Shown: positions 1 through 47,934 of the stretch, in pieces | Numbering within the stretch: the stretch's first letter is position 1 | How the letters are laid out: each line of letters opens with the position of its first letter | Assembly (NCBI GenBank): GCA_002841115.1 | Contig: PHEC01000005.1 | Coordinates: forward strand, 1 to 47,934 | Source of the DNA: Alphaproteobacteria bacterium HGW-Alphaproteobacteria-6 | Lineage (GTDB): Bacteria; Pseudomonadota; Alphaproteobacteria; Rhodobacterales; Rhodobacteraceae | DNA length: 47,934 bases | Reading direction: 5' to 3' | The notes under the pieces: generated by a model | Databases searched by the model: none | Seen by the model: only the letters and a program-made list of their open reading frames with translations | What the model was told of the DNA's origin: nothing | Program-made: the position numbers and the translations under genes

Positions 1-719
1 AGGATCTGCACGAAGCCAATTGCGGCCAGACCGCCCGCCAGCGCCGCCAGCCGCGCGTCTCCGGCGCGGCGCGCCTGCATCAGCGCACTTTCGCCGCGCG
101 ACAGCGTCAGCACATGCCAGGCGATCAGCCCGAGGATGGCGAAGGCCAGGCCAAGATGCACCGCCAGCCGGTAGGAGGCGACATCGACCATCCGACCGGT
201 CAGCCCCGAGGCGACCATCCACCAGCCGATCGCGCCTTGCAGACCGCCCAGCACCCCAAGCAGCAACAGCCGCCCGGTCCATCCCGGCGGCATCCGCCGC
301 GCCGCCAGGAAGAAGACAAAGCCCGCCGCCCAGACCAGCCCGATCACCCGGCCAAGCTGGCGGTGCCCCCATTCCCACCAGTAGATCGCCTTGAAGGCGG
401 TGATGTCCATCTGGCTGTTTTGCAACTGGAATTCCGGGCTGGCACGATAAAGCGCGAACTCGGCCTCCCATTCGGCGTTGGTGGTTGGCGGCATCGCCCC
501 GGTCACCGGGCGCCATTCGGTGATCGACAGGCCGGAATCGGTCAGCCGGGTCAGCCCGCCGACCGCGATCATCGCCGTGACCAGGATGAAAAGCCCGATC
601 AGCCAGGCCCGGACCGGGCCGCGCAGCCGGCGCCGGCCGGCGTCGATCATGCCGCCTGCGGGCGCCGCCGGCTTTGGCGCGCCGCCGACCTCTTCGAATA
701 TGCTGCGCTTGCCGGCCAT
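1..719 (-). CDS. ctaA: Heme A synthase CtaA/COX15, N-terminal part, cut by window edge
   Basis: Heme A synthase converts heme O to heme A for cytochrome c oxidase in the inner membrane. About 239 residues are visible from the ATG at 719; the C-terminal part lies beyond base 1. The start has a GGAGG ribosome site a few bases upstream. A hydrophobic segment near residues 37-57 is followed by GGLTRLTDSGLSITEW, a typical COX15/CtaA signature. WWEWGHRQLGRVIG (about residues 112-125) and LAVHLGLAFAIL carry the histidines expected to bind heme. Several further membrane segments are visible. It lies 83 bp downstream of trmJ on the same strand, with a promoter-like sequence in the gap. Family assignment is confident; nothing can be said about its C-terminus. 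Confidence 0.9.
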   Translation of the reverse strand, partial: MAGKRSIFEEVGGAPKPAAPAGGMIDAGRRRLRGPVRAWLIGLFILVTAMIAVGGLTRLTDSGLSITEWRPVTGAMPPTTNAEWEAEFALYRASPEFQLQNSQMDITAFKAIYWWEWGHRQLGRVIGLVWAAGFVFFLAARRMPPGWTGRLLLLGVLGGLQGAIGWWMVASGLTGRMVDVASYRLAVHLGLAFAILGLIAWHVLTLSRGESALMQARRAGDARLAALAGGLAAIGFVQI

Positions 720-742
720 GGCGCCCCTCCGTTCGCGGCCAG

Positions 743-771
743 ACACTAGGGCCGGGCTTGACCGGCTTCAA
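743..771 (-). promoter_or_regulatory. Candidate promoter of ctaA
   Basis: On the minus strand TTGAAG (771-766) is followed after exactly 17 bases by TAGTGT (748-743), about 24 bp before the ctaA ATG. The -35 box is close to consensus and the -10 box is a weak but plausible match. This is inferred from sequence alone. Confidence 0.4.
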
Positions 772-802
772 CCCCCCGGGCCCGGCGGCCTCAGTCGCGG
801 CC

Positions 803-1615
803 TCAGCCGCCGTCGCGGTGGCGGATGATCTGGCGCAGGATGCCGTGGAAGGTCTGCACGTCGGCCCGCGTCATCGCCAACCGGCTCCACAGGTTGCGCA
901 GGGTCAGCTTCATCGAGGGCGCACGCTCGGGCGGATGGAAATAGCCCGCCGCCTCCAGCCGTTCCTCGTAGTGATCGCCAAGCCGGGCGACCTCGATCGC
1001 CGTCGCATGTTCGGTCCCGGCCAGCGCCAGAACCTCGGGCGGCACATCGCCCTGCTGCCGGCGCCATTCATAGGCGCAAAGCAGCACCGCCTGCGCAAGG
1101 TTGAGCGAGGGGAAATCCGGGTTGACCGGTACCGAGATGATCGCATTGGCGCGCGCGACATCGGGGTTTTCCAGCCCGGCGCGCTCGGGGCCGAACAGCA
1201 GCGCCACCCGCTGCCCGGCGGCGGTCAGGGCGCGGGCATGTTCCATCGCGCGTTCCGGCGTCATCACCGGCTTGGTCAGGTCGCGGGTCCGCGAGGTCGT
1301 GGCAAAAACATAGGCGCAATCGGCGATCGCCGCCGGCAGGTCGGCAAAGACCCCGGCATGGTCAAGCACCCGCCCCGCCGCCCCCGAGGCCATCGCCACC
1401 GCGCGCGGATTGGGCCAGCCGTCGCGCGGATCCACCAGCCGCATCCGGTCCAGCCCGAAGTTCAGCATCGCCCGTGCCGCGGCACCGATGTTCTCGCCCA
1501 TCTGCGGGCGCACCAGGATGACAAGCGGCGTGTCGTCGGAGACGACAAGGGGCGTGTCGTCTGTGGCGACGGGGGGCGTGTCGTCGGAGACGACGGGGGC
1601 GGACGGTTCGGACAT
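803..1615 (-). CDS. trmJ: tRNA (cytidine/uridine-2'-O-)-methyltransferase TrmJ-like (SpoU family)
   Basis: A 270-residue SpoU/TrmH-class (SPOUT fold) methyltransferase, expected to methylate the ribose 2'-OH of nucleotide 32 of certain tRNAs using S-adenosylmethionine. The three SPOUT motifs are visible: NIGAAARAMLNFGL, then LLFGPERAGLEN, then PSLNLAQAVLLCAYEW, which form the knotted cofactor site. The frame stays open upstream to 1780, but the ATG at 1615 has GAAGG about 9 bases upstream and gives the normal family length. The N-terminus holds a repetitive SDDTPLV-type segment encoded by tandem 24-bp repeats. It is divergent from the thiE-like gene and lies upstream of ctaA. The choice of TrmJ over other SpoU proteins rests on domain layout and is fairly sure. 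Confidence 0.85.
   Translation of the reverse strand: MSEPSAPVVSDDTPPVATDDTPLVVSDDTPLVILVRPQMGENIGAAARAMLNFGLDRMRLVDPRDGWPNPRAVAMASGAAGRVLDHAGVFADLPAAIADCAYVFATTSRTRDLTKPVMTPERAMEHARALTAAGQRVALLFGPERAGLENPDVARANAIISVPVNPDFPSLNLAQAVLLCAYEWRRQQGDVPPEVLALAGTEHATAIEVARLGDHYEERLEAAGYFHPPERAPSMKLTLRNLWSRLAMTRADVQTFHGILRQIIRHRDGG
1520..1601. repeat. Tandem 24-bp repeat inside the 5' end of trmJ
   Basis: About 3.4 imperfect copies of a 24-bp unit (1520-1543, 1544-1567, 1568-1591, partial from 1592), each containing GGCGTGTCGTC. They encode repeats of the type VVSDDTPL. Because 24 is divisible by 3, copy-number change would keep the reading frame. Confidence 0.8.
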
Positions 1616-1772
1616 GCGCGGTGCCTTCGGTTTCGGCCTGCGTGATACGCCGGGCCGGCGCGCCTCGCAAGCTGTGGGCCTCGCAAGCGGCGGGGCGGCG
1701 TTTGCCGCAGGCCGTAGCCAAGCGTGGAAATCTGCGCTAAGCCCCGGGCCGGCAGAATTACCGGAGCCGGAC

Positions 1773-2393
1773 ATGGCCAAGGACGACAGACCGCAGATCT
1801 ACCTCATCAGCCCGCCGGCTTTCGACCCCGACCCCTTCGCCGAGGTGCTGTCGCGGCTGCTCGACCGGGTCGCGGTCGCCTGCATCCGGCTGGCGCCGGC
1901 CGGACAGGATGCCGACCTGATCGGGCGCATGGCCGATGCGGTGCGCGGCGTGGCGCATGAGCGTGACGTGGCGGTGGTGATTGACAGCCATATCCATCTG
2001 GTCGCCCGGCACGGGCTGGACGGGCTGCACCTGCCCGACGGGTCGCGCCAGGTCCGCGCGGCGCGCAAGGAGCTTGGCGCCGACGCGATCGTCGGTGCCT
2101 TTTGCGGCGCCTCGCAGCATGACGGGATGGCGGCGGGCGAGGCAGGCGCCGATTACGTCGCCTTCGGCCCGGTCGGGACAAGCCCGCTTGGCAGCGGCGT
2201 GCTGGCCGGGCGCGAGCTTTTCGCCTGGTGGTCGGAAGTAATCGAGGTGCCGGTCGTCGCCGAGGGCGCCCTGACCCCGGCGCTGGTCGCCGATCTGGCG
2301 CCGGTCACCGATTTCTTCGGCATCGGCGCCGAGATCTGGTCGGCCGAGGATCCGGTGGCGGCGCTGGTCGCGCTGACAGCCCCGATGGGTTGA
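1773..2393 (+). CDS. Thiamine phosphate synthase-like protein (ThiE/TenI family)
   Basis: A 206-residue alpha/beta-barrel protein of the ThiE/TenI family. ThiE couples hydroxymethylpyrimidine diphosphate and thiazole phosphate to make thiamine phosphate. Visible family traits are VVIDSHIHLVARHGLDGLHLPDG, ending in the usual 'GLHLP' turn, and GADYVAFGPVGTSPLGSG, which corresponds to the 'DY-GPVF-T-SK' phosphate loop but lacks the usual lysine. The loop and the short N-terminus make a divergent paralogue or TenI-like role possible. The ATG at 1773 is chosen because the reading frame before it resembles no protein and the barrel begins at once (QIYLISPP). No other thiamine gene is nearby. It converges on dnaJ with a 6-bp gap. 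Confidence 0.65.
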   Translation: MAKDDRPQIYLISPPAFDPDPFAEVLSRLLDRVAVACIRLAPAGQDADLIGRMADAVRGVAHERDVAVVIDSHIHLVARHGLDGLHLPDGSRQVRAARKELGADAIVGAFCGASQHDGMAAGEAGADYVAFGPVGTSPLGSGVLAGRELFAWWSEVIEVPVVAEGALTPALVADLAPVTDFFGIGAEIWSAEDPVAALVALTAPMG

Positions 2394-2406
2394 CCAGGGT
2401 CAGCCC
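2387..2406. terminator. Small stem-loop spanning both stop codons of thiE-like and dnaJ
   Basis: GGGTTGACC (2387-2395) pairs with GGTCAGCCC (2398-2406), with one G-T pair and a very tight loop. It covers the stop codons of the two convergent genes. There is no clear U-tract on either side, so termination is only a possibility. Confidence 0.3.
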
Positions 2407-3548
2407 TTCATCCCGTCCCAGAAATTGCGCACCTTCGAGAAAAAGGAGCTGCCCTCGGGGTTGTTGTCTTCCGACAGACGCTCGAACTCGCGCAGGATCT
2501 CGCGCTGGCGCGAGGTCAGGTTGACCGGGGTCTCGATCGCCAGTTCGATCAGCATGTCGCCGCTGCCGCCGCCCCGAAGCGCCGGCATCCCCTTGGCGCG
2601 CAGGCGCATCTGCTTGCCGGTCTGGCTGCCGGCCGGCACCTTGACCCGGCTGCGACCGCCGTCGATCGTCGGCACCTCGACCTCGCCGCCAAGGGCTGCG
2701 GTGATCATCGAGACCGGGACCCGGCAGTAAAGGTTGACGCCGTCACGCTGGAACAGCGCGTGTTCGCGGACCTCGATGAAGATGTAAAGATCGCCCGCCG
2801 GACCGCCGCGCAGGCCGGCCTCGCCCTCGCCTGCCAGCCGGATCCGGGTGCCGGTTTCGACCCCGGCGGGGATGTTGACCGACAGCGATCGGTCCTTTTC
2901 GCTGCGTCCGGCGCCGTGGCAGGTCGCGCAGGGATTCTTGATGGTATGGCCAAGCCCGCCGCAGGTCGGGCAGGTGCGCTCGACGGTGAAGAAGCCCTGC
3001 TGGGCGCGCACCTTGCCCATGCCGGCGCAGGTCGGGCAGGTGACCGGTTCGGCGCCACCCTCGGCGCCGGTGCCGTTGCAGGCGGTGCAGGCGACCGAGG
3101 TCGGCACCGAGATGGTCTTCTGCACGCCCCTGAACGCCTCTTCCAGCGTCACCCGCAGATTGTAGCGCAGATCCGATCCGCGCTGGGCACGGGTCCGCCC
3201 GCCGCCACCGCGCCCGCCCATGAAATCGCCGAAAAGGTCCTCGAACACATCCGAGAAGGCCGAGGAGAAATCGCCCTGGCCCGGGCCGCCGCGCGGGCCG
3301 CCGCGGCCGTTGCCCATGCCGCCTTCGAAAGCGGCATGGCCGAAACGGTCATAGGCCGCCTTGCGGGTATCGTCCTTCAGGACGTCATAGGCCTCGTTGA
3401 TTTCCTTGAAGTGCGACTCGGCCTCGGGGTTGTCCTTGTTGCGGTCGGGGTGCAACTCGCGTGCCTTGGCGCGGTAGGCCTTCTTGATCTCGTCGGTCGA
3501 GGCCCCGCGCGCGACACCCAGAACATCGTAGAAATCGCGTTTCGCCAT
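2400..3548 (-). CDS. dnaJ: Chaperone protein DnaJ
   Basis: Hsp40 co-chaperone (382 residues) that stimulates DnaK ATPase activity and delivers unfolded substrates. The J domain (about 1-75) has the HPD motif at residues 33-35. A Gly-rich linker (about 75-120) leads to the zinc domain with four CxxCxGxG motifs: [24 protein letters not shown] and CATCHGAG. The C-terminal substrate-binding domains follow. This is the full type I DnaJ layout and normal length. The start ATG is preceded by AAAGG. It lies 71 bp downstream of dnaK on the same strand and is likely co-transcribed through the intergenic stem-loop. Confidence 0.97.
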
Positions 3549-3572
3549 GATCAGCCCTTTCGGGGAACGCGC

Positions 3573-3603
3573 GCGGCCGGCCCGACAAGGTCAGGCCGGC
3601 CGC
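3573..3603 (-). terminator. Strong stem-loop between dnaK and dnaJ (attenuator or RNA-processing site)
   Basis: A perfect 10-bp GC-only stem, GCGGCCGGCC (3573-3582) with GGCCGGCCGC (3594-3603), and an 11-base loop. It lies between the dnaK stop and dnaJ start. No U-tract follows, so partial termination or protection of the dnaK mRNA end is more likely than full termination. Confidence 0.5.
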
Positions 3604-3619
3604 CGGGGTTCCGGTCGCG

Positions 3620-5533
<1,914 letters not shown>

Positions 5534-5637
5534 GTGTTAAACCTTTCCTTCGGCGATGATATGGAACCAGATCCGAAAACGGCCCCTGGCCCCGATCCCA
5601 AGATTTCGGCCGGGCATCCCCGACCGGCTTCGTGGGG

Positions 5638-5667
5638 TATATAAGGAGGGGTCAGGGAGGCTGCAAG
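5638..5667 (-). promoter_or_regulatory. Candidate dnaK promoter (possible heat-shock type)
   Basis: On the minus strand CTTGCAG (5667-5661) is followed by CCTTATATA (5646-5638). Measured between TTGCAG and TATATA the spacing is 17 bases. The CTTG element and C-rich -10 flank resemble both housekeeping and RpoH-type promoters of alphaproteobacteria. It would give a leader of roughly 100 bases before the dnaK ATG. No CIRCE inverted repeat was seen. Confidence 0.5.
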
Positions 5668-5741
5668 CGCCGTCGAGGCGTGAAAAATCGGGAAAATCCG
5701 CGTCGATCGGCCGCCACCGGGATGATGCGCCGGCGGGCCGG

Positions 5742-6242
5742 TCACGTCTCGCTTTCGCGCAGGGCGTCGTCGATGGCGTCGATCATGGCGCCAAGCGGCC
5801 GATCGACCGCAACGCTCAGCGCCGCCTCGTCCGGCCCGGGCGGCTCAAGCGCCGCGAACTGGCTGTCGAGCAGCGAAAGCGGCATGTAGTGGCCCTGCCG
5901 TTCGGCCATGCGCGCGGCGATCAGGTCGCGGTCACCGGTCAGGTGAATGATGCGGACCGGCCCGCCGGCGCCGGCACGAATGCGGTCGCGGTAGGCCCGG
6001 CGCAGGGCCGAGCAGCCGATGATCAGCGGCGCGCCGTCGCGAAGCGCCTGCGCGATCCGGTCAAGCCAGGGCCAGCGGTCCTGATCGGTCAGGGCGATCC
6101 CCGCCCGCATCTTCGCGACATTCGCCGCCGGGTGCAGGACGTCGCCGTCGCGGTAGGGAATGCCAAGCCGCAGCGCCAGCGCCTCGCCGACGCTGGACTT
6201 GCCACAGCCCGAAACGCCCATGATGACGATGCGCAGGGTCAT
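5742..6242 (-). CDS. gntK: Gluconokinase (GntK/IdnK family)
   Basis: Phosphorylates D-gluconate to 6-phosphogluconate with ATP, feeding the Entner-Doudoroff or pentose phosphate route. At 166 residues it has the usual length. The P-loop MGVSGCGKSSVG lies near the N-terminus, followed by the family signature DGDVLHPAANVAKM and GIALTDQDRWPWL, then CSALRRAYRDRIR, all typical of GntK. The open frame extends 10 codons upstream, but MTLRIVIMGVSG from 6242 matches the family start. No gluconate transporter or dehydratase is nearby, so it stands alone between dnaK and the glycan region. Assignment is confident. Confidence 0.9.
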   Translation of the reverse strand: MTLRIVIMGVSGCGKSSVGEALALRLGIPYRDGDVLHPAANVAKMRAGIALTDQDRWPWLDRIAQALRDGAPLIIGCSALRRAYRDRIRAGAGGPVRIIHLTGDRDLIAARMAERQGHYMPLSLLDSQFAALEPPGPDEAALSVAVDRPLGAMIDAIDDALRESET

Positions 6243-6425
6243 GCGATGGCCGCGGTGCCGCCGCCGCCGCAAGGCGCCTGGCCATTGATCGGGCCGGCGC
6301 CGGCCGGTCCGGTGATCAGGGCCCGCCGCCCGCCCGGGTCGAATTCCTGCCGTGTCACCGGTTCCCCCTTGCCCGCCACCCGCCGCGGGCGGTTCGGCCC
6401 CGGTCCTGCCGGCCCCGTTCTTGTT

Positions 6426-6469
6426 AAAAACCGCCGGGCGCTGTCAAGCGCGCCGGTCAGCGCCCGGCG
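6426..6469 (-). terminator. Rho-independent terminator overlapping the 3' end of the KpsM-like gene
   Basis: A perfect 12-bp stem, CGCCGGGCGCTG (6432-6443) with CAGCGCCCGGCG (6458-6469), loop of 14. In the minus-strand RNA the stem is followed by GGUUUUUAAC (U-tract 6430-6426). The stop codon of the permease gene (6459-6457) lies at the stem-loop boundary, so the stem includes the last sense codons. The form is classical for intrinsic termination. Confidence 0.8.
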
Positions 6470-7278
6470 CCCCAGCTGAGCGATGCCCGGCGGCGGGTGT
6501 AGAACTCGCCCATCAGCCCGATCATGATCAGCGCCAGCGAGACATAGACCGCATAGCTGATCGAGGTGTTGCGCGGGTTGTAGTTGATGAAGGCAAAGCC
6601 GCGGGCCTGATCGATGGTGTGGAACAGAGGGTTCCAGTCGAAGATCTTCAGCATCGTGTAGGTCAGCGAATTGGCCACGAACATCTTGCCCGAGGCGATC
6701 ATGTTGGCGCGGCTGTAGATCGTCGAGGCGATGCCGGCGAAACCCGGCCACCACGGCTTGATCGCCAGAAAGACCATGCCCACCGCGATGCCGTAGAACC
6801 AGGCCAGAAGCAGCATCGCCAGCGCGCCCATCGGGTCATCGATGGTGATCGGGTTGAAGATGACGTGATAGCCGTAAAGCACGACCACCATCGACAGGAT
6901 CTGGATGTAGAGCGACCCGAGCGCCGCGGCACTGATCGCGATCACGGTGTTCATCGGCGCGTGCTTCATCATCGCCGAGGTCGGCCCTTCGGATCCGACG
7001 ATGGCGCCCACCGCCTTGATATGGGTCAGGTAGAGAAAGATCCCCGACATCAGGTAGACGATGAAGTCGCCGCGCAGGGCGGTGCCGCGCATGCCGAGGA
7101 TATCGAACATGAAATAGAAGGCGGCGACGAAGATCAGCGTCTGCAGGATGTTGGTCAGCAGGCCGACCACCGCATTGTTGTGGCTGCGCCGGACCCAGCG
7201 CACCGTGCTGTGATAGACCAGCGCCAGCACCGCCAGCGACGAGCCAAGCCCGGTCTTCCGTGTCTCGACCCTGAACAT
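6457..7278 (-). CDS. ABC-2 type polysaccharide export permease (KpsM/RkpT-like)
   Basis: A 273-residue inner-membrane protein of the ABC-2 permease family that exports capsule or O-antigen type polysaccharides. About six hydrophobic segments can be read: after a soluble N-terminal stretch containing VRRSHNNAVVGLL, segments occur in the regions of LLTNILQTLIFVAAFYFMF, FIVYLMSGIFLYL, ILSMVVVLYGY, MLLLAWFYGIAVGMVF and YVSLALIMIGLMG. NPLFHTIDQARGFAFINYNP near the C-terminal third is typical of this family. The ATPase partner (KpsT-like) is not in the window, so it must be encoded elsewhere or the gene is an orphan. It is divergent from cysQ and next to kdsB and other glycan genes. Confidence 0.8.
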   Translation of the reverse strand: MFRVETRKTGLGSSLAVLALVYHSTVRWVRRSHNNAVVGLLTNILQTLIFVAAFYFMFDILGMRGTALRGDFIVYLMSGIFLYLTHIKAVGAIVGSEGPTSAMMKHAPMNTVIAISAAALGSLYIQILSMVVVLYGYHVIFNPITIDDPMGALAMLLLAWFYGIAVGMVFLAIKPWWPGFAGIASTIYSRANMIASGKMFVANSLTYTMLKIFDWNPLFHTIDQARGFAFINYNPRNTSISYAVYVSLALIMIGLMGEFYTRRRASLSWGAGR

Positions 7279-7332
7279 CCGGACTCTGCGCTTTCGCTAA
7301 GGCCTGCGGCGGGCGATTTTCGCCGGGAAATC

Positions 7333-7361
7333 TTGCCGATCCCTTGACGCGGCATCATAAG
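7333..7361 (+). promoter_or_regulatory. Candidate promoter of cysQ-kdsB
   Basis: TTGCCG (7333-7338), a 17-base gap, and CATAAG (7356-7361), about 45 bp before the GTG start of cysQ, inside the divergent region with the permease gene. Both boxes are partial matches; moderate to low confidence. Confidence 0.3.
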
Positions 7362-7406
7362 GGGGCAGAGCCGTTCGATCAATCCTTGCCGCCAGGGGGC
7401 CGCGAC

Positions 7407-8201
7407 GTGAATTTCGACCATCTCGCCACCGTGATGCGGCGCCTGGCACTTGAGGCCGGCGACCGGATCATGGAGATCTACCGCGACCCTGATTTCGAGG
7501 TCCGCGCCAAGTCCGACGAAAGCCCGGTGACCGAGGCGGATGAGGCCGCCGACGCGCTGATCTCGGCGGGCCTGGCCGAGGCCTTTCCGCAGGTCGCGCT
7601 GGTGACCGAGGAACAGGCCGCCAGCCACGCCCAGGCCGTCTCGACCTTCCTGATCGTCGATCCCCTGGACGGGACGAAGGAATTCGTCCAGCGCCGCGGC
7701 GATTTCACCGTCAACATCGCCTATGTCGAGAACGGGGTGCCGCTGCGCGGCGTGGTTTATGCCCCGGCCAAGGGACGGCTGTTCTACACCCTCGCCGACG
7801 GCCGCGCGGTCGAGGAGACCGGCGCCTTTGCCAAGGATGCGCCCGGCGAACAGGTGCCGATCACCGTCTCGGTCCCCGACAACCGCGCATTGATGGTCGT
7901 GGCCTCGAAGTCGCACCGCGATCAGGCCACCGACGACTATATCGCCCGCTACGCGGTGCGCGACATGACCAGTGCCGGATCGAGCCTGAAGTTCTGTCTG
8001 GTCGCGACCGGCGAGGCCGATCTTTACCCCCGCCTTGGCCGGACCATGGAATGGGACACCGCGGCGGGTGATGCGGTCCTGCGCGGCGCCGGCGGCGAGG
8101 TGGTAAGGTTCGATGACCACTCGCCCCTCGCCTATGGCAAGCCCGGCTTTGCAAACCCGTTCTTCATCGCCTATGCGCCCGGCGTCCTGCTGGTGAAATG
8201 A
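7407..8201 (+). CDS. cysQ: 3'(2'),5'-bisphosphate nucleotidase CysQ
   Basis: Hydrolyses 3'-phosphoadenosine 5'-phosphate (PAP), the by-product of PAPS-using sulfotransferases and of assimilatory sulfate reduction, to AMP. It belongs to the Mg2+-dependent inositol monophosphatase superfamily: VTEADEAAD, the metal site VTEEQ (the EE pair), IVDPLDGTKEFVQR and, near the C-terminus, MEWDTAAGDAVLRGAGG are the motifs A, B and C. The GTG at 7407 is preferred (264 residues): AGGGGG stands 7 bases upstream, and the earlier in-frame TTG at 7344 has no ribosome site. It overlaps kdsB by ATGA. The sulfotransferase-like gene at 14075 would be a consumer of this clean-up step. Confidence 0.9.
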   Translation: MNFDHLATVMRRLALEAGDRIMEIYRDPDFEVRAKSDESPVTEADEAADALISAGLAEAFPQVALVTEEQAASHAQAVSTFLIVDPLDGTKEFVQRRGDFTVNIAYVENGVPLRGVVYAPAKGRLFYTLADGRAVEETGAFAKDAPGEQVPITVSVPDNRALMVVASKSHRDQATDDYIARYAVRDMTSAGSSLKFCLVATGEADLYPRLGRTMEWDTAAGDAVLRGAGGEVVRFDDHSPLAYGKPGFANPFFIAYAPGVLLVK

Positions 8202-9001
8202 TGTCCGTCCTGATCGTCATTCCGGCGCGGTTTGCCTCGACGCGCTATCCCGGCAAGCCGCTGGTCGACCTTGTCGGCGCGACCGGTGAGGCGCGCAGCC
8301 TGATTCGACGCAGCTGGGAGGCGGCGGGCCAGGTCTCGGGCGTCGCCCGCACCGTCGTCGCCACCGACGACGGCCGCATCCGCGATGCCGCCCGGGCCTT
8401 CGGCGCCGAGGTGGTGATGACCTCGGATCAGTGCCGCAACGGCACCGAACGCTGCGCCGAGGCCTATGACCGGCTGGGCGGCGGCTTCGACATCGTCGTC
8501 AACCTGCAGGGCGACGCGCCCCTGACCCCGCCCTGGTTCATCGAGGATCTGGTTGCCGGCCTTGCCGCCGACCCGGTCGCCGAGGTCGCGACCCCGGTGC
8601 TGCGCTGCGACGGCCGCGCCCTGAACGGTTTTCTCGACGACCGCCGTGCCGGCCGGGTCGGCGGCACCACAGCGGTCTTCGGCCGCGACCGCAAGGCGCT
8701 TTACTTCTCGAAAGAGGTCATCCCCTACACCGGCCGCCGCTATCCCGACGATGCCGAAACCCCGGTCTTTCACCATGTCGGGGTCTATGCCTACCGGCCC
8801 TCGGCGCTGGCCGCCTATCCGCGCTGGGAACCGGGGCCGCTGGAAGGGCTGGAAGGGCTTGAACAGCTGCGGTTTCTGGAACGCGAACGCCCGGTCCTGT
8901 GCGTCGAGGTCGATGCCCGGGGCCGCCAGTTCTGGGAGTTGAACAACCCCGAGGACGTGCCGCGGCTGGAAGCGATGATGGCAAGGATGGGGATCGCCTG
9001 A
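8198..9001 (+). CDS. kdsB: 3-deoxy-manno-octulosonate cytidylyltransferase, divergent KdsB-type
   Basis: Activates Kdo (or a close nonulosonate-like sugar) as the CMP-sugar for lipopolysaccharide or capsule assembly. The 267-residue protein has the nucleotide-binding start VIPARFASTRYPGKPL, SDQCRNGTERCAEA (SGTDR-like block) and NLQGDAPLTPP. Typical KdsB has QGDEP at this last place, so the acidic residue is replaced by alanine. There is also an unusual insertion (VGATGEARSLIRR) after PGKPLVDL. The gene is translationally coupled to cysQ (4-bp overlap; two ATG codons in a row, 8198 and 8201). The neighbouring KpsM-like permease suggests a capsule-dedicated copy. The family is certain; the exact sugar is not. 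Confidence 0.8.
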   Translation: MMSVLIVIPARFASTRYPGKPLVDLVGATGEARSLIRRSWEAAGQVSGVARTVVATDDGRIRDAARAFGAEVVMTSDQCRNGTERCAEAYDRLGGGFDIVVNLQGDAPLTPPWFIEDLVAGLAADPVAEVATPVLRCDGRALNGFLDDRRAGRVGGTTAVFGRDRKALYFSKEVIPYTGRRYPDDAETPVFHHVGVYAYRPSALAAYPRWEPGPLEGLEGLEQLRFLERERPVLCVEVDARGRQFWELNNPEDVPRLEAMMARMGIA

Positions 9002-9037
9002 CCGGACGGCAACTGGCCGGCGAATCCAGCCCCCCGG

Positions 9038-9064
9038 GGAATCACCGCGCCATGGCGGTATTCC
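9038..9064. repeat. Imperfect 27-bp inverted repeat downstream of kdsB
   Basis: GGAAT-C-ACCGC (9038-9048) and GCGGTATTCC (9055-9064) can form a 10-bp stem with one bulged C and a 6-base loop. It lies 37 bp after the kdsB stop and about 185 bp before galU. No U-tract follows. It could be a weak terminator, an mRNA-end stabiliser or an operator. Confidence 0.45.
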
Positions 9065-9159
9065 AGACTACAATTCCGGCAACCGGCGCCCTATCGTTGC
9101 CGGGCGGATTCAATTCTAGGCATTTTCCCCCCCGATCCTGCCGTCAATTCGTCATATGC

Positions 9160-9188
9160 TTGTCCTAGGCTTGCCAAACGGCTTAAAT
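9160..9188 (+). promoter_or_regulatory. Candidate promoter of galU-galE
   Basis: TTGTCC (9160-9165), 17 bases, TTAAAT (9183-9188), about 60 bp before the galU ATG, in the AT-richer part of the 247-bp gap after kdsB. Partial matches to a housekeeping promoter. Confidence 0.35.
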
Positions 9189-9248
9189 GACATCGCCGGA
9201 CAGGCAACGAGTTCGCGACGCGCGGGACGATAAAAACAAGGTGCAGTG

Positions 9249-10142
9249 ATGAAGCGTAAGGTTACGAAGGCCATTTTCCCGGTGGCGGGGCTTGGCACGC
9301 GGTTCTTGCCCGCGACCAAGTCGATCCCCAAGGAGATCATGACGCTGGTCGACCGGCCGCTGATTCAATACGCCATCGACGAGGCGCGCGCCGCCGGCAT
9401 CAAGGAATTCATCTTCGTCACCTCGCGCGGCAAGGGCGCGCTCGAGGATTATTTCGACCATGCGCACGAGCTTGAGGCCAACCTGCGCCGCTCGGGCAAG
9501 GATGATCTGCTGGAAATCCTGCGCGATACCAACATGGACAGCGGCGCCATCGCCTATATCCGCCAGCACAAGGCGCTGGGCCTTGGCCATGCGGTCTGGT
9601 GCGCGCGCCGGCTGATCGGCAACGAGCCTTTTGCGGTGATCCTGCCCGATGACGTGATCGCGGCGGAAAAGCCCTGCCTTCAGCAGATGGTCGAGGCCTA
9701 TCAGGAGACCGGCGGCAACATGGTCGCCGCGATGGAGGTGCCGCCGGAGAAGGCCGGCGCCTACGGCGTTCTCGACATCAACGAGGACATGGGCGCGATG
9801 GTCTCGGTCAAGGGCATGGTCGAAAAGCCCAAAGCCGACGAGGCGCCGTCGAACCTCGCGGTGATCGGCCGCTACATCCTGACGCCGAAGGTCATGCAGA
9901 ACCTCAACCGGATCAAGTCCGGCGCCGGCGGCGAGATCCAGCTGACCGACGCCATCGCCGAAGAGATCGCCCGGTCGAACAACGTCTTCGGCTACCGTTT
10001 CCGTGGCCAGCGTTTCGACTGCGGATCGAAGGCCGGCTTCCTGCAGGCGACCGTGGCCTTCGGCCTGGCGCGGGCCGAACTGCATGACGAATTCATCCAG
10101 TTCCTGATCGGCATGACCGCCAGCCGCAGGGCGGCCGAGTAG
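9249..10142 (+). CDS. galU: UTP--glucose-1-phosphate uridylyltransferase GalU
   Basis: Makes UDP-glucose from UTP and glucose-1-phosphate, the precursor for UDP-galactose and many glycans. The 297-residue protein starts KAIFPVAGLGTRFLPATKSIPKEIM, the full GalU nucleotide-binding signature, followed by YAIDEARAAGIKEFIFVTSRGK, the central VILPDDVI, and GGEIQLTDAI. The ATG at 9249 is preferred over the GTG at 9246, with AAGG about 7-8 bases upstream. galE follows after 6 bp, so the two form an operon that supplies UDP-Glc and UDP-Gal to the downstream transferases. Confidence 0.96.
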   Translation: MKRKVTKAIFPVAGLGTRFLPATKSIPKEIMTLVDRPLIQYAIDEARAAGIKEFIFVTSRGKGALEDYFDHAHELEANLRRSGKDDLLEILRDTNMDSGAIAYIRQHKALGLGHAVWCARRLIGNEPFAVILPDDVIAAEKPCLQQMVEAYQETGGNMVAAMEVPPEKAGAYGVLDINEDMGAMVSVKGMVEKPKADEAPSNLAVIGRYILTPKVMQNLNRIKSGAGGEIQLTDAIAEEIARSNNVFGYRFRGQRFDCGSKAGFLQATVAFGLARAELHDEFIQFLIGMTASRRAAE

Positions 10143-10148
10143 GGGGGC

Positions 10149-11135
10149 ATGCCGCAGCCCGTCCTGGTCACCGGTGGTGCGGGCTATATCGGGGCCCATG
10201 CCTGCAAGGCGCTGAAGGCGGCCGGCTATCTGCCGGTGGCCTTCGACAGCCTGGTGACCGGCTGGCGCGACGCGGTGAAATTCGGCCCCTTCGAGAACGG
10301 AGACCTTGCCGATCGCGCGGGCCTTGATGCGGTCTTTGCGCGCTGGCAGCCGGTCGCGGTGATGCATTTCGCCGCACTCAGCCTGGTCGGTGACGCGATG
10401 CGCGATCCCGGCCGCTACTGGCGCGCCAATCTGCTTGGCGCGCTCAACCTGGTCGAGGCGGCGCTGGCCGCCGGGTGCCGCGACATGGTGTTTTCCTCGA
10501 CCTGCGCAACCTACGGCGATCAGGATGGCGTGCTTCTGACCGAGGATACGCCGCAGGCGCCGATCAACGCCTATGGCAAGTCGAAGCAGGCGATCGAGCA
10601 GATGCTGGGCGATTTCGGCGCCAGCCATGGCTTGCGCTCGGTGATATTCCGCTATTTCAACGTTGCCGGCGCCGACCCCGAGGGCGAGATTGGCGAGTTT
10701 CACCGCCCCGAGACCCATCTGATCCCGCTGATGCTGGATGCGATCGACGGGCGGCGGCCGGCGCTGACCGTCTTCGGCTCCGATTACCCGACCCCCGACG
10801 GCACCTGCATTCGCGACTACGTCCATGTCACCGATCTGGTCGAGGCCCATGTCCTTGGCCTGAAATGGCTGGGCGAGGGTGGTGATAGCCGGGTCTTCTG
10901 CCTGGGCACCGGCAAGGGCTTTTCGGTGCGCGAGGTGATCGCGCAGTCGCGCCTTGTCACCAACCGCGAGGTGCCGGTGACCTATGGTGACCGCCGCCCC
11001 GGCGACGCGGTCAGCCTGGTCTGCGGCAGCGAGCGGGCGGTGCGCGAACTGGGCTGGCGCCCGTTGCGGTCGAACCTGGAAGCGATGATCGCGGACGCCT
11101 GGCGCTGGCACCAGACCGGCGGCTATCGCGGCTGA
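10149..11135 (+). CDS. galE: UDP-glucose 4-epimerase GalE
   Basis: Interconverts UDP-glucose and UDP-galactose through an NAD-bound 4-keto intermediate. The 328-residue short-chain dehydrogenase/reductase starts VLVTGGAGYIGAHACKAL (NAD site), has the catalytic serine/threonine in FSSTCATYG and the YxxxK pair in INAYGKSKQAIEQ, and RYFNVAGADPEGEIGE, a GalE hallmark. Length and motifs are normal. It is 6 bp behind galU with a G-rich ribosome site in the gap. The 211 bp after it hold no convincing gene before the glycosyltransferase at 11347. Confidence 0.95.
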   Translation: MPQPVLVTGGAGYIGAHACKALKAAGYLPVAFDSLVTGWRDAVKFGPFENGDLADRAGLDAVFARWQPVAVMHFAALSLVGDAMRDPGRYWRANLLGALNLVEAALAAGCRDMVFSSTCATYGDQDGVLLTEDTPQAPINAYGKSKQAIEQMLGDFGASHGLRSVIFRYFNVAGADPEGEIGEFHRPETHLIPLMLDAIDGRRPALTVFGSDYPTPDGTCIRDYVHVTDLVEAHVLGLKWLGEGGDSRVFCLGTGKGFSVREVIAQSRLVTNREVPVTYGDRRPGDAVSLVCGSERAVRELGWRPLRSNLEAMIADAWRWHQTGGYRG

Positions 11136-11346
11136 TCGGGGCGCTGTGCGGCCCGACTATCCGGTTTACCTCGGCGCCGGGGCTCTGTATCCTCGCGGCC
11201 AAGGATAACAGGGCGGGCAGGCGCCGGCGGGACCGCGATGGATCGCGCCGGCGTGCAGGGCAGGCTGGCATGCTTCAACAACGTCTTAACCACGACGTGG
11301 CAAAAGCGGCACCGGACCTGAGGTCGCAACCCGCCAAAGGGGTCGG

Positions 11347-12357
11347 ATGGGCGTCTGGGCAAGATACCGGCTGCGGCTGAAACGCAAGGCCCTGCGCTTT
11401 CGGGCCTTTCGCAAGCGGCGAGAGCTGTCGGTGGTCGCCGACCGCAGCCGCGACATTGCCGCCGCCGATATCCTGGTCGCCACGGTCCTGCGCAACGAAC
11501 GCCTGCGCCTGCCCTATTTCCTGCGCTATTACCGTGACCTTGGCGTGAAGCACTTCCTGATCGTCGACAACGGATCGGACGACGGGTCGCGCGACTATCT
11601 GGCCGCGCAGAAGGATGTTTCGCTCTGGACCACGTCGGCAAGTTACCGCGATGCGCGCTACGGGATCGACTGGATCAACTGGCTGCTGATGCGCCACGCC
11701 CGCCGGCACTGGGTCCTGGCGGTCGATGTCGACGAATTCTTCGTCTATCCGTTCTGTGACACCCGCCCGATCCGGGCGCTGACCGACTGGCTGGATGTCT
11801 ACGGGGTGCGCGCCTTTCCGGCGATGGTGCTTGACATGTATCCCAAGGGCCCGATCGGCGCCGAGCCTTACCGCGAAGGCCGCAATCCGTTCGAGATTGC
11901 GCAGTATTTCGACAGCGGCAACTACACGATCAGGAAGAACCCGACCTTCGGCAACCTCTGGATCCAGGGAGGGCCACGGGCGCGGAAGATGTTCGCCGAC
12001 CGCCCGGCCGAGGCGCCGTCGCTGAACAAGATCCCGCTGGTGAAATGGGCGCGCGGCTACTGCTTCGTCAGTTCGACCCACATGCTCTTGCCGCGCGGCC
12101 TGAACCGGGTCTACGACGAATGGGGCGGCGAAAAGGCTTCGGGCTGCCTGCTGCACGCCAAGTTCCTGTCGACGTTTCCCGACAAGGTGGCAGAGGAGTT
12201 GCAGCGGCGCGAGCATTTCGCGCAAAGCCGCGAATACATCGCCTATGCCGAAACCCTGAAGGACACCCCCGACCTGTGGTGCAAATGGTCCGAGAAATAC
12301 ATCAACTGGCGCCAGCTAGAGATCCTCGGCCTGATGTCGAAGGGCAACTGGGCATGA
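11347..12357 (+). CDS. Glycosyltransferase family 2 protein
   Basis: A 336-residue cytoplasmic protein of the family-2 type with the short GT-A domain often seen in Rhodobacterales. VATVLRNERLRLPYFLRYY is followed by LGVKHFLIVDNGSDDGSRDYL (nucleotide-sugar site), and WVLAVDVDEFFVYP supplies the metal-binding DVD. No membrane segments are evident. A ribosome site AAAGGGG lies 5 bases before the ATG. The donor and acceptor cannot be told from sequence. The next gene starts 10 bp after this stop, so the three genes 11347-15502 form an apparent operon. Confidence 0.8.
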   Translation: MGVWARYRLRLKRKALRFRAFRKRRELSVVADRSRDIAAADILVATVLRNERLRLPYFLRYYRDLGVKHFLIVDNGSDDGSRDYLAAQKDVSLWTTSASYRDARYGIDWINWLLMRHARRHWVLAVDVDEFFVYPFCDTRPIRALTDWLDVYGVRAFPAMVLDMYPKGPIGAEPYREGRNPFEIAQYFDSGNYTIRKNPTFGNLWIQGGPRARKMFADRPAEAPSLNKIPLVKWARGYCFVSSTHMLLPRGLNRVYDEWGGEKASGCLLHAKFLSTFPDKVAEELQRREHFAQSREYIAYAETLKDTPDLWCKWSEKYINWRQLEILGLMSKGNWA

Positions 12358-12367
12358 GGCGGTCGGC

Positions 12368-14065
12368 GTGACGGTCGGGTTCGTCATGATGTGCCACACG
12401 GCACTGGGCCGGGCCGCGCAGGTCGCGCGCCACTGGGCCGAGGCCGGCTGCCCGGTGGTCATCCATGTCGATCGCAGGGTGCGGCGGGCCGATCATCAGA
12501 AGCTGATCCAGACCCTGGCCGATCTTGGGTCCGTCAGTTTTTCGCACCGCTACACCTGCGAATGGGGCACCTGGGGGCTGATCGCGGCGACCCAGGCGGC
12601 ATCGGCGCAGATGCTGGAGCGTCACCCCGGCGTGCGCCATGTCTTTCTCGCCTCGGGGTCCTGCCTGCCGCTGCGCCCGGTGCAGGCCCTGGTCGACTAC
12701 CTTGACGCCCGGCCGCAGACCGATTTCATCGAAAGCGTGACCACCGCCGATGTCGGCTGGACCGTCGGCGGGCTTGATGCCGAGCGGTTCAACCTGCGCT
12801 TTCCCTTTTCATGGCAGCGCCAGCGGCGGCTTTTCGATGCCTATGTCTGGATCCAGCGCTGCATCGGTTTCCGCCGCCGGATGCCGAAGGGGATGGTCCC
12901 GCATCTGGGCAGCCAGTGGTGGTGCCTGACCCGCCAGACCCTGAAGGCGATCCTCGATGATCCCGACCGTGCGCTCTATGACCGGTATTTCCGCCGCGTC
13001 TGGATCCCGGATGAAAGCTATTTCCAGACCCTGGTGCGGCTTCATTCCAGCCGGATCGAAAGCCGCTCGCTGACCCTGTCGAAATTCGACTACCTCGGCA
13101 AGCCGCACACGTTCTACGACGATCACCTGCAACTGCTGCGCCGGTCGGACTGCTTCGTCGCGCGCAAGATCTGGCCGCGCGCCGACCGGCTTTACCAGAC
13201 CTTCCTGTCGGCCGCCGACGAGGACGGCCCGCGCGCCGAACCCAATCCCGGCAAGATCGACCGGCTTTTCGCCAAGGCGGTGGAACGGCGCACCCGCGGC
13301 CGCGCCGGGCTTTACATGCAAAGCCGGTTTCCGGTCCGCGACCGCGAGAATGGCAAGACCTGCACGCCCTATTCGGTGTTTCACGGCTTTTCCGACATCT
13401 TCGAGGATTTCGACATCTGGCTGGCAAAGTCGGTCGGCGGGCGCGTGCATGGCCATCTCTTCGGCCCGGGCCGGGTCGAGTTTGCCGGCGGTGAATCGGT
13501 CTTCAACGGCGCGCTGACCGACAGTGCGGCAATCCGCGACTATGATCCGCGGTCGTTCCTGACCAGCCTGATCTGGAACACCCGCGGCGAGCGGCAGTGC
13601 TTTCAGTTCGGCCCGCGCGACAACCAGGATTGCAACTGGTTCATCGCCACCGACCCGAATGCCCAGATATCGGTGGTCTCGGGGGCCTGGGCGGTGCCGC
13701 TCTGGCGCCGCAAGGGCGATTTCTCGGATCTGCGCAAGGAGGCGGCGCGGCTGCAGAAGATCGAGACCGACCATCTTGCCATCCTGCGCTCGATGTATGT
13801 CAAGGCGCGGGTGCGGATCTGGTCGATGGCCGAATTCATCGAGGCACCGATGGAGCCCTTGCAGGCGATCATCGACGAGATCAATCCGCGCGCCGCGCGC
13901 CGCCTGGCCGAGGTGCCGAAACTGGCCGATCTGACCGGGTTCGGCGATTTCCTGCAGAGCCTGCGCAATCAGGGCATGCAGCCGACCCTGGTCGGAGACT
14001 TCACCGCCGGTGCCGCGCCGGACCCCACCGGCTCTGACCGCAACCGCCCCTATCTGGTTCGCTAG
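12368..14065 (+). CDS. Core-2/I-branching-type glycosyltransferase (GT14-like) with extra C-terminal domain
   Basis: A 565-residue protein starting with GTG (GAGGCGG 5 bases upstream). The N-terminal half (about 1-260) resembles the beta-1,6-N-acetylglucosaminyltransferase family: VGFVMMCHT, VVIHVDRRV, the lipid-free WGTWGLIAAT, HVFLASGSCLPLRP and HLGSQWWCLTRQTLKAI, then VWIPDESYFQTLV (the acidic catalytic region). The second half (about 280-565) has no domain I recognise with certainty; it contains FGPGRVEFAGGE and an FQFGPRDNQDCNW stretch and is probably a family-specific domain of Rhodobacterales proteins. It sits between another transferase and a sulfotransferase-like gene, so it likely adds a branch or side sugar to a surface glycan. 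Confidence 0.75.
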   Translation: MTVGFVMMCHTALGRAAQVARHWAEAGCPVVIHVDRRVRRADHQKLIQTLADLGSVSFSHRYTCEWGTWGLIAATQAASAQMLERHPGVRHVFLASGSCLPLRPVQALVDYLDARPQTDFIESVTTADVGWTVGGLDAERFNLRFPFSWQRQRRLFDAYVWIQRCIGFRRRMPKGMVPHLGSQWWCLTRQTLKAILDDPDRALYDRYFRRVWIPDESYFQTLVRLHSSRIESRSLTLSKFDYLGKPHTFYDDHLQLLRRSDCFVARKIWPRADRLYQTFLSAADEDGPRAEPNPGKIDRLFAKAVERRTRGRAGLYMQSRFPVRDRENGKTCTPYSVFHGFSDIFEDFDIWLAKSVGGRVHGHLFGPGRVEFAGGESVFNGALTDSAAIRDYDPRSFLTSLIWNTRGERQCFQFGPRDNQDCNWFIATDPNAQISVVSGAWAVPLWRRKGDFSDLRKEAARLQKIETDHLAILRSMYVKARVRIWSMAEFIEAPMEPLQAIIDEINPRAARRLAEVPKLADLTGFGDFLQSLRNQGMQPTLVGDFTAGAAPDPTGSDRNRPYLVR

Positions 14066-14074
14066 GATCCGGGC

Positions 14075-15502
14075 ATGGCTGCGCGCTTCACCTCCTTCGT
14101 TCTCTTCGCCGAAATGCGGACCGGATCGAACCTTCTGGAATCCATCCTGAACTCGGTCCCCGGCATCACCTGCCACGGCGAGGCGTTCAACCCGCTCTTC
14201 ATCGGCTATCCGAAATCGGCCGAACTTCTCGGCGTCACCCGGCCGGCGCGCGATGCCGACCCGCATCTCCTGCTGGACCGGATCCGCAGGGCCGGCGGGC
14301 TGAACGGCTTTCGCTTTTTCCACGACCATGATGCACGGGTGCCCGAAAGGGTGCTGGCCGATCCCGCCTGCGCCAAGATCGTGCTGACCCGCAACCCGCT
14401 TGACAGCTACGTCAGCCTGAAGATCGCGCGCCAGACCGGGCAATGGAAACTTGGCGATGCCGCGCAGCGAAAGGCGGCACGGGTCCGCTTTGACGGTGAC
14501 GAGTTTGCCGCCCATGTCGGCGCGATTCAGGATTTCCAGCGCCGGATCCAGCATGGGCTGCAAAGCACCGGCCAGACCGCCTTCTATCTTGACTACGAGG
14601 ATGTGCAGGATGCGGCGGTGCAGGCGGGTCTGCTGACCTTCCTTGGCCGGGACGGGGGCGCCACGGCGACGCCGGGCCGCATGGTCCGCCAGAACCCCGG
14701 CATGATCGACGAAAAGCTGCTGAACCCCGAAGCGGTGGCGCCGGCGCTGGCGCGGCTTGACCGGTTCAACCTGTCCCGAACCCCGTATTTCGAGCCGCGT
14801 CGCGGTCCGGCGGTGCCGAGTTTCATGGCCGCCACCGGCGCGCCGCTGCTGTTCATGCCGATCCGCAGCGGGCCCGATCTGCGTATCCGGCGCTGGCTCG
14901 CCGGGATCGGCGCCGAGGGCGGTGGCGGGTTGACCGAAGGCTTCAGCCAGAAAACGCTGCGCGCCTGGTGGCGCGCCAACCCCGGCCATCGCGGCTTTAC
15001 CGTCCTCAGCCATCCCGTCGCCCGCGCCCACCGCTGCTTTTGCGATGTCATCGCGACCGACCGTTTCGCCGAGTTGCGCGACATCCTGCGCGACACCTAC
15101 GGGCTGCCGCTGCCGCCCGATGCGCAGATCGCGGCGATGGATCTGGCCGCCCACCGCGCCGCCTTCACCGGCTTTCTTCGCTTTCTCAAGGCCAATCTGG
15201 CCGGCCAGACCGGCGTCTGGATCGATCCGGCCTGGGCCAGCCAGTCCGCGGTCATCGCCGGGTTCTCGGCCTTTGCCGCGCCCGACCTGATCGCCCGCGA
15301 GGATCGCCTGGCCGAGGATCTGGGATGGCTGGCCAAAGCCTGCGGCCTGGTCGCACCGCCCTTGCCTGACGATCCTGACGATGCCGCACCGTTTGCGCTG
15401 GCCGAGGTCTGCGACAGCAAGGTCGAGGCCGCCGCCCGCGCCGCCTATGGGCGCGACTACGATGCGTTCGGCTTTGGCGACTGGCAGCCGGGGCCGGGCT
15501 GA
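14075..15502 (+). CDS. Sulfotransferase-like protein with two sulfotransferase-like halves (Stf0 type N-terminus)
   Basis: A 475-residue protein, long for a single-domain sulfotransferase. The N-terminal half has FAEMRTGSNLLESILNSVPG, the 5'-phosphosulfate loop of the Stf0/NodH group, CHGEAFNPLF, and IVLTRNPLDSYVSLKIARQ, the 3'-phosphate (PAPS) site. The second half begins around residue 245 (LLFMPIRSGPDLRIRRWL) and includes VLSHPVARAHRCFCDVI, which looks like a 3'-phosphate site, but its loop lacks the usual lysine or arginine-Gly-Ser pattern and may be inactive. It could transfer sulfate to a glycan made by the upstream transferases, or be a bifunctional enzyme. It starts 9 bp after the previous stop. 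PAPS use is inferred from the family. Confidence 0.75.
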   Translation: MAARFTSFVLFAEMRTGSNLLESILNSVPGITCHGEAFNPLFIGYPKSAELLGVTRPARDADPHLLLDRIRRAGGLNGFRFFHDHDARVPERVLADPACAKIVLTRNPLDSYVSLKIARQTGQWKLGDAAQRKAARVRFDGDEFAAHVGAIQDFQRRIQHGLQSTGQTAFYLDYEDVQDAAVQAGLLTFLGRDGGATATPGRMVRQNPGMIDEKLLNPEAVAPALARLDRFNLSRTPYFEPRRGPAVPSFMAATGAPLLFMPIRSGPDLRIRRWLAGIGAEGGGGLTEGFSQKTLRAWWRANPGHRGFTVLSHPVARAHRCFCDVIATDRFAELRDILRDTYGLPLPPDAQIAAMDLAAHRAAFTGFLRFLKANLAGQTGVWIDPAWASQSAVIAGFSAFAAPDLIAREDRLAEDLGWLAKACGLVAPPLPDDPDDAAPFALAEVCDSKVEAAARAAYGRDYDAFGFGDWQPGPG

Positions 15503-15531
15503 GGATCAGCCGCCAGCCGCGCCGACAGGGT

Positions 15532-15553
15532 CGCGCGCACCGGCCGGCGCGCG
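15532..15553. terminator. GC stem-loop between convergent sulfotransferase and ptsN genes
   Basis: CGCGCGC (15532-15538) pairs with GCGCGCG (15547-15553), 8-base loop, in the 55 bp between the stops of two convergent genes. No U-tract; position makes a bidirectional terminator plausible. Confidence 0.3.
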
Positions 15554-15557
15554 CGGA

Positions 15558-16022
15558 TCAGGCCGCCTGATTCGACCGCGCCTCGGTCAGCACCGCATGC
15601 AGTGCGGCGGGGTCGGTGTTGGCGCGCAACTTGGCGCAGACCGCCGCGTCGCGCATGGTCCGCGATACCAGCGCCAGCGCCTTGAGATGCTCGACACCGG
15701 ATTCCTTCGGCGCGAACAGCGCAAAGATCAGGTCGACCGGCTGCCGGTCGACCGCATCGAAATCCAACGGTCGTTCCAGCCTGAGGAACACCCCGATCAC
15801 ATGGTCAAGCTCCTCGATCCGCGCGTGCGGCAGGGCCACGCCATGGCCAACGCCGGTCGGCCCCAGGCTTTCGCGCTCTTGCAGCGCATCGACGGTGGCT
15901 GCGGCGTTCAGCCGGTAGACGGCCTGCCCGATCTCGCCCAGATCCTGAAACAGCCGCTTCTTGCTGGTGGCATGTCCGATAACCCGGACCGCCGCCGGCT
16001 TGAGGATAGTTGAAAGCTGCAT
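15558..16022 (-). CDS. ptsN: PTS IIA-like nitrogen regulatory protein PtsN (EIIA-Ntr)
   Basis: A 154-residue EIIA protein of the regulatory Ntr phosphotransferase chain (EI-Ntr, NPr, EIIA-Ntr), which responds to nitrogen and potassium status without transporting sugar. The phosphorylated histidine is His66 in HGVALPHARIEEL. The rest, such as GVFLRLERPLDFDAVD and DLIFALFAPKESGVEHLK, matches the family. It lies at the end of the rpoN-hpf-ptsN series on the minus strand; hpf's stop is 36 bp upstream, and AAGGAC stands before the ATG. The linkage to rpoN is well known in proteobacteria. Confidence 0.93.
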   Translation of the reverse strand: MQLSTILKPAAVRVIGHATSKKRLFQDLGEIGQAVYRLNAAATVDALQERESLGPTGVGHGVALPHARIEELDHVIGVFLRLERPLDFDAVDRQPVDLIFALFAPKESGVEHLKALALVSRTMRDAAVCAKLRANTDPAALHAVLTEARSNQAA

Positions 16023-16058
16023 TCGTCCTTACAATCCTGCGCCCGGCAACCGGGATGT

Positions 16059-16634
16059 CTAGCTTCCGACCGACGGATCGATCCAGCCGATATTGCCATC
16101 ATCGCGGCGGTGAACGACATTCACCTTGCCATGCTTTTCGTTGCGAAAGACCAGCATCGCCGACCCCGACAGCTCCATCTGCATCACCGCCTCACCGACC
16201 GAAAGCGACGGAATCTTGGTTTCCATCTCGGCGATGATCATCGGCTGGAGCGATTCCGGTTCGGCCTCTTCTGATCCTTCGTTCGCGGCGAGGACATACA
16301 TGGGCGCACCGGCGAATTCAACCGGCACGATGCGGTCGCGGTGATGATCGCGCAGCCGGCGCTTGTAGCGGCGCAACTGCTTGTCCATCTTCTCGCGGCA
16401 GGCTTCGAAGGCGGAATAGACCTCGGTCGCCTGGCCACGGGCGGCGGCGGTCAGGCCGGTCGACAGGTGCACCGTGGCCTCGCAGAGGTATTCATAGGCA
16501 TTGCGCGAAAAGACGATGGTCGCATCGGTCGGGCGCTGGGCATATTTCTCGACCGTCTCGCCAAGCTCGGTTTTCACATGGGCCTGCAGCGCGTCGCCGA
16601 CGTCGATCTGTTTGCCGCTGATCTGATACCGCAT
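16059..16634 (-). CDS. hpf: Long-form ribosome hibernation-promoting factor (HPF/RaiA family)
   Basis: Binds the 30S subunit and drives dimerisation of 70S ribosomes in stationary phase. The 191-residue size is the long form: an N-terminal S30AE domain (about 1-105; MRYQISGKQIDVGDALQAHV, then the basic stretch KQLRRYKRRLRDHHRDR) and a C-terminal dimerisation domain with SVGEAVMQMELSG and VFRNEKHGKVNVVHRRDDGNIGWIDP. The ATG at 16634 has AAGGAG upstream, and the frame's earlier in-frame codons give no family match. It sits 94 bp downstream of rpoN, a location conserved in proteobacteria. Confidence 0.93.
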   Translation of the reverse strand: MRYQISGKQIDVGDALQAHVKTELGETVEKYAQRPTDATIVFSRNAYEYLCEATVHLSTGLTAAARGQATEVYSAFEACREKMDKQLRRYKRRLRDHHRDRIVPVEFAGAPMYVLAANEGSEEAEPESLQPMIIAEMETKIPSLSVGEAVMQMELSGSAMLVFRNEKHGKVNVVHRRDDGNIGWIDPSVGS

Positions 16635-16728
16635 GGCTTCTCCTTCGTCATGAAGATGTCGCACGCGCCCGCCGATATGGCGTGGCGATGGCGGCATCGG
16701 TGGTCGTCTCGGTGGTCGTGGGGGGTGA

Positions 16729-18015
16729 TCATGATCCGCGCGCTCCGTCCGGGCAATCCCGGCCGGGGGCCTTCCGGTCTCGGCGCGCGTAGGATGATGG
16801 TATGCGCATGCATTTGCGATATTTGGTGACAGTTCGCCGGGCTATGTCAACGCCCTCCTTTTTGAGTTGTGCCGCGATTGTGTCATCCGCAAGGGGGGCC
16901 GCAGGATTTTCCTCGGCGACCATCTGCCCGATCCGGCGCTGGACATCGAAGGCCGAGATCGCGCCATCCCCGGCCGGCAGCGCCTGCGAGAAGAAATGCG
17001 ACAGCGGATAGACCCGTGCCTCGGCGATCAGCGCCTTGCCCGACAGCGCCCGGCCCAGTGTCGAGGGATGCACCCCCAGCGCCGCCGCCGCCTCGGTCCG
17101 GGTCAGCGGGCGCAGCGTCGCATGATCGCCGGCAAAGAATGCCTGCTGGGTCGCGGCAATGTGCGTGCCGATGCGCAAAAGCGTCTCGGCACGGGCCGAA
17201 AGCGCCGAAATGAACCACCCCGCCCGGTCGTGAAGCGCGCGCAGTTCGCTGCCGCCCAGCGTCGGGCGATCCGCCGGCAGCCGGCTGACCTGAGGCCATG
17301 CCGATGCCAGCAGCCGCACCGTCACGCCGCCCCGGCCGTCGCGCTCGACCACAAGTTCGGGAATGCGCACGCCCGCCGTCTCGGGCGCCGGCATCACCGG
17401 CTTGGCGGTCAGCCCGCGCAACAGCCGCGCGATCCTGCGCAGCACCGTTTCGGGCTGGCCAAGGCTGCGTGACAGCCGCGCCCAGCGTTCCTGGGCGAAA
17501 TCGTCCAGCCGGAGTGTCGCCGACCGGGCCAGGCCGCGGTCGATCCCGGCATCGGCCAGCTTCAGTTCCAGGCATTCGGCCAGCGACCGCGCGCCGATAC
17601 CCGCCGGGTCGCAGCGTTGCAGCGCCTCCAGGCCGCCCTGCAACACCGCCACCGGCAGCTTCATCAGTTCGGCCAGTTCGCCAAGCGGCGTGTCGAGATA
17701 GCCATCCTCGCGCAATTCGCCGACCAGATACAGCGCCGCCGCCTCGGTCACCGGATCAAGCCGCTGCAACCCGATCTGCCGGGCCAGCGAATCGCCCAGC
17801 CCCTCCTGCGCCGCCGAGGTCGCCAGGGCATAGTCGAAGGCCGATCCGCCGCCGCTGTCCTCGACCACAAGGAACGGATTGTCGGCGGCCTCGCGCGCGA
17901 TCGTCTCGGCCAGTTCGACCGCCGGCAGCGCCAGCACGCTCAGGGCCTGCCGCATCGCCGGGCCAAGGCCCAGACGCTGCTTCTGCGTCAGCGTGATCCC
18001 GGTGCGGACCGCCAT
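16729..18015 (-). CDS. rpoN: RNA polymerase sigma-54 factor RpoN
   Basis: Sigma-54, which recognises -24/-12 promoters and needs an AAA+ activator. The 428-residue protein has the activator-interacting region I (TQKQRLGLGPAMRQALSVLALP), the core-binding domain (about 90-270), a helix-turn-helix region (TEAAAALGVHPSTLGRALSGK) and the RpoN box ARRTVTKYRKCMRIPSS near residue 392. It is shorter than the 470-500 residues of enteric RpoN; the acidic region II linker is nearly missing, as is common in this order. lptB ends 28 bp upstream. A 10-bp palindrome GATCATGATC overlaps the stop. Confidence 0.93.
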   Translation of the reverse strand: MAVRTGITLTQKQRLGLGPAMRQALSVLALPAVELAETIAREAADNPFLVVEDSGGGSAFDYALATSAAQEGLGDSLARQIGLQRLDPVTEAAALYLVGELREDGYLDTPLGELAELMKLPVAVLQGGLEALQRCDPAGIGARSLAECLELKLADAGIDRGLARSATLRLDDFAQERWARLSRSLGQPETVLRRIARLLRGLTAKPVMPAPETAGVRIPELVVERDGRGGVTVRLLASAWPQVSRLPADRPTLGGSELRALHDRAGWFISALSARAETLLRIGTHIAATQQAFFAGDHATLRPLTRTEAAAALGVHPSTLGRALSGKALIAEARVYPLSHFFSQALPAGDGAISAFDVQRRIGQMVAEENPAAPLADDTIAAQLKKEGVDIARRTVTKYRKCMRIPSSYARRDRKAPGRDCPDGARGS

Positions 18016-18043
18016 CAGCCCAGACCTCCTGCGCCCTGCGCGG

Positions 18044-18808
18044 TCACGAGATGCGGAAACTCTGCCCCAGATAGACGCGGCGCACGTTCTCGTCGCGCAC
18101 CACCTCGTCGGCGGTTCCGCTCATCATCACCGCACCGTCATGCAGGATATAGGCCCGGTCGACGATTTCCAGGGTCTCGCGCACGTTGTGATCGGTGATC
18201 AGCACGCCGATGCCGCGGTCGCGCAGGTCATGGACCAGCCCGCGGATATCGTTGACCGAGATCGGATCGACGCCGGCGAAAGGCTCGTCCAGCAGCAGGT
18301 ATTTCGGATCGGCCGCGAGGCAGCGGGCAATCTCGACCCGCCGCCGCTCGCCGCCTGACAGCGACAGCGCCGGCGCCCGGCGCAGATGGGTGATGGAAAA
18401 CTCCGACAGCAACTCCTCCAGCCGCTCGCGCCGCTTGTGGCTGTCCGAAACGGTGATCTCGAGGATCGCCAGGATGTTGTTCTCGACCGAAAGCCCGCGA
18501 AAGATCGACACTTCCTGAGGCAGATAGCCGATGCCAAGCCGGGCCCGGCGATACATCGGCAGCCCGGTCACGTCGCGCCCGTCGATCAGCACCTGACCGC
18601 TGTCAGGCGCGATCAGCCCGGCGATGTTGTAAAAGCAGGTGGTCTTGCCCGAACCGTTGGGGCCAAGCAGTGCCACCACCTCGCCGCGCGCCAGATCGAG
18701 CGACACATCGCGGATCACCGGCCGGCGGCGATAGCTCTTGCGCAGGTGGATCACCCGCAGCCCGCCACCGCCTTCGGCCAGTTTCAGATCGGGGGGTGGC
18801 GCCATCAC
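18044..18808 (-). CDS. lptB: Lipopolysaccharide export ATP-binding protein LptB
   Basis: ATPase that powers lipopolysaccharide extraction by LptFG and transport across the envelope. The 254 residues contain Walker A GPNGSGKTT (about residues 49-57), Q-loop GYLPQEVSIF, the signature LSGGERRRVEIAR, Walker B YLLLDEPFAGVDP and the switch histidine in VLITDHNVRET. MMAPPPDLKLAEGG... is a short extra N-terminus. The gene overlaps lptA by 4 bp (ATGA), which shows translational coupling. It lies upstream of rpoN as in many proteobacteria. Confidence 0.96.
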   Translation of the reverse strand: MMAPPPDLKLAEGGGGLRVIHLRKSYRRRPVIRDVSLDLARGEVVALLGPNGSGKTTCFYNIAGLIAPDSGQVLIDGRDVTGLPMYRRARLGIGYLPQEVSIFRGLSVENNILAILEITVSDSHKRRERLEELLSEFSITHLRRAPALSLSGGERRRVEIARCLAADPKYLLLDEPFAGVDPISVNDIRGLVHDLRDRGIGVLITDHNVRETLEIVDRAYILHDGAVMMSGTADEVVRDENVRRVYLGQSFRIS

Positions 18809-19308
18809 GGTTGCCCGGTCTGCAGGATGGTGCGCACTCGGCCCTCCATCCGGCCGGTCCCTTCCTTGATGTTCACCGTCAAGAGGTCGCCGGCCACGGT
18901 ATTGCCGGTCTGGGTCAGCAGCACGTCGCCGGTAAAGACCACGGTGTCATTGGCCACGGTATATAGCGCCTCGCGGCCCTCTGCGGCCTCGTTGGCACTG
19001 ACCAGCGTCACCCCGCCCAGGGCATGGATGGTCTCGATCTTGCCGGCCGCACCCTGGACGTAGTTGACCTGCACCTCCGGCGCGGTCAGCCGCATCTCGC
19101 CCTGGATGACGATGACATTGCCGGTGAAGATCGCCACGCCGTCGGACTGGTTGACCGACAGCTGATCCGAGGTGACCTCGATCGGCTGGGCGGTATCGAC
19201 CTTGACGCCGCTGAAATTCACCGCCGCGCCCTGGGCAAGAAGGCCGGCGGGGGCGATCAGCGCACAAAGGGCGAGGGCGGCGGGAAGGGCACGCAGACGC
19301 AAGACCAT
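18805..19308 (-). CDS. lptA: Lipopolysaccharide transport periplasmic protein LptA
   Basis: Periplasmic OstA-family protein that forms the bridge for lipopolysaccharide between inner-membrane LptC and outer-membrane LptD. The 167 residues start with a clear signal peptide (MVLRLRALPAALALCALIAPAGLLAQG, cleavage near Ala-Gln-Gly). The remaining beta-strand-rich domain includes SDQLSVNQSDGVAIFTGNV, typical OstA repeat character. It is coupled to lptB and starts 9 bp after lptC. Confidence 0.9.
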   Translation of the reverse strand: MVLRLRALPAALALCALIAPAGLLAQGAAVNFSGVKVDTAQPIEVTSDQLSVNQSDGVAIFTGNVIVIQGEMRLTAPEVQVNYVQGAAGKIETIHALGGVTLVSANEAAEGREALYTVANDTVVFTGDVLLTQTGNTVAGDLLTVNIKEGTGRMEGRVRTILQTGQP

Positions 19309-19317
19309 GACGGAACC

Positions 19318-19923
19318 TCAATTCTTCGGGTCGTATATCAGCCTTACGCCCCTGTTGAAAACCAGAACATGCCCGGTATCGGCGGGGCCGGTGCCGTCCA
19401 TCTCCATGCCGCCGGCGGTCAGGGTGCCGAAGGGGGCCGTGCCGCTGACCGCGCCGTCAGTCGCCATCTTGGTCTGGTCGAGCCGCGAAACAAGCCCCCC
19501 TGTCGTCATTGTGAACCCCGACGAGGTGACGATCTCGACCCCGCCGCTAAGCGACAGGAGCCCGCCCGCCCGGTCCAGCACCCCGTCCGCAGCGCTCAGT
19601 TCGACATGCAGCCCGGCCGGTGTGTCATAGGCCGCGACCAGACCCTGGGCCGTCGCGCCGCCGTCCGCCCCGGGCCGCGCGACCCGCGCCGAGACCCGCA
19701 ATGCCGCGCCGTCCCGGGTCATCCCGGTGAACTCGGCCCCGCTCATCCGCTGGTCGCGCGCCATGTCCTGAAGGTCGATCTCGGCATAGGGCAGCATGCT
19801 CTCGACCTCAAGCTGGCGCGAGAACAGGAACAGCGTCGACAGCACCGCGAGCGCCAGCAAGGGCAGGATGATCTTCAGCCAGAAGACCAGCCGCGAATGC
19901 AGGTTGTCGAAAGCCGCCGCCAT
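19318..19923 (-). CDS. lptC: Lipopolysaccharide export system protein LptC
   Basis: Bitopic inner-membrane protein of the Lpt bridge. The 201 residues have one N-terminal membrane anchor (about residues 15-33, LKIILPLLALAVLSTLFLF) and a periplasmic domain with the LptC-like edges (EIDLQDMARDQRMSGAEFTG and later an OstA-type fold). Primary sequence is poorly conserved in this family; position between kdsD and lptA (1-bp and 9-bp gaps) strengthens the call. Confidence 0.88.
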   Translation of the reverse strand: MAAAFDNLHSRLVFWLKIILPLLALAVLSTLFLFSRQLEVESMLPYAEIDLQDMARDQRMSGAEFTGMTRDGAALRVSARVARPGADGGATAQGLVAAYDTPAGLHVELSAADGVLDRAGGLLSLSGGVEIVTSSGFTMTTGGLVSRLDQTKMATDGAVSGTAPFGTLTAGGMEMDGTGPADTGHVLVFNRGVRLIYDPKN

Positions 19924-19924
19924 C

Positions 19925-20917
19925 TCAGGCGACCCCGGCGCGCAGGCAGTCGTGGATATGCACGATCCCCGCCGGCTTGCCGCTTCCGGCCGGATCGACC
20001 GCGAAAAGACAGGTGATCTTGCGGCCGTTCATCTCGGCCAGCGCGGCTTCGGCCAGGGCGCCGGGATCGATCGTGCGCGGCGCGCGGGTCATCACCTCGG
20101 CCACCGTCAGCGCCATCAGCCCGTCGAGATGGCGGCGCAGGTCGCCGTCGGTGATGATGCCGCAAAGCCGCCCGCCTGCGTCGGTCACGCCGACCACGCC
20201 GAAGCCCTTGCGACTCATCTCGATCAGCGCCTCGCCCATCGCGGTGGTGATCGGCACCAGCGGCATCAAAGCGCCCGCATGCATCAGGTCGGCGACCCGC
20301 GCCAGCTTTGCGCCAAGCCGGCCGCCCGGATGGATCGTGCGGAAATGATCGGGCGTGAAGCGGCGGTGTTCCATCAGCGCCAGCGCCAGCGCATCGCCCA
20401 GCGCCAGCGTCATCGTCGTCGAGGATGTCGGCACGATGCCGGTTCCGCAGGCCTCGACCACCTCCGGCAGCAGGATCGCCACATCGGCCTGCCGGATCAG
20501 GGTCGATCCCGGCCGCCCGGCCACCCCGATCAGCGGGATCGCGAACCGCCTTGTATGGGCGACGATGTCGCCGAGTTCCGGCGTCTCGCCCGAGTTCGAC
20601 AGGACCAATGCCACGTCGCCCTTCGTGACCATGCCGAGATCGCCGTGGCTCGCCTCGGCCGGGTGGACGAACTGCGCCGGCGTCCCGGTCGAGGCCAGCG
20701 TCGCCGCGATCTTGCGCCCGACATGGCCCGACTTGCCCATGCCCGAGACGATCACCCGGCCACGCGCCTGAAGGATCAGCGCCACCGCCCGGGCAAAGGC
20801 CCCGTCCAGCGCCGCCGCCAGCGCATCAAGCGCGCGCGCCTCGGCCCTGATCACCCGGCGGCCGGTGGCGATGAAGGTCTCGGCTTCGGGTTCGGTCTGG
20901 ACGGCGGGCAGGGTCAT
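19925..20917 (-). CDS. kdsD: Arabinose-5-phosphate isomerase KdsD
   Basis: Converts ribulose-5-phosphate to arabinose-5-phosphate, the first step of Kdo synthesis. The 330 residues match the family length. An N-terminal SIS domain (about 35-170) has VIVSGMGKSGHVGRKIAATL and PAEASHGDLGM; a C-terminal pair of CBS domains (about 205-330) contains GVVGVTDAGGRLCGIITDGDLRR. The frame continues upstream to 21127, overlapping rnd, but the ATG at 20917 gives a family-like start. Downstream is lptC after one base. With kdsB at 8198, two Kdo-pathway genes are in the window. Confidence 0.95.
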   Translation of the reverse strand: MTLPAVQTEPEAETFIATGRRVIRAEARALDALAAALDGAFARAVALILQARGRVIVSGMGKSGHVGRKIAATLASTGTPAQFVHPAEASHGDLGMVTKGDVALVLSNSGETPELGDIVAHTRRFAIPLIGVAGRPGSTLIRQADVAILLPEVVEACGTGIVPTSSTTMTLALGDALALALMEHRRFTPDHFRTIHPGGRLGAKLARVADLMHAGALMPLVPITTAMGEALIEMSRKGFGVVGVTDAGGRLCGIITDGDLRRHLDGLMALTVAEVMTRAPRTIDPGALAEAALAEMNGRKITCLFAVDPAGSGKPAGIVHIHDCLRAGVA

Positions 20918-20939
20918 GGTCCGGTCCTCGGCTCCTGGC

Positions 20940-21554
20940 TCAGTGACGATAGATATCGGTCTCGTCACCCCATCCCAGAAGGTCCAGCCGGGCACGGGTC
21001 GGCAGAAAGTCGAAACAGGCCTGCGCCAGATCGACCCGCCCCTCGCGCGCCAGCCGCCGTTCCAGTTCGGCCTTGAGACGGTGCAGGTAAAGCACGTCCG
21101 AGGCCGCGTATTCCTGCTGCGCCGCACTCAGATCAGTGGCGCCCCAGTCCGAGGTCTGCTGCTGCTTCGACAGATCGACGCCGATCAGGTCCTGGGTCAG
21201 GTATTTCAGCCCGTGCCGGTCGGTGAAGGTGCGCACCAGCTTCGAGGCGATCTTGGTGCACCAGACCGGTGCGGTCAGCACGCCGAAGGCGGCGTCAAGC
21301 ACCGCGATGTCGAAGCGGCCGAAATGAAAGAGCTTCAGCACCGCCGGATCGCCCAGCATCGCCACCAGATTCGGCGCCGCCGTCTGGCCGCGGGCGATCT
21401 GCACCAGATGCGCGTCGCCGTCGCCGGCCGACAACTGCACCAGGCACAGCCGGTCGCGGGCCGGGTTGAGGCCCATCGTCTCGGTGTCGATCGCCACCAC
21501 CGGGCCCAGGTCAAGCCCCGCGGGCAGGTCGCCGTCATGCAGATGGATAGCCAT
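20940..21554 (-). CDS. rnd: Ribonuclease D family 3'-5' exonuclease (short form)
   Basis: A 204-residue DEDDy exonuclease likely to trim tRNA or other RNA 3' ends. Metal-binding residues are visible: AIDTETMGL (D and E), FHFGRFDIAVL (D), and the YAASDVLYLHRL motif (Y and D). It ends right after the exonuclease fold and lacks the HRDC domain of the E. coli enzyme (about 375 residues), which is the usual alphaproteobacterial form. Coupled 22 bp upstream of kdsD, it heads the lpt-rpoN series. Confidence 0.88.
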   Translation of the reverse strand: MAIHLHDGDLPAGLDLGPVVAIDTETMGLNPARDRLCLVQLSAGDGDAHLVQIARGQTAAPNLVAMLGDPAVLKLFHFGRFDIAVLDAAFGVLTAPVWCTKIASKLVRTFTDRHGLKYLTQDLIGVDLSKQQQTSDWGATDLSAAQQEYAASDVLYLHRLKAELERRLAREGRVDLAQACFDFLPTRARLDLLGWGDETDIYRH

Positions 21555-21617
21555 GGTTCCTCGCCGCCAGATCGGGTGCCGGGCCGGTGCGACCGGGCGC
21601 CGGCGGGGCCAGGGCGC

Positions 21618-21646
21618 TTCTTAGGCCGGCCGTCGGCCTGCGTCAA
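21618..21646 (-). promoter_or_regulatory. Candidate promoter of the rnd-kdsD-lpt series
   Basis: On the minus strand TTGACG (21646-21641), exactly 17 bases, TAAGAA (21623-21618), about 63 bp before the rnd ATG. The spacer itself contains an inverted repeat AGGCCG-ACGGC-CGGCCT (21639-21623) that could be an operator or a stem in the upstream gene's mRNA. The -35 is near-perfect; the -10 is partial. Confidence 0.5.
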
Positions 21647-21662
21647 TCGGCGGGGCGGCGTG

Positions 21663-23672
21663 TCAGCCGGTGGCGATGCGCGGCCGGCCCTGCGCTGTCA
21701 CCCGGATCCGCGCCTCGATGAACATCGCCGCGCCCTCGACCGGAACCTCCGACAGGTCGCGGCGGATGCTCAGCCGGATGTCCGCGACCCCTTCGGCACG
21801 GGCGCGGGCGGCGGCATCGGCGCTTAGCGCCGCCTCAAGTGCTGTCATCGCCGCCCCGGGCTCACTGAACCGCTGCGGCCCCTCGGGCAGATGGGCGACG
21901 TAAAGGCCGGGGCCGGGGCTGGTGACGACACCATCGGCATGGATCGCCACCTGTCCGACCACCGCGCCGATCGCATTGGCCACGCCGGCATGGTCGGGCA
22001 GCACCATCCGCGCGCCCAGCCGCTCGCCGACCGCGCCGTAATAGAAGGGCGCCGAGGCACCAAGCCCGATCACCGGCACCCCAAGCCCGAGCGTGACGCG
22101 GATCGCCCCGTCGTGCCGGTCGAGCCCGGCCCGGGTCAGCGCGTGGCGCGCCAGCACCTCGGGCGATGCGCCCCAGTCGGTCCTGTCCTCGGCAAAGGCG
22201 GCCTCGAGCAGGCAATCGACGGTCTGCGCGGTCAGCTGATCGACGATGGCCTGCGCCAGCGCCGTCCCGTCCGCCGCGATCCGCATCCCCCGCCCGTTGC
22301 GCCGCCGCGCAAAGAGCGTCAGCGCCTTGTCCGCCGCCCGGCCGTCCCAGGCGTCCAGCCGCCCGAGACCATGCGAGGCATCCGAGGGCGTCAGCCCGGC
22401 GATCATCACCTGCCCGCGCGCCACCAGCCGCATCAGCGCCGCCAGATCGCTGCGCATCCGCAAGGCATCGGGCAGCGGCACCGGCCCGGCGCCCAGCCGC
22501 TCGGCCACCGCCGCCTCGCGCCCGCTCAGCCCTTCGGGCAAAGCGCCCTGCCACATCGGCAGGGCAAAGCGGCCCTCGTGTTCGCCCGGCGCCTCTCGTG
22601 CCAGCCAGCCGTCCAGCGCATCATGCACCAGCCCCGGCCAGTCGCGCGCCGCCAGCGCCACCGGCACCAGCCGCCGCGGCCCCAGCGAGAGCCGGGTTTC
22701 AAGCCCGTCGAGAAGCTGCACCTCGCTGTCGCCGCCCAGCCCGGTGGTGCGCATCGCCACCGCCTCGACCATGGTGCGAAAGGCGCCGACCCGCGCGCCC
22801 TCGGGGTCGATCGCCGGCCTGCCGGCACGCAGCAGGCAGACATCGGTGGTGGTGCCGCCGATATCGGCGACCAGCGCATCGCGCTCGCCGGTCAGCCAGC
22901 TTGCCCCGGCGATAGAGGCGGCGGGGCCCGAAAGGATCGTCTCGATCGGGTGTTCGCGCGCCAGTGCGGCCGAGATCAGCGCCCCGTCGCCGCGCACCAC
23001 CATCAGGGGCGCGTCGATGCCGCGCGCCGCCATATGCGCCTGACAGGCGCTGATCAGCCGGTCGATCATGCCGACCAGCCGCGCATTCAGAACCGCCGTC
23101 AGCGCCCGGCGCGGCCCGTTCAGCCCGGCCGACAGCTCGTGCGACGAGGTGACCGGCAGCCCGGTCAGCCGCCGGATCAGATCGCGCGCCAACAATTCAT
23201 GCGCCGGGTTGCGGGTGGCGAAACTCGCCGCCACCGCGAAACCGCTGATGCCGGCGGGCAGGGCGGCGATCTCGGTCTCCAGCTGTGCCAGGTCAAGCGC
23301 CGTCACCTCGGCGCCGGAATGCTGGTGCCCGCCGGCAAGCAGGATCACCGGATCGCCCCTCAGCGCCTCTTCCAGCCCGGCCCGGGCCAGTTCCGCCGCC
23401 TGAAAGCCGATGAAGACCAGCGCCACGCGCCCGCCCTGGCCCTCGACCAGCGCATTGGTCGCCAGCGTCGTAGACAGCGACACCATCGCCACCTCGGCCG
23501 CCTTGATGCCGGCGCCGTCGATCGCCGCGTCGATCGCCGCACCCACCCCGGGCGCAAGATCCGGCCGCGTCGTCAGCGCCTTGGCCGAGGCGATCACCCG
23601 GTCCTCGCCCTCGTCAAGGATCACCGCATCGGTATAGGTGCCGCCGGTATCGACGCCGAGAAGATATGCCAT
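21663..23672 (-). CDS. HyuA-type hydantoinase/oxoprolinase family protein
   Basis: A 669-residue ATP-grasp-like/actin-fold hydantoinase A/oxoprolinase subunit. The family opens cyclic amides (5-oxoproline, hydantoins) or carboxylates ketones at the cost of ATP. Signatures: LLGVDTGGTYTDAVIL at the start, SLSTTLATNALVEGQGG, VRGDGALI, SGPAASIAGASWL and VADIGGTTTDVCLL. The usual HyuB partner is not next to it, and the protein is not fused to one. GMC gene lies 9 bp upstream, so it ends the catabolic operon. The substrate is unknown; a ring-opening or amide-cleaving step of an N-methylated compound is a guess. Confidence 0.85.
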   Translation of the reverse strand: MAYLLGVDTGGTYTDAVILDEGEDRVIASAKALTTRPDLAPGVGAAIDAAIDGAGIKAAEVAMVSLSTTLATNALVEGQGGRVALVFIGFQAAELARAGLEEALRGDPVILLAGGHQHSGAEVTALDLAQLETEIAALPAGISGFAVAASFATRNPAHELLARDLIRRLTGLPVTSSHELSAGLNGPRRALTAVLNARLVGMIDRLISACQAHMAARGIDAPLMVVRGDGALISAALAREHPIETILSGPAASIAGASWLTGERDALVADIGGTTTDVCLLRAGRPAIDPEGARVGAFRTMVEAVAMRTTGLGGDSEVQLLDGLETRLSLGPRRLVPVALAARDWPGLVHDALDGWLAREAPGEHEGRFALPMWQGALPEGLSGREAAVAERLGAGPVPLPDALRMRSDLAALMRLVARGQVMIAGLTPSDASHGLGRLDAWDGRAADKALTLFARRRNGRGMRIAADGTALAQAIVDQLTAQTVDCLLEAAFAEDRTDWGASPEVLARHALTRAGLDRHDGAIRVTLGLGVPVIGLGASAPFYYGAVGERLGARMVLPDHAGVANAIGAVVGQVAIHADGVVTSPGPGLYVAHLPEGPQRFSEPGAAMTALEAALSADAAARARAEGVADIRLSIRRDLSEVPVEGAAMFIEARIRVTAQGRPRIATG

Positions 23673-23681
23673 GTGTCGCCC

Positions 23682-25337
23682 TCAGCGCGCGCCTTCGAGG
23701 ATGCGTTCCGCGCCGATCCAGCCGACAAGGATGCTGGGCGCATTGGTATTGCCACCGATCAGCGTTGGAAAGACCGAAGCGTCGCAGACGCGCAGGCCCG
23801 TGACGCCGCGCACCCTCAGGTCGGGGTCGAGGGCCGAGGTCGCCGCATCGCGCCCCATCCTGACCGTGCAGGACGGGTGATAGACCGTGCCCGACCGGGC
23901 GCGGAAATCGGCGATCAGGTCTTCGTCACCCTGCACCTCTGGACCCGGGCGCAGTTCCTCGGCGATCAGCGACCGGATCGGCGCCTGCGCCGCGATCCGG
24001 CGCAGGAATTTCACCGCCAGCAGCATCTCGGCCACGTCGTGATCGGTGGAATAGGCATTGGCCACGATCCGCGGATGGGTGAAGGGGTCGGCACTTTTCA
24101 GGGTGATCGCGCCCCGGCTCGTCGGGCGGCAGTTCGACAGCCCGATCGACATCCCCGAGAACGGGTCGGGGGTCAGCAGCGGCCGTTCACCCACCCGCGG
24201 GATCAGGGTCGAAAACGCCTGAAAATAAAGCTGCATGTTGGGGCGCGGCAGGTCGGGCGCGGTGCGAAAGAACCCGCCGGCGTGGTTGATCGACTTCGCC
24301 AGCGGCCCGGTCCCGGTCAGCAGGTATTTCGTCCCGCTGAGCACCTTGCCCCACCAGGGCCGCAGGATGTCGTTGTAGGTCGGCACGGTCATCGCCCAGG
24401 TGTAGTTCAGGCCCTGATGGTCGCAAAGGTTCTGCCCGACCCGCGGCGCATCGGCGACGACCTCGATTCCGTGTTCGCGCAGATGGGCGGCGGGTCCGAT
24501 GCCTGACAGCATCAAAAGCTGCGGTGAGGCCACGGCGCCGGCCGACAGGATCACCTCGGAATCGGCTCTGATCCGGCCAGAAACGCCCTTGCGGCGGTAT
24601 TCGACACCCACAGCACGGCGGCCTTCAAAAAGCACCCGCGTCACCTGCGCATCGGTCAGCACGGTCAGATTCGGCCGCTTCATCGCCGGGCGCAGGAAGG
24701 CCCGCGCCGCCGAGTTCCGCCGCGCCTTGCGGATCGTCATCTGGTAGATGCCGGCACCCTCCTGCCGGGCGCCGTTGAAATCGGCGTTGCGGGCCAACCC
24801 GGCGGCCTCGGCCGCGGCGAGGAAGGCCCCGACCAGCGGATGCAGGTCGCGCCGGTTGGCCGAGATGAAAAGCGGCCCGCCCCTGCCGCGCCAGTCGTCG
24901 CCGCCGGCCTCGTTGTCCTCGATGGCGCGGTAGGCGGCAAGCACGGCCTGTCCGCCCCAGCCCGGACCGGCCGCGGCCTGCCAGTCGTCGTAATCGCTGG
25001 CGTGCCCGCGGATCCACACCATTGCGTTGATCGAACTCGATCCGCCGAGGATCTTCCCCCGCGGCCAGTGGTCGCGGTTGCCGGCCAGGCCGGGGTCGGG
25101 TTCGGCCGCATAAAGCCAGTTGACCGCCGGATCGTGGAACAGCTTGCCGTAGCCAAGCGGCATCTGCACATAGAACCGCCGGTCGCTGCCGCCGGCCTCG
25201 ATCACCAGCACCCGGTGCCGGCCGCTCGCCGACAGCCGCTCGGCCAGGACGCAGCCGGCCGAACCCGCGCCGACGATGATGTAATCGAATGCCGCCCCGT
25301 CCACGTCGCGTCCCCGCCTGCCCTCGTTCCTTCCCAT
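23682..25337 (-). CDS. GMC family oxidoreductase (choline/alcohol dehydrogenase-like)
   Basis: A 551-residue FAD enzyme that oxidises alcohol groups. The Rossmann motif FDYIIVGAGSAGCVLAERL is followed by the FAD loop (VIEAGGSD), GGSSSINAMVWIRGHASDYD, the GMC signature around LSAGAVASPQLLMLSGIGPA, and the catalytic histidine near YHPSCTVRMG and its asparagine in the final GGNTNAPSILVG. Substrate pocket cannot be read. A GTG at 25304 (MDGAAFDYI) is an alternative start. It is in the same series as the HIBADH-like gene (51-bp gap) and the HyuA gene (9 bp). Confidence 0.87.
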   Translation of the reverse strand: MGRNEGRRGRDVDGAAFDYIIVGAGSAGCVLAERLSASGRHRVLVIEAGGSDRRFYVQMPLGYGKLFHDPAVNWLYAAEPDPGLAGNRDHWPRGKILGGSSSINAMVWIRGHASDYDDWQAAAGPGWGGQAVLAAYRAIEDNEAGGDDWRGRGGPLFISANRRDLHPLVGAFLAAAEAAGLARNADFNGARQEGAGIYQMTIRKARRNSAARAFLRPAMKRPNLTVLTDAQVTRVLFEGRRAVGVEYRRKGVSGRIRADSEVILSAGAVASPQLLMLSGIGPAAHLREHGIEVVADAPRVGQNLCDHQGLNYTWAMTVPTYNDILRPWWGKVLSGTKYLLTGTGPLAKSINHAGGFFRTAPDLPRPNMQLYFQAFSTLIPRVGERPLLTPDPFSGMSIGLSNCRPTSRGAITLKSADPFTHPRIVANAYSTDHDVAEMLLAVKFLRRIAAQAPIRSLIAEELRPGPEVQGDEDLIADFRARSGTVYHPSCTVRMGRDAATSALDPDLRVRGVTGLRVCDASVFPTLIGGNTNAPSILVGWIGAERILEGAR

Positions 25338-25388
25338 GCGCGCCGCCGCCCCGCCGCCCCTTTCGCGACAGCAAAGGTCGCTCGCCGG

Positions 25389-26288
25389 CTATTCCAGCCG
25401 CGAAGGAAACCCCGGCGCCCTGAGATCGGTGCCAAGCAGGTCCTCCAGCACCTTCGCGATCATCGGCGATTGCGCCGCACCGCCATAGGCCGCCCTGGCC
25501 GCGACATAGGTCTGCTCGGTGGCCGCCGCGAGGTCGAGAGGCACCCCGAACTCGCGCCCGAATGCCAGCGCAAAGCCAAGGTCCTTCAGCGCCAGGTCGA
25601 TCGAAAAGGCGATGTCGTAGGAGCCGTTGAGGATCAGCGCGCCTTCCGTCTCGTGCACGAATGAATTGCCCGACGAGGCGGCAATCGCCTGCCAGGCTTG
25701 CCCAAGGTCGAGCCCGCCACGCTTCGCCAGCATCAGCGCCTCGGAACAGGCCTTCAGATGGATGAAGGCCAGCATGTTGGTGATCACCTTGATCACCGCC
25801 GACGCGCCCAGCGGCCCCATGTGGAAGATCCGCTTGCCCATCGCCGCCATCGCCGGCCGGTGCAGTTCGACCAGATCGGCATCGCCGCCCGGCAGCATGG
25901 TGATCTGCCCCTTCGCGGCCAGATGCACGCCGCCGGTCACCGGCAGTTCCAGCATCCGCACCCCCGCCGCCTCGGCGATCCGCGCCAGCCTGAGCACGTC
26001 GTCGCGGCCAAGCGTCGACATCTCGATCCAGGTCGCCCCCGGCTTCATCGCCGGCAGGATCGCCGCCAGCACCCTTTCCGACACCATGGGCGAGGGCAGG
26101 CAGGTGATGACGTGATCGACGCCTGCCGCAAGGTCGGCGGCACTCACCGCCCAGCGGGCGCCGCCGGCGACCAGCGTCTCGGCCGCCGCCGGGTCGAGGT
26201 CATGCACCGTCAGCCCGAACCCCGCCCGCATCAGGCAGGCCGCGCAGTTCGCCCCGAGATTACCAAGTCCGATATAGCCGTAATGCAC
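25389..26288 (-). CDS. NAD(P)-dependent dehydrogenase of the 3-hydroxyisobutyrate dehydrogenase family
   Basis: A 299-residue beta-hydroxyacid dehydrogenase. The N-terminal YGYIGLGNLGANCAACLMRAG is the dinucleotide-binding site; SAADLAAGVDHVITCLPSP, then ELPVTGGVHLAAKGQITMLPGG (the substrate-binding DAPVSGG-like block) and KVITNMLAFIHLKACSEAL (with the catalytic Lys) follow. The GTG at 26288 is preferred: GGGAG lies just upstream and translation begins at the dinucleotide fold; the ATG at 26315 abuts the mttB stop without a ribosome site. It could oxidise a 3-hydroxy acid or aldehyde-derived intermediate of the operon's pathway; the true substrate is unknown. Confidence 0.82.
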   Translation of the reverse strand: MHYGYIGLGNLGANCAACLMRAGFGLTVHDLDPAAAETLVAGGARWAVSAADLAAGVDHVITCLPSPMVSERVLAAILPAMKPGATWIEMSTLGRDDVLRLARIAEAAGVRMLELPVTGGVHLAAKGQITMLPGGDADLVELHRPAMAAMGKRIFHMGPLGASAVIKVITNMLAFIHLKACSEALMLAKRGGLDLGQAWQAIAASSGNSFVHETEGALILNGSYDIAFSIDLALKDLGFALAFGREFGVPLDLAAATEQTYVAARAAYGGAAQSPMIAKVLEDLLGTDLRAPGFPSRLE

Positions 26289-26315
26289 CGCGATCTCCCG
26301 AAAACCGTCTCTCAT

Positions 26316-27869
26316 TCAGCGGAAAAAGATGTTGTAGTCCGCCCGGATCGCCGCATCGATCTCGGGCGCGATCTGCATTCCCGCCTTCGCCAGGATATCG
26401 TTCTTCCGCGCGATTGCCCGATCCAGCAGCATCGGCCGGCCGGCCTCGACCCATTCCTTCGGGCTCATCCGATTGGCCGTAGTCGGATAGACATATTCGG
26501 TCTGCATCAGCCTCAGCGTCTGATCCGAACCGAGGTAATGGCCCGGCCCGCCCAGGCAGACCTCCTTCATCACCTCGATCGAGGTCGAATCCTCGGTCAC
26601 CTCGATGCCCCGCACACAGCGCAGCACCTGCCCGAGGATATCGTCGCCAAGAACCAGGCTCTCAAGGCAGAAGCCGAGAAGCGAGGCATGCATCCCCGCC
26701 GCCTCATAGACCATGTTCAGCCCCGAAAGCCCGGCCAGAACGTTGGTGATGCCCTGCTCCCAGCCCGCCTGCATGTCGGGCAACTTGGAATCGCTGATCC
26801 CCGCCGCCGCACCGCCGGGAAGCCCATAGAACCGGTGCATCTGCGCACAACCGGCGGTCAGCAGCGCCTGTTCGGCCGAACCCCCCGACATCGCGCCAGT
26901 GCGCAGGTCCGAGACGAAGGGCCAGGTGCCGAAGACCGCCGGATGCCCCGGCGCCATCGCGTTGACATAGACGACCCCGGCAAGACATTCCGCCACCGCC
27001 TGCACGATGGCCAGCGCGATCGGCGCCGGCGCCGTCGCCCCCGCCTGACCCGCACTCAAAAGCAGCACCGGCATGCCGCCCCGGATGCAGGCTTCCATGG
27101 TGATGCAGGCCTCCTCGGCGAATTTCATCGGCGGCACGACGAAGCAGTTGGAGTTCGAGATGAAGGGCCGCGCCCGCCACGCCGCCTCGCCGCCGGCGAT
27201 GCGGTGGATCATCCCGAACGAAGGCGCCACATGCGCGGGCTCGCTGAACGAGGTGCCGACATGTTTCGTCGTCCCCGCGCAGCAGGCGTAAAGCGTGTTG
27301 AGGTCCATCTCGAGGTTGTCGATCACGTCCCGGCAGACCATCGCGCGCTGGAAGAAATGAACGTTGTCAAGAGTATGGGTGATCCGCGCCGCGTCATAGA
27401 GGTCCTGCGCGGTGGACTCGCGGTAGGTATTGGTCGCGAGGTCCACGATATGCACCGCGGCGCCGGCGGTGCCGAAATGGACATTCGAGCCGGTCAGATG
27501 CAGGTCATGCTTCGGATCGCGCCCGTAGAGCGTGATGTCGCGTGCCGCCAGCGCCAGCATGTCCTCCACGAGGGCGCGGGGAAAGCGGATGCGCCCGTCC
27601 TCGCCCTGCACCGCCCCGGCGCCGGTCAGGATCGCCACCCCCGACTTCGGCGCCTGCGAAAGCCCGATCACTTCCAGCGCCTCCAGCGCCGCGGCATGGA
27701 TCCGCGCCATCCCCGCTTCGGTCAGCGGCTTGTATTGTCCGCCCGGCAGCCCGGCCCGGATCGGCCGCAACGCCTCGGCAAGCGGCGCCGCCCGCGCCGC
27801 CCGGCGCGCCTCGCGCCCGCCCGCCCTTGCCGCCCGCCGCGGCCCGCACTTCAGCGCATCGTCCGACAT
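26316..27869 (-). CDS. MttB-family methyltransferase, non-pyrrolysine type
   Basis: A 517-residue protein of the trimethylamine methyltransferase (MttB) superfamily. Members transfer a methyl group from methylamine or quaternary amines (for example glycine betaine, proline betaine, carnitine) to a corrinoid protein. No in-frame amber codon exists, so it is the non-pyrrolysine (MtgB-like) type. Typical blocks: GGQYKPLTEAGMARIHAAALE, HLTGSNVHFGTAGAAVHIVD, and YGLPGGAAAGISDSKLPDMQAG, ending in AEIDAAIRADYN-like sequence. No corrinoid protein or corrinoid methyltransferase is in the window. The operon places it next to two folate-domain FAD dehydrogenases, so the methyl acceptor could differ from the classical one. 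Substrate is inferred only as an N-methylated compound. Confidence 0.85.
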   Translation of the reverse strand: MSDDALKCGPRRAARAGGREARRAARAAPLAEALRPIRAGLPGGQYKPLTEAGMARIHAAALEALEVIGLSQAPKSGVAILTGAGAVQGEDGRIRFPRALVEDMLALAARDITLYGRDPKHDLHLTGSNVHFGTAGAAVHIVDLATNTYRESTAQDLYDAARITHTLDNVHFFQRAMVCRDVIDNLEMDLNTLYACCAGTTKHVGTSFSEPAHVAPSFGMIHRIAGGEAAWRARPFISNSNCFVVPPMKFAEEACITMEACIRGGMPVLLLSAGQAGATAPAPIALAIVQAVAECLAGVVYVNAMAPGHPAVFGTWPFVSDLRTGAMSGGSAEQALLTAGCAQMHRFYGLPGGAAAGISDSKLPDMQAGWEQGITNVLAGLSGLNMVYEAAGMHASLLGFCLESLVLGDDILGQVLRCVRGIEVTEDSTSIEVMKEVCLGGPGHYLGSDQTLRLMQTEYVYPTTANRMSPKEWVEAGRPMLLDRAIARKNDILAKAGMQIAPEIDAAIRADYNIFFR

Positions 27870-27909
27870 CGCCGTCTCTCCCTGAAAACCCCCGGCCTTC
27901 TTCGTTGCG

Positions 27910-27953
27910 AAAAAACCCTCGGGGGGATCCCGGGGGGCAGAGGGCCCCCCGGG
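27910..27953 (-). terminator. GC-rich stem-loop and T6 run between the first FAD/GcvT gene and mttB
   Basis: CCCGGGGGGC (27929-27938) pairs with GCCCCCCGGG (27944-27953), 10 bp, loop of 5. In the minus-strand RNA it is followed after 13 bases by UUUUUU (27915-27910). It resembles a second element at 30446-30466. Since it sits inside the operon, it may be a partial terminator or a dispersed palindromic element. Confidence 0.5.
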
Positions 27954-27959
27954 CTGCCA

Positions 27960-30404
27960 TCACATCCGCACCCGCAGACCTTCGGGGTCATACATCGGCC
28001 TCAATGACATCTCTGCCGCCACCCGCCGCCCGGCGATCTCGATCTCGTAGGCCGAGGCCAGCAGATCCTCCGCCCGCTCGCCCCTGCAGGGCAGATAGCC
28101 CATGCCGATCGCCGCGCCGAGGTGATGGCCGTAAGCGCCCGAGGTCAGGTGGCCGACGATCCGGCCGTCCCGCACGACGGGTTCGTTGTGATAGACCATC
28201 ACCTCCGGGTCCGAGAGACGAAACTGCACCAGCCGCCGCTCCAGCCCCGCCTCCTTCTTGCGCAACACCGCATCGCGGCCGATGAAGGCGGGCTTCGCCA
28301 TCGCCACTGCAAACCCCAGGCCCGCCTCCAGCACGTGATCCTCGGAAGTGATGTCATGGCCGAAATGGCGGAACGCCTTCTCGATCCGGCAGCCATCCAT
28401 CATGTGCATGCCGCAAAGCTTCAGCCCGACATCGTCCCCTGCCTCCCGCAGCACCTCGAAGACATGGCCGGCCATGTCCGAGGACACATAGATCTCCCAC
28501 CCGAGCTCGCCGACATAAGAGACCCGGTGCGCCCGCGCGAGACCCATGCCGATCTCGATCTCGCGCGCCCACCCGAACGGGTGGCCCGCGTTCGAGAAAT
28601 CGTCGGGCGAGACCCGGGCCATCAACGCGCGCGCCTTCGGCCCCATCACCGCCAGCACGCCCTCGGCGGCGGTCACATCGGTCAGCACCACGCTGAAGTC
28701 ACCGAGATGCCGGCGCATCCAGGCCTGATCCTTCGGCCGCGTCACCGCCGGGGTGACGACCAGATAGGCGGTCTCGGAAAGCCGCGTCACCGTCACATCC
28801 GCCTCGATCCCGCCCCTGCTGTTCAAAAACTGGGTATAGACGATCCGCCCCGCCGGCACCGCAACATCCGCACCGCAGAGATGGCCAAGAAAAGCCTCCG
28901 CATCGCGCCCCTCGACCCTGATCTTGCCGAAGCTGGACATGTCGTAAAGGCCGACACCCTCACGGATCGCCCGGTGCTCCTCGGCGACATTGCCGAACCA
29001 GCTCTGCCGGCCCCAGGAATACTCATAGGCGCGCACCTGCCCCGGCCCGGCGAACCAGTTCGCCCGTTCCCAGCCGCCGATCTCGCCAAAGACCGCGCCC
29101 TCGGCCGCGAGATGCGCATGAAACGGACTGCGCCGCACCCCGCGCGCCGTGGCCTTCTGCCGATAGGGAAAATGATCGGCGTAAAGCAGGCCCAGCGTCT
29201 CTTTCGAGCGCTCGAAAAGATAGCGCCGGTTGCCCTGGAAGGGCTGGTTGCGCCCCACGTCCACGTCGGAAAGGTCGAAGGGCTTCTCGCCCGTCTCCAT
29301 CCAGTCCGCCAGCGCCATGCCGGCACCGCCGGCCGACTGGATGCCGATCGAGTTGAACCCGGCGGCAACCCAGAAATTGTCGACCTCCAGCGACTGGCCA
29401 AGGTTGTAAGCGTCATCCGGGGTAAAGCTTTCCGGCCCGTTGAAGAAGGTATGGATGCCGGCCTCGGCCAGCATCGGCAGCCGGTTGACCGCGCGCTCCA
29501 GGATCGGCTCGAAATGGTCAAGGTCCTCGGGCAGCTGGTCAAAGCAGAAATCCTCGGGGATGCCCGCCATCCCCCAGGGCTTGGCATCGGGCTCGAAGGC
29601 GCCGAGCAGATATTTCCCGGCATCCTCCTTGTAATAGGCGCATTCATCCGGCACCCGCAGCACCGGCATCTGCGAAAGGCCGGGGATCGGCTCGGTGACG
29701 ATGTAGAAATGCTCGCAGGCATGCAGCGGCACGGTCACCCCGGCCATCCGGCCCACCTCGCGGCCCCACATCCCGGCGCAGTTCACTACATGTTCGGCCT
29801 GAATAGACCCTGTTTCGCCGCCTCGCTCCCAGGTCACGGCAGTCGCACGCCGCCCGGCAACGCGCACCCCCGTCACCTTCACGCCCTCGGCCACCAGCGC
29901 CCCGCGGGCCCGCGCCCCCTTGGCCAGCGCCAACGCGATGTTGGCCGGATCCCCCTGCCCGTCGGTCGGCAGCCAGACCCCAGCCTTTACCCCTTCGATA
30001 TTGAGATGCGGATATCGCGCCTTCACCTCGCTGGGCGACAACTCCTCCACCGGCACCGCGAAGCCCCGCGCCATCGAGGCCGAACGAAACAGCTCCTCCT
30101 TGCGCGCCTCCGTCAGCGCGACCGAGATCGAGCCCACGGTGCGCATCCCGGTGGCCAGCCCGGTCTCCGCCTCCAGCCCGCGGTACAGATCGGCGGAATA
30201 TTTCGCCAGCCGCGTCATATTGGCCGAAGCCCTGAGTTGCCCGATCAGCCCGGCGGCATGCCATGTCGTGCCTGAGGTCAGCTGCCGGCGCTCCAGAAGC
30301 ACCACATCGGTCCAGCCAAGCCTGGTCAGGTGATAGGCCACCGAACAGCCGACCACCCCGCCGCCGATGATCACGCATCTTGCCCTTTGTGGCAGGTCAG
30401 ACAC
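27960..30404 (-). CDS. FAD-dependent oxidoreductase with C-terminal GcvT domain (dimethylglycine/sarcosine dehydrogenase family), paralogue 1
   Basis: An 814-residue flavoenzyme with two halves. The N-terminal DAO fold (about 1-380) has CVIIGGGVVGCSVAYHL and TSGTTWHAAGLIGQL, where the His is the expected covalent flavin attachment residue of this family. The C-terminal half (about 430-810) is a folate-binding aminomethyltransferase (GcvT) domain: GVGLYDMSSFGKIRVEG, VSYVGELGWEIYVS, RIEKAFRHFGHDIT. Family members oxidise N-methyl groups of dimethylglycine or sarcosine and pass the one-carbon unit to tetrahydrofolate. A GTG start (30404) has AAAGGCG upstream. It lies 71 bp downstream of its paralogue at 30476. 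Confidence 0.9.
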   Translation of the reverse strand: MSDLPQRARCVIIGGGVVGCSVAYHLTRLGWTDVVLLERRQLTSGTTWHAAGLIGQLRASANMTRLAKYSADLYRGLEAETGLATGMRTVGSISVALTEARKEELFRSASMARGFAVPVEELSPSEVKARYPHLNIEGVKAGVWLPTDGQGDPANIALALAKGARARGALVAEGVKVTGVRVAGRRATAVTWERGGETGSIQAEHVVNCAGMWGREVGRMAGVTVPLHACEHFYIVTEPIPGLSQMPVLRVPDECAYYKEDAGKYLLGAFEPDAKPWGMAGIPEDFCFDQLPEDLDHFEPILERAVNRLPMLAEAGIHTFFNGPESFTPDDAYNLGQSLEVDNFWVAAGFNSIGIQSAGGAGMALADWMETGEKPFDLSDVDVGRNQPFQGNRRYLFERSKETLGLLYADHFPYRQKATARGVRRSPFHAHLAAEGAVFGEIGGWERANWFAGPGQVRAYEYSWGRQSWFGNVAEEHRAIREGVGLYDMSSFGKIRVEGRDAEAFLGHLCGADVAVPAGRIVYTQFLNSRGGIEADVTVTRLSETAYLVVTPAVTRPKDQAWMRRHLGDFSVVLTDVTAAEGVLAVMGPKARALMARVSPDDFSNAGHPFGWAREIEIGMGLARAHRVSYVGELGWEIYVSSDMAGHVFEVLREAGDDVGLKLCGMHMMDGCRIEKAFRHFGHDITSEDHVLEAGLGFAVAMAKPAFIGRDAVLRKKEAGLERRLVQFRLSDPEVMVYHNEPVVRDGRIVGHLTSGAYGHHLGAAIGMGYLPCRGERAEDLLASAYEIEIAGRRVAAEMSLRPMYDPEGLRVRM

Positions 30405-30445
30405 TCATTTCGCCTTTCATCTTGGACCAAATACCGCGCGGGGGT

Positions 30446-30466
30446 CCGGGGGCGCGAAGCCCCCGG
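30446..30466. repeat. GC-rich palindromic element between the two FAD/GcvT genes
   Basis: CCGGGGGC (30446-30453), loop GCGAA, GCCCCCGG (30459-30466); it lies 10 bp after the stop of the upstream gene (30476). Its surrounding pattern (GGGGGTCCGGGGGC...GCCCCCGGC) resembles the element at 27921-27953. No T-run is attached. Confidence 0.6.
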
Positions 30467-30475
30467 CCGCCACCG

Positions 30476-32938
30476 TCACGCACGCAGCCTCAGGTTTTCC
30501 GGATCCCACAGCGGGCCATCGGGCTGGACCGTGGCGCGGTGGCGTTCTCCATGGATCTCCACGTCGATATCGGTGCCGGGCACCGCAAGATCGGCGCGCA
30601 GCATGGCCAGCGCCACCGAGGCCCCGACCCGGTAGCCCCAGGCGCCGCTCGTCGTCTCGCCGACGATCTCGTCGCCGTGCCAGAGCGTCGACATATGGGG
30701 CGCATCGGCCTCACCAGCATCGACGAGCAGCGTCACGAAGCGCTTTCTCACCCCGCGCTGCTTCTCGGCCAGAAGGGCGGCCTTGCCGGGAAAGTCCTGC
30801 GGCTTGTCGAATTTCACGAACCGTTCCAGCCCGCCCTCCAGCATCGAATAATCGGTCGAGAGGTCGCCCTTCCACGCGCGATAGCCCTTCTCGACGCGCA
30901 GGGAATTCAGCGCCCACATCCCGAAGGGCCGCAGCCCATGCGCCTGCCCCGCCTGCCAGACCGCATCGAAAACGGCGGTGCTATCGGGCGCCTTCGTATG
31001 GATCTCCCAGCCCAGCTCTCCGGCAAAGGACACCCGCACCAGCCGCGCCCAATGCCCGGCGATCTCGGTCGCCTGATGCGTTAGCCAGGGCTGGCTCAGG
31101 TCGGCGTCGCAGATATCGGACAGCAGCGCACGAGAGGCAGGCCCCGCGAGGATCTGCGTCATGTAATCCTTCGTTCGGTTGGTGAGGGTGACGCCCGCCA
31201 CGCCCTCCAGACGCCGCGCCAGCAACTCATAATCGTGCCACTCGGCGGCGGCGGCGGTGATCAGCGTCATCAGGTCGTCGCGGTGGCGCACCACCGACAT
31301 CTCGGTCAGGATACGGCCCCGCGCATCGGCGAAATAGACCAGCCCGATGCGCCCCACGCGCGGCACCACGCCGGTGATCTGCGCCGCAAGCCATTCCGCC
31401 GCCCCCGCCCCCTCGATGTTGAACCGCGAGAAACCGGGCAGGTCGAGGATACCGCAAGCATCGCGCACCGCCTCGCATTCTTGCCGGATGCGCGGCTCCC
31501 ACGGCCCCGCGCGACCCCATGTCTGGGTGGCCTCCTCCGAGGTATCATCCCCCGGCTGCGCGAACCAGTTGGCGCGCTCCCAGCCGTTATAGGCGCCCAT
31601 CTGCCCGCCCAGCGCCTTGATCCGGTCATGGATCGGCGAAAGCTTGCGGTCAGGCGCGGCGGGCCATCGCGCCATCGGAAAATGCATGGCATATTCGTGG
31701 CCGTAGACTTCCTTGCCCTTGGCGATGCAATAGTCGCGGTCGGTGTAGTCGGTGAAGCGGCGCGGGTCGCAGGACCACATGTCCCATTCCGTCGCCCCCT
31801 CGGTCACCCATTCCGCCAGCACCTTGCCGGCGCCCCCCGCCTGGGCGATGCCGAAGGTGAAGACGCAGGCCTCGAACGCATTCGCCACCCCCGGCATCGG
31901 CCCGATCAGCGGATTACCGTCGGGCGCATAGGGGATCGGGCCGTTGATGACCTTGGAAACCCCGGCGGTGCCCAGAAGCGGCACCCGCGCCATCGCATCC
32001 TCGATATAGGGTTCCAGCCGGTCGAGATCGTCGGGGAAAAGCTGGAAGCTGAAATCCTCCGGGAAGGGGTCGTCCGGCGTCACCCAATGCGCCCGGCAAT
32101 TCCTCTCGTAGGGGCCAAGATTGAAGCCGCTTTTTTCCTGCCGGAGGTAATAGGAGGTATCGACATCGCGCAGCAGCGGCAGTTTGTGGCCCACCTCTCT
32201 CGTCCAGGCCTCGATCTCGGCGATCGGCTCGGACAGAAGATACTGGTGGCTCATCACCATCATCGGCACGGTGCGGCCGCCGAAGGGTCGGAACCATTCG
32301 CCGACCTTCTGGGCATAGTAGCCGGCGGCATTCACCACGATTTCGGCCCGGATAGAGCCTTTTTCGGTGTGGATCACCCATTCGCCGCCCTCGCGCCCGA
32401 CCCCTGTTGCCGGGGTGTGGCGCAGGATTGCAGCACCCATGTCGCGCGCCCCCTTCGCCAGCGCCTGGGTCAGCTGCGCCGGGTCGATGTCGCCGTCGGC
32501 CGGATCAAAAAGCGCACCCTTCAGGTCATGCAGTTCGAGGAACGGATACTTGCCGCGGATCTCGTCGACGCCGAGAACCTCGAGCGCCATCCCCTGATAG
32601 CGCCCCATCCCCCTGGCGCGGGCAAACTCCTGCATCCGCTCCTTCGAATGGGCCAGCCGGACAGAGCCGGTGACGTGGTAGTTCATCGGATAGCCGACCG
32701 CCTCGCCGAGGCCGCGGTAAAGCTCGGTCGAATAGCGCTGCATGTTCATCAGCGACCACGAGGTCGAGAAGGTCGGCACATTGCCGGCCGCGTGCCAGGT
32801 GGAGCCCGCCGTCAGCTCGTTCTTCTCCAGCAGAACGCAGTCGGTCCAGCCCGCTTTCGCCAGATGGTAAAGCGCCGAGACGCCGACCGCGCCCCCGCCG
32901 ATGATCACCACCCGCGCCGTCGATGGTGCCCTGCTCAT
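30476..32938 (-). CDS. FAD-dependent oxidoreductase with C-terminal GcvT domain (dimethylglycine/sarcosine dehydrogenase family), paralogue 2
   Basis: First gene of the catabolic series, 820 residues. N-terminal FAD site RVVIIGGGAVGVSALYHLAKAG and TAGSTWHAAGNVPTF with the presumed covalent-flavin His; the middle DPADGDIDPAQLTQALAKGA and AAGYYAQKVGEWF are typical. A C-terminal GcvT half (about 430-815) contains CGILDLPGFSRFNIEG, FAGELGWEIHTKAP and LRVEKGYRAWKGDLS. The ATG at 32938 has GGGAGG upstream; the frame before it (to 33004) is in the intergenic regulatory region. The paralogue at 27960 shares the layout but differs widely, so the two probably act on different methylated intermediates. 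Confidence 0.9.
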   Translation of the reverse strand: MSRAPSTARVVIIGGGAVGVSALYHLAKAGWTDCVLLEKNELTAGSTWHAAGNVPTFSTSWSLMNMQRYSTELYRGLGEAVGYPMNYHVTGSVRLAHSKERMQEFARARGMGRYQGMALEVLGVDEIRGKYPFLELHDLKGALFDPADGDIDPAQLTQALAKGARDMGAAILRHTPATGVGREGGEWVIHTEKGSIRAEIVVNAAGYYAQKVGEWFRPFGGRTVPMMVMSHQYLLSEPIAEIEAWTREVGHKLPLLRDVDTSYYLRQEKSGFNLGPYERNCRAHWVTPDDPFPEDFSFQLFPDDLDRLEPYIEDAMARVPLLGTAGVSKVINGPIPYAPDGNPLIGPMPGVANAFEACVFTFGIAQAGGAGKVLAEWVTEGATEWDMWSCDPRRFTDYTDRDYCIAKGKEVYGHEYAMHFPMARWPAAPDRKLSPIHDRIKALGGQMGAYNGWERANWFAQPGDDTSEEATQTWGRAGPWEPRIRQECEAVRDACGILDLPGFSRFNIEGAGAAEWLAAQITGVVPRVGRIGLVYFADARGRILTEMSVVRHRDDLMTLITAAAAEWHDYELLARRLEGVAGVTLTNRTKDYMTQILAGPASRALLSDICDADLSQPWLTHQATEIAGHWARLVRVSFAGELGWEIHTKAPDSTAVFDAVWQAGQAHGLRPFGMWALNSLRVEKGYRAWKGDLSTDYSMLEGGLERFVKFDKPQDFPGKAALLAEKQRGVRKRFVTLLVDAGEADAPHMSTLWHGDEIVGETTSGAWGYRVGASVALAMLRADLAVPGTDIDVEIHGERHRATVQPDGPLWDPENLRLRA

Positions 32939-32955
32939 CACCCGCCCTCCCGACT

Positions 32956-32965
32956 TGTCGCGACA
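32956..32965. promoter_or_regulatory. Palindrome TGTCGCGACA at the predicted operon start
   Basis: A 10-bp perfect palindrome just downstream of the predicted -10 box of the FAD/GcvT operon, where the transcript would begin. A regulator or polymerase block here is possible; short palindromes also occur by chance. Confidence 0.35.
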
Positions 32966-32966
32966 G

Positions 32967-32995
32967 AGTATCGGCGCGCATCGATGCGCTTTCAA
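32967..32995 (-). promoter_or_regulatory. Candidate promoter of the methylated-amine operon
   Basis: TTGAAA (32995-32990), 17 bases, GATACT (32972-32967), about 29 bp before the first gene's ATG. A 14-bp perfect palindrome GCGCATCGATGCGC (32976-32989) fills the spacer. Predicted start of transcription is near 32960. Confidence 0.55.
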
Positions 32996-33015
32996 TTCGT
33001 CCACCGCCGGTTTAT

Positions 33016-33034
33016 TGATCGGAAAATCCGATCA
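33016..33034. promoter_or_regulatory. Perfect 19-bp palindrome, probable LysR-type operator
   Basis: TGATCGGA-AAA-TCCGATCA is perfectly symmetric, and its inner part TCGGAAAATCCGA has the T-N11-A form typical of LysR regulators. Its centre (33025) lies about 65 bp upstream of the predicted start of the divergent operon (near 32960), the usual distance for a LysR recognition site. Its last base touches the ribosome site (AGGAG, 33034-33038) of the lysR gene, which would allow autorepression. Confidence 0.7.
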
Positions 33035-33044
33035 GGAGCCGGCC

Positions 33045-33965
33045 ATGCAGATCGAACTGATCGAGACCTTTCTGGATCTGTGCGAAACCCGCAGCTTCAA
33101 CCGCAGCGCCGACCGGCTCGGGGTGACGCAGTCGACGGTCTCGGGCCGGATCCGCGCGCTTGAATCGCTGCTTGGCCGCCGGCTGTTCACCCGCTCGCGG
33201 GCCGGGACCGACCTGACCACCGAAGGGCTGCGGTTCGAGCCGCATGCCCGCAGCCTGCGCCACGGCTGGACCGAGGCACTGCACGCGACCCGCGACGGCG
33301 GCCTTGCCGCCGCGACCATGCGGATCGGTATCCAGAACGACCTGGTCGGCGGCCACTTCAGCGGCCTGATCGCCGACTTCCGCGCCGCCATGCCCGACAC
33401 CGCCTTCTTCTTCGAGGCCGACTATTCGGTGCAGATGTGCAGCGATCTGGTGACCGGGGCCGCGGATTTCGCCATCCTCTTCTCGCCGCGGATCCATCCC
33501 GACCTGCATTTCGAGACCCTGGGCGAGGTCACCTACCGGATGGTCTCGACCGCTGCCGACCGGCTGGCGGCGGTCGATCCGGCGACCTATATCCTGGCCA
33601 ATTACGCGCCGGCCTTCGCCCAGAGTCATGCCGCCCTGCATCCCGGCCTGACCGCGGCATCGCTGTCGATCGGCCAGAACGCGGCGATGGTGGCGCTGTT
33701 GCGGGCGCTGGGCGGGGCGGCCTATGTGCTTGGCCAGTCGGCCGACGATCTGCTGCGCGACAGGCTGTGCCGCCCGGTCGCCGATGCGCCGCCGATCCCG
33801 CAGACGATCTTTGCCGGCGTCAACATGCGTCATCGCCACCGCAGCCCGCAGCGCCGGCTGATGCAGATCCTGCGCCGCCATTTCGGCACCCAGCCGCCCG
33901 CGCCGCGGACCCGGGGCCGCCAGGCGGAGTGTTTCAGGCCCTCGCCCGAAGGTGACGGCGATTGA
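33045..33965 (+). CDS. LysR family transcriptional regulator
   Basis: A 306-residue regulator. An N-terminal winged helix-turn-helix (about 1-60; IETFLDLCETRSFNRSADRL, then TQSTVSGRIRALESLLGRRLFTR) is followed by a periplasmic-binding-protein-like effector domain (about 85-285; MRIGIQNDLVGGHFSGLI). Start ATG at 33045 with AGGAG 6 bases upstream. It is divergent from the FAD/GcvT operon, the standard arrangement for a LysR activator of the neighbouring pathway; the inducer is presumably the pathway's substrate or an intermediate. The C-terminus is unusually Arg/His-rich (NMRHRHRSPQRRLM). Confidence 0.9.
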   Translation: MQIELIETFLDLCETRSFNRSADRLGVTQSTVSGRIRALESLLGRRLFTRSRAGTDLTTEGLRFEPHARSLRHGWTEALHATRDGGLAAATMRIGIQNDLVGGHFSGLIADFRAAMPDTAFFFEADYSVQMCSDLVTGAADFAILFSPRIHPDLHFETLGEVTYRMVSTAADRLAAVDPATYILANYAPAFAQSHAALHPGLTAASLSIGQNAAMVALLRALGGAAYVLGQSADDLLRDRLCRPVADAPPIPQTIFAGVNMRHRHRSPQRRLMQILRRHFGTQPPAPRTRGRQAECFRPSPEGDGD

Positions 33966-34032
33966 TTTCGCGTTGCGGCCGCCCGGCGCTAGGCTGGGGC
34001 AAGGACCGCGCAGGCCCGCAAAGAGGTGCATC

Positions 34033-34833
34033 ATGCCGACAAGGCCCGTCACCATCTACGACCGGATCCTAGACCGGATCGGCCGGCACATGGCGCGCAA
34101 GCTCAACCAGCCGAGTTCGGGCTACCGGCCCTTCACGCCCTCGGACCCCGACCGGCTGCGCCGTGCCCTGCGGCCGGCCGATGTCATCCTGGTCGAGGGC
34201 CGCGAGCGGGTCTCGAACGCGATCAAGTATCTGACGCAATCGACCTGGTCGCACGCCGCGATCTATGTCGGCGACGCCCTGCCGGCCCCCGCCGATGGCG
34301 GCGAGCGGCCGCAGCTGATCGAGGTCAACGCCGGTCAGGGCTGCATCGCGGTGCCGCTGTCGAAATATGCCGACTACAACACAAGGATCTGTCGGGCGAC
34401 CGGCCTGACCCCGGTCGAGCGCGCCCGCGTCGCGGCCTTCATGACCGCGCGGCTCGGGCTTGACTACGACATGCGCAACATCTTCGACCTGTTGCGGTTC
34501 TTCTTCCCGACCCCGCCGGTGCCGGTGCGCTGGCGGCGGCGGATGATCGCGTTGGGCTCGGGCGATCCGTCGCGGGCGATCTGTTCGTCGCTGATCGCTC
34601 AGGCGTTCCAGTCGGTGCGCTATCCGATCCTGCCCGATGTGACCGTCGAGGATGCGTCCGGCGCCGGCGACTACATGCGCCGCGAGGTCTATCACATCCG
34701 CCACCACTCGCTTTTCGCGCCGCGCGACTTCGACCTGTCGCCCTATTTCGAGGTCATCAAGCCCGAGCCGCTGGCGGTGGACTTTCGCCAGATGGTCTGG
34801 GCGGACGGCGACCGGCGAATGGCCGGCGCCTGA
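34033..34833 (+). CDS. YiiX/YebB-like protein with permuted papain-like (C92-type) fold
   Basis: A 266-residue protein of the permuted papain-like amidase family. The catalytic histidine-region is STWSHAAIYVGD, LIEVNAGQGCIAVPLS follows, and the late cysteine is in SRAICSSLIAQAFQSV, the permuted order expected for NlpC/P60-related C92 proteins. There is no signal peptide or lipobox, so it seems cytoplasmic or membrane-associated through FDLLRFFFPTPPVPV. The ATG at 34033 has AAGAGG upstream; an upstream in-frame GTG at 33952 is less likely. Substrate unknown. It is convergent with the kinase gene. Confidence 0.65.
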   Translation: MPTRPVTIYDRILDRIGRHMARKLNQPSSGYRPFTPSDPDRLRRALRPADVILVEGRERVSNAIKYLTQSTWSHAAIYVGDALPAPADGGERPQLIEVNAGQGCIAVPLSKYADYNTRICRATGLTPVERARVAAFMTARLGLDYDMRNIFDLLRFFFPTPPVPVRWRRRMIALGSGDPSRAICSSLIAQAFQSVRYPILPDVTVEDASGAGDYMRREVYHIRHHSLFAPRDFDLSPYFEVIKPEPLAVDFRQMVWADGDRRMAGA

Positions 34834-34846
34834 GGTCGGCGACCGC

Positions 34847-37243
34847 TCAGCCCCCGCCCGCAGCCGAGGCGCCGGGCGGCAACGTGAAGGACGGCGCCGC
34901 ACCGGCCTCGGACCCGCTTCGCGCGGGCGAGGGGGCGGGCGTAGCGGTGGGCGAGGGGGCGGGTGCCGCCGAGTGGGCCGGATCGTCGCGCCCGGCCGCG
35001 GCTTCGGCCCGGATCGCCGGCCTGGCCTGTGCCGGGCAATGCGTCTCGATCATCGCGGCGATAGCGGCCTTGCGCAGCGGTTTCGTCAGGTAGTGATCGA
35101 TCCCGGCGGCCAGAACCGACGTGCTGTCGCCGTTCATCGCATGGGCGGTCAGCGCGACGATCGGAACCCGCGGCAGCGAGGTTTCCGCCTCGATCCGCCG
35201 GATCTCGCGCGCCGCCTCGCGCCCGTCCATGACCGGCATCGAGATATCCATGAAGATCAGGTCGGGGTGCAGCGATTGCCAGGTCTCGACCGCCTCACGG
35301 CCGTTGTCGGCGAAATGCAGCTCGATGTCGAAGTCCTGCACCATCTTGCGCAGCACAAGCTGGTTGGTGCGGTTGTCTTCGGCGGCCAGCACCCGCATCG
35401 CGCGCCCCGGCGCCTGTGGGTCGGGCCGGGGCGCGGACAGGGGCGGATGCGCCGCCGCCGGATCGCCCAGCGCGTTCAGCGCCTGAAACAGCGTGCTGCG
35501 CAGGATCGGCTTGGCCAGAACCGCGGTAAGGCCGGCCCGTTCGCCGGCGTCCAGCGCCTCGCCCCGCGCCGACATCAGGATCACCGGGGCGCCGGTCGCG
35601 GCGTGCAGTTCGCCGCCCAGCGCCAGCGCGTCGCCGCCCGGCAGGTCGTGATCGAGAAGGATCACGTCGGGGCGCCGGCCTTCGGCAAGCGCCGCGCGCG
35701 CCTCGGCGGCCGACCGGCACAACACCGCGCCAAGGCCGCAGGTCTGCACCTGACGCTCGAGGATCACCCGGTTGATCAGCGCATCCTCGATGATCATCGC
35801 GCAGCGCAACCCGGCAGGGGCCGCGACGGTGACGCCGGCCGGCTGGTCCTCGGCGACCGGCAGGGTCAGGCGGAAGCCGAACGAGGCGCCGGCGCCCGGC
35901 GTGCTGTCCACCCAGATTGCGCCGCCCATCAGCTCGACCAGCTGGCGGGTGATGGCAAGGCCCAGCCCGGTGCCGCCGAACTGCCGGTTCGACTGATCCT
36001 CGACCTGGTTGAACTCGCCGAAGATGTGTTCGGCATGTTCCGGCGCGATGCCGATGCCGGTATCCTCGATCGTGACATGCAGGTCATAAAGCCCGTCCGG
36101 CCGTTCAAGCCCGACCACCCGGGCCAGCACATGGCCCTGCGCGGTGAATTTCACCGCATTGCCGAGAAGGTTGGTCAGGATCTGGCGGATCCGGCCCGGG
36201 TCGGCGATGTAGCGGGTCGGCAGGAACAGGTCGAAGTCGATCAGCAGGTCTATGCCTTTCTCGCCGGCCGAGGGGCGCAAGAGCATCATCACCTCGTGCA
36301 GGCAGCGCTCAAGGTCGAAGGGCTCGGGATAAAGCCTGAGCTTGGCCGCCTCGATCTTGGAATAGTCGAGGACATCGTTGATGATCTTCAAAAGCGCGTC
36401 GCCCGAGGACCGGATCGTCTCGGCGAACAGCCGCTGTTCCTCGTCCAGCGTGGTGTGGCACAACAGTTCGGCCATGCCGACGACACCGTTCATCGGGGTG
36501 CGGATCTCGTGGCTCATGTTGGCGAGGAAGGCGGATTTCGCACGGTTTGCCGCTTCGGCCCGCTCGCGTGCCTCGCGCAACTCGCCCTCGCGCTGCACGC
36601 TTTCGGTGATGTCGCGCATCAGCGTCACCAGATCGCCGTCGGCGCCGCGCCGGTCGACCAGCCGCACATGCCGCCCGTCGGTCAGCCTGAGCACCTTGGT
36701 CGCGACCGGCTCATGGACCAGGCGTTCGGTCATCTCATGGCGCCAGTCATGCGGGTCGGCGCCGTCAAGGTCGATGATGCCGTCGCCGGCCAGGCGTTGC
36801 AGGATCATGTCATAGTCGCTGCCCGGCGCGACCGGATCGCCGGCGAAGAGCGTCAGGAAGGCGCGATTCGCCACCACCAGCCGCAACGAGGCGTCAAACA
36901 GCGCGAAGCCGTCGGTGATCGTCTCGAGCGCCTGCCAGAGCCGGCGCTGCGCAAGTTCGGCCAGGTGGTTGGCCCGGTCCAGATCCGACAGCACCCGGGT
37001 ATTCTGCCCCTTCAGCGCATCGGCCTCGTGGCGGGCCCGTTCCAGGCCGTGGCGCTGCTCGACGATCTGGTCCGACAGGGCGCGCGCATGGTTCGACAAC
37101 TGGGCATTGGCCGCGAAAAGCTCGCGCTGCTTCTGGTCCAGAAGACGCTCGGCGGCCAGGCGTGCCCGCCTTTCGCGTGCCAGTTTCTCTGCGAAACTCA
37201 CTGCCGCCTCCGATCCGGCCCGGGGGTTCGCCCGCATCGCCAT
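34847..37243 (-). CDS. Hybrid sensor histidine kinase with PAS and two receiver domains
   Basis: A 798-residue cytoplasmic kinase (no clear membrane segment). A coiled-coil N-terminus (about 15-105) leads to a PAS-like domain ([21 protein letters not shown]), the phospho-acceptor domain with the His in [22 protein letters not shown] (about residue 245), and HATPase with [18 protein letters not shown] and GGTGLGLAI. Two receivers follow: a first ([20 protein letters not shown]) and a second ([30 protein letters not shown]). A low-complexity Pro/Ala tail ends it. ATG 37243 has GAAGG; the frame upstream is non-coding. Output and stimulus are unknown. Confidence 0.85.
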
Positions 37244-37287
37244 GGCGGAACCTTCGCCGAACCGGGTGAACGATGGATTAACCGGGG

Positions 37288-37327
37288 CCAGACCCGCCGG
37301 CTTGCCAGACCCGCCGGGTTGCCAGAA
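37288..37327. repeat. 17-bp direct repeat in the kinase/alpha-2-macroglobulin divergent region
   Basis: CCAGACCCGCCGGCTTG (37288-37304) and CCAGACCCGCCGGGTTG (37305-37321) differ by one base, and a third begins CCAGAA (37322-37327). They lie 56-95 bp before the alpha-2-macroglobulin start and 45-84 bp before the kinase start. Possible binding sites for a regulator. Confidence 0.6.
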
Positions 37328-37382
37328 CAGGGGCCGACGTGCCAGCATCCGGGCGTAACCCGTGCCGCCGAGGAGCCCCGCC

Positions 37383-40300
37383 ATGCGCCACCTGACCTTC
37401 GCCCTGTGCCTGTCGCTCCTTGTGCTGCCGGCGGGCATTGCGACCCGGACGGCGGCCCAGACGGCGGGCGCGGGCGATCTGGTGCCCGAACGGCGCGCCG
37501 TCCTGAGCGCCGATGTCGATTATCCCGGCAATGACCTCAGGGCGATCTTCGACACCTCGCTGCGGTCCTGTCAGGCGGCCTGCCTGGCCGACGCGGCCTG
37601 CCGGGCCTTCACCTACAACAGCCGCGCCGGATCGTGTTTTCCGAAGTCGGAGGCCGGCGCGGCACAGCCCTATGCCGGCGCGGTCTCGGGCGTGATCGTG
37701 ACCGCGCCACCGGGCCTGGCAGAGCGTGCGCGCCGGCGCGCGGCTGACCTCGCCTTTGTCGATCCCGCCGATCTTGATGCGGCGCTGGCACTGGCCCGCG
37801 AGCTGTCGCTTCAGGGGTCCGGCGCGGACGAGGCGACGCTCAGGGCCATCGTCGCCCGGGCCCGGCAGGGCGGTGATCTGGTCGCGGCCCGCGATGCCCA
37901 GGCCGGGCTGACCAGCCGGACCGATGCGGCCGGCGACTGGTCCGGGCTGGGCCGCATCCTGCTTGAGCTTGCCGCGGCTCCGCGCGGCGGCGGGTCGGGC
38001 GCCGCGCGCGAGCTTGCCGGGCAGGCGACCGCCGCCGCGCTGAATGCCTATCTGCGCGCCGACGAGGCGGCAGAGCGGACCGCGGCGCTTGGCCTTCTGG
38101 CCGAGGCTTTCGCGGCGACCGGGCGCGGTGCGCTGATGATCCCGGCGCTGCGGCTGGCCAGGGCGATCGCCGATGATCCGGCCAGCGCCGCCACCCTGGC
38201 CACCGCCCTGGCCGAGGCACAGGGCCGATACGGGTTTCGCATCACCGGCCACGAGGTTCAGAACGACCTGGCCGCGCCGCGTCTTTGCGCGGTCTTCAGT
38301 GCGCCGGTCCGCGGTGGCGGCACCGATTTTGCGCCCTTTGTCGGGCGCACCGAACCGGCGCTGACGGTCGTGGCCGAGGGCAATCAGGTCTGCGTCGAGG
38401 GGGTGCGTCACGGCCAGCACTACACCTTGACCTTCCGCGCCGGCCTGCCGGCCGCGGATGACGAGACCCTGGCCCGTGACGTGACGCTTGCGCTTTATGT
38501 CCGCGACCGCAGCCCCTCGGTGCGTTTCCCCGGCCGGGCCTATGTGCTGCCGCGCGCGGCCGGTGCCGGCATCCCGGTCGAGACGGTGAATGCGGCGCGG
38601 CTTGACCTGATGCTGCACCGCGTATCGGACCGCAACCTGGTGCGGGTCATGCAGGATGGCAGCTTCGGCCGGCCGCTGGACTACTGGTCGGCCGAGGTCT
38701 TTCGCGGCGAGATCGCCGAGGAGATCTGGCGCGGCAGCGCCGAGGTCGCCTCGCAGATCAACCGCGACATGGTGAACCGGCTGCCGCTGGACGAGGCGCT
38801 GGCCGGGCGCGGTGCCGGTGTCTATGTGCTTCAGGCCGCGCTGCCGGGGGCCGATCCCTATGACAGCCCCGCGGCGATGCAATGGTTCGTCGTCTCCGAC
38901 CTCGGGATGACGACCCTGTCGGGCGGTGACGGCACCCATGTCTTCCTGCGCTCGCTGGCCGATGCCTCGGCGGTGCCGGGTGCTGTGCTGACGCTGGTGT
39001 CGCGCGCCAATGCGGTGATCGGCACCGCGACCACCGATGCGGCGGGCCACGCGGTCTTCGGGCCGGCGATGACGTCCGGAAGGGGCGGCGCCGCGCCGGC
39101 ACTGATCACCGCGACGGCCGGCGATGACATCGCCTTCCTGCCGCTTGACGATCCGGCCTTTGATCTGTCGGACCGCGGCGTTGCCGGCCATGATCCGGCG
39201 CCGCCGATCGACCTTTTCCTGACCACCGACCGCGGCGCCTATCGCGCCGGCGAGACGGTTCATGCCACGATCCTGGCCCGCGATCCCTTGATGCGCGCGA
39301 TCGAGGGGCTGCCCCTGACCCTGCGGCTGGTCCGCCCCGACGGGGTGGAATACAGCCGCCTGATGCCGGGTCACGCCGGCGCCGGCGGCCATGTCGCGGC
39401 GGTGCCGCTGGCCGCCACCGCCCCGCGCGGGATCTGGCGCATCGAAGCCTTTGTCGAAGAGGGCAGGGTGCTTGCCTCGGAACCCTTCCTGGTCGAGGAT
39501 TTCCTGCCCGAACGGATCGACTTCACCCTGGATCTGCCCGAGGGGCCGCTGCGCGCCTCGGACCGGCCGGCGGTGGCAGTTGCTGCGCGCTATCTTTACG
39601 GTGCCCCCGGCGCCGGGCTGGCGATCGAGGGCGAGGTGCGGCTGTCCGCGGCGGCGACGGTCGCGGGCTTTGCCGGCTACCGCTTTGGCCGCCATGACGC
39701 GCCCTTCAGCCCGGTCGCCGACAGCCTGCCCGGCGGATCGCTGACCGACGCGGCCGGCAACGCGCGCCTTGTCGCGCCGCTGCCCGATCCTGGCCCCGAA
39801 GGGCGCCGCCCGCTCGAGGCCGCCTTCGTGGTCCGCCTCGCCGAAGGCTCGGGCCGGCCGGTCGAGCGGCGGATCAGCCGGCTGTTGCTGCCCGATACCC
39901 CGGTGATCGGCATCCGGCCGGCGTTTGACGGTGACACGCTCGCCGAGAACAGCGAGGCGCGTTTCGGGCTGATCGCGCTCGGGTCGGACGCAAGGCCTGC
40001 GGCGCTGGCGGTGCATTGGGTGGTCAACCGGATCGAGACCCATTACCAGTGGTATTCGCTTTATGGCGACTGGAACTGGGAGGCGACGCGAACCCGGACC
40101 CGGATCGCCGAGGGCGAGGCCATTCTGTCCGCCGCCGGGCCGACCGCGATTGCCGCCGCCGTCGGCTGGGGCGAATACGAACTGGTGGCCGAGGCCGCGG
40201 ATGGCAGCGGGGTGGTGGCCTCGGTTTCCTTCAACGCCGGCTGGTATCAGGCCGCCGACACCGCCGAGACCCCCGACACGCTGGAGCTGTCGCTTGACCG

Positions 40301-42893
40301 GCCGGCCTACCGGGCCGGCGATACCGCGATGCTGCGGCTGGTGCCGCGGGCGGCCGGTGTCGCGCTGGTCAGCGTGCTGGCCGACCGGCTGATCACCATG
40401 CAGGCGGTTCCGGTCCATGAGGGCGAGAACCTGGTGCCGCTGCCGGTCACCGACGAATGGGGCGCGGGCGCCTATGTCACCGTCTCGGCGCTCAGGCCGA
40501 TGGCGGCGGCGTCCGGGCGCAGCCCGGTGCGGGCGCTCGGCCTTGCCCATGCCGCGGTCGACCCCGGGGCGCGCCGGCTGGAGGTGACCGTCGAGGCCCC
40601 GGCCGAGGCCGATCCGCGCGGGCCGCTGCCGGTGGCGGTCAGGGTCGCGGGCGGGGTGCCGGGCCAGCCGGCCTTCGTCACCATCGCGGCGGTGGATCAG
40701 GGCATCCTCGGGCTGACCGGCTTTGCCGATCCCGACCCCGCAGATCACTACTTCGGCCAGCGCCGCCTCGGTGTCGCGATCCGCGACCTTTACGGCCGGC
40801 TGATCGACGGCCGCAACGGCGCCGCGGGGATCGTCCGGTCGGGCGGTGACGGGGCGGCCGCGGTGACACTCAAGGCACCGCCGCCGACCGAGGAACTGGT
40901 CGCCTATTTCGCCGGCCCGGTCGCGGTCGGTGCGGATGGGCTGGCGCGGGCCGAATTCACCCTGCCGGCCTTCAACGGCACGGTGCGGCTGATGGCGGTG
41001 GCCTGGTCGGCCTCGGCGATCGGTCAGGCCGGCGCCGATGTGCTGGTCCGCGATCCGGTGGTGGTCAGCGCCGCGTTGCCGCGCTTTCTGGCGCCCGGCG
41101 ACGAAAGCCGGCTGCGGCTTGATCTGGCCCATGTCGCCGGCCCGGCTGGGGCGATGGCGCTGAGCGTGACCGCGCCGGGGCTGCGGCTTGGCCCGGTGCC
41201 CGCCTCGGTCGATCTGCAACCCGGCGGCAAGGCGGTGGTCGAGGTCGCCGTCACGGCGCCGGCGACCGCCGAGACCGGCACCGATCCGGCCGAGATCCAC
41301 GTCACCCTGACCACGCCCGCGGGCCGTGCGCTGACCCGGGTGCTGGCGCTGCCGCTGCAATCGAACGATCCGGTGATCAGTCGCCAGAACCGCATCACCC
41401 TTGCCCCGGGGCAAAGCCTGACGCTGGACGGTGACGCCTTCGCCGGGCTGGCGCCGGGGTCGGGCCATGCCACGCTGGCGCTGGGTCCGATCGCGCGTTT
41501 CGATGCGCCCGGACTTCTGGCGATGCTGGACCGCTATCCCTATGGCTGCACCGAACAGCTGACCTCGAAGGCGCTGCCGCTGCTGTACCTCGACCGGGTC
41601 GCGGCGGTGGTCGGCGGCGCGCCTGATGCCGAGATCCGCGCCCGCATCGCCGCCGCGATCGAGGCGGTCCTGCTCAACCAGTCGGCCTCGGGCGGCTTCG
41701 GCCTGTGGCAGCCGGGTCAGGGCGACCTCTGGCTCGATGCCTATGTCGGCGATTTCCTTGGCCGGGCGCGGGAACGGGGCCATCCGGTGCCCGACGCCGC
41801 CTTTCGCCGCGCGATGGACAACCTGCGCAACCAGATCAACTACGCCACCGATATCGAATCCGGTGGCGGGCCGATCGCCTATGCGCTGATGGTCCTGGCC
41901 CGCGAGGGTGCGGCGGCGGTCGGAGATTTGCGCTATTATGCCGATGTCCGGGCCGAGGCTTTCGACACGCCAATCGCCGCCGCCCAGCTTGGCGCCGCCC
42001 TGGCCGCCTATGGCGATCAGCCGCGCGCCGACGCGATGTTCGCGCGCGCCGGCCGGCTGGTCGATGCCACCGCCGCGCGCGGTCCCGAAGCCGCGGTCTG
42101 GCGCGACGACTACGGCACCCGCCTGCGCGATGCGGCGGCGGTCCTGGCGCTGGCGACCGAGGCCGGATCGGCCGCCGCCGACCGCGCCGCACTGACCGAG
42201 GCGGTCGCCTCGGGGATTGCCGGGCGAAGTCTCTCGACGCAAGAGGCGGCATGGTCGCTGCTGGCGACCCATGCGATGATCGGCGCGGCCGGTGCTGCGG
42301 ATCTGTCGCTGAACGGCGCCGCGGTTGCCGGCCCGGTGCTGCGCATCGCCGCGCGCGATCTGGGCGGCGCGCCGGCGGTGCTGCGCAATGACGGCGCCGG
42401 CCCGGCCGAGGTGACGCTGACCACCTACGGCCGCCCGACAGAACCCGAACCGGCGGGCGGCAAGGGCTATGCCATCGCCCGGCGCTGGTTCACCCTCGAC
42501 GGGATCGAGACCGACCCGGCAGAGGTGGCGCAGGGCACCCGCCTGGTCGCGGTGATCGAGGTGACGCCACTCGCCGTCGGCGCCGCCCGGCTGATGGTCA
42601 GCGATCCCTTGCCCGCCGGGTTCGAGATCGACAACCCGAGCCTGCTGCGCGGCGGTGACATCGCCGCCCTCGACTGGCTCGATCCCACCGCCGACACAAG
42701 GATGACCGAGTTCCGCCAGGACCGTTTCCTGGCGGCCCTCGATCATGACGGCGAGGGCAGCTTCCGCCTGGCCTATGTGCTGCGCGCGGTAACGCCGGGG
42801 CGCTTTCACCTGCCCGCCGCCAGTGTCGAGGACATGTATCGCCCCGATTACCGGGCCCGGACCGCGGCCGGCACGGTCACGATCCGCGAATGA
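37383..42893 (+). CDS. Alpha-2-macroglobulin family protein with N-terminal PAN/Apple-like domain and thioester
   Basis: A 1836-residue bacterial alpha-2-macroglobulin, thought to trap host or rival proteases in the periplasm. A signal peptide ([20 protein letters not shown]) lacks a lipobox. Residues of about 30-95 look like a PAN/Apple domain with cysteines in [24 protein letters not shown]-type domains follow, including [20 protein letters not shown]. The thioester motif CTEQ begins at Cys1389, and the thioester-domain helices follow ([19 protein letters not shown]). It overlaps pbpC by 4 bp (ATGA), as in many bacterial A2M/PBP1C pairs. Full length; whether it is attached to the membrane is not seen. 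Confidence 0.92.
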
Positions 42894-44971
42894 CCGGGTG
42901 GCGGGCGGGGCGGTTGGCGGGGCGGCTGAGACGCGCTGCGCCGTGGCTGGCGCTGGCCGGGCTTTTGCTGGGGGCTGCGGCGCGCGATGCGGCAGACGAC
43001 TGGATCGCGCGCACCGACCTGCCGGCCCTGACGGTGGCGACCGGGGTCGAGGTGCTGGACCGCGACGGCCGCATCCTGCGCGCCTTCACCGTCGCTGACG
43101 GGCGCTGGCGGCTTGATCCCGGCCCGGTCGATCCGGGCTTTGTCGCCATGCTTCTGGCCTATGAGGATCGCCGTTTCGCCGATCATGCCGGGGTCGATCC
43201 GCGCGCCCTTTTGCGGGCCGGCTGGCAGGCCCTCAGCCATGGCCGCATCGTCTCGGGCGGCTCGACCCTGACGATGCAGGTTGCCCGGTTGCTGGAGGCC
43301 GGGGGCACCGGCCGCCTGCCGGGAAAGCTGCGCCAGATCCGGGTCGCCCTTGCCCTTGAACGGCGCCTGTCCAAGGACCGGATCCTCGATCTCTATCTCA
43401 GGCTGGCGCCCTACGGCGGCAACCTTGAAGGCATCCGCGCCGCATCGCTCAGCTGGTTCGGCAAGGAGCCGCGCCGGCTGACCCCGGCCGAGGCCGCCTT
43501 TCTCGTCGCCCTGCCGCAATCGCCCGAGACCCGCCGCCCCGACCGCCACCCCGAGGCCGCGGCCCGCGCCCGCGCCCGGGTGCTGGCGCGGATGGTCGCG
43601 GCCGGCGTGCTGACCGCCGACCAGGCGCACAACGCCCTGTCCGAACCGGTCCCCCGGGCGCGGCGGCCGTTTCCGGCGCTGGCGCCCCTGCTGGCCGAAG
43701 GGCTGCGCGCTGCCGAACCCCTGGCCGGGCGGCACCCGACGACGATCGACGCCGGGCTTCAGGCGGCGCTGGAAGGCCTTGCCGCCCGGGTCGCCGCCGG
43801 GTCGGGCACCGGGCCGGCGACCTCGGTCGCGATTCTCGTCGCCGATCACCGCTCGGGCGCCATCCTCGCCTCGGTCGGCGCGGCCGACTGGGCCGACGAC
43901 GGGCGCGGCGGCTTTCTCGACATGACGCAGGCGCTGCGCTCGCCGGGGTCGACGCTCAAGCCCTTCGTCTACGGCCTGGCCTTCGACGAGGGCCTCGGCC
44001 ATCCCGAAACCCTGATCGAGGATCGCCCGGTCGCCTTCGGCCGCTATGCGCCGCAGAACTTCGACGGCAGGTATCGCGGCACGATCAGCCTGCGCGAGGC
44101 GCTGCAATTGTCGCTGAACGTGCCGGTGGTGCGTTTGACCGAGGCGCTGGGCCCGGCGCGGCTGATGGCGGCGCTGCGCCGGGCCGGGGCAGGGCCGGTG
44201 CTGCCAGACCGCCAGCCGCCCGGCCTGGCGGTGGCGCTGGGCGGGGTCGGGATCAGCCTTCACGATCTGGTGCAGGCCTATGCCGGGCTGGCCCGGCTTG
44301 GCCGGCCGGTGCGGATTTCCGCGCAGCCGGGGCAGGCCGGGCCGCTGCCGGGCCGGCTGTTCAGCCCCGAGGCGGCCTGGATGGTGGCCGACATCCTTGC
44401 CGGCCTGCCGCGCCCGCCGGGTGCCGCGGCCGCGGCGCTGGCCTACAAGACCGGCACCTCCTACGGCCACCGCGACGCCTGGGCGATCGGCTTTGACGGG
44501 CGCCATGTCGCCGGTGTCTGGATCGGCCGGCCCGATGGCACCCCGGTTCCCGGCGCCTTCGGCGGCGACCTGGCCGCGCCGGTCCTTTTCGAGGTCTTCG
44601 GCCGGATCGGCCCGGACCCGGCGCCGCTTCCGCCGCCGCCGCCGGCGACCGTGATCCTGCCCAATGCCAGCCTGCCGCTGCCGCTGCGCCGCTTTCGCCC
44701 GCGTGACGCGGTTTTTGCCGCCGCGGGCATGGATGCGCCCGAGCTGGCCTTTCCGCCCGACGGCGCGGCGATCGCGGCGGACGGGCGCCTGGCGCTGAAG
44801 GTGCGGGGCGGCACGCCGCCCTTCACCTGGCTGGCCAATGGCCGGCCGGTGGTTCTTGGCGAGGCCGCGCGCGAGGCGACGGTGCCGGCCCCGCCGGCCG
44901 GCTTCCTGTCGCTGTCGGTGATCGACGCCGAAGGCCGCCGCGCCTCGGCCGAGGTGCGGCTTCTGCCCTGA
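42890..44971 (+). CDS. pbpC: Penicillin-binding protein 1C
   Basis: Bifunctional peptidoglycan glycosyltransferase and transpeptidase-like protein of 693 residues. One membrane anchor (about 13-30) is followed by the glycosyltransferase motifs (LLAYEDRRFADHAGVDP, then GGSTLTMQVARLL) and the penicillin-binding fold with the SxxK serine at residue 354 (SPGSTLKPF), SLN in LQLSLNVPVV and KTG at about residue 520 (KTGTSYGHRDAW). A C-terminal BiPBP-type domain (from about 615; GGTPPFTWLANGRPV) completes the PBP1C layout. Co-translated with the alpha-2-macroglobulin gene; they probably act in defence and repair of the same envelope layer. Confidence 0.95.
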   Translation: MTGWRAGRLAGRLRRAAPWLALAGLLLGAAARDAADDWIARTDLPALTVATGVEVLDRDGRILRAFTVADGRWRLDPGPVDPGFVAMLLAYEDRRFADHAGVDPRALLRAGWQALSHGRIVSGGSTLTMQVARLLEAGGTGRLPGKLRQIRVALALERRLSKDRILDLYLRLAPYGGNLEGIRAASLSWFGKEPRRLTPAEAAFLVALPQSPETRRPDRHPEAAARARARVLARMVAAGVLTADQAHNALSEPVPRARRPFPALAPLLAEGLRAAEPLAGRHPTTIDAGLQAALEGLAARVAAGSGTGPATSVAILVADHRSGAILASVGAADWADDGRGGFLDMTQALRSPGSTLKPFVYGLAFDEGLGHPETLIEDRPVAFGRYAPQNFDGRYRGTISLREALQLSLNVPVVRLTEALGPARLMAALRRAGAGPVLPDRQPPGLAVALGGVGISLHDLVQAYAGLARLGRPVRISAQPGQAGPLPGRLFSPEAAWMVADILAGLPRPPGAAAAALAYKTGTSYGHRDAWAIGFDGRHVAGVWIGRPDGTPVPGAFGGDLAAPVLFEVFGRIGPDPAPLPPPPPATVILPNASLPLPLRRFRPRDAVFAAAGMDAPELAFPPDGAAIAADGRLALKVRGGTPPFTWLANGRPVVLGEAAREATVPAPPAGFLSLSVIDAEGRRASAEVRLLP

Positions 44972-45007
44972 GCGTCGCGGGCGGCGGCGTGGCCCGGCGG
45001 CGCCCGG

Positions 45008-46186
45008 TCAGAGCCGCTCGATCGCCAGCGCGATGCCCTGGCCGCCGCCGATGCACATGGTGATGATCGCCCGCCGCCCGCCGGTCCGCTCCAGCTCATG
45101 CAGCGCCTTCACGGTCAGGATCGCCCCGGTGGCGCCGACCGGATGGCCAAGTGCTATCGCCCCGCCATTGGGATTGACCCGCGCCGGATCAAGGCCAAGC
45201 GCGCGGTTGACCGCGATCGCCTGGGCGGCGAAGGCCTCGTTCGATTCGACCAGGTCGAAATCGCCCGGCGTCAGGCCGATGCGGGCGCAAAGCGCCTCGA
45301 CCGCCGGGATCGGGCCGATGCCCATCACCTCGGGGCGAACCCCGGCATGGGCATAGCCCAGCACCCGCGCCCGCGGCTTCAACCCGGCCGCCAGCGCCGC
45401 CCCGGCCCGCGCCAGAACCAACGCCGCCGCGCCGTCATTGATGCCGCTGGCGTTGCCGGCGGTCACCGTGCCGTCCTTCTGGAAGGCCGGTTTCAGCCCG
45501 GCCAGCGCCTCGGCGCTGGTGGCTTTCGGATGCTCGTCGGTGTCGAACCGCACCGGCCCCTTGCGCGATGGCACCTCGATCGCGACGATTTGCCCGGCGA
45601 AATGCCCGGCGGAGATCGCCGCCGCCGCGCGGGTCTGGCTTTCAAGCGCGAAGGCGTCCTGCGCGGCGCGGTCGATGCCATGCTCGCGCGCGACATTCTC
45701 GGCCGTCACCCCCATGTGGCCGGTGCCGAAGGGGCAGCTGAGCGCCCCGGTCATCATGTCCATGGCGCGCGCGTCGCCCATCTTCTGGCCGAAGCGGGCA
45801 ACGGTGATCGCATGGGGCGAACGGCTCATGTTTTCGGCGCCGCCGGCCAGCGCGAAATCGGCATCGCCGAGCCGCAGCGCCTGCACCGCCGAGACGATCG
45901 CCTGGGCGCCCGACCCGCACAGCCGGTTGACGTTCATTGCCGGGGTGGTATCGGGAATGCCCGCCGCCATCGCGGCGACCCGGCTCAGATACATGTCGCG
46001 CGGTTCGGTGTTGATCACATGGCCGAAGACGACATGGCCGATCTGCCCGCCCTCGACGCCGCCGCGCTCCAGCGCCGCCCTTGCCACCGCGGCGGCCAGA
46101 TCGATCGGTGGCACGCCGGCAAGGCTGCCGCCGAAGCTGCCGATCGCGCTGCGCGCGCCCGAAATGATCACGATGTCGTCGCTCAT
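45008..46186 (-). CDS. Acetyl-CoA acetyltransferase / thiolase family protein
   Basis: A 392-residue thiolase that condenses or cleaves acetyl-CoA and acyl-CoA. Nucleophilic cysteine Cys90 in NVNRLCGSGAQA, His348 in NPNGGAIALGHPVGATG and Cys378 in MCIGGGQG form the catalytic set. AAAGGAG lies before the ATG. Thiolases of this group serve polyhydroxybutyrate synthesis (PhaA/BktB) or acetoacetyl-CoA cycling; no phaB or phaC is in the window, so the pathway is not fixed. It is convergent with pbpC (36-bp gap). Confidence 0.93.
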   Translation of the reverse strand: MSDDIVIISGARSAIGSFGGSLAGVPPIDLAAAVARAALERGGVEGGQIGHVVFGHVINTEPRDMYLSRVAAMAAGIPDTTPAMNVNRLCGSGAQAIVSAVQALRLGDADFALAGGAENMSRSPHAITVARFGQKMGDARAMDMMTGALSCPFGTGHMGVTAENVAREHGIDRAAQDAFALESQTRAAAAISAGHFAGQIVAIEVPSRKGPVRFDTDEHPKATSAEALAGLKPAFQKDGTVTAGNASGINDGAAALVLARAGAALAAGLKPRARVLGYAHAGVRPEVMGIGPIPAVEALCARIGLTPGDFDLVESNEAFAAQAIAVNRALGLDPARVNPNGGAIALGHPVGATGAILTVKALHELERTGGRRAIITMCIGGGQGIALAIERL

Positions 46187-46215
46187 GGCCGCTCCTTTGC
46201 TGGTTGCGGATCAGC

Positions 46216-47100
46216 CTAGCCAGCGCCCGTCACCGTGACCAGCGTGATTTCCGGCGGCTGGAAAAGACGCAAGGGCAGGCCGGAATAGCCGATCCCGCCC
46301 GAGACAATCAGATGGCGCCCGCCCTCGCGCACATGGCCCCAGCCATAGCGGCTGCCATGGGCCGATGGCGTCATCGGCCGCCAGCCGGCAAGGTTCATCT
46401 GCCCGCCATGGGTATGGCCGCTGATCTGCAGGAAGGCGCGCGGATCGCCGGCGGCAAAGCAGTCCGGCTCATGCGCAAGATGGATCGCCTGCGCACCCGC
46501 CGGCACCGCGGCAAAGGCGCGGTCGGGATCGTGAAATCCCGGCAGGCCCAGGTGCTTGCGGGCCTGCTGGCTGTCGGTTCCGACCAGCCAGAAGGCGTTG
46601 CCGCCATGGTCGAGCCGCAGCGCCGCATTGGACAGAAGCGTGATCGGGCTGGCCGCCAGTGCCTCGGCGACCGAGTTGCGGGCCTGGCCGGTGGCGCGCG
46701 CCAGCGGGCAGTCGTGCCAGTCATGATTGCCCAGGACCGCCGCCACCCCGAGCGGCGCGCGCAGGGCCGTCAGCGCCGTAACGATCGGGCCGGCCGGAAC
46801 CGCCCGCGCCGGCATCCGCCGATCGACGATGAAATCGCCGGCGAGCAGGATCAGGTCGGCGCCAAGCGCATTGGTCGTGGCGACGATCCGGTGCAGCGCG
46901 GCCAAGGGCGTCCAGGGCGCGCAGACATGCAGATCGGCCAGAACCGCGATGCGCAGGTCGGCCAGCCCCCAGCGCGGGTCGGCCACCCGGTGGCTGACCA
47001 GCCGAGGATGGCTGAACAGGCTGACCGGCGCCGCGCGCCGTCGGGGCGGCCTAGCGAGCATCCGCGCCGCCCGGTCTGCCCGCGCCGTCCGGTCGGGCAT
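46216..47100 (-). CDS. Metallophosphoesterase (YaeI/calcineurin-like)
   Basis: A 294-residue protein of the calcineurin-like phosphoesterase superfamily. Metal site motifs occur in order: VLADLHVC (DxH), LLAGDFIVD (GD), VLGNHDWHD (GNHD), and ISGHTHGGQMNL (GHTH). A membrane anchor was not seen. The ATG at 47100 has AAGGA upstream; the frame continues to 47619 but the extra stretch is low-complexity and matches no protein. It ends 29 bp upstream of the thiolase start. Relatives (YaeI) cleave phosphodiester or pyrophosphate bonds of UDP-type lipids; substrate unknown. Confidence 0.85.
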   Translation of the reverse strand: MPDRTARADRAARMLARPPRRRAAPVSLFSHPRLVSHRVADPRWGLADLRIAVLADLHVCAPWTPLAALHRIVATTNALGADLILLAGDFIVDRRMPARAVPAGPIVTALTALRAPLGVAAVLGNHDWHDCPLARATGQARNSVAEALAASPITLLSNAALRLDHGGNAFWLVGTDSQQARKHLGLPGFHDPDRAFAAVPAGAQAIHLAHEPDCFAAGDPRAFLQISGHTHGGQMNLAGWRPMTPSAHGSRYGWGHVREGGRHLIVSGGIGYSGLPLRLFQPPEITLVTVTGAG

Positions 47101-47409
47101 GGCTGTCCTTGGCCCTCGGTCCGGTCCGCATCCGCTGTCCCTTGCCTGCGGCCGTCCTGCCGCCCTGTCCGGTTGACTGCACCCGCCGTCGGCCGCGGTC
47201 AATGCCGCTTTCGGCCGCGGCAGGAATTTCCCGGCGTTCGGCCGGGGTCCGGCCGCGGTCCGGGGTTTGGGGTTTGGGGTTGCGGGGTTTGGCAGCGGAC
47301 AGCCGCGCCGGTTTCGCCCGTCCTGCGAACCGTCGGGGGTCTTGCCCCGCAGCCCGGATTGTGATCCGGAAGGAATCTGCCGGCGTCCGATCACCGGCAG
47401 GGGGCCGCA
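47101..47409. other. Non-coding 309-bp stretch with G-run array and inverted repeat
   Basis: No convincing gene on either strand. It contains four GGGG runs (47262-47287) with TTT, TTT and TTGC loops on the plus strand, a four-run quadruplex motif, and a 16-bp inverted repeat CCGGAT-TGTG-ATCCGG (47354-47369) about 40 bp before the nnrS-like ATG. It serves as the divergent control region of the phosphoesterase and nnrS-like genes. No clear FNR/NnrR box was found. Confidence 0.5.
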
Positions 47410-47934
47410 ATGCATCAGCGCATGACCGCCAGGGGCCGCAAGGCCGGGATCGTCGCGGCCGCATCTGGGGCTGCCCCGTCGGTTCGGGGCGCAGGCGGAT
47501 CGGCGCGCAGGGCCCTCGCCCGCCACCCCGCCGGAGTGTTCTTTGCGCTGGCGGCCCTGGCGGCGCTGGCGCTGCCCTGGGTCTGGCTGCTGCCGCTTGA
47601 CGATCCGCGCACCGGCCATCTGAGGCTTGGGCTTTTCGGCTTTGGCGGCGCGGCGGTGGCGGGGTATGTTCTGACCGCCCAGAGGGCCTGGACCGGACGC
47701 GAAGCGCCGCTTGGCGCGGCGGGTCTGGGCGCGCTGATGCTGGCCGCGCGCGCCCTGGCCCTTGCCGCCCCCGAGGCGGTCTGGCCGGTGGCCCTGCCCT
47801 CGGCCGGGGTCGCGCTGGCGATCCTCTGGCCGGTCGTCGCGGCGCGGTGCTGGGCGCGGCTGCCGCTGGCCCTGGTGCCGCTGGCCCTGGGTCTGGCCGA
47901 GGCGGCGCTGGTCGCGGGCTGGCTGGCCGCCGAC
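47410..47934 (+). CDS. NnrS family membrane protein, N-terminal part, cut by window edge
   Basis: About 175 residues are visible with no stop. After a basic, soluble start (about 1-40) several hydrophobic segments follow: GVFFALAALAALALPWVWLL, then HLRLGLFGFGGAAVAGYVLT (compare FGFAGAAIAGFLLTAVPNWTGR in typical NnrS), RAWTGR and two or three more. NnrS proteins are heme- and copper-containing membrane proteins linked to nitric oxide stress and denitrification. Compared with the usual WHAHE.LFG motif, the histidines just before the conserved GFGGAA are not present here, so the metal ligands may differ or lie in the missing part. Downstream sequence is needed to confirm. Confidence 0.6.
   Translation, partial: MHQRMTARGRKAGIVAAASGAAPSVRGAGGSARRALARHPAGVFFALAALAALALPWVWLLPLDDPRTGHLRLGLFGFGGAAVAGYVLTAQRAWTGREAPLGAAGLGALMLAARALALAAPEAVWPVALPSAGVALAILWPVVAARCWARLPLALVPLALGLAEAALVAGWLAAD

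Follow-up and report, generated by a model that had tools for sequence, protein, structure and literature searches.

The genes for two FAD/GcvT dehydrogenases (FADa and FADb) and an MttB-family methyltransferase in the DNA studied here probably form the core of an aerobic betaine-demethylation module, in which the methyl group taken up by MttB would go to MtgC, a corrinoid protein encoded elsewhere in the genome. Judged from sequence comparison and gene order, this reading has a probability of about 0.7. Its simplest form has one methyl group leaving through cobalamin and two through folate.

In the first step, MttB, which is of the MtgB2 type, would move one methyl group from the quaternary amine to cob(I)alamin on MtgC. 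An MtgD-like protein would then hand the methyl to tetrahydrofolate, or MtgE would hand it to homocysteine, and a RamA-type protein would re-reduce the cobalt. In steps two and three, the two enzymes of the dimethylglycine dehydrogenase type are predicted to oxidize the two methyl groups that are left, one after the other; electrons would pass to FAD, and the GcvT half would load the carbon onto folate. The predicted series runs from betaine through dimethyl and monomethyl compounds to the amine, and three enzymes would fit three methyl groups. The betaine itself may be supplied by a choline-dehydrogenase-like GMC oxidoreductase at the locus and, in relatives, by an enzyme resembling betaine-aldehyde dehydrogenase.

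The operon and its proteins

The window (the whole stretch of DNA that was analysed, 47,934 nucleotides) is contig C124 of a draft genome of 3.77 Mb that is 87% complete. The earlier note had read six genes in one direction between 21663 and 32938; six co-directional open frames on the minus strand bear this out, and Pfam confirmed the family named for each of the six proteins. With FADa starting at 32938, the intergenic gaps are 71 bases (FADa–FADb), 90 (FADb–MttB), 0 (MttB–HIBADH), 51 (HIBADH–GMC) and 9 (GMC–HyuA). A gene for a LysR-type regulator (33045..33965, plus strand; PF00126 at residues 52–109, and PF03466), absent from the earlier note, diverges from the operon. Its open frame covers 32901–33965, and ATG 33045 was picked as the start from the position of the helix-turn-helix; if this start and FADa 32938 are right, 106 bases lie between the two genes.

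FADa (30476..32938, minus strand) and FADb (27960..30404, minus strand) each carry DAO, FAO_M, GCV_T and GCV_T_C domains in one chain by Pfam, as members of the dimethylglycine dehydrogenase family do. FADa matched dimethylglycine dehydrogenase 4pab with 567 bits and FADb matched 4p9s with 475 bits, both almost end to end. The FADa frame opens at GTG 33004 and its likely start is 32938; the sequence TWHAAG at residues 69–74, numbered from GTG 33004, is presumably the flavin-linkage motif.

The MttB protein (26316..27869, minus strand) matched PF06253 with 358.2 bits (cut-off 25) over profile positions 1–487 of 500, placing it in the superfamily. Its Ile358 aligns with Pyl334 (printed X) of archaeal MttB, and its score against trimeth_pyl, 328.5 bits, is below the cut-off of 525. 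The protein is thus of the non-pyrrolysine type, as had been proposed. The predicted structure of MttB (mean pLDDT 67, below 50 at residues 354–420) was not used for any reading, and the portions seen of PMC9842639, PMC8604678 and PMC12155760 gave no betaine-contact residues that could be mapped onto the protein.

Next comes a 3-hydroxyisobutyrate-dehydrogenase-like (HIBADH-like) NAD enzyme (25389..26315, minus strand; NAD_binding_2 and NAD_binding_11), for which every NCBIfam match was below its cut-off. The last two genes are accessory. The GMC oxidoreductase (23682..25337, minus strand; GMC_oxred_N and GMC_oxred_C) is choline-dehydrogenase-like, and the curated cut-offs do not make it BetA choline dehydrogenase: it scored 545.7 bits against PRK02106 (cut-off 605) and 460.5 bits against TIGR01810 (cut-off 732.1). 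The HyuA-like ATPase (21663..23672, minus strand) matched Hydant_A_N, and Hydantoinase_A over profile positions 1–145 of 291 only. Of the frames scanned in its neighbourhood, none matched a HyuB family, and the locus has no complete HyuA with a HyuB partner as in a HyuAB hydantoinase or oxoprolinase.

Two further features of the window were recorded. At 3887–5644 (plus strand) a strong Pfam match to NAD-GH lies opposite a 637-residue frame adjoining dnaJ, and we take it to be probably an antisense artefact of dnaK. At 37362–44971 (plus strand) the gene for a bacterial alpha-2-macroglobulin precedes that for a penicillin-binding protein carrying a BiPBP_C domain, an ordinary pair.

Gene order, the probable MtgB2 counterpart and the likely substrate

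The window MttB stands on a branch separate from the MtgB-like paralogues, with 26–28% identity to the four other MttB proteins of the genome. It scored 191.7 bits against MtgB of Desulfitobacterium hafniense (2qne), compared with about 400 bits for two of those four, the C274 and C171 paralogues. Against structure 4yyc, which we take to be a Sinorhizobium protein, the same two reached 598 and 713.5 bits, respectively, and the window MttB 140 bits. In a 77-row tree (midpoint root, bootstrap not fully settled, cut-off C173 paralogue left out), window-type and roseobacter-type MttB formed two clades in one strongly supported group (50 rows, 100/99), far from the genome's own C274, C171 and C62 paralogues.

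Two PF06253 proteins of Ruegeria pomeroyi, SPO2108 (MtgB1) and SPO2134 (MtgB2), increase on the N-osmolytes tested, and levels of SPO2134 are higher on glycine betaine, choline or carnitine (PMC12478193, in part). Its clade and the gene order in other Ruegeria genomes indicate that the window MttB is the probable counterpart of SPO2134. In genome G788, taken as Ruegeria sp. THAF33, the order is cimA, cysS, aminotransferase, outer membrane protein, MttB, NrdJ-like, PdxH, MtgC (26.7 kb on) and DUF1638; cimA, cysS, aminotransferase and NrdJ were named by eye, and PdxH and the outer membrane protein were confirmed by family match. Four MttB-family queries found no other match site in that 98 kb. 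Excerpts of the literature give SPO2133 as an outer membrane protein of 178 aa (PMC9938194), SPO2141 as pyridoxamine 5'-phosphate oxidase (PMC4334477), and SPO2134, SPO2160 and SPO2162 as PF06253, MtgC and DUF1638 (PMC12478193), and these anchors stand in the same order as their counterparts in G788. The MttB–MtgC gap was 26.2–27.5 kb in 14 of 14 further Ruegeria genomes, among the matches listed and with both genes on one contig; in G033 the two are on different contigs. Membership of the MtgB2 orthologue group was judged from the shared clade and this gene-order counterpart, not from the SPO2134 sequence itself.

A total of 138 MttB loci were mapped, not counting L070 and L076, fragments that were too short, and dropping three whose MttB DNA was identical to another left 135 for comparison. 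A neighbour was a gene whose centre lay at most 9 kb from MttB, with an identity cut-off set per gene and flanks of varying length. FADa and FADb were each found in 86 of the 135 loci, the HIBADH-like gene in 74 (identity at least 42%), LysR in 72 (at least 38%) and an aldehyde dehydrogenase (ALDH) in 48. Less frequent were a PEP-mutase-like gene (19/135), a homocysteine methyltransferase (11/135) and a Rieske gene like glycine betaine monooxygenase (2/135). GMC (8/135) and HyuA (7/135; identity at least 60% for each) are additions present in few relatives. The earlier suggestion that HyuA opens a ring or amide gains no support from this rarity and from the neighbouring frames without HyuB. 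FADa and FADb adjoin MttB in many relatives, down to 58–60% identity. FADa–FADb–MttB looks like an old core, because among 20 relatives below 68% identity with 6 kb upstream, 17 keep FADa and 14 keep FADb; HIBADH, GMC and HyuA look like later additions.

Neither FAD gene was nearby in 35 of the 121 loci with 6 kb upstream, mostly roseobacter-type loci beside cysS/cimA and Loktanella/Yoonia-like loci. In 18 genomes picked for MttB standing without FAD genes, FADa was found elsewhere in all 18, with 64–75% identity to the window FADa (other family members at most 41% among the matches listed). Fourteen FADa loci were fetched, 13 of them from picked genomes; FADb lay close beside FADa in all 13, and a homocysteine methyltransferase gene lay between the two in nine. 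The remaining one, G138 (L231, C2 75000–94500), has the FADa–FADb pair and no match to window MttB or MtgC, so the pair can presumably work without a window-type MttB. The order LysE–FADa–homocysteine methyltransferase–FADb at L227 matches SPO3402 (LysE) and SPO3398 (homocysteine S-methyltransferase; PMC4809877, in part) with SPO3400 (dimethylglycine dehydrogenase) and SPO3396 (sarcosine dehydrogenase; PMC4744692, in part). Gene order from these other genomes would place the roseobacter FADa where SPO3400 is and FADb where SPO3396 is. As given in the part of PMC4744692 seen, the names of SPO3400 and SPO3396 look predicted rather than assayed.

Some loci vary the arrangement. In several relatives, FADb and MttB are separated by a gene of the PEP-mutase family (L134 9175–10008 and other loci). 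On Sinorhizobium meliloti pSymB (L170, about 6364–8893), FADb was matched in three pieces with no gene listed; this strain may have a disrupted FADb gene, or the sequence may contain an error. A Rieske oxygenase adjoins a window-group MttB in a Rhizobiales isolate (L164 8368–9600) and in Rhizobium setariae (L167 11533–12765); the best match of the former was GbcA, a glycine betaine monooxygenase, below cut-off. First demethylases of two different kinds may thus coexist at such loci.

Glycine betaine is probably the substrate. It is the likeliest one because of the names of the counterparts, the increase reported for SPO2134 on N-osmolytes, and the resemblance of neighbouring genes, at this locus or in relatives, to choline, betaine-aldehyde and glycine-betaine enzymes, in every case below the curated cut-offs. 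The increase of SPO2108 (MtgB1) on N-osmolytes as well counts against this reading (PMC12478193, in part). For homarine, trigonelline or creatinine no gene evidence was found, and the titles and abstract openings of the homarine papers listed show no such operon.

The strongest alternative, a possible but unlikely one, keeps the corrinoid chemistry and changes the betaine (for example, to beta-alanine betaine or a carnitine-like compound), with the HIBADH-like enzyme and aldehyde dehydrogenases treating the side chain. Nearly all of the HIBADH-like and ALDH neighbours counted above belong to window-type loci, and the HIBADH-like gene, tied to window-type MttB and unexplained by glycine betaine, keeps a second betaine open. 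Window-type and roseobacter-type MttB, besides forming separate clades, coexist in genome G192 (L046 and L068) and so may differ in substrate. Sister MttB types with FAD partners adjoin different side-chain genes, which also favours another betaine. Nevertheless, two genomes of genus g4 (Loktanella/Yoonia records) with LysR–MttB–HIBADH have a roseobacter-like FADa–homocysteine methyltransferase–FADb elsewhere, which links window-type MttB with the pair presumed to be dimethylglycine and sarcosine dehydrogenases, and the resemblance of neighbours to glycine-betaine enzymes, even below cut-offs, counts against a different betaine.

G192 is a natural pair for substrate comparison. Two sister-type loci were also noted. 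On the R. pomeroyi megaplasmid NC_006569.1 (L171 14917–24237), a related MttB of 45% identity is accompanied by two FAD-dependent oxidoreductases, a class III aminotransferase and a thiamine-diphosphate enzyme. For the thiamine-diphosphate enzyme, sulfoacetaldehyde acetyltransferase came out best in NCBIfam (401 bits, cut-off 620); the cluster is perhaps a route for an N-methylated taurine. On Mesorhizobium plasmid NZ_AP023248.1 (L174), a sister MttB (42%) stands with one FAD-dependent oxidoreductase, near a glycine betaine ABC transporter.

The probable corrinoid partner

No corrinoid-protein family was matched in the 40 open frames scanned within the window, and MtgC was near MttB in none of the 135 loci, nor in any of the 111 that have flanks of 6 kb or more on either side. 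The genome has five MttB-family matches, that of the window included, but a single B12-binding_2 match. This is an MtgC-like protein of 233 aa on contig C288, which carries both a B12-binding and a B12-binding_2 domain and contains the sequence DIHDIGK. An MtgE-like protein is encoded close to it (592 bits, cut-off 338), as is what we take, by position, to be the DUF1638 partner. An MtgD-like protein lies on C148 (NF005719, a domain-type model, 406.4 bits, cut-off 259); the other PF00809 match of the genome is dihydropteroate synthase. A RamA-type activase is present in one copy on C3 (RACo_C_ter 282.2 bits, cut-off 27). Proteins of MtgC, MtgD and RamA type, as in the MtgBCD system, are thus all encoded. 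Since the B12-binding_2 match is single, no classical MetH was found in this 87% complete genome.

The earlier note had described an operon without a corrinoid protein, which holds for the window frames scanned and fails for the genome. It had proposed a genome search for corrinoid proteins and RamA-type activators, which gave one of each, and had named a co-regulated corrinoid-protein gene elsewhere as evidence against its view; of this, C288 bears out the presence of a corrinoid-protein gene elsewhere.

Portions of PMC12478193 describe a precedent in R. pomeroyi, in which one unlinked MtgC serves both glycine-betaine demethylation and methionine synthesis. R. pomeroyi requires MtgC (SPO2160) and MtgD (SPO1863) both to make methionine and to grow on glycine betaine, on which mtgC and mtgD mutants fail to grow even when methionine is supplied; no mtgB knockout is described in the portions examined. 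Where mtgC and mtgD are present, a bacterium often carries several PF06253 genes (as many as seven), and the authors suggest that diverse methylated compounds enter by the MtgC/MtgD route (PMC12478193, in part). With an unlinked MtgC and several PF06253 genes as precedent, an MttB gene that has no corrinoid gene beside it is expected in this bacterial group, and the absence of such a neighbour is uninformative on the methyl acceptor in these bacteria.

Co-occurrence was assessed in 390 Rhodobacterales genomes (window MttB at E ≤ 1e-60, MtgC at E ≤ 1e-50). The window-MttB group was matched in 241, with a best E of 8e-211 or better in 239; the other two, G179 and G232 (E about 1e-117), probably hold sister-type MttB only. 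MtgC was matched in 354 genomes, including all 241 with the MttB group, which was found in none of the 36 genomes without MtgC (20 of these among the genomes listed, the other 16 by elimination). Because MtgC is nearly universal in Rhodobacterales, the order-level test is weak alone and was repeated class-wide. In that set of 385 genomes, 43 had the MttB group and 81 had MtgC (E ≤ 1e-40); MtgC was present in 38 of the 43 versus 43 of the 342 others (Fisher p 1.8e-24, kinship ignored). Five genomes (G462, G475, G536, G634 and G713) had MttB matches below 50% identity only and thus hold sister types; setting these five aside leaves 34 of 38.

Five class-wide genomes have the MttB group and no MtgC match. 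G452, G459 and G580 are 64–82% complete. G563 is 93% complete, and its congener G658 has MtgC; G634 is 99% complete, and its MttB group match is fragmentary, with 40% identity. G452, G563 and G634 have one B12-binding_2 match each, inside frames of 753–1251 residues that were taken for MetH, and B12-binding_2 had no match in G459 or G580. The five exceptions, though few, count against the corrinoid reading, and G563 and G634 are unexplained.

A corrinoid-free methyltransferase, passing methyl straight to tetrahydrofolate, perhaps on the GcvT half of the FAD partners, would suit these two genomes and the lack of MtgC near MttB. As the main reading it was rejected because of the co-occurrence of MttB and MtgC, with G563 and G634 remaining as exceptions. 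The MttB protein moreover keeps the residues that do not vary among 12 aligned proteins from both branches, D365, Q367, E371, G441 and H444 included, and the partner gene is unlinked in the published system too (PMC12478193, in part), so that a corrinoid-free enzyme is very improbable. The different methyl acceptor considered previously is accordingly unsupported. By contrast, the aerobic, folate-coupled demethylation of a methylated amine, with the betaine class likely, is supported by the dimethylglycine-dehydrogenase-type partners, the MtgC, MtgD, MtgE and RamA-type proteins and the MttB–MtgC co-occurrence. A loose set of catabolic genes with no shared pathway would account for the scarcity of GMC and HyuA near MttB and is the least credible reading of all, given how FADa and FADb stay adjacent to MttB in many relatives, down to 58–60% identity.

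Comparison with known systems

Published work left two candidate MtgB proteins in R. pomeroyi (PMC12478193, in part). Gene order across Alphaproteobacteria points to MtgB2 as the candidate betaine enzyme, since its gene keeps company with those for the presumed dimethylglycine and sarcosine dehydrogenases. As a tentative extension, the divergent MtgB2 type, and not the type closer to the anaerobic MtgB, might carry out most methyl transfer from glycine betaine in aerobic Alphaproteobacteria. Window-type members would then have turned to a second betaine, with HIBADH, ALDH, GMC and HyuA recruited for the side chain of that betaine, and all would share one corrinoid hub. A literature search, whose scope excluded most subscription journals, preprints and supplements, found no description of the operon. 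The cluster belongs to an already known type of system, and what it contributes is the gene order that marks out MtgB2.

MtgB of D. hafniense (2qne, 9yce) belongs to PF06253 and is without pyrrolysine, as is the window MttB, which differs in its separate branch. FADa and FADb are alike to dimethylglycine dehydrogenase (4p9s, 4pab, 5l46) over nearly the whole length; unlike that single enzyme, two distinct members adjoin here and are presumed to take successive methyl groups. The closest parallel is the MtgBCD/MtgE system of R. pomeroyi DSS-3 (PMC12478193, in part), which likewise has a separate MttB-family donor, one shared unlinked MtgC and MtgD, MtgE and RamA types. The difference lies in arrangement: here the MttB, dimethylglycine-dehydrogenase-like and sarcosine-dehydrogenase-like genes form one cluster with LysR, HIBADH, GMC and HyuA, whereas in R. 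pomeroyi, to judge by the locus tags, they are scattered.
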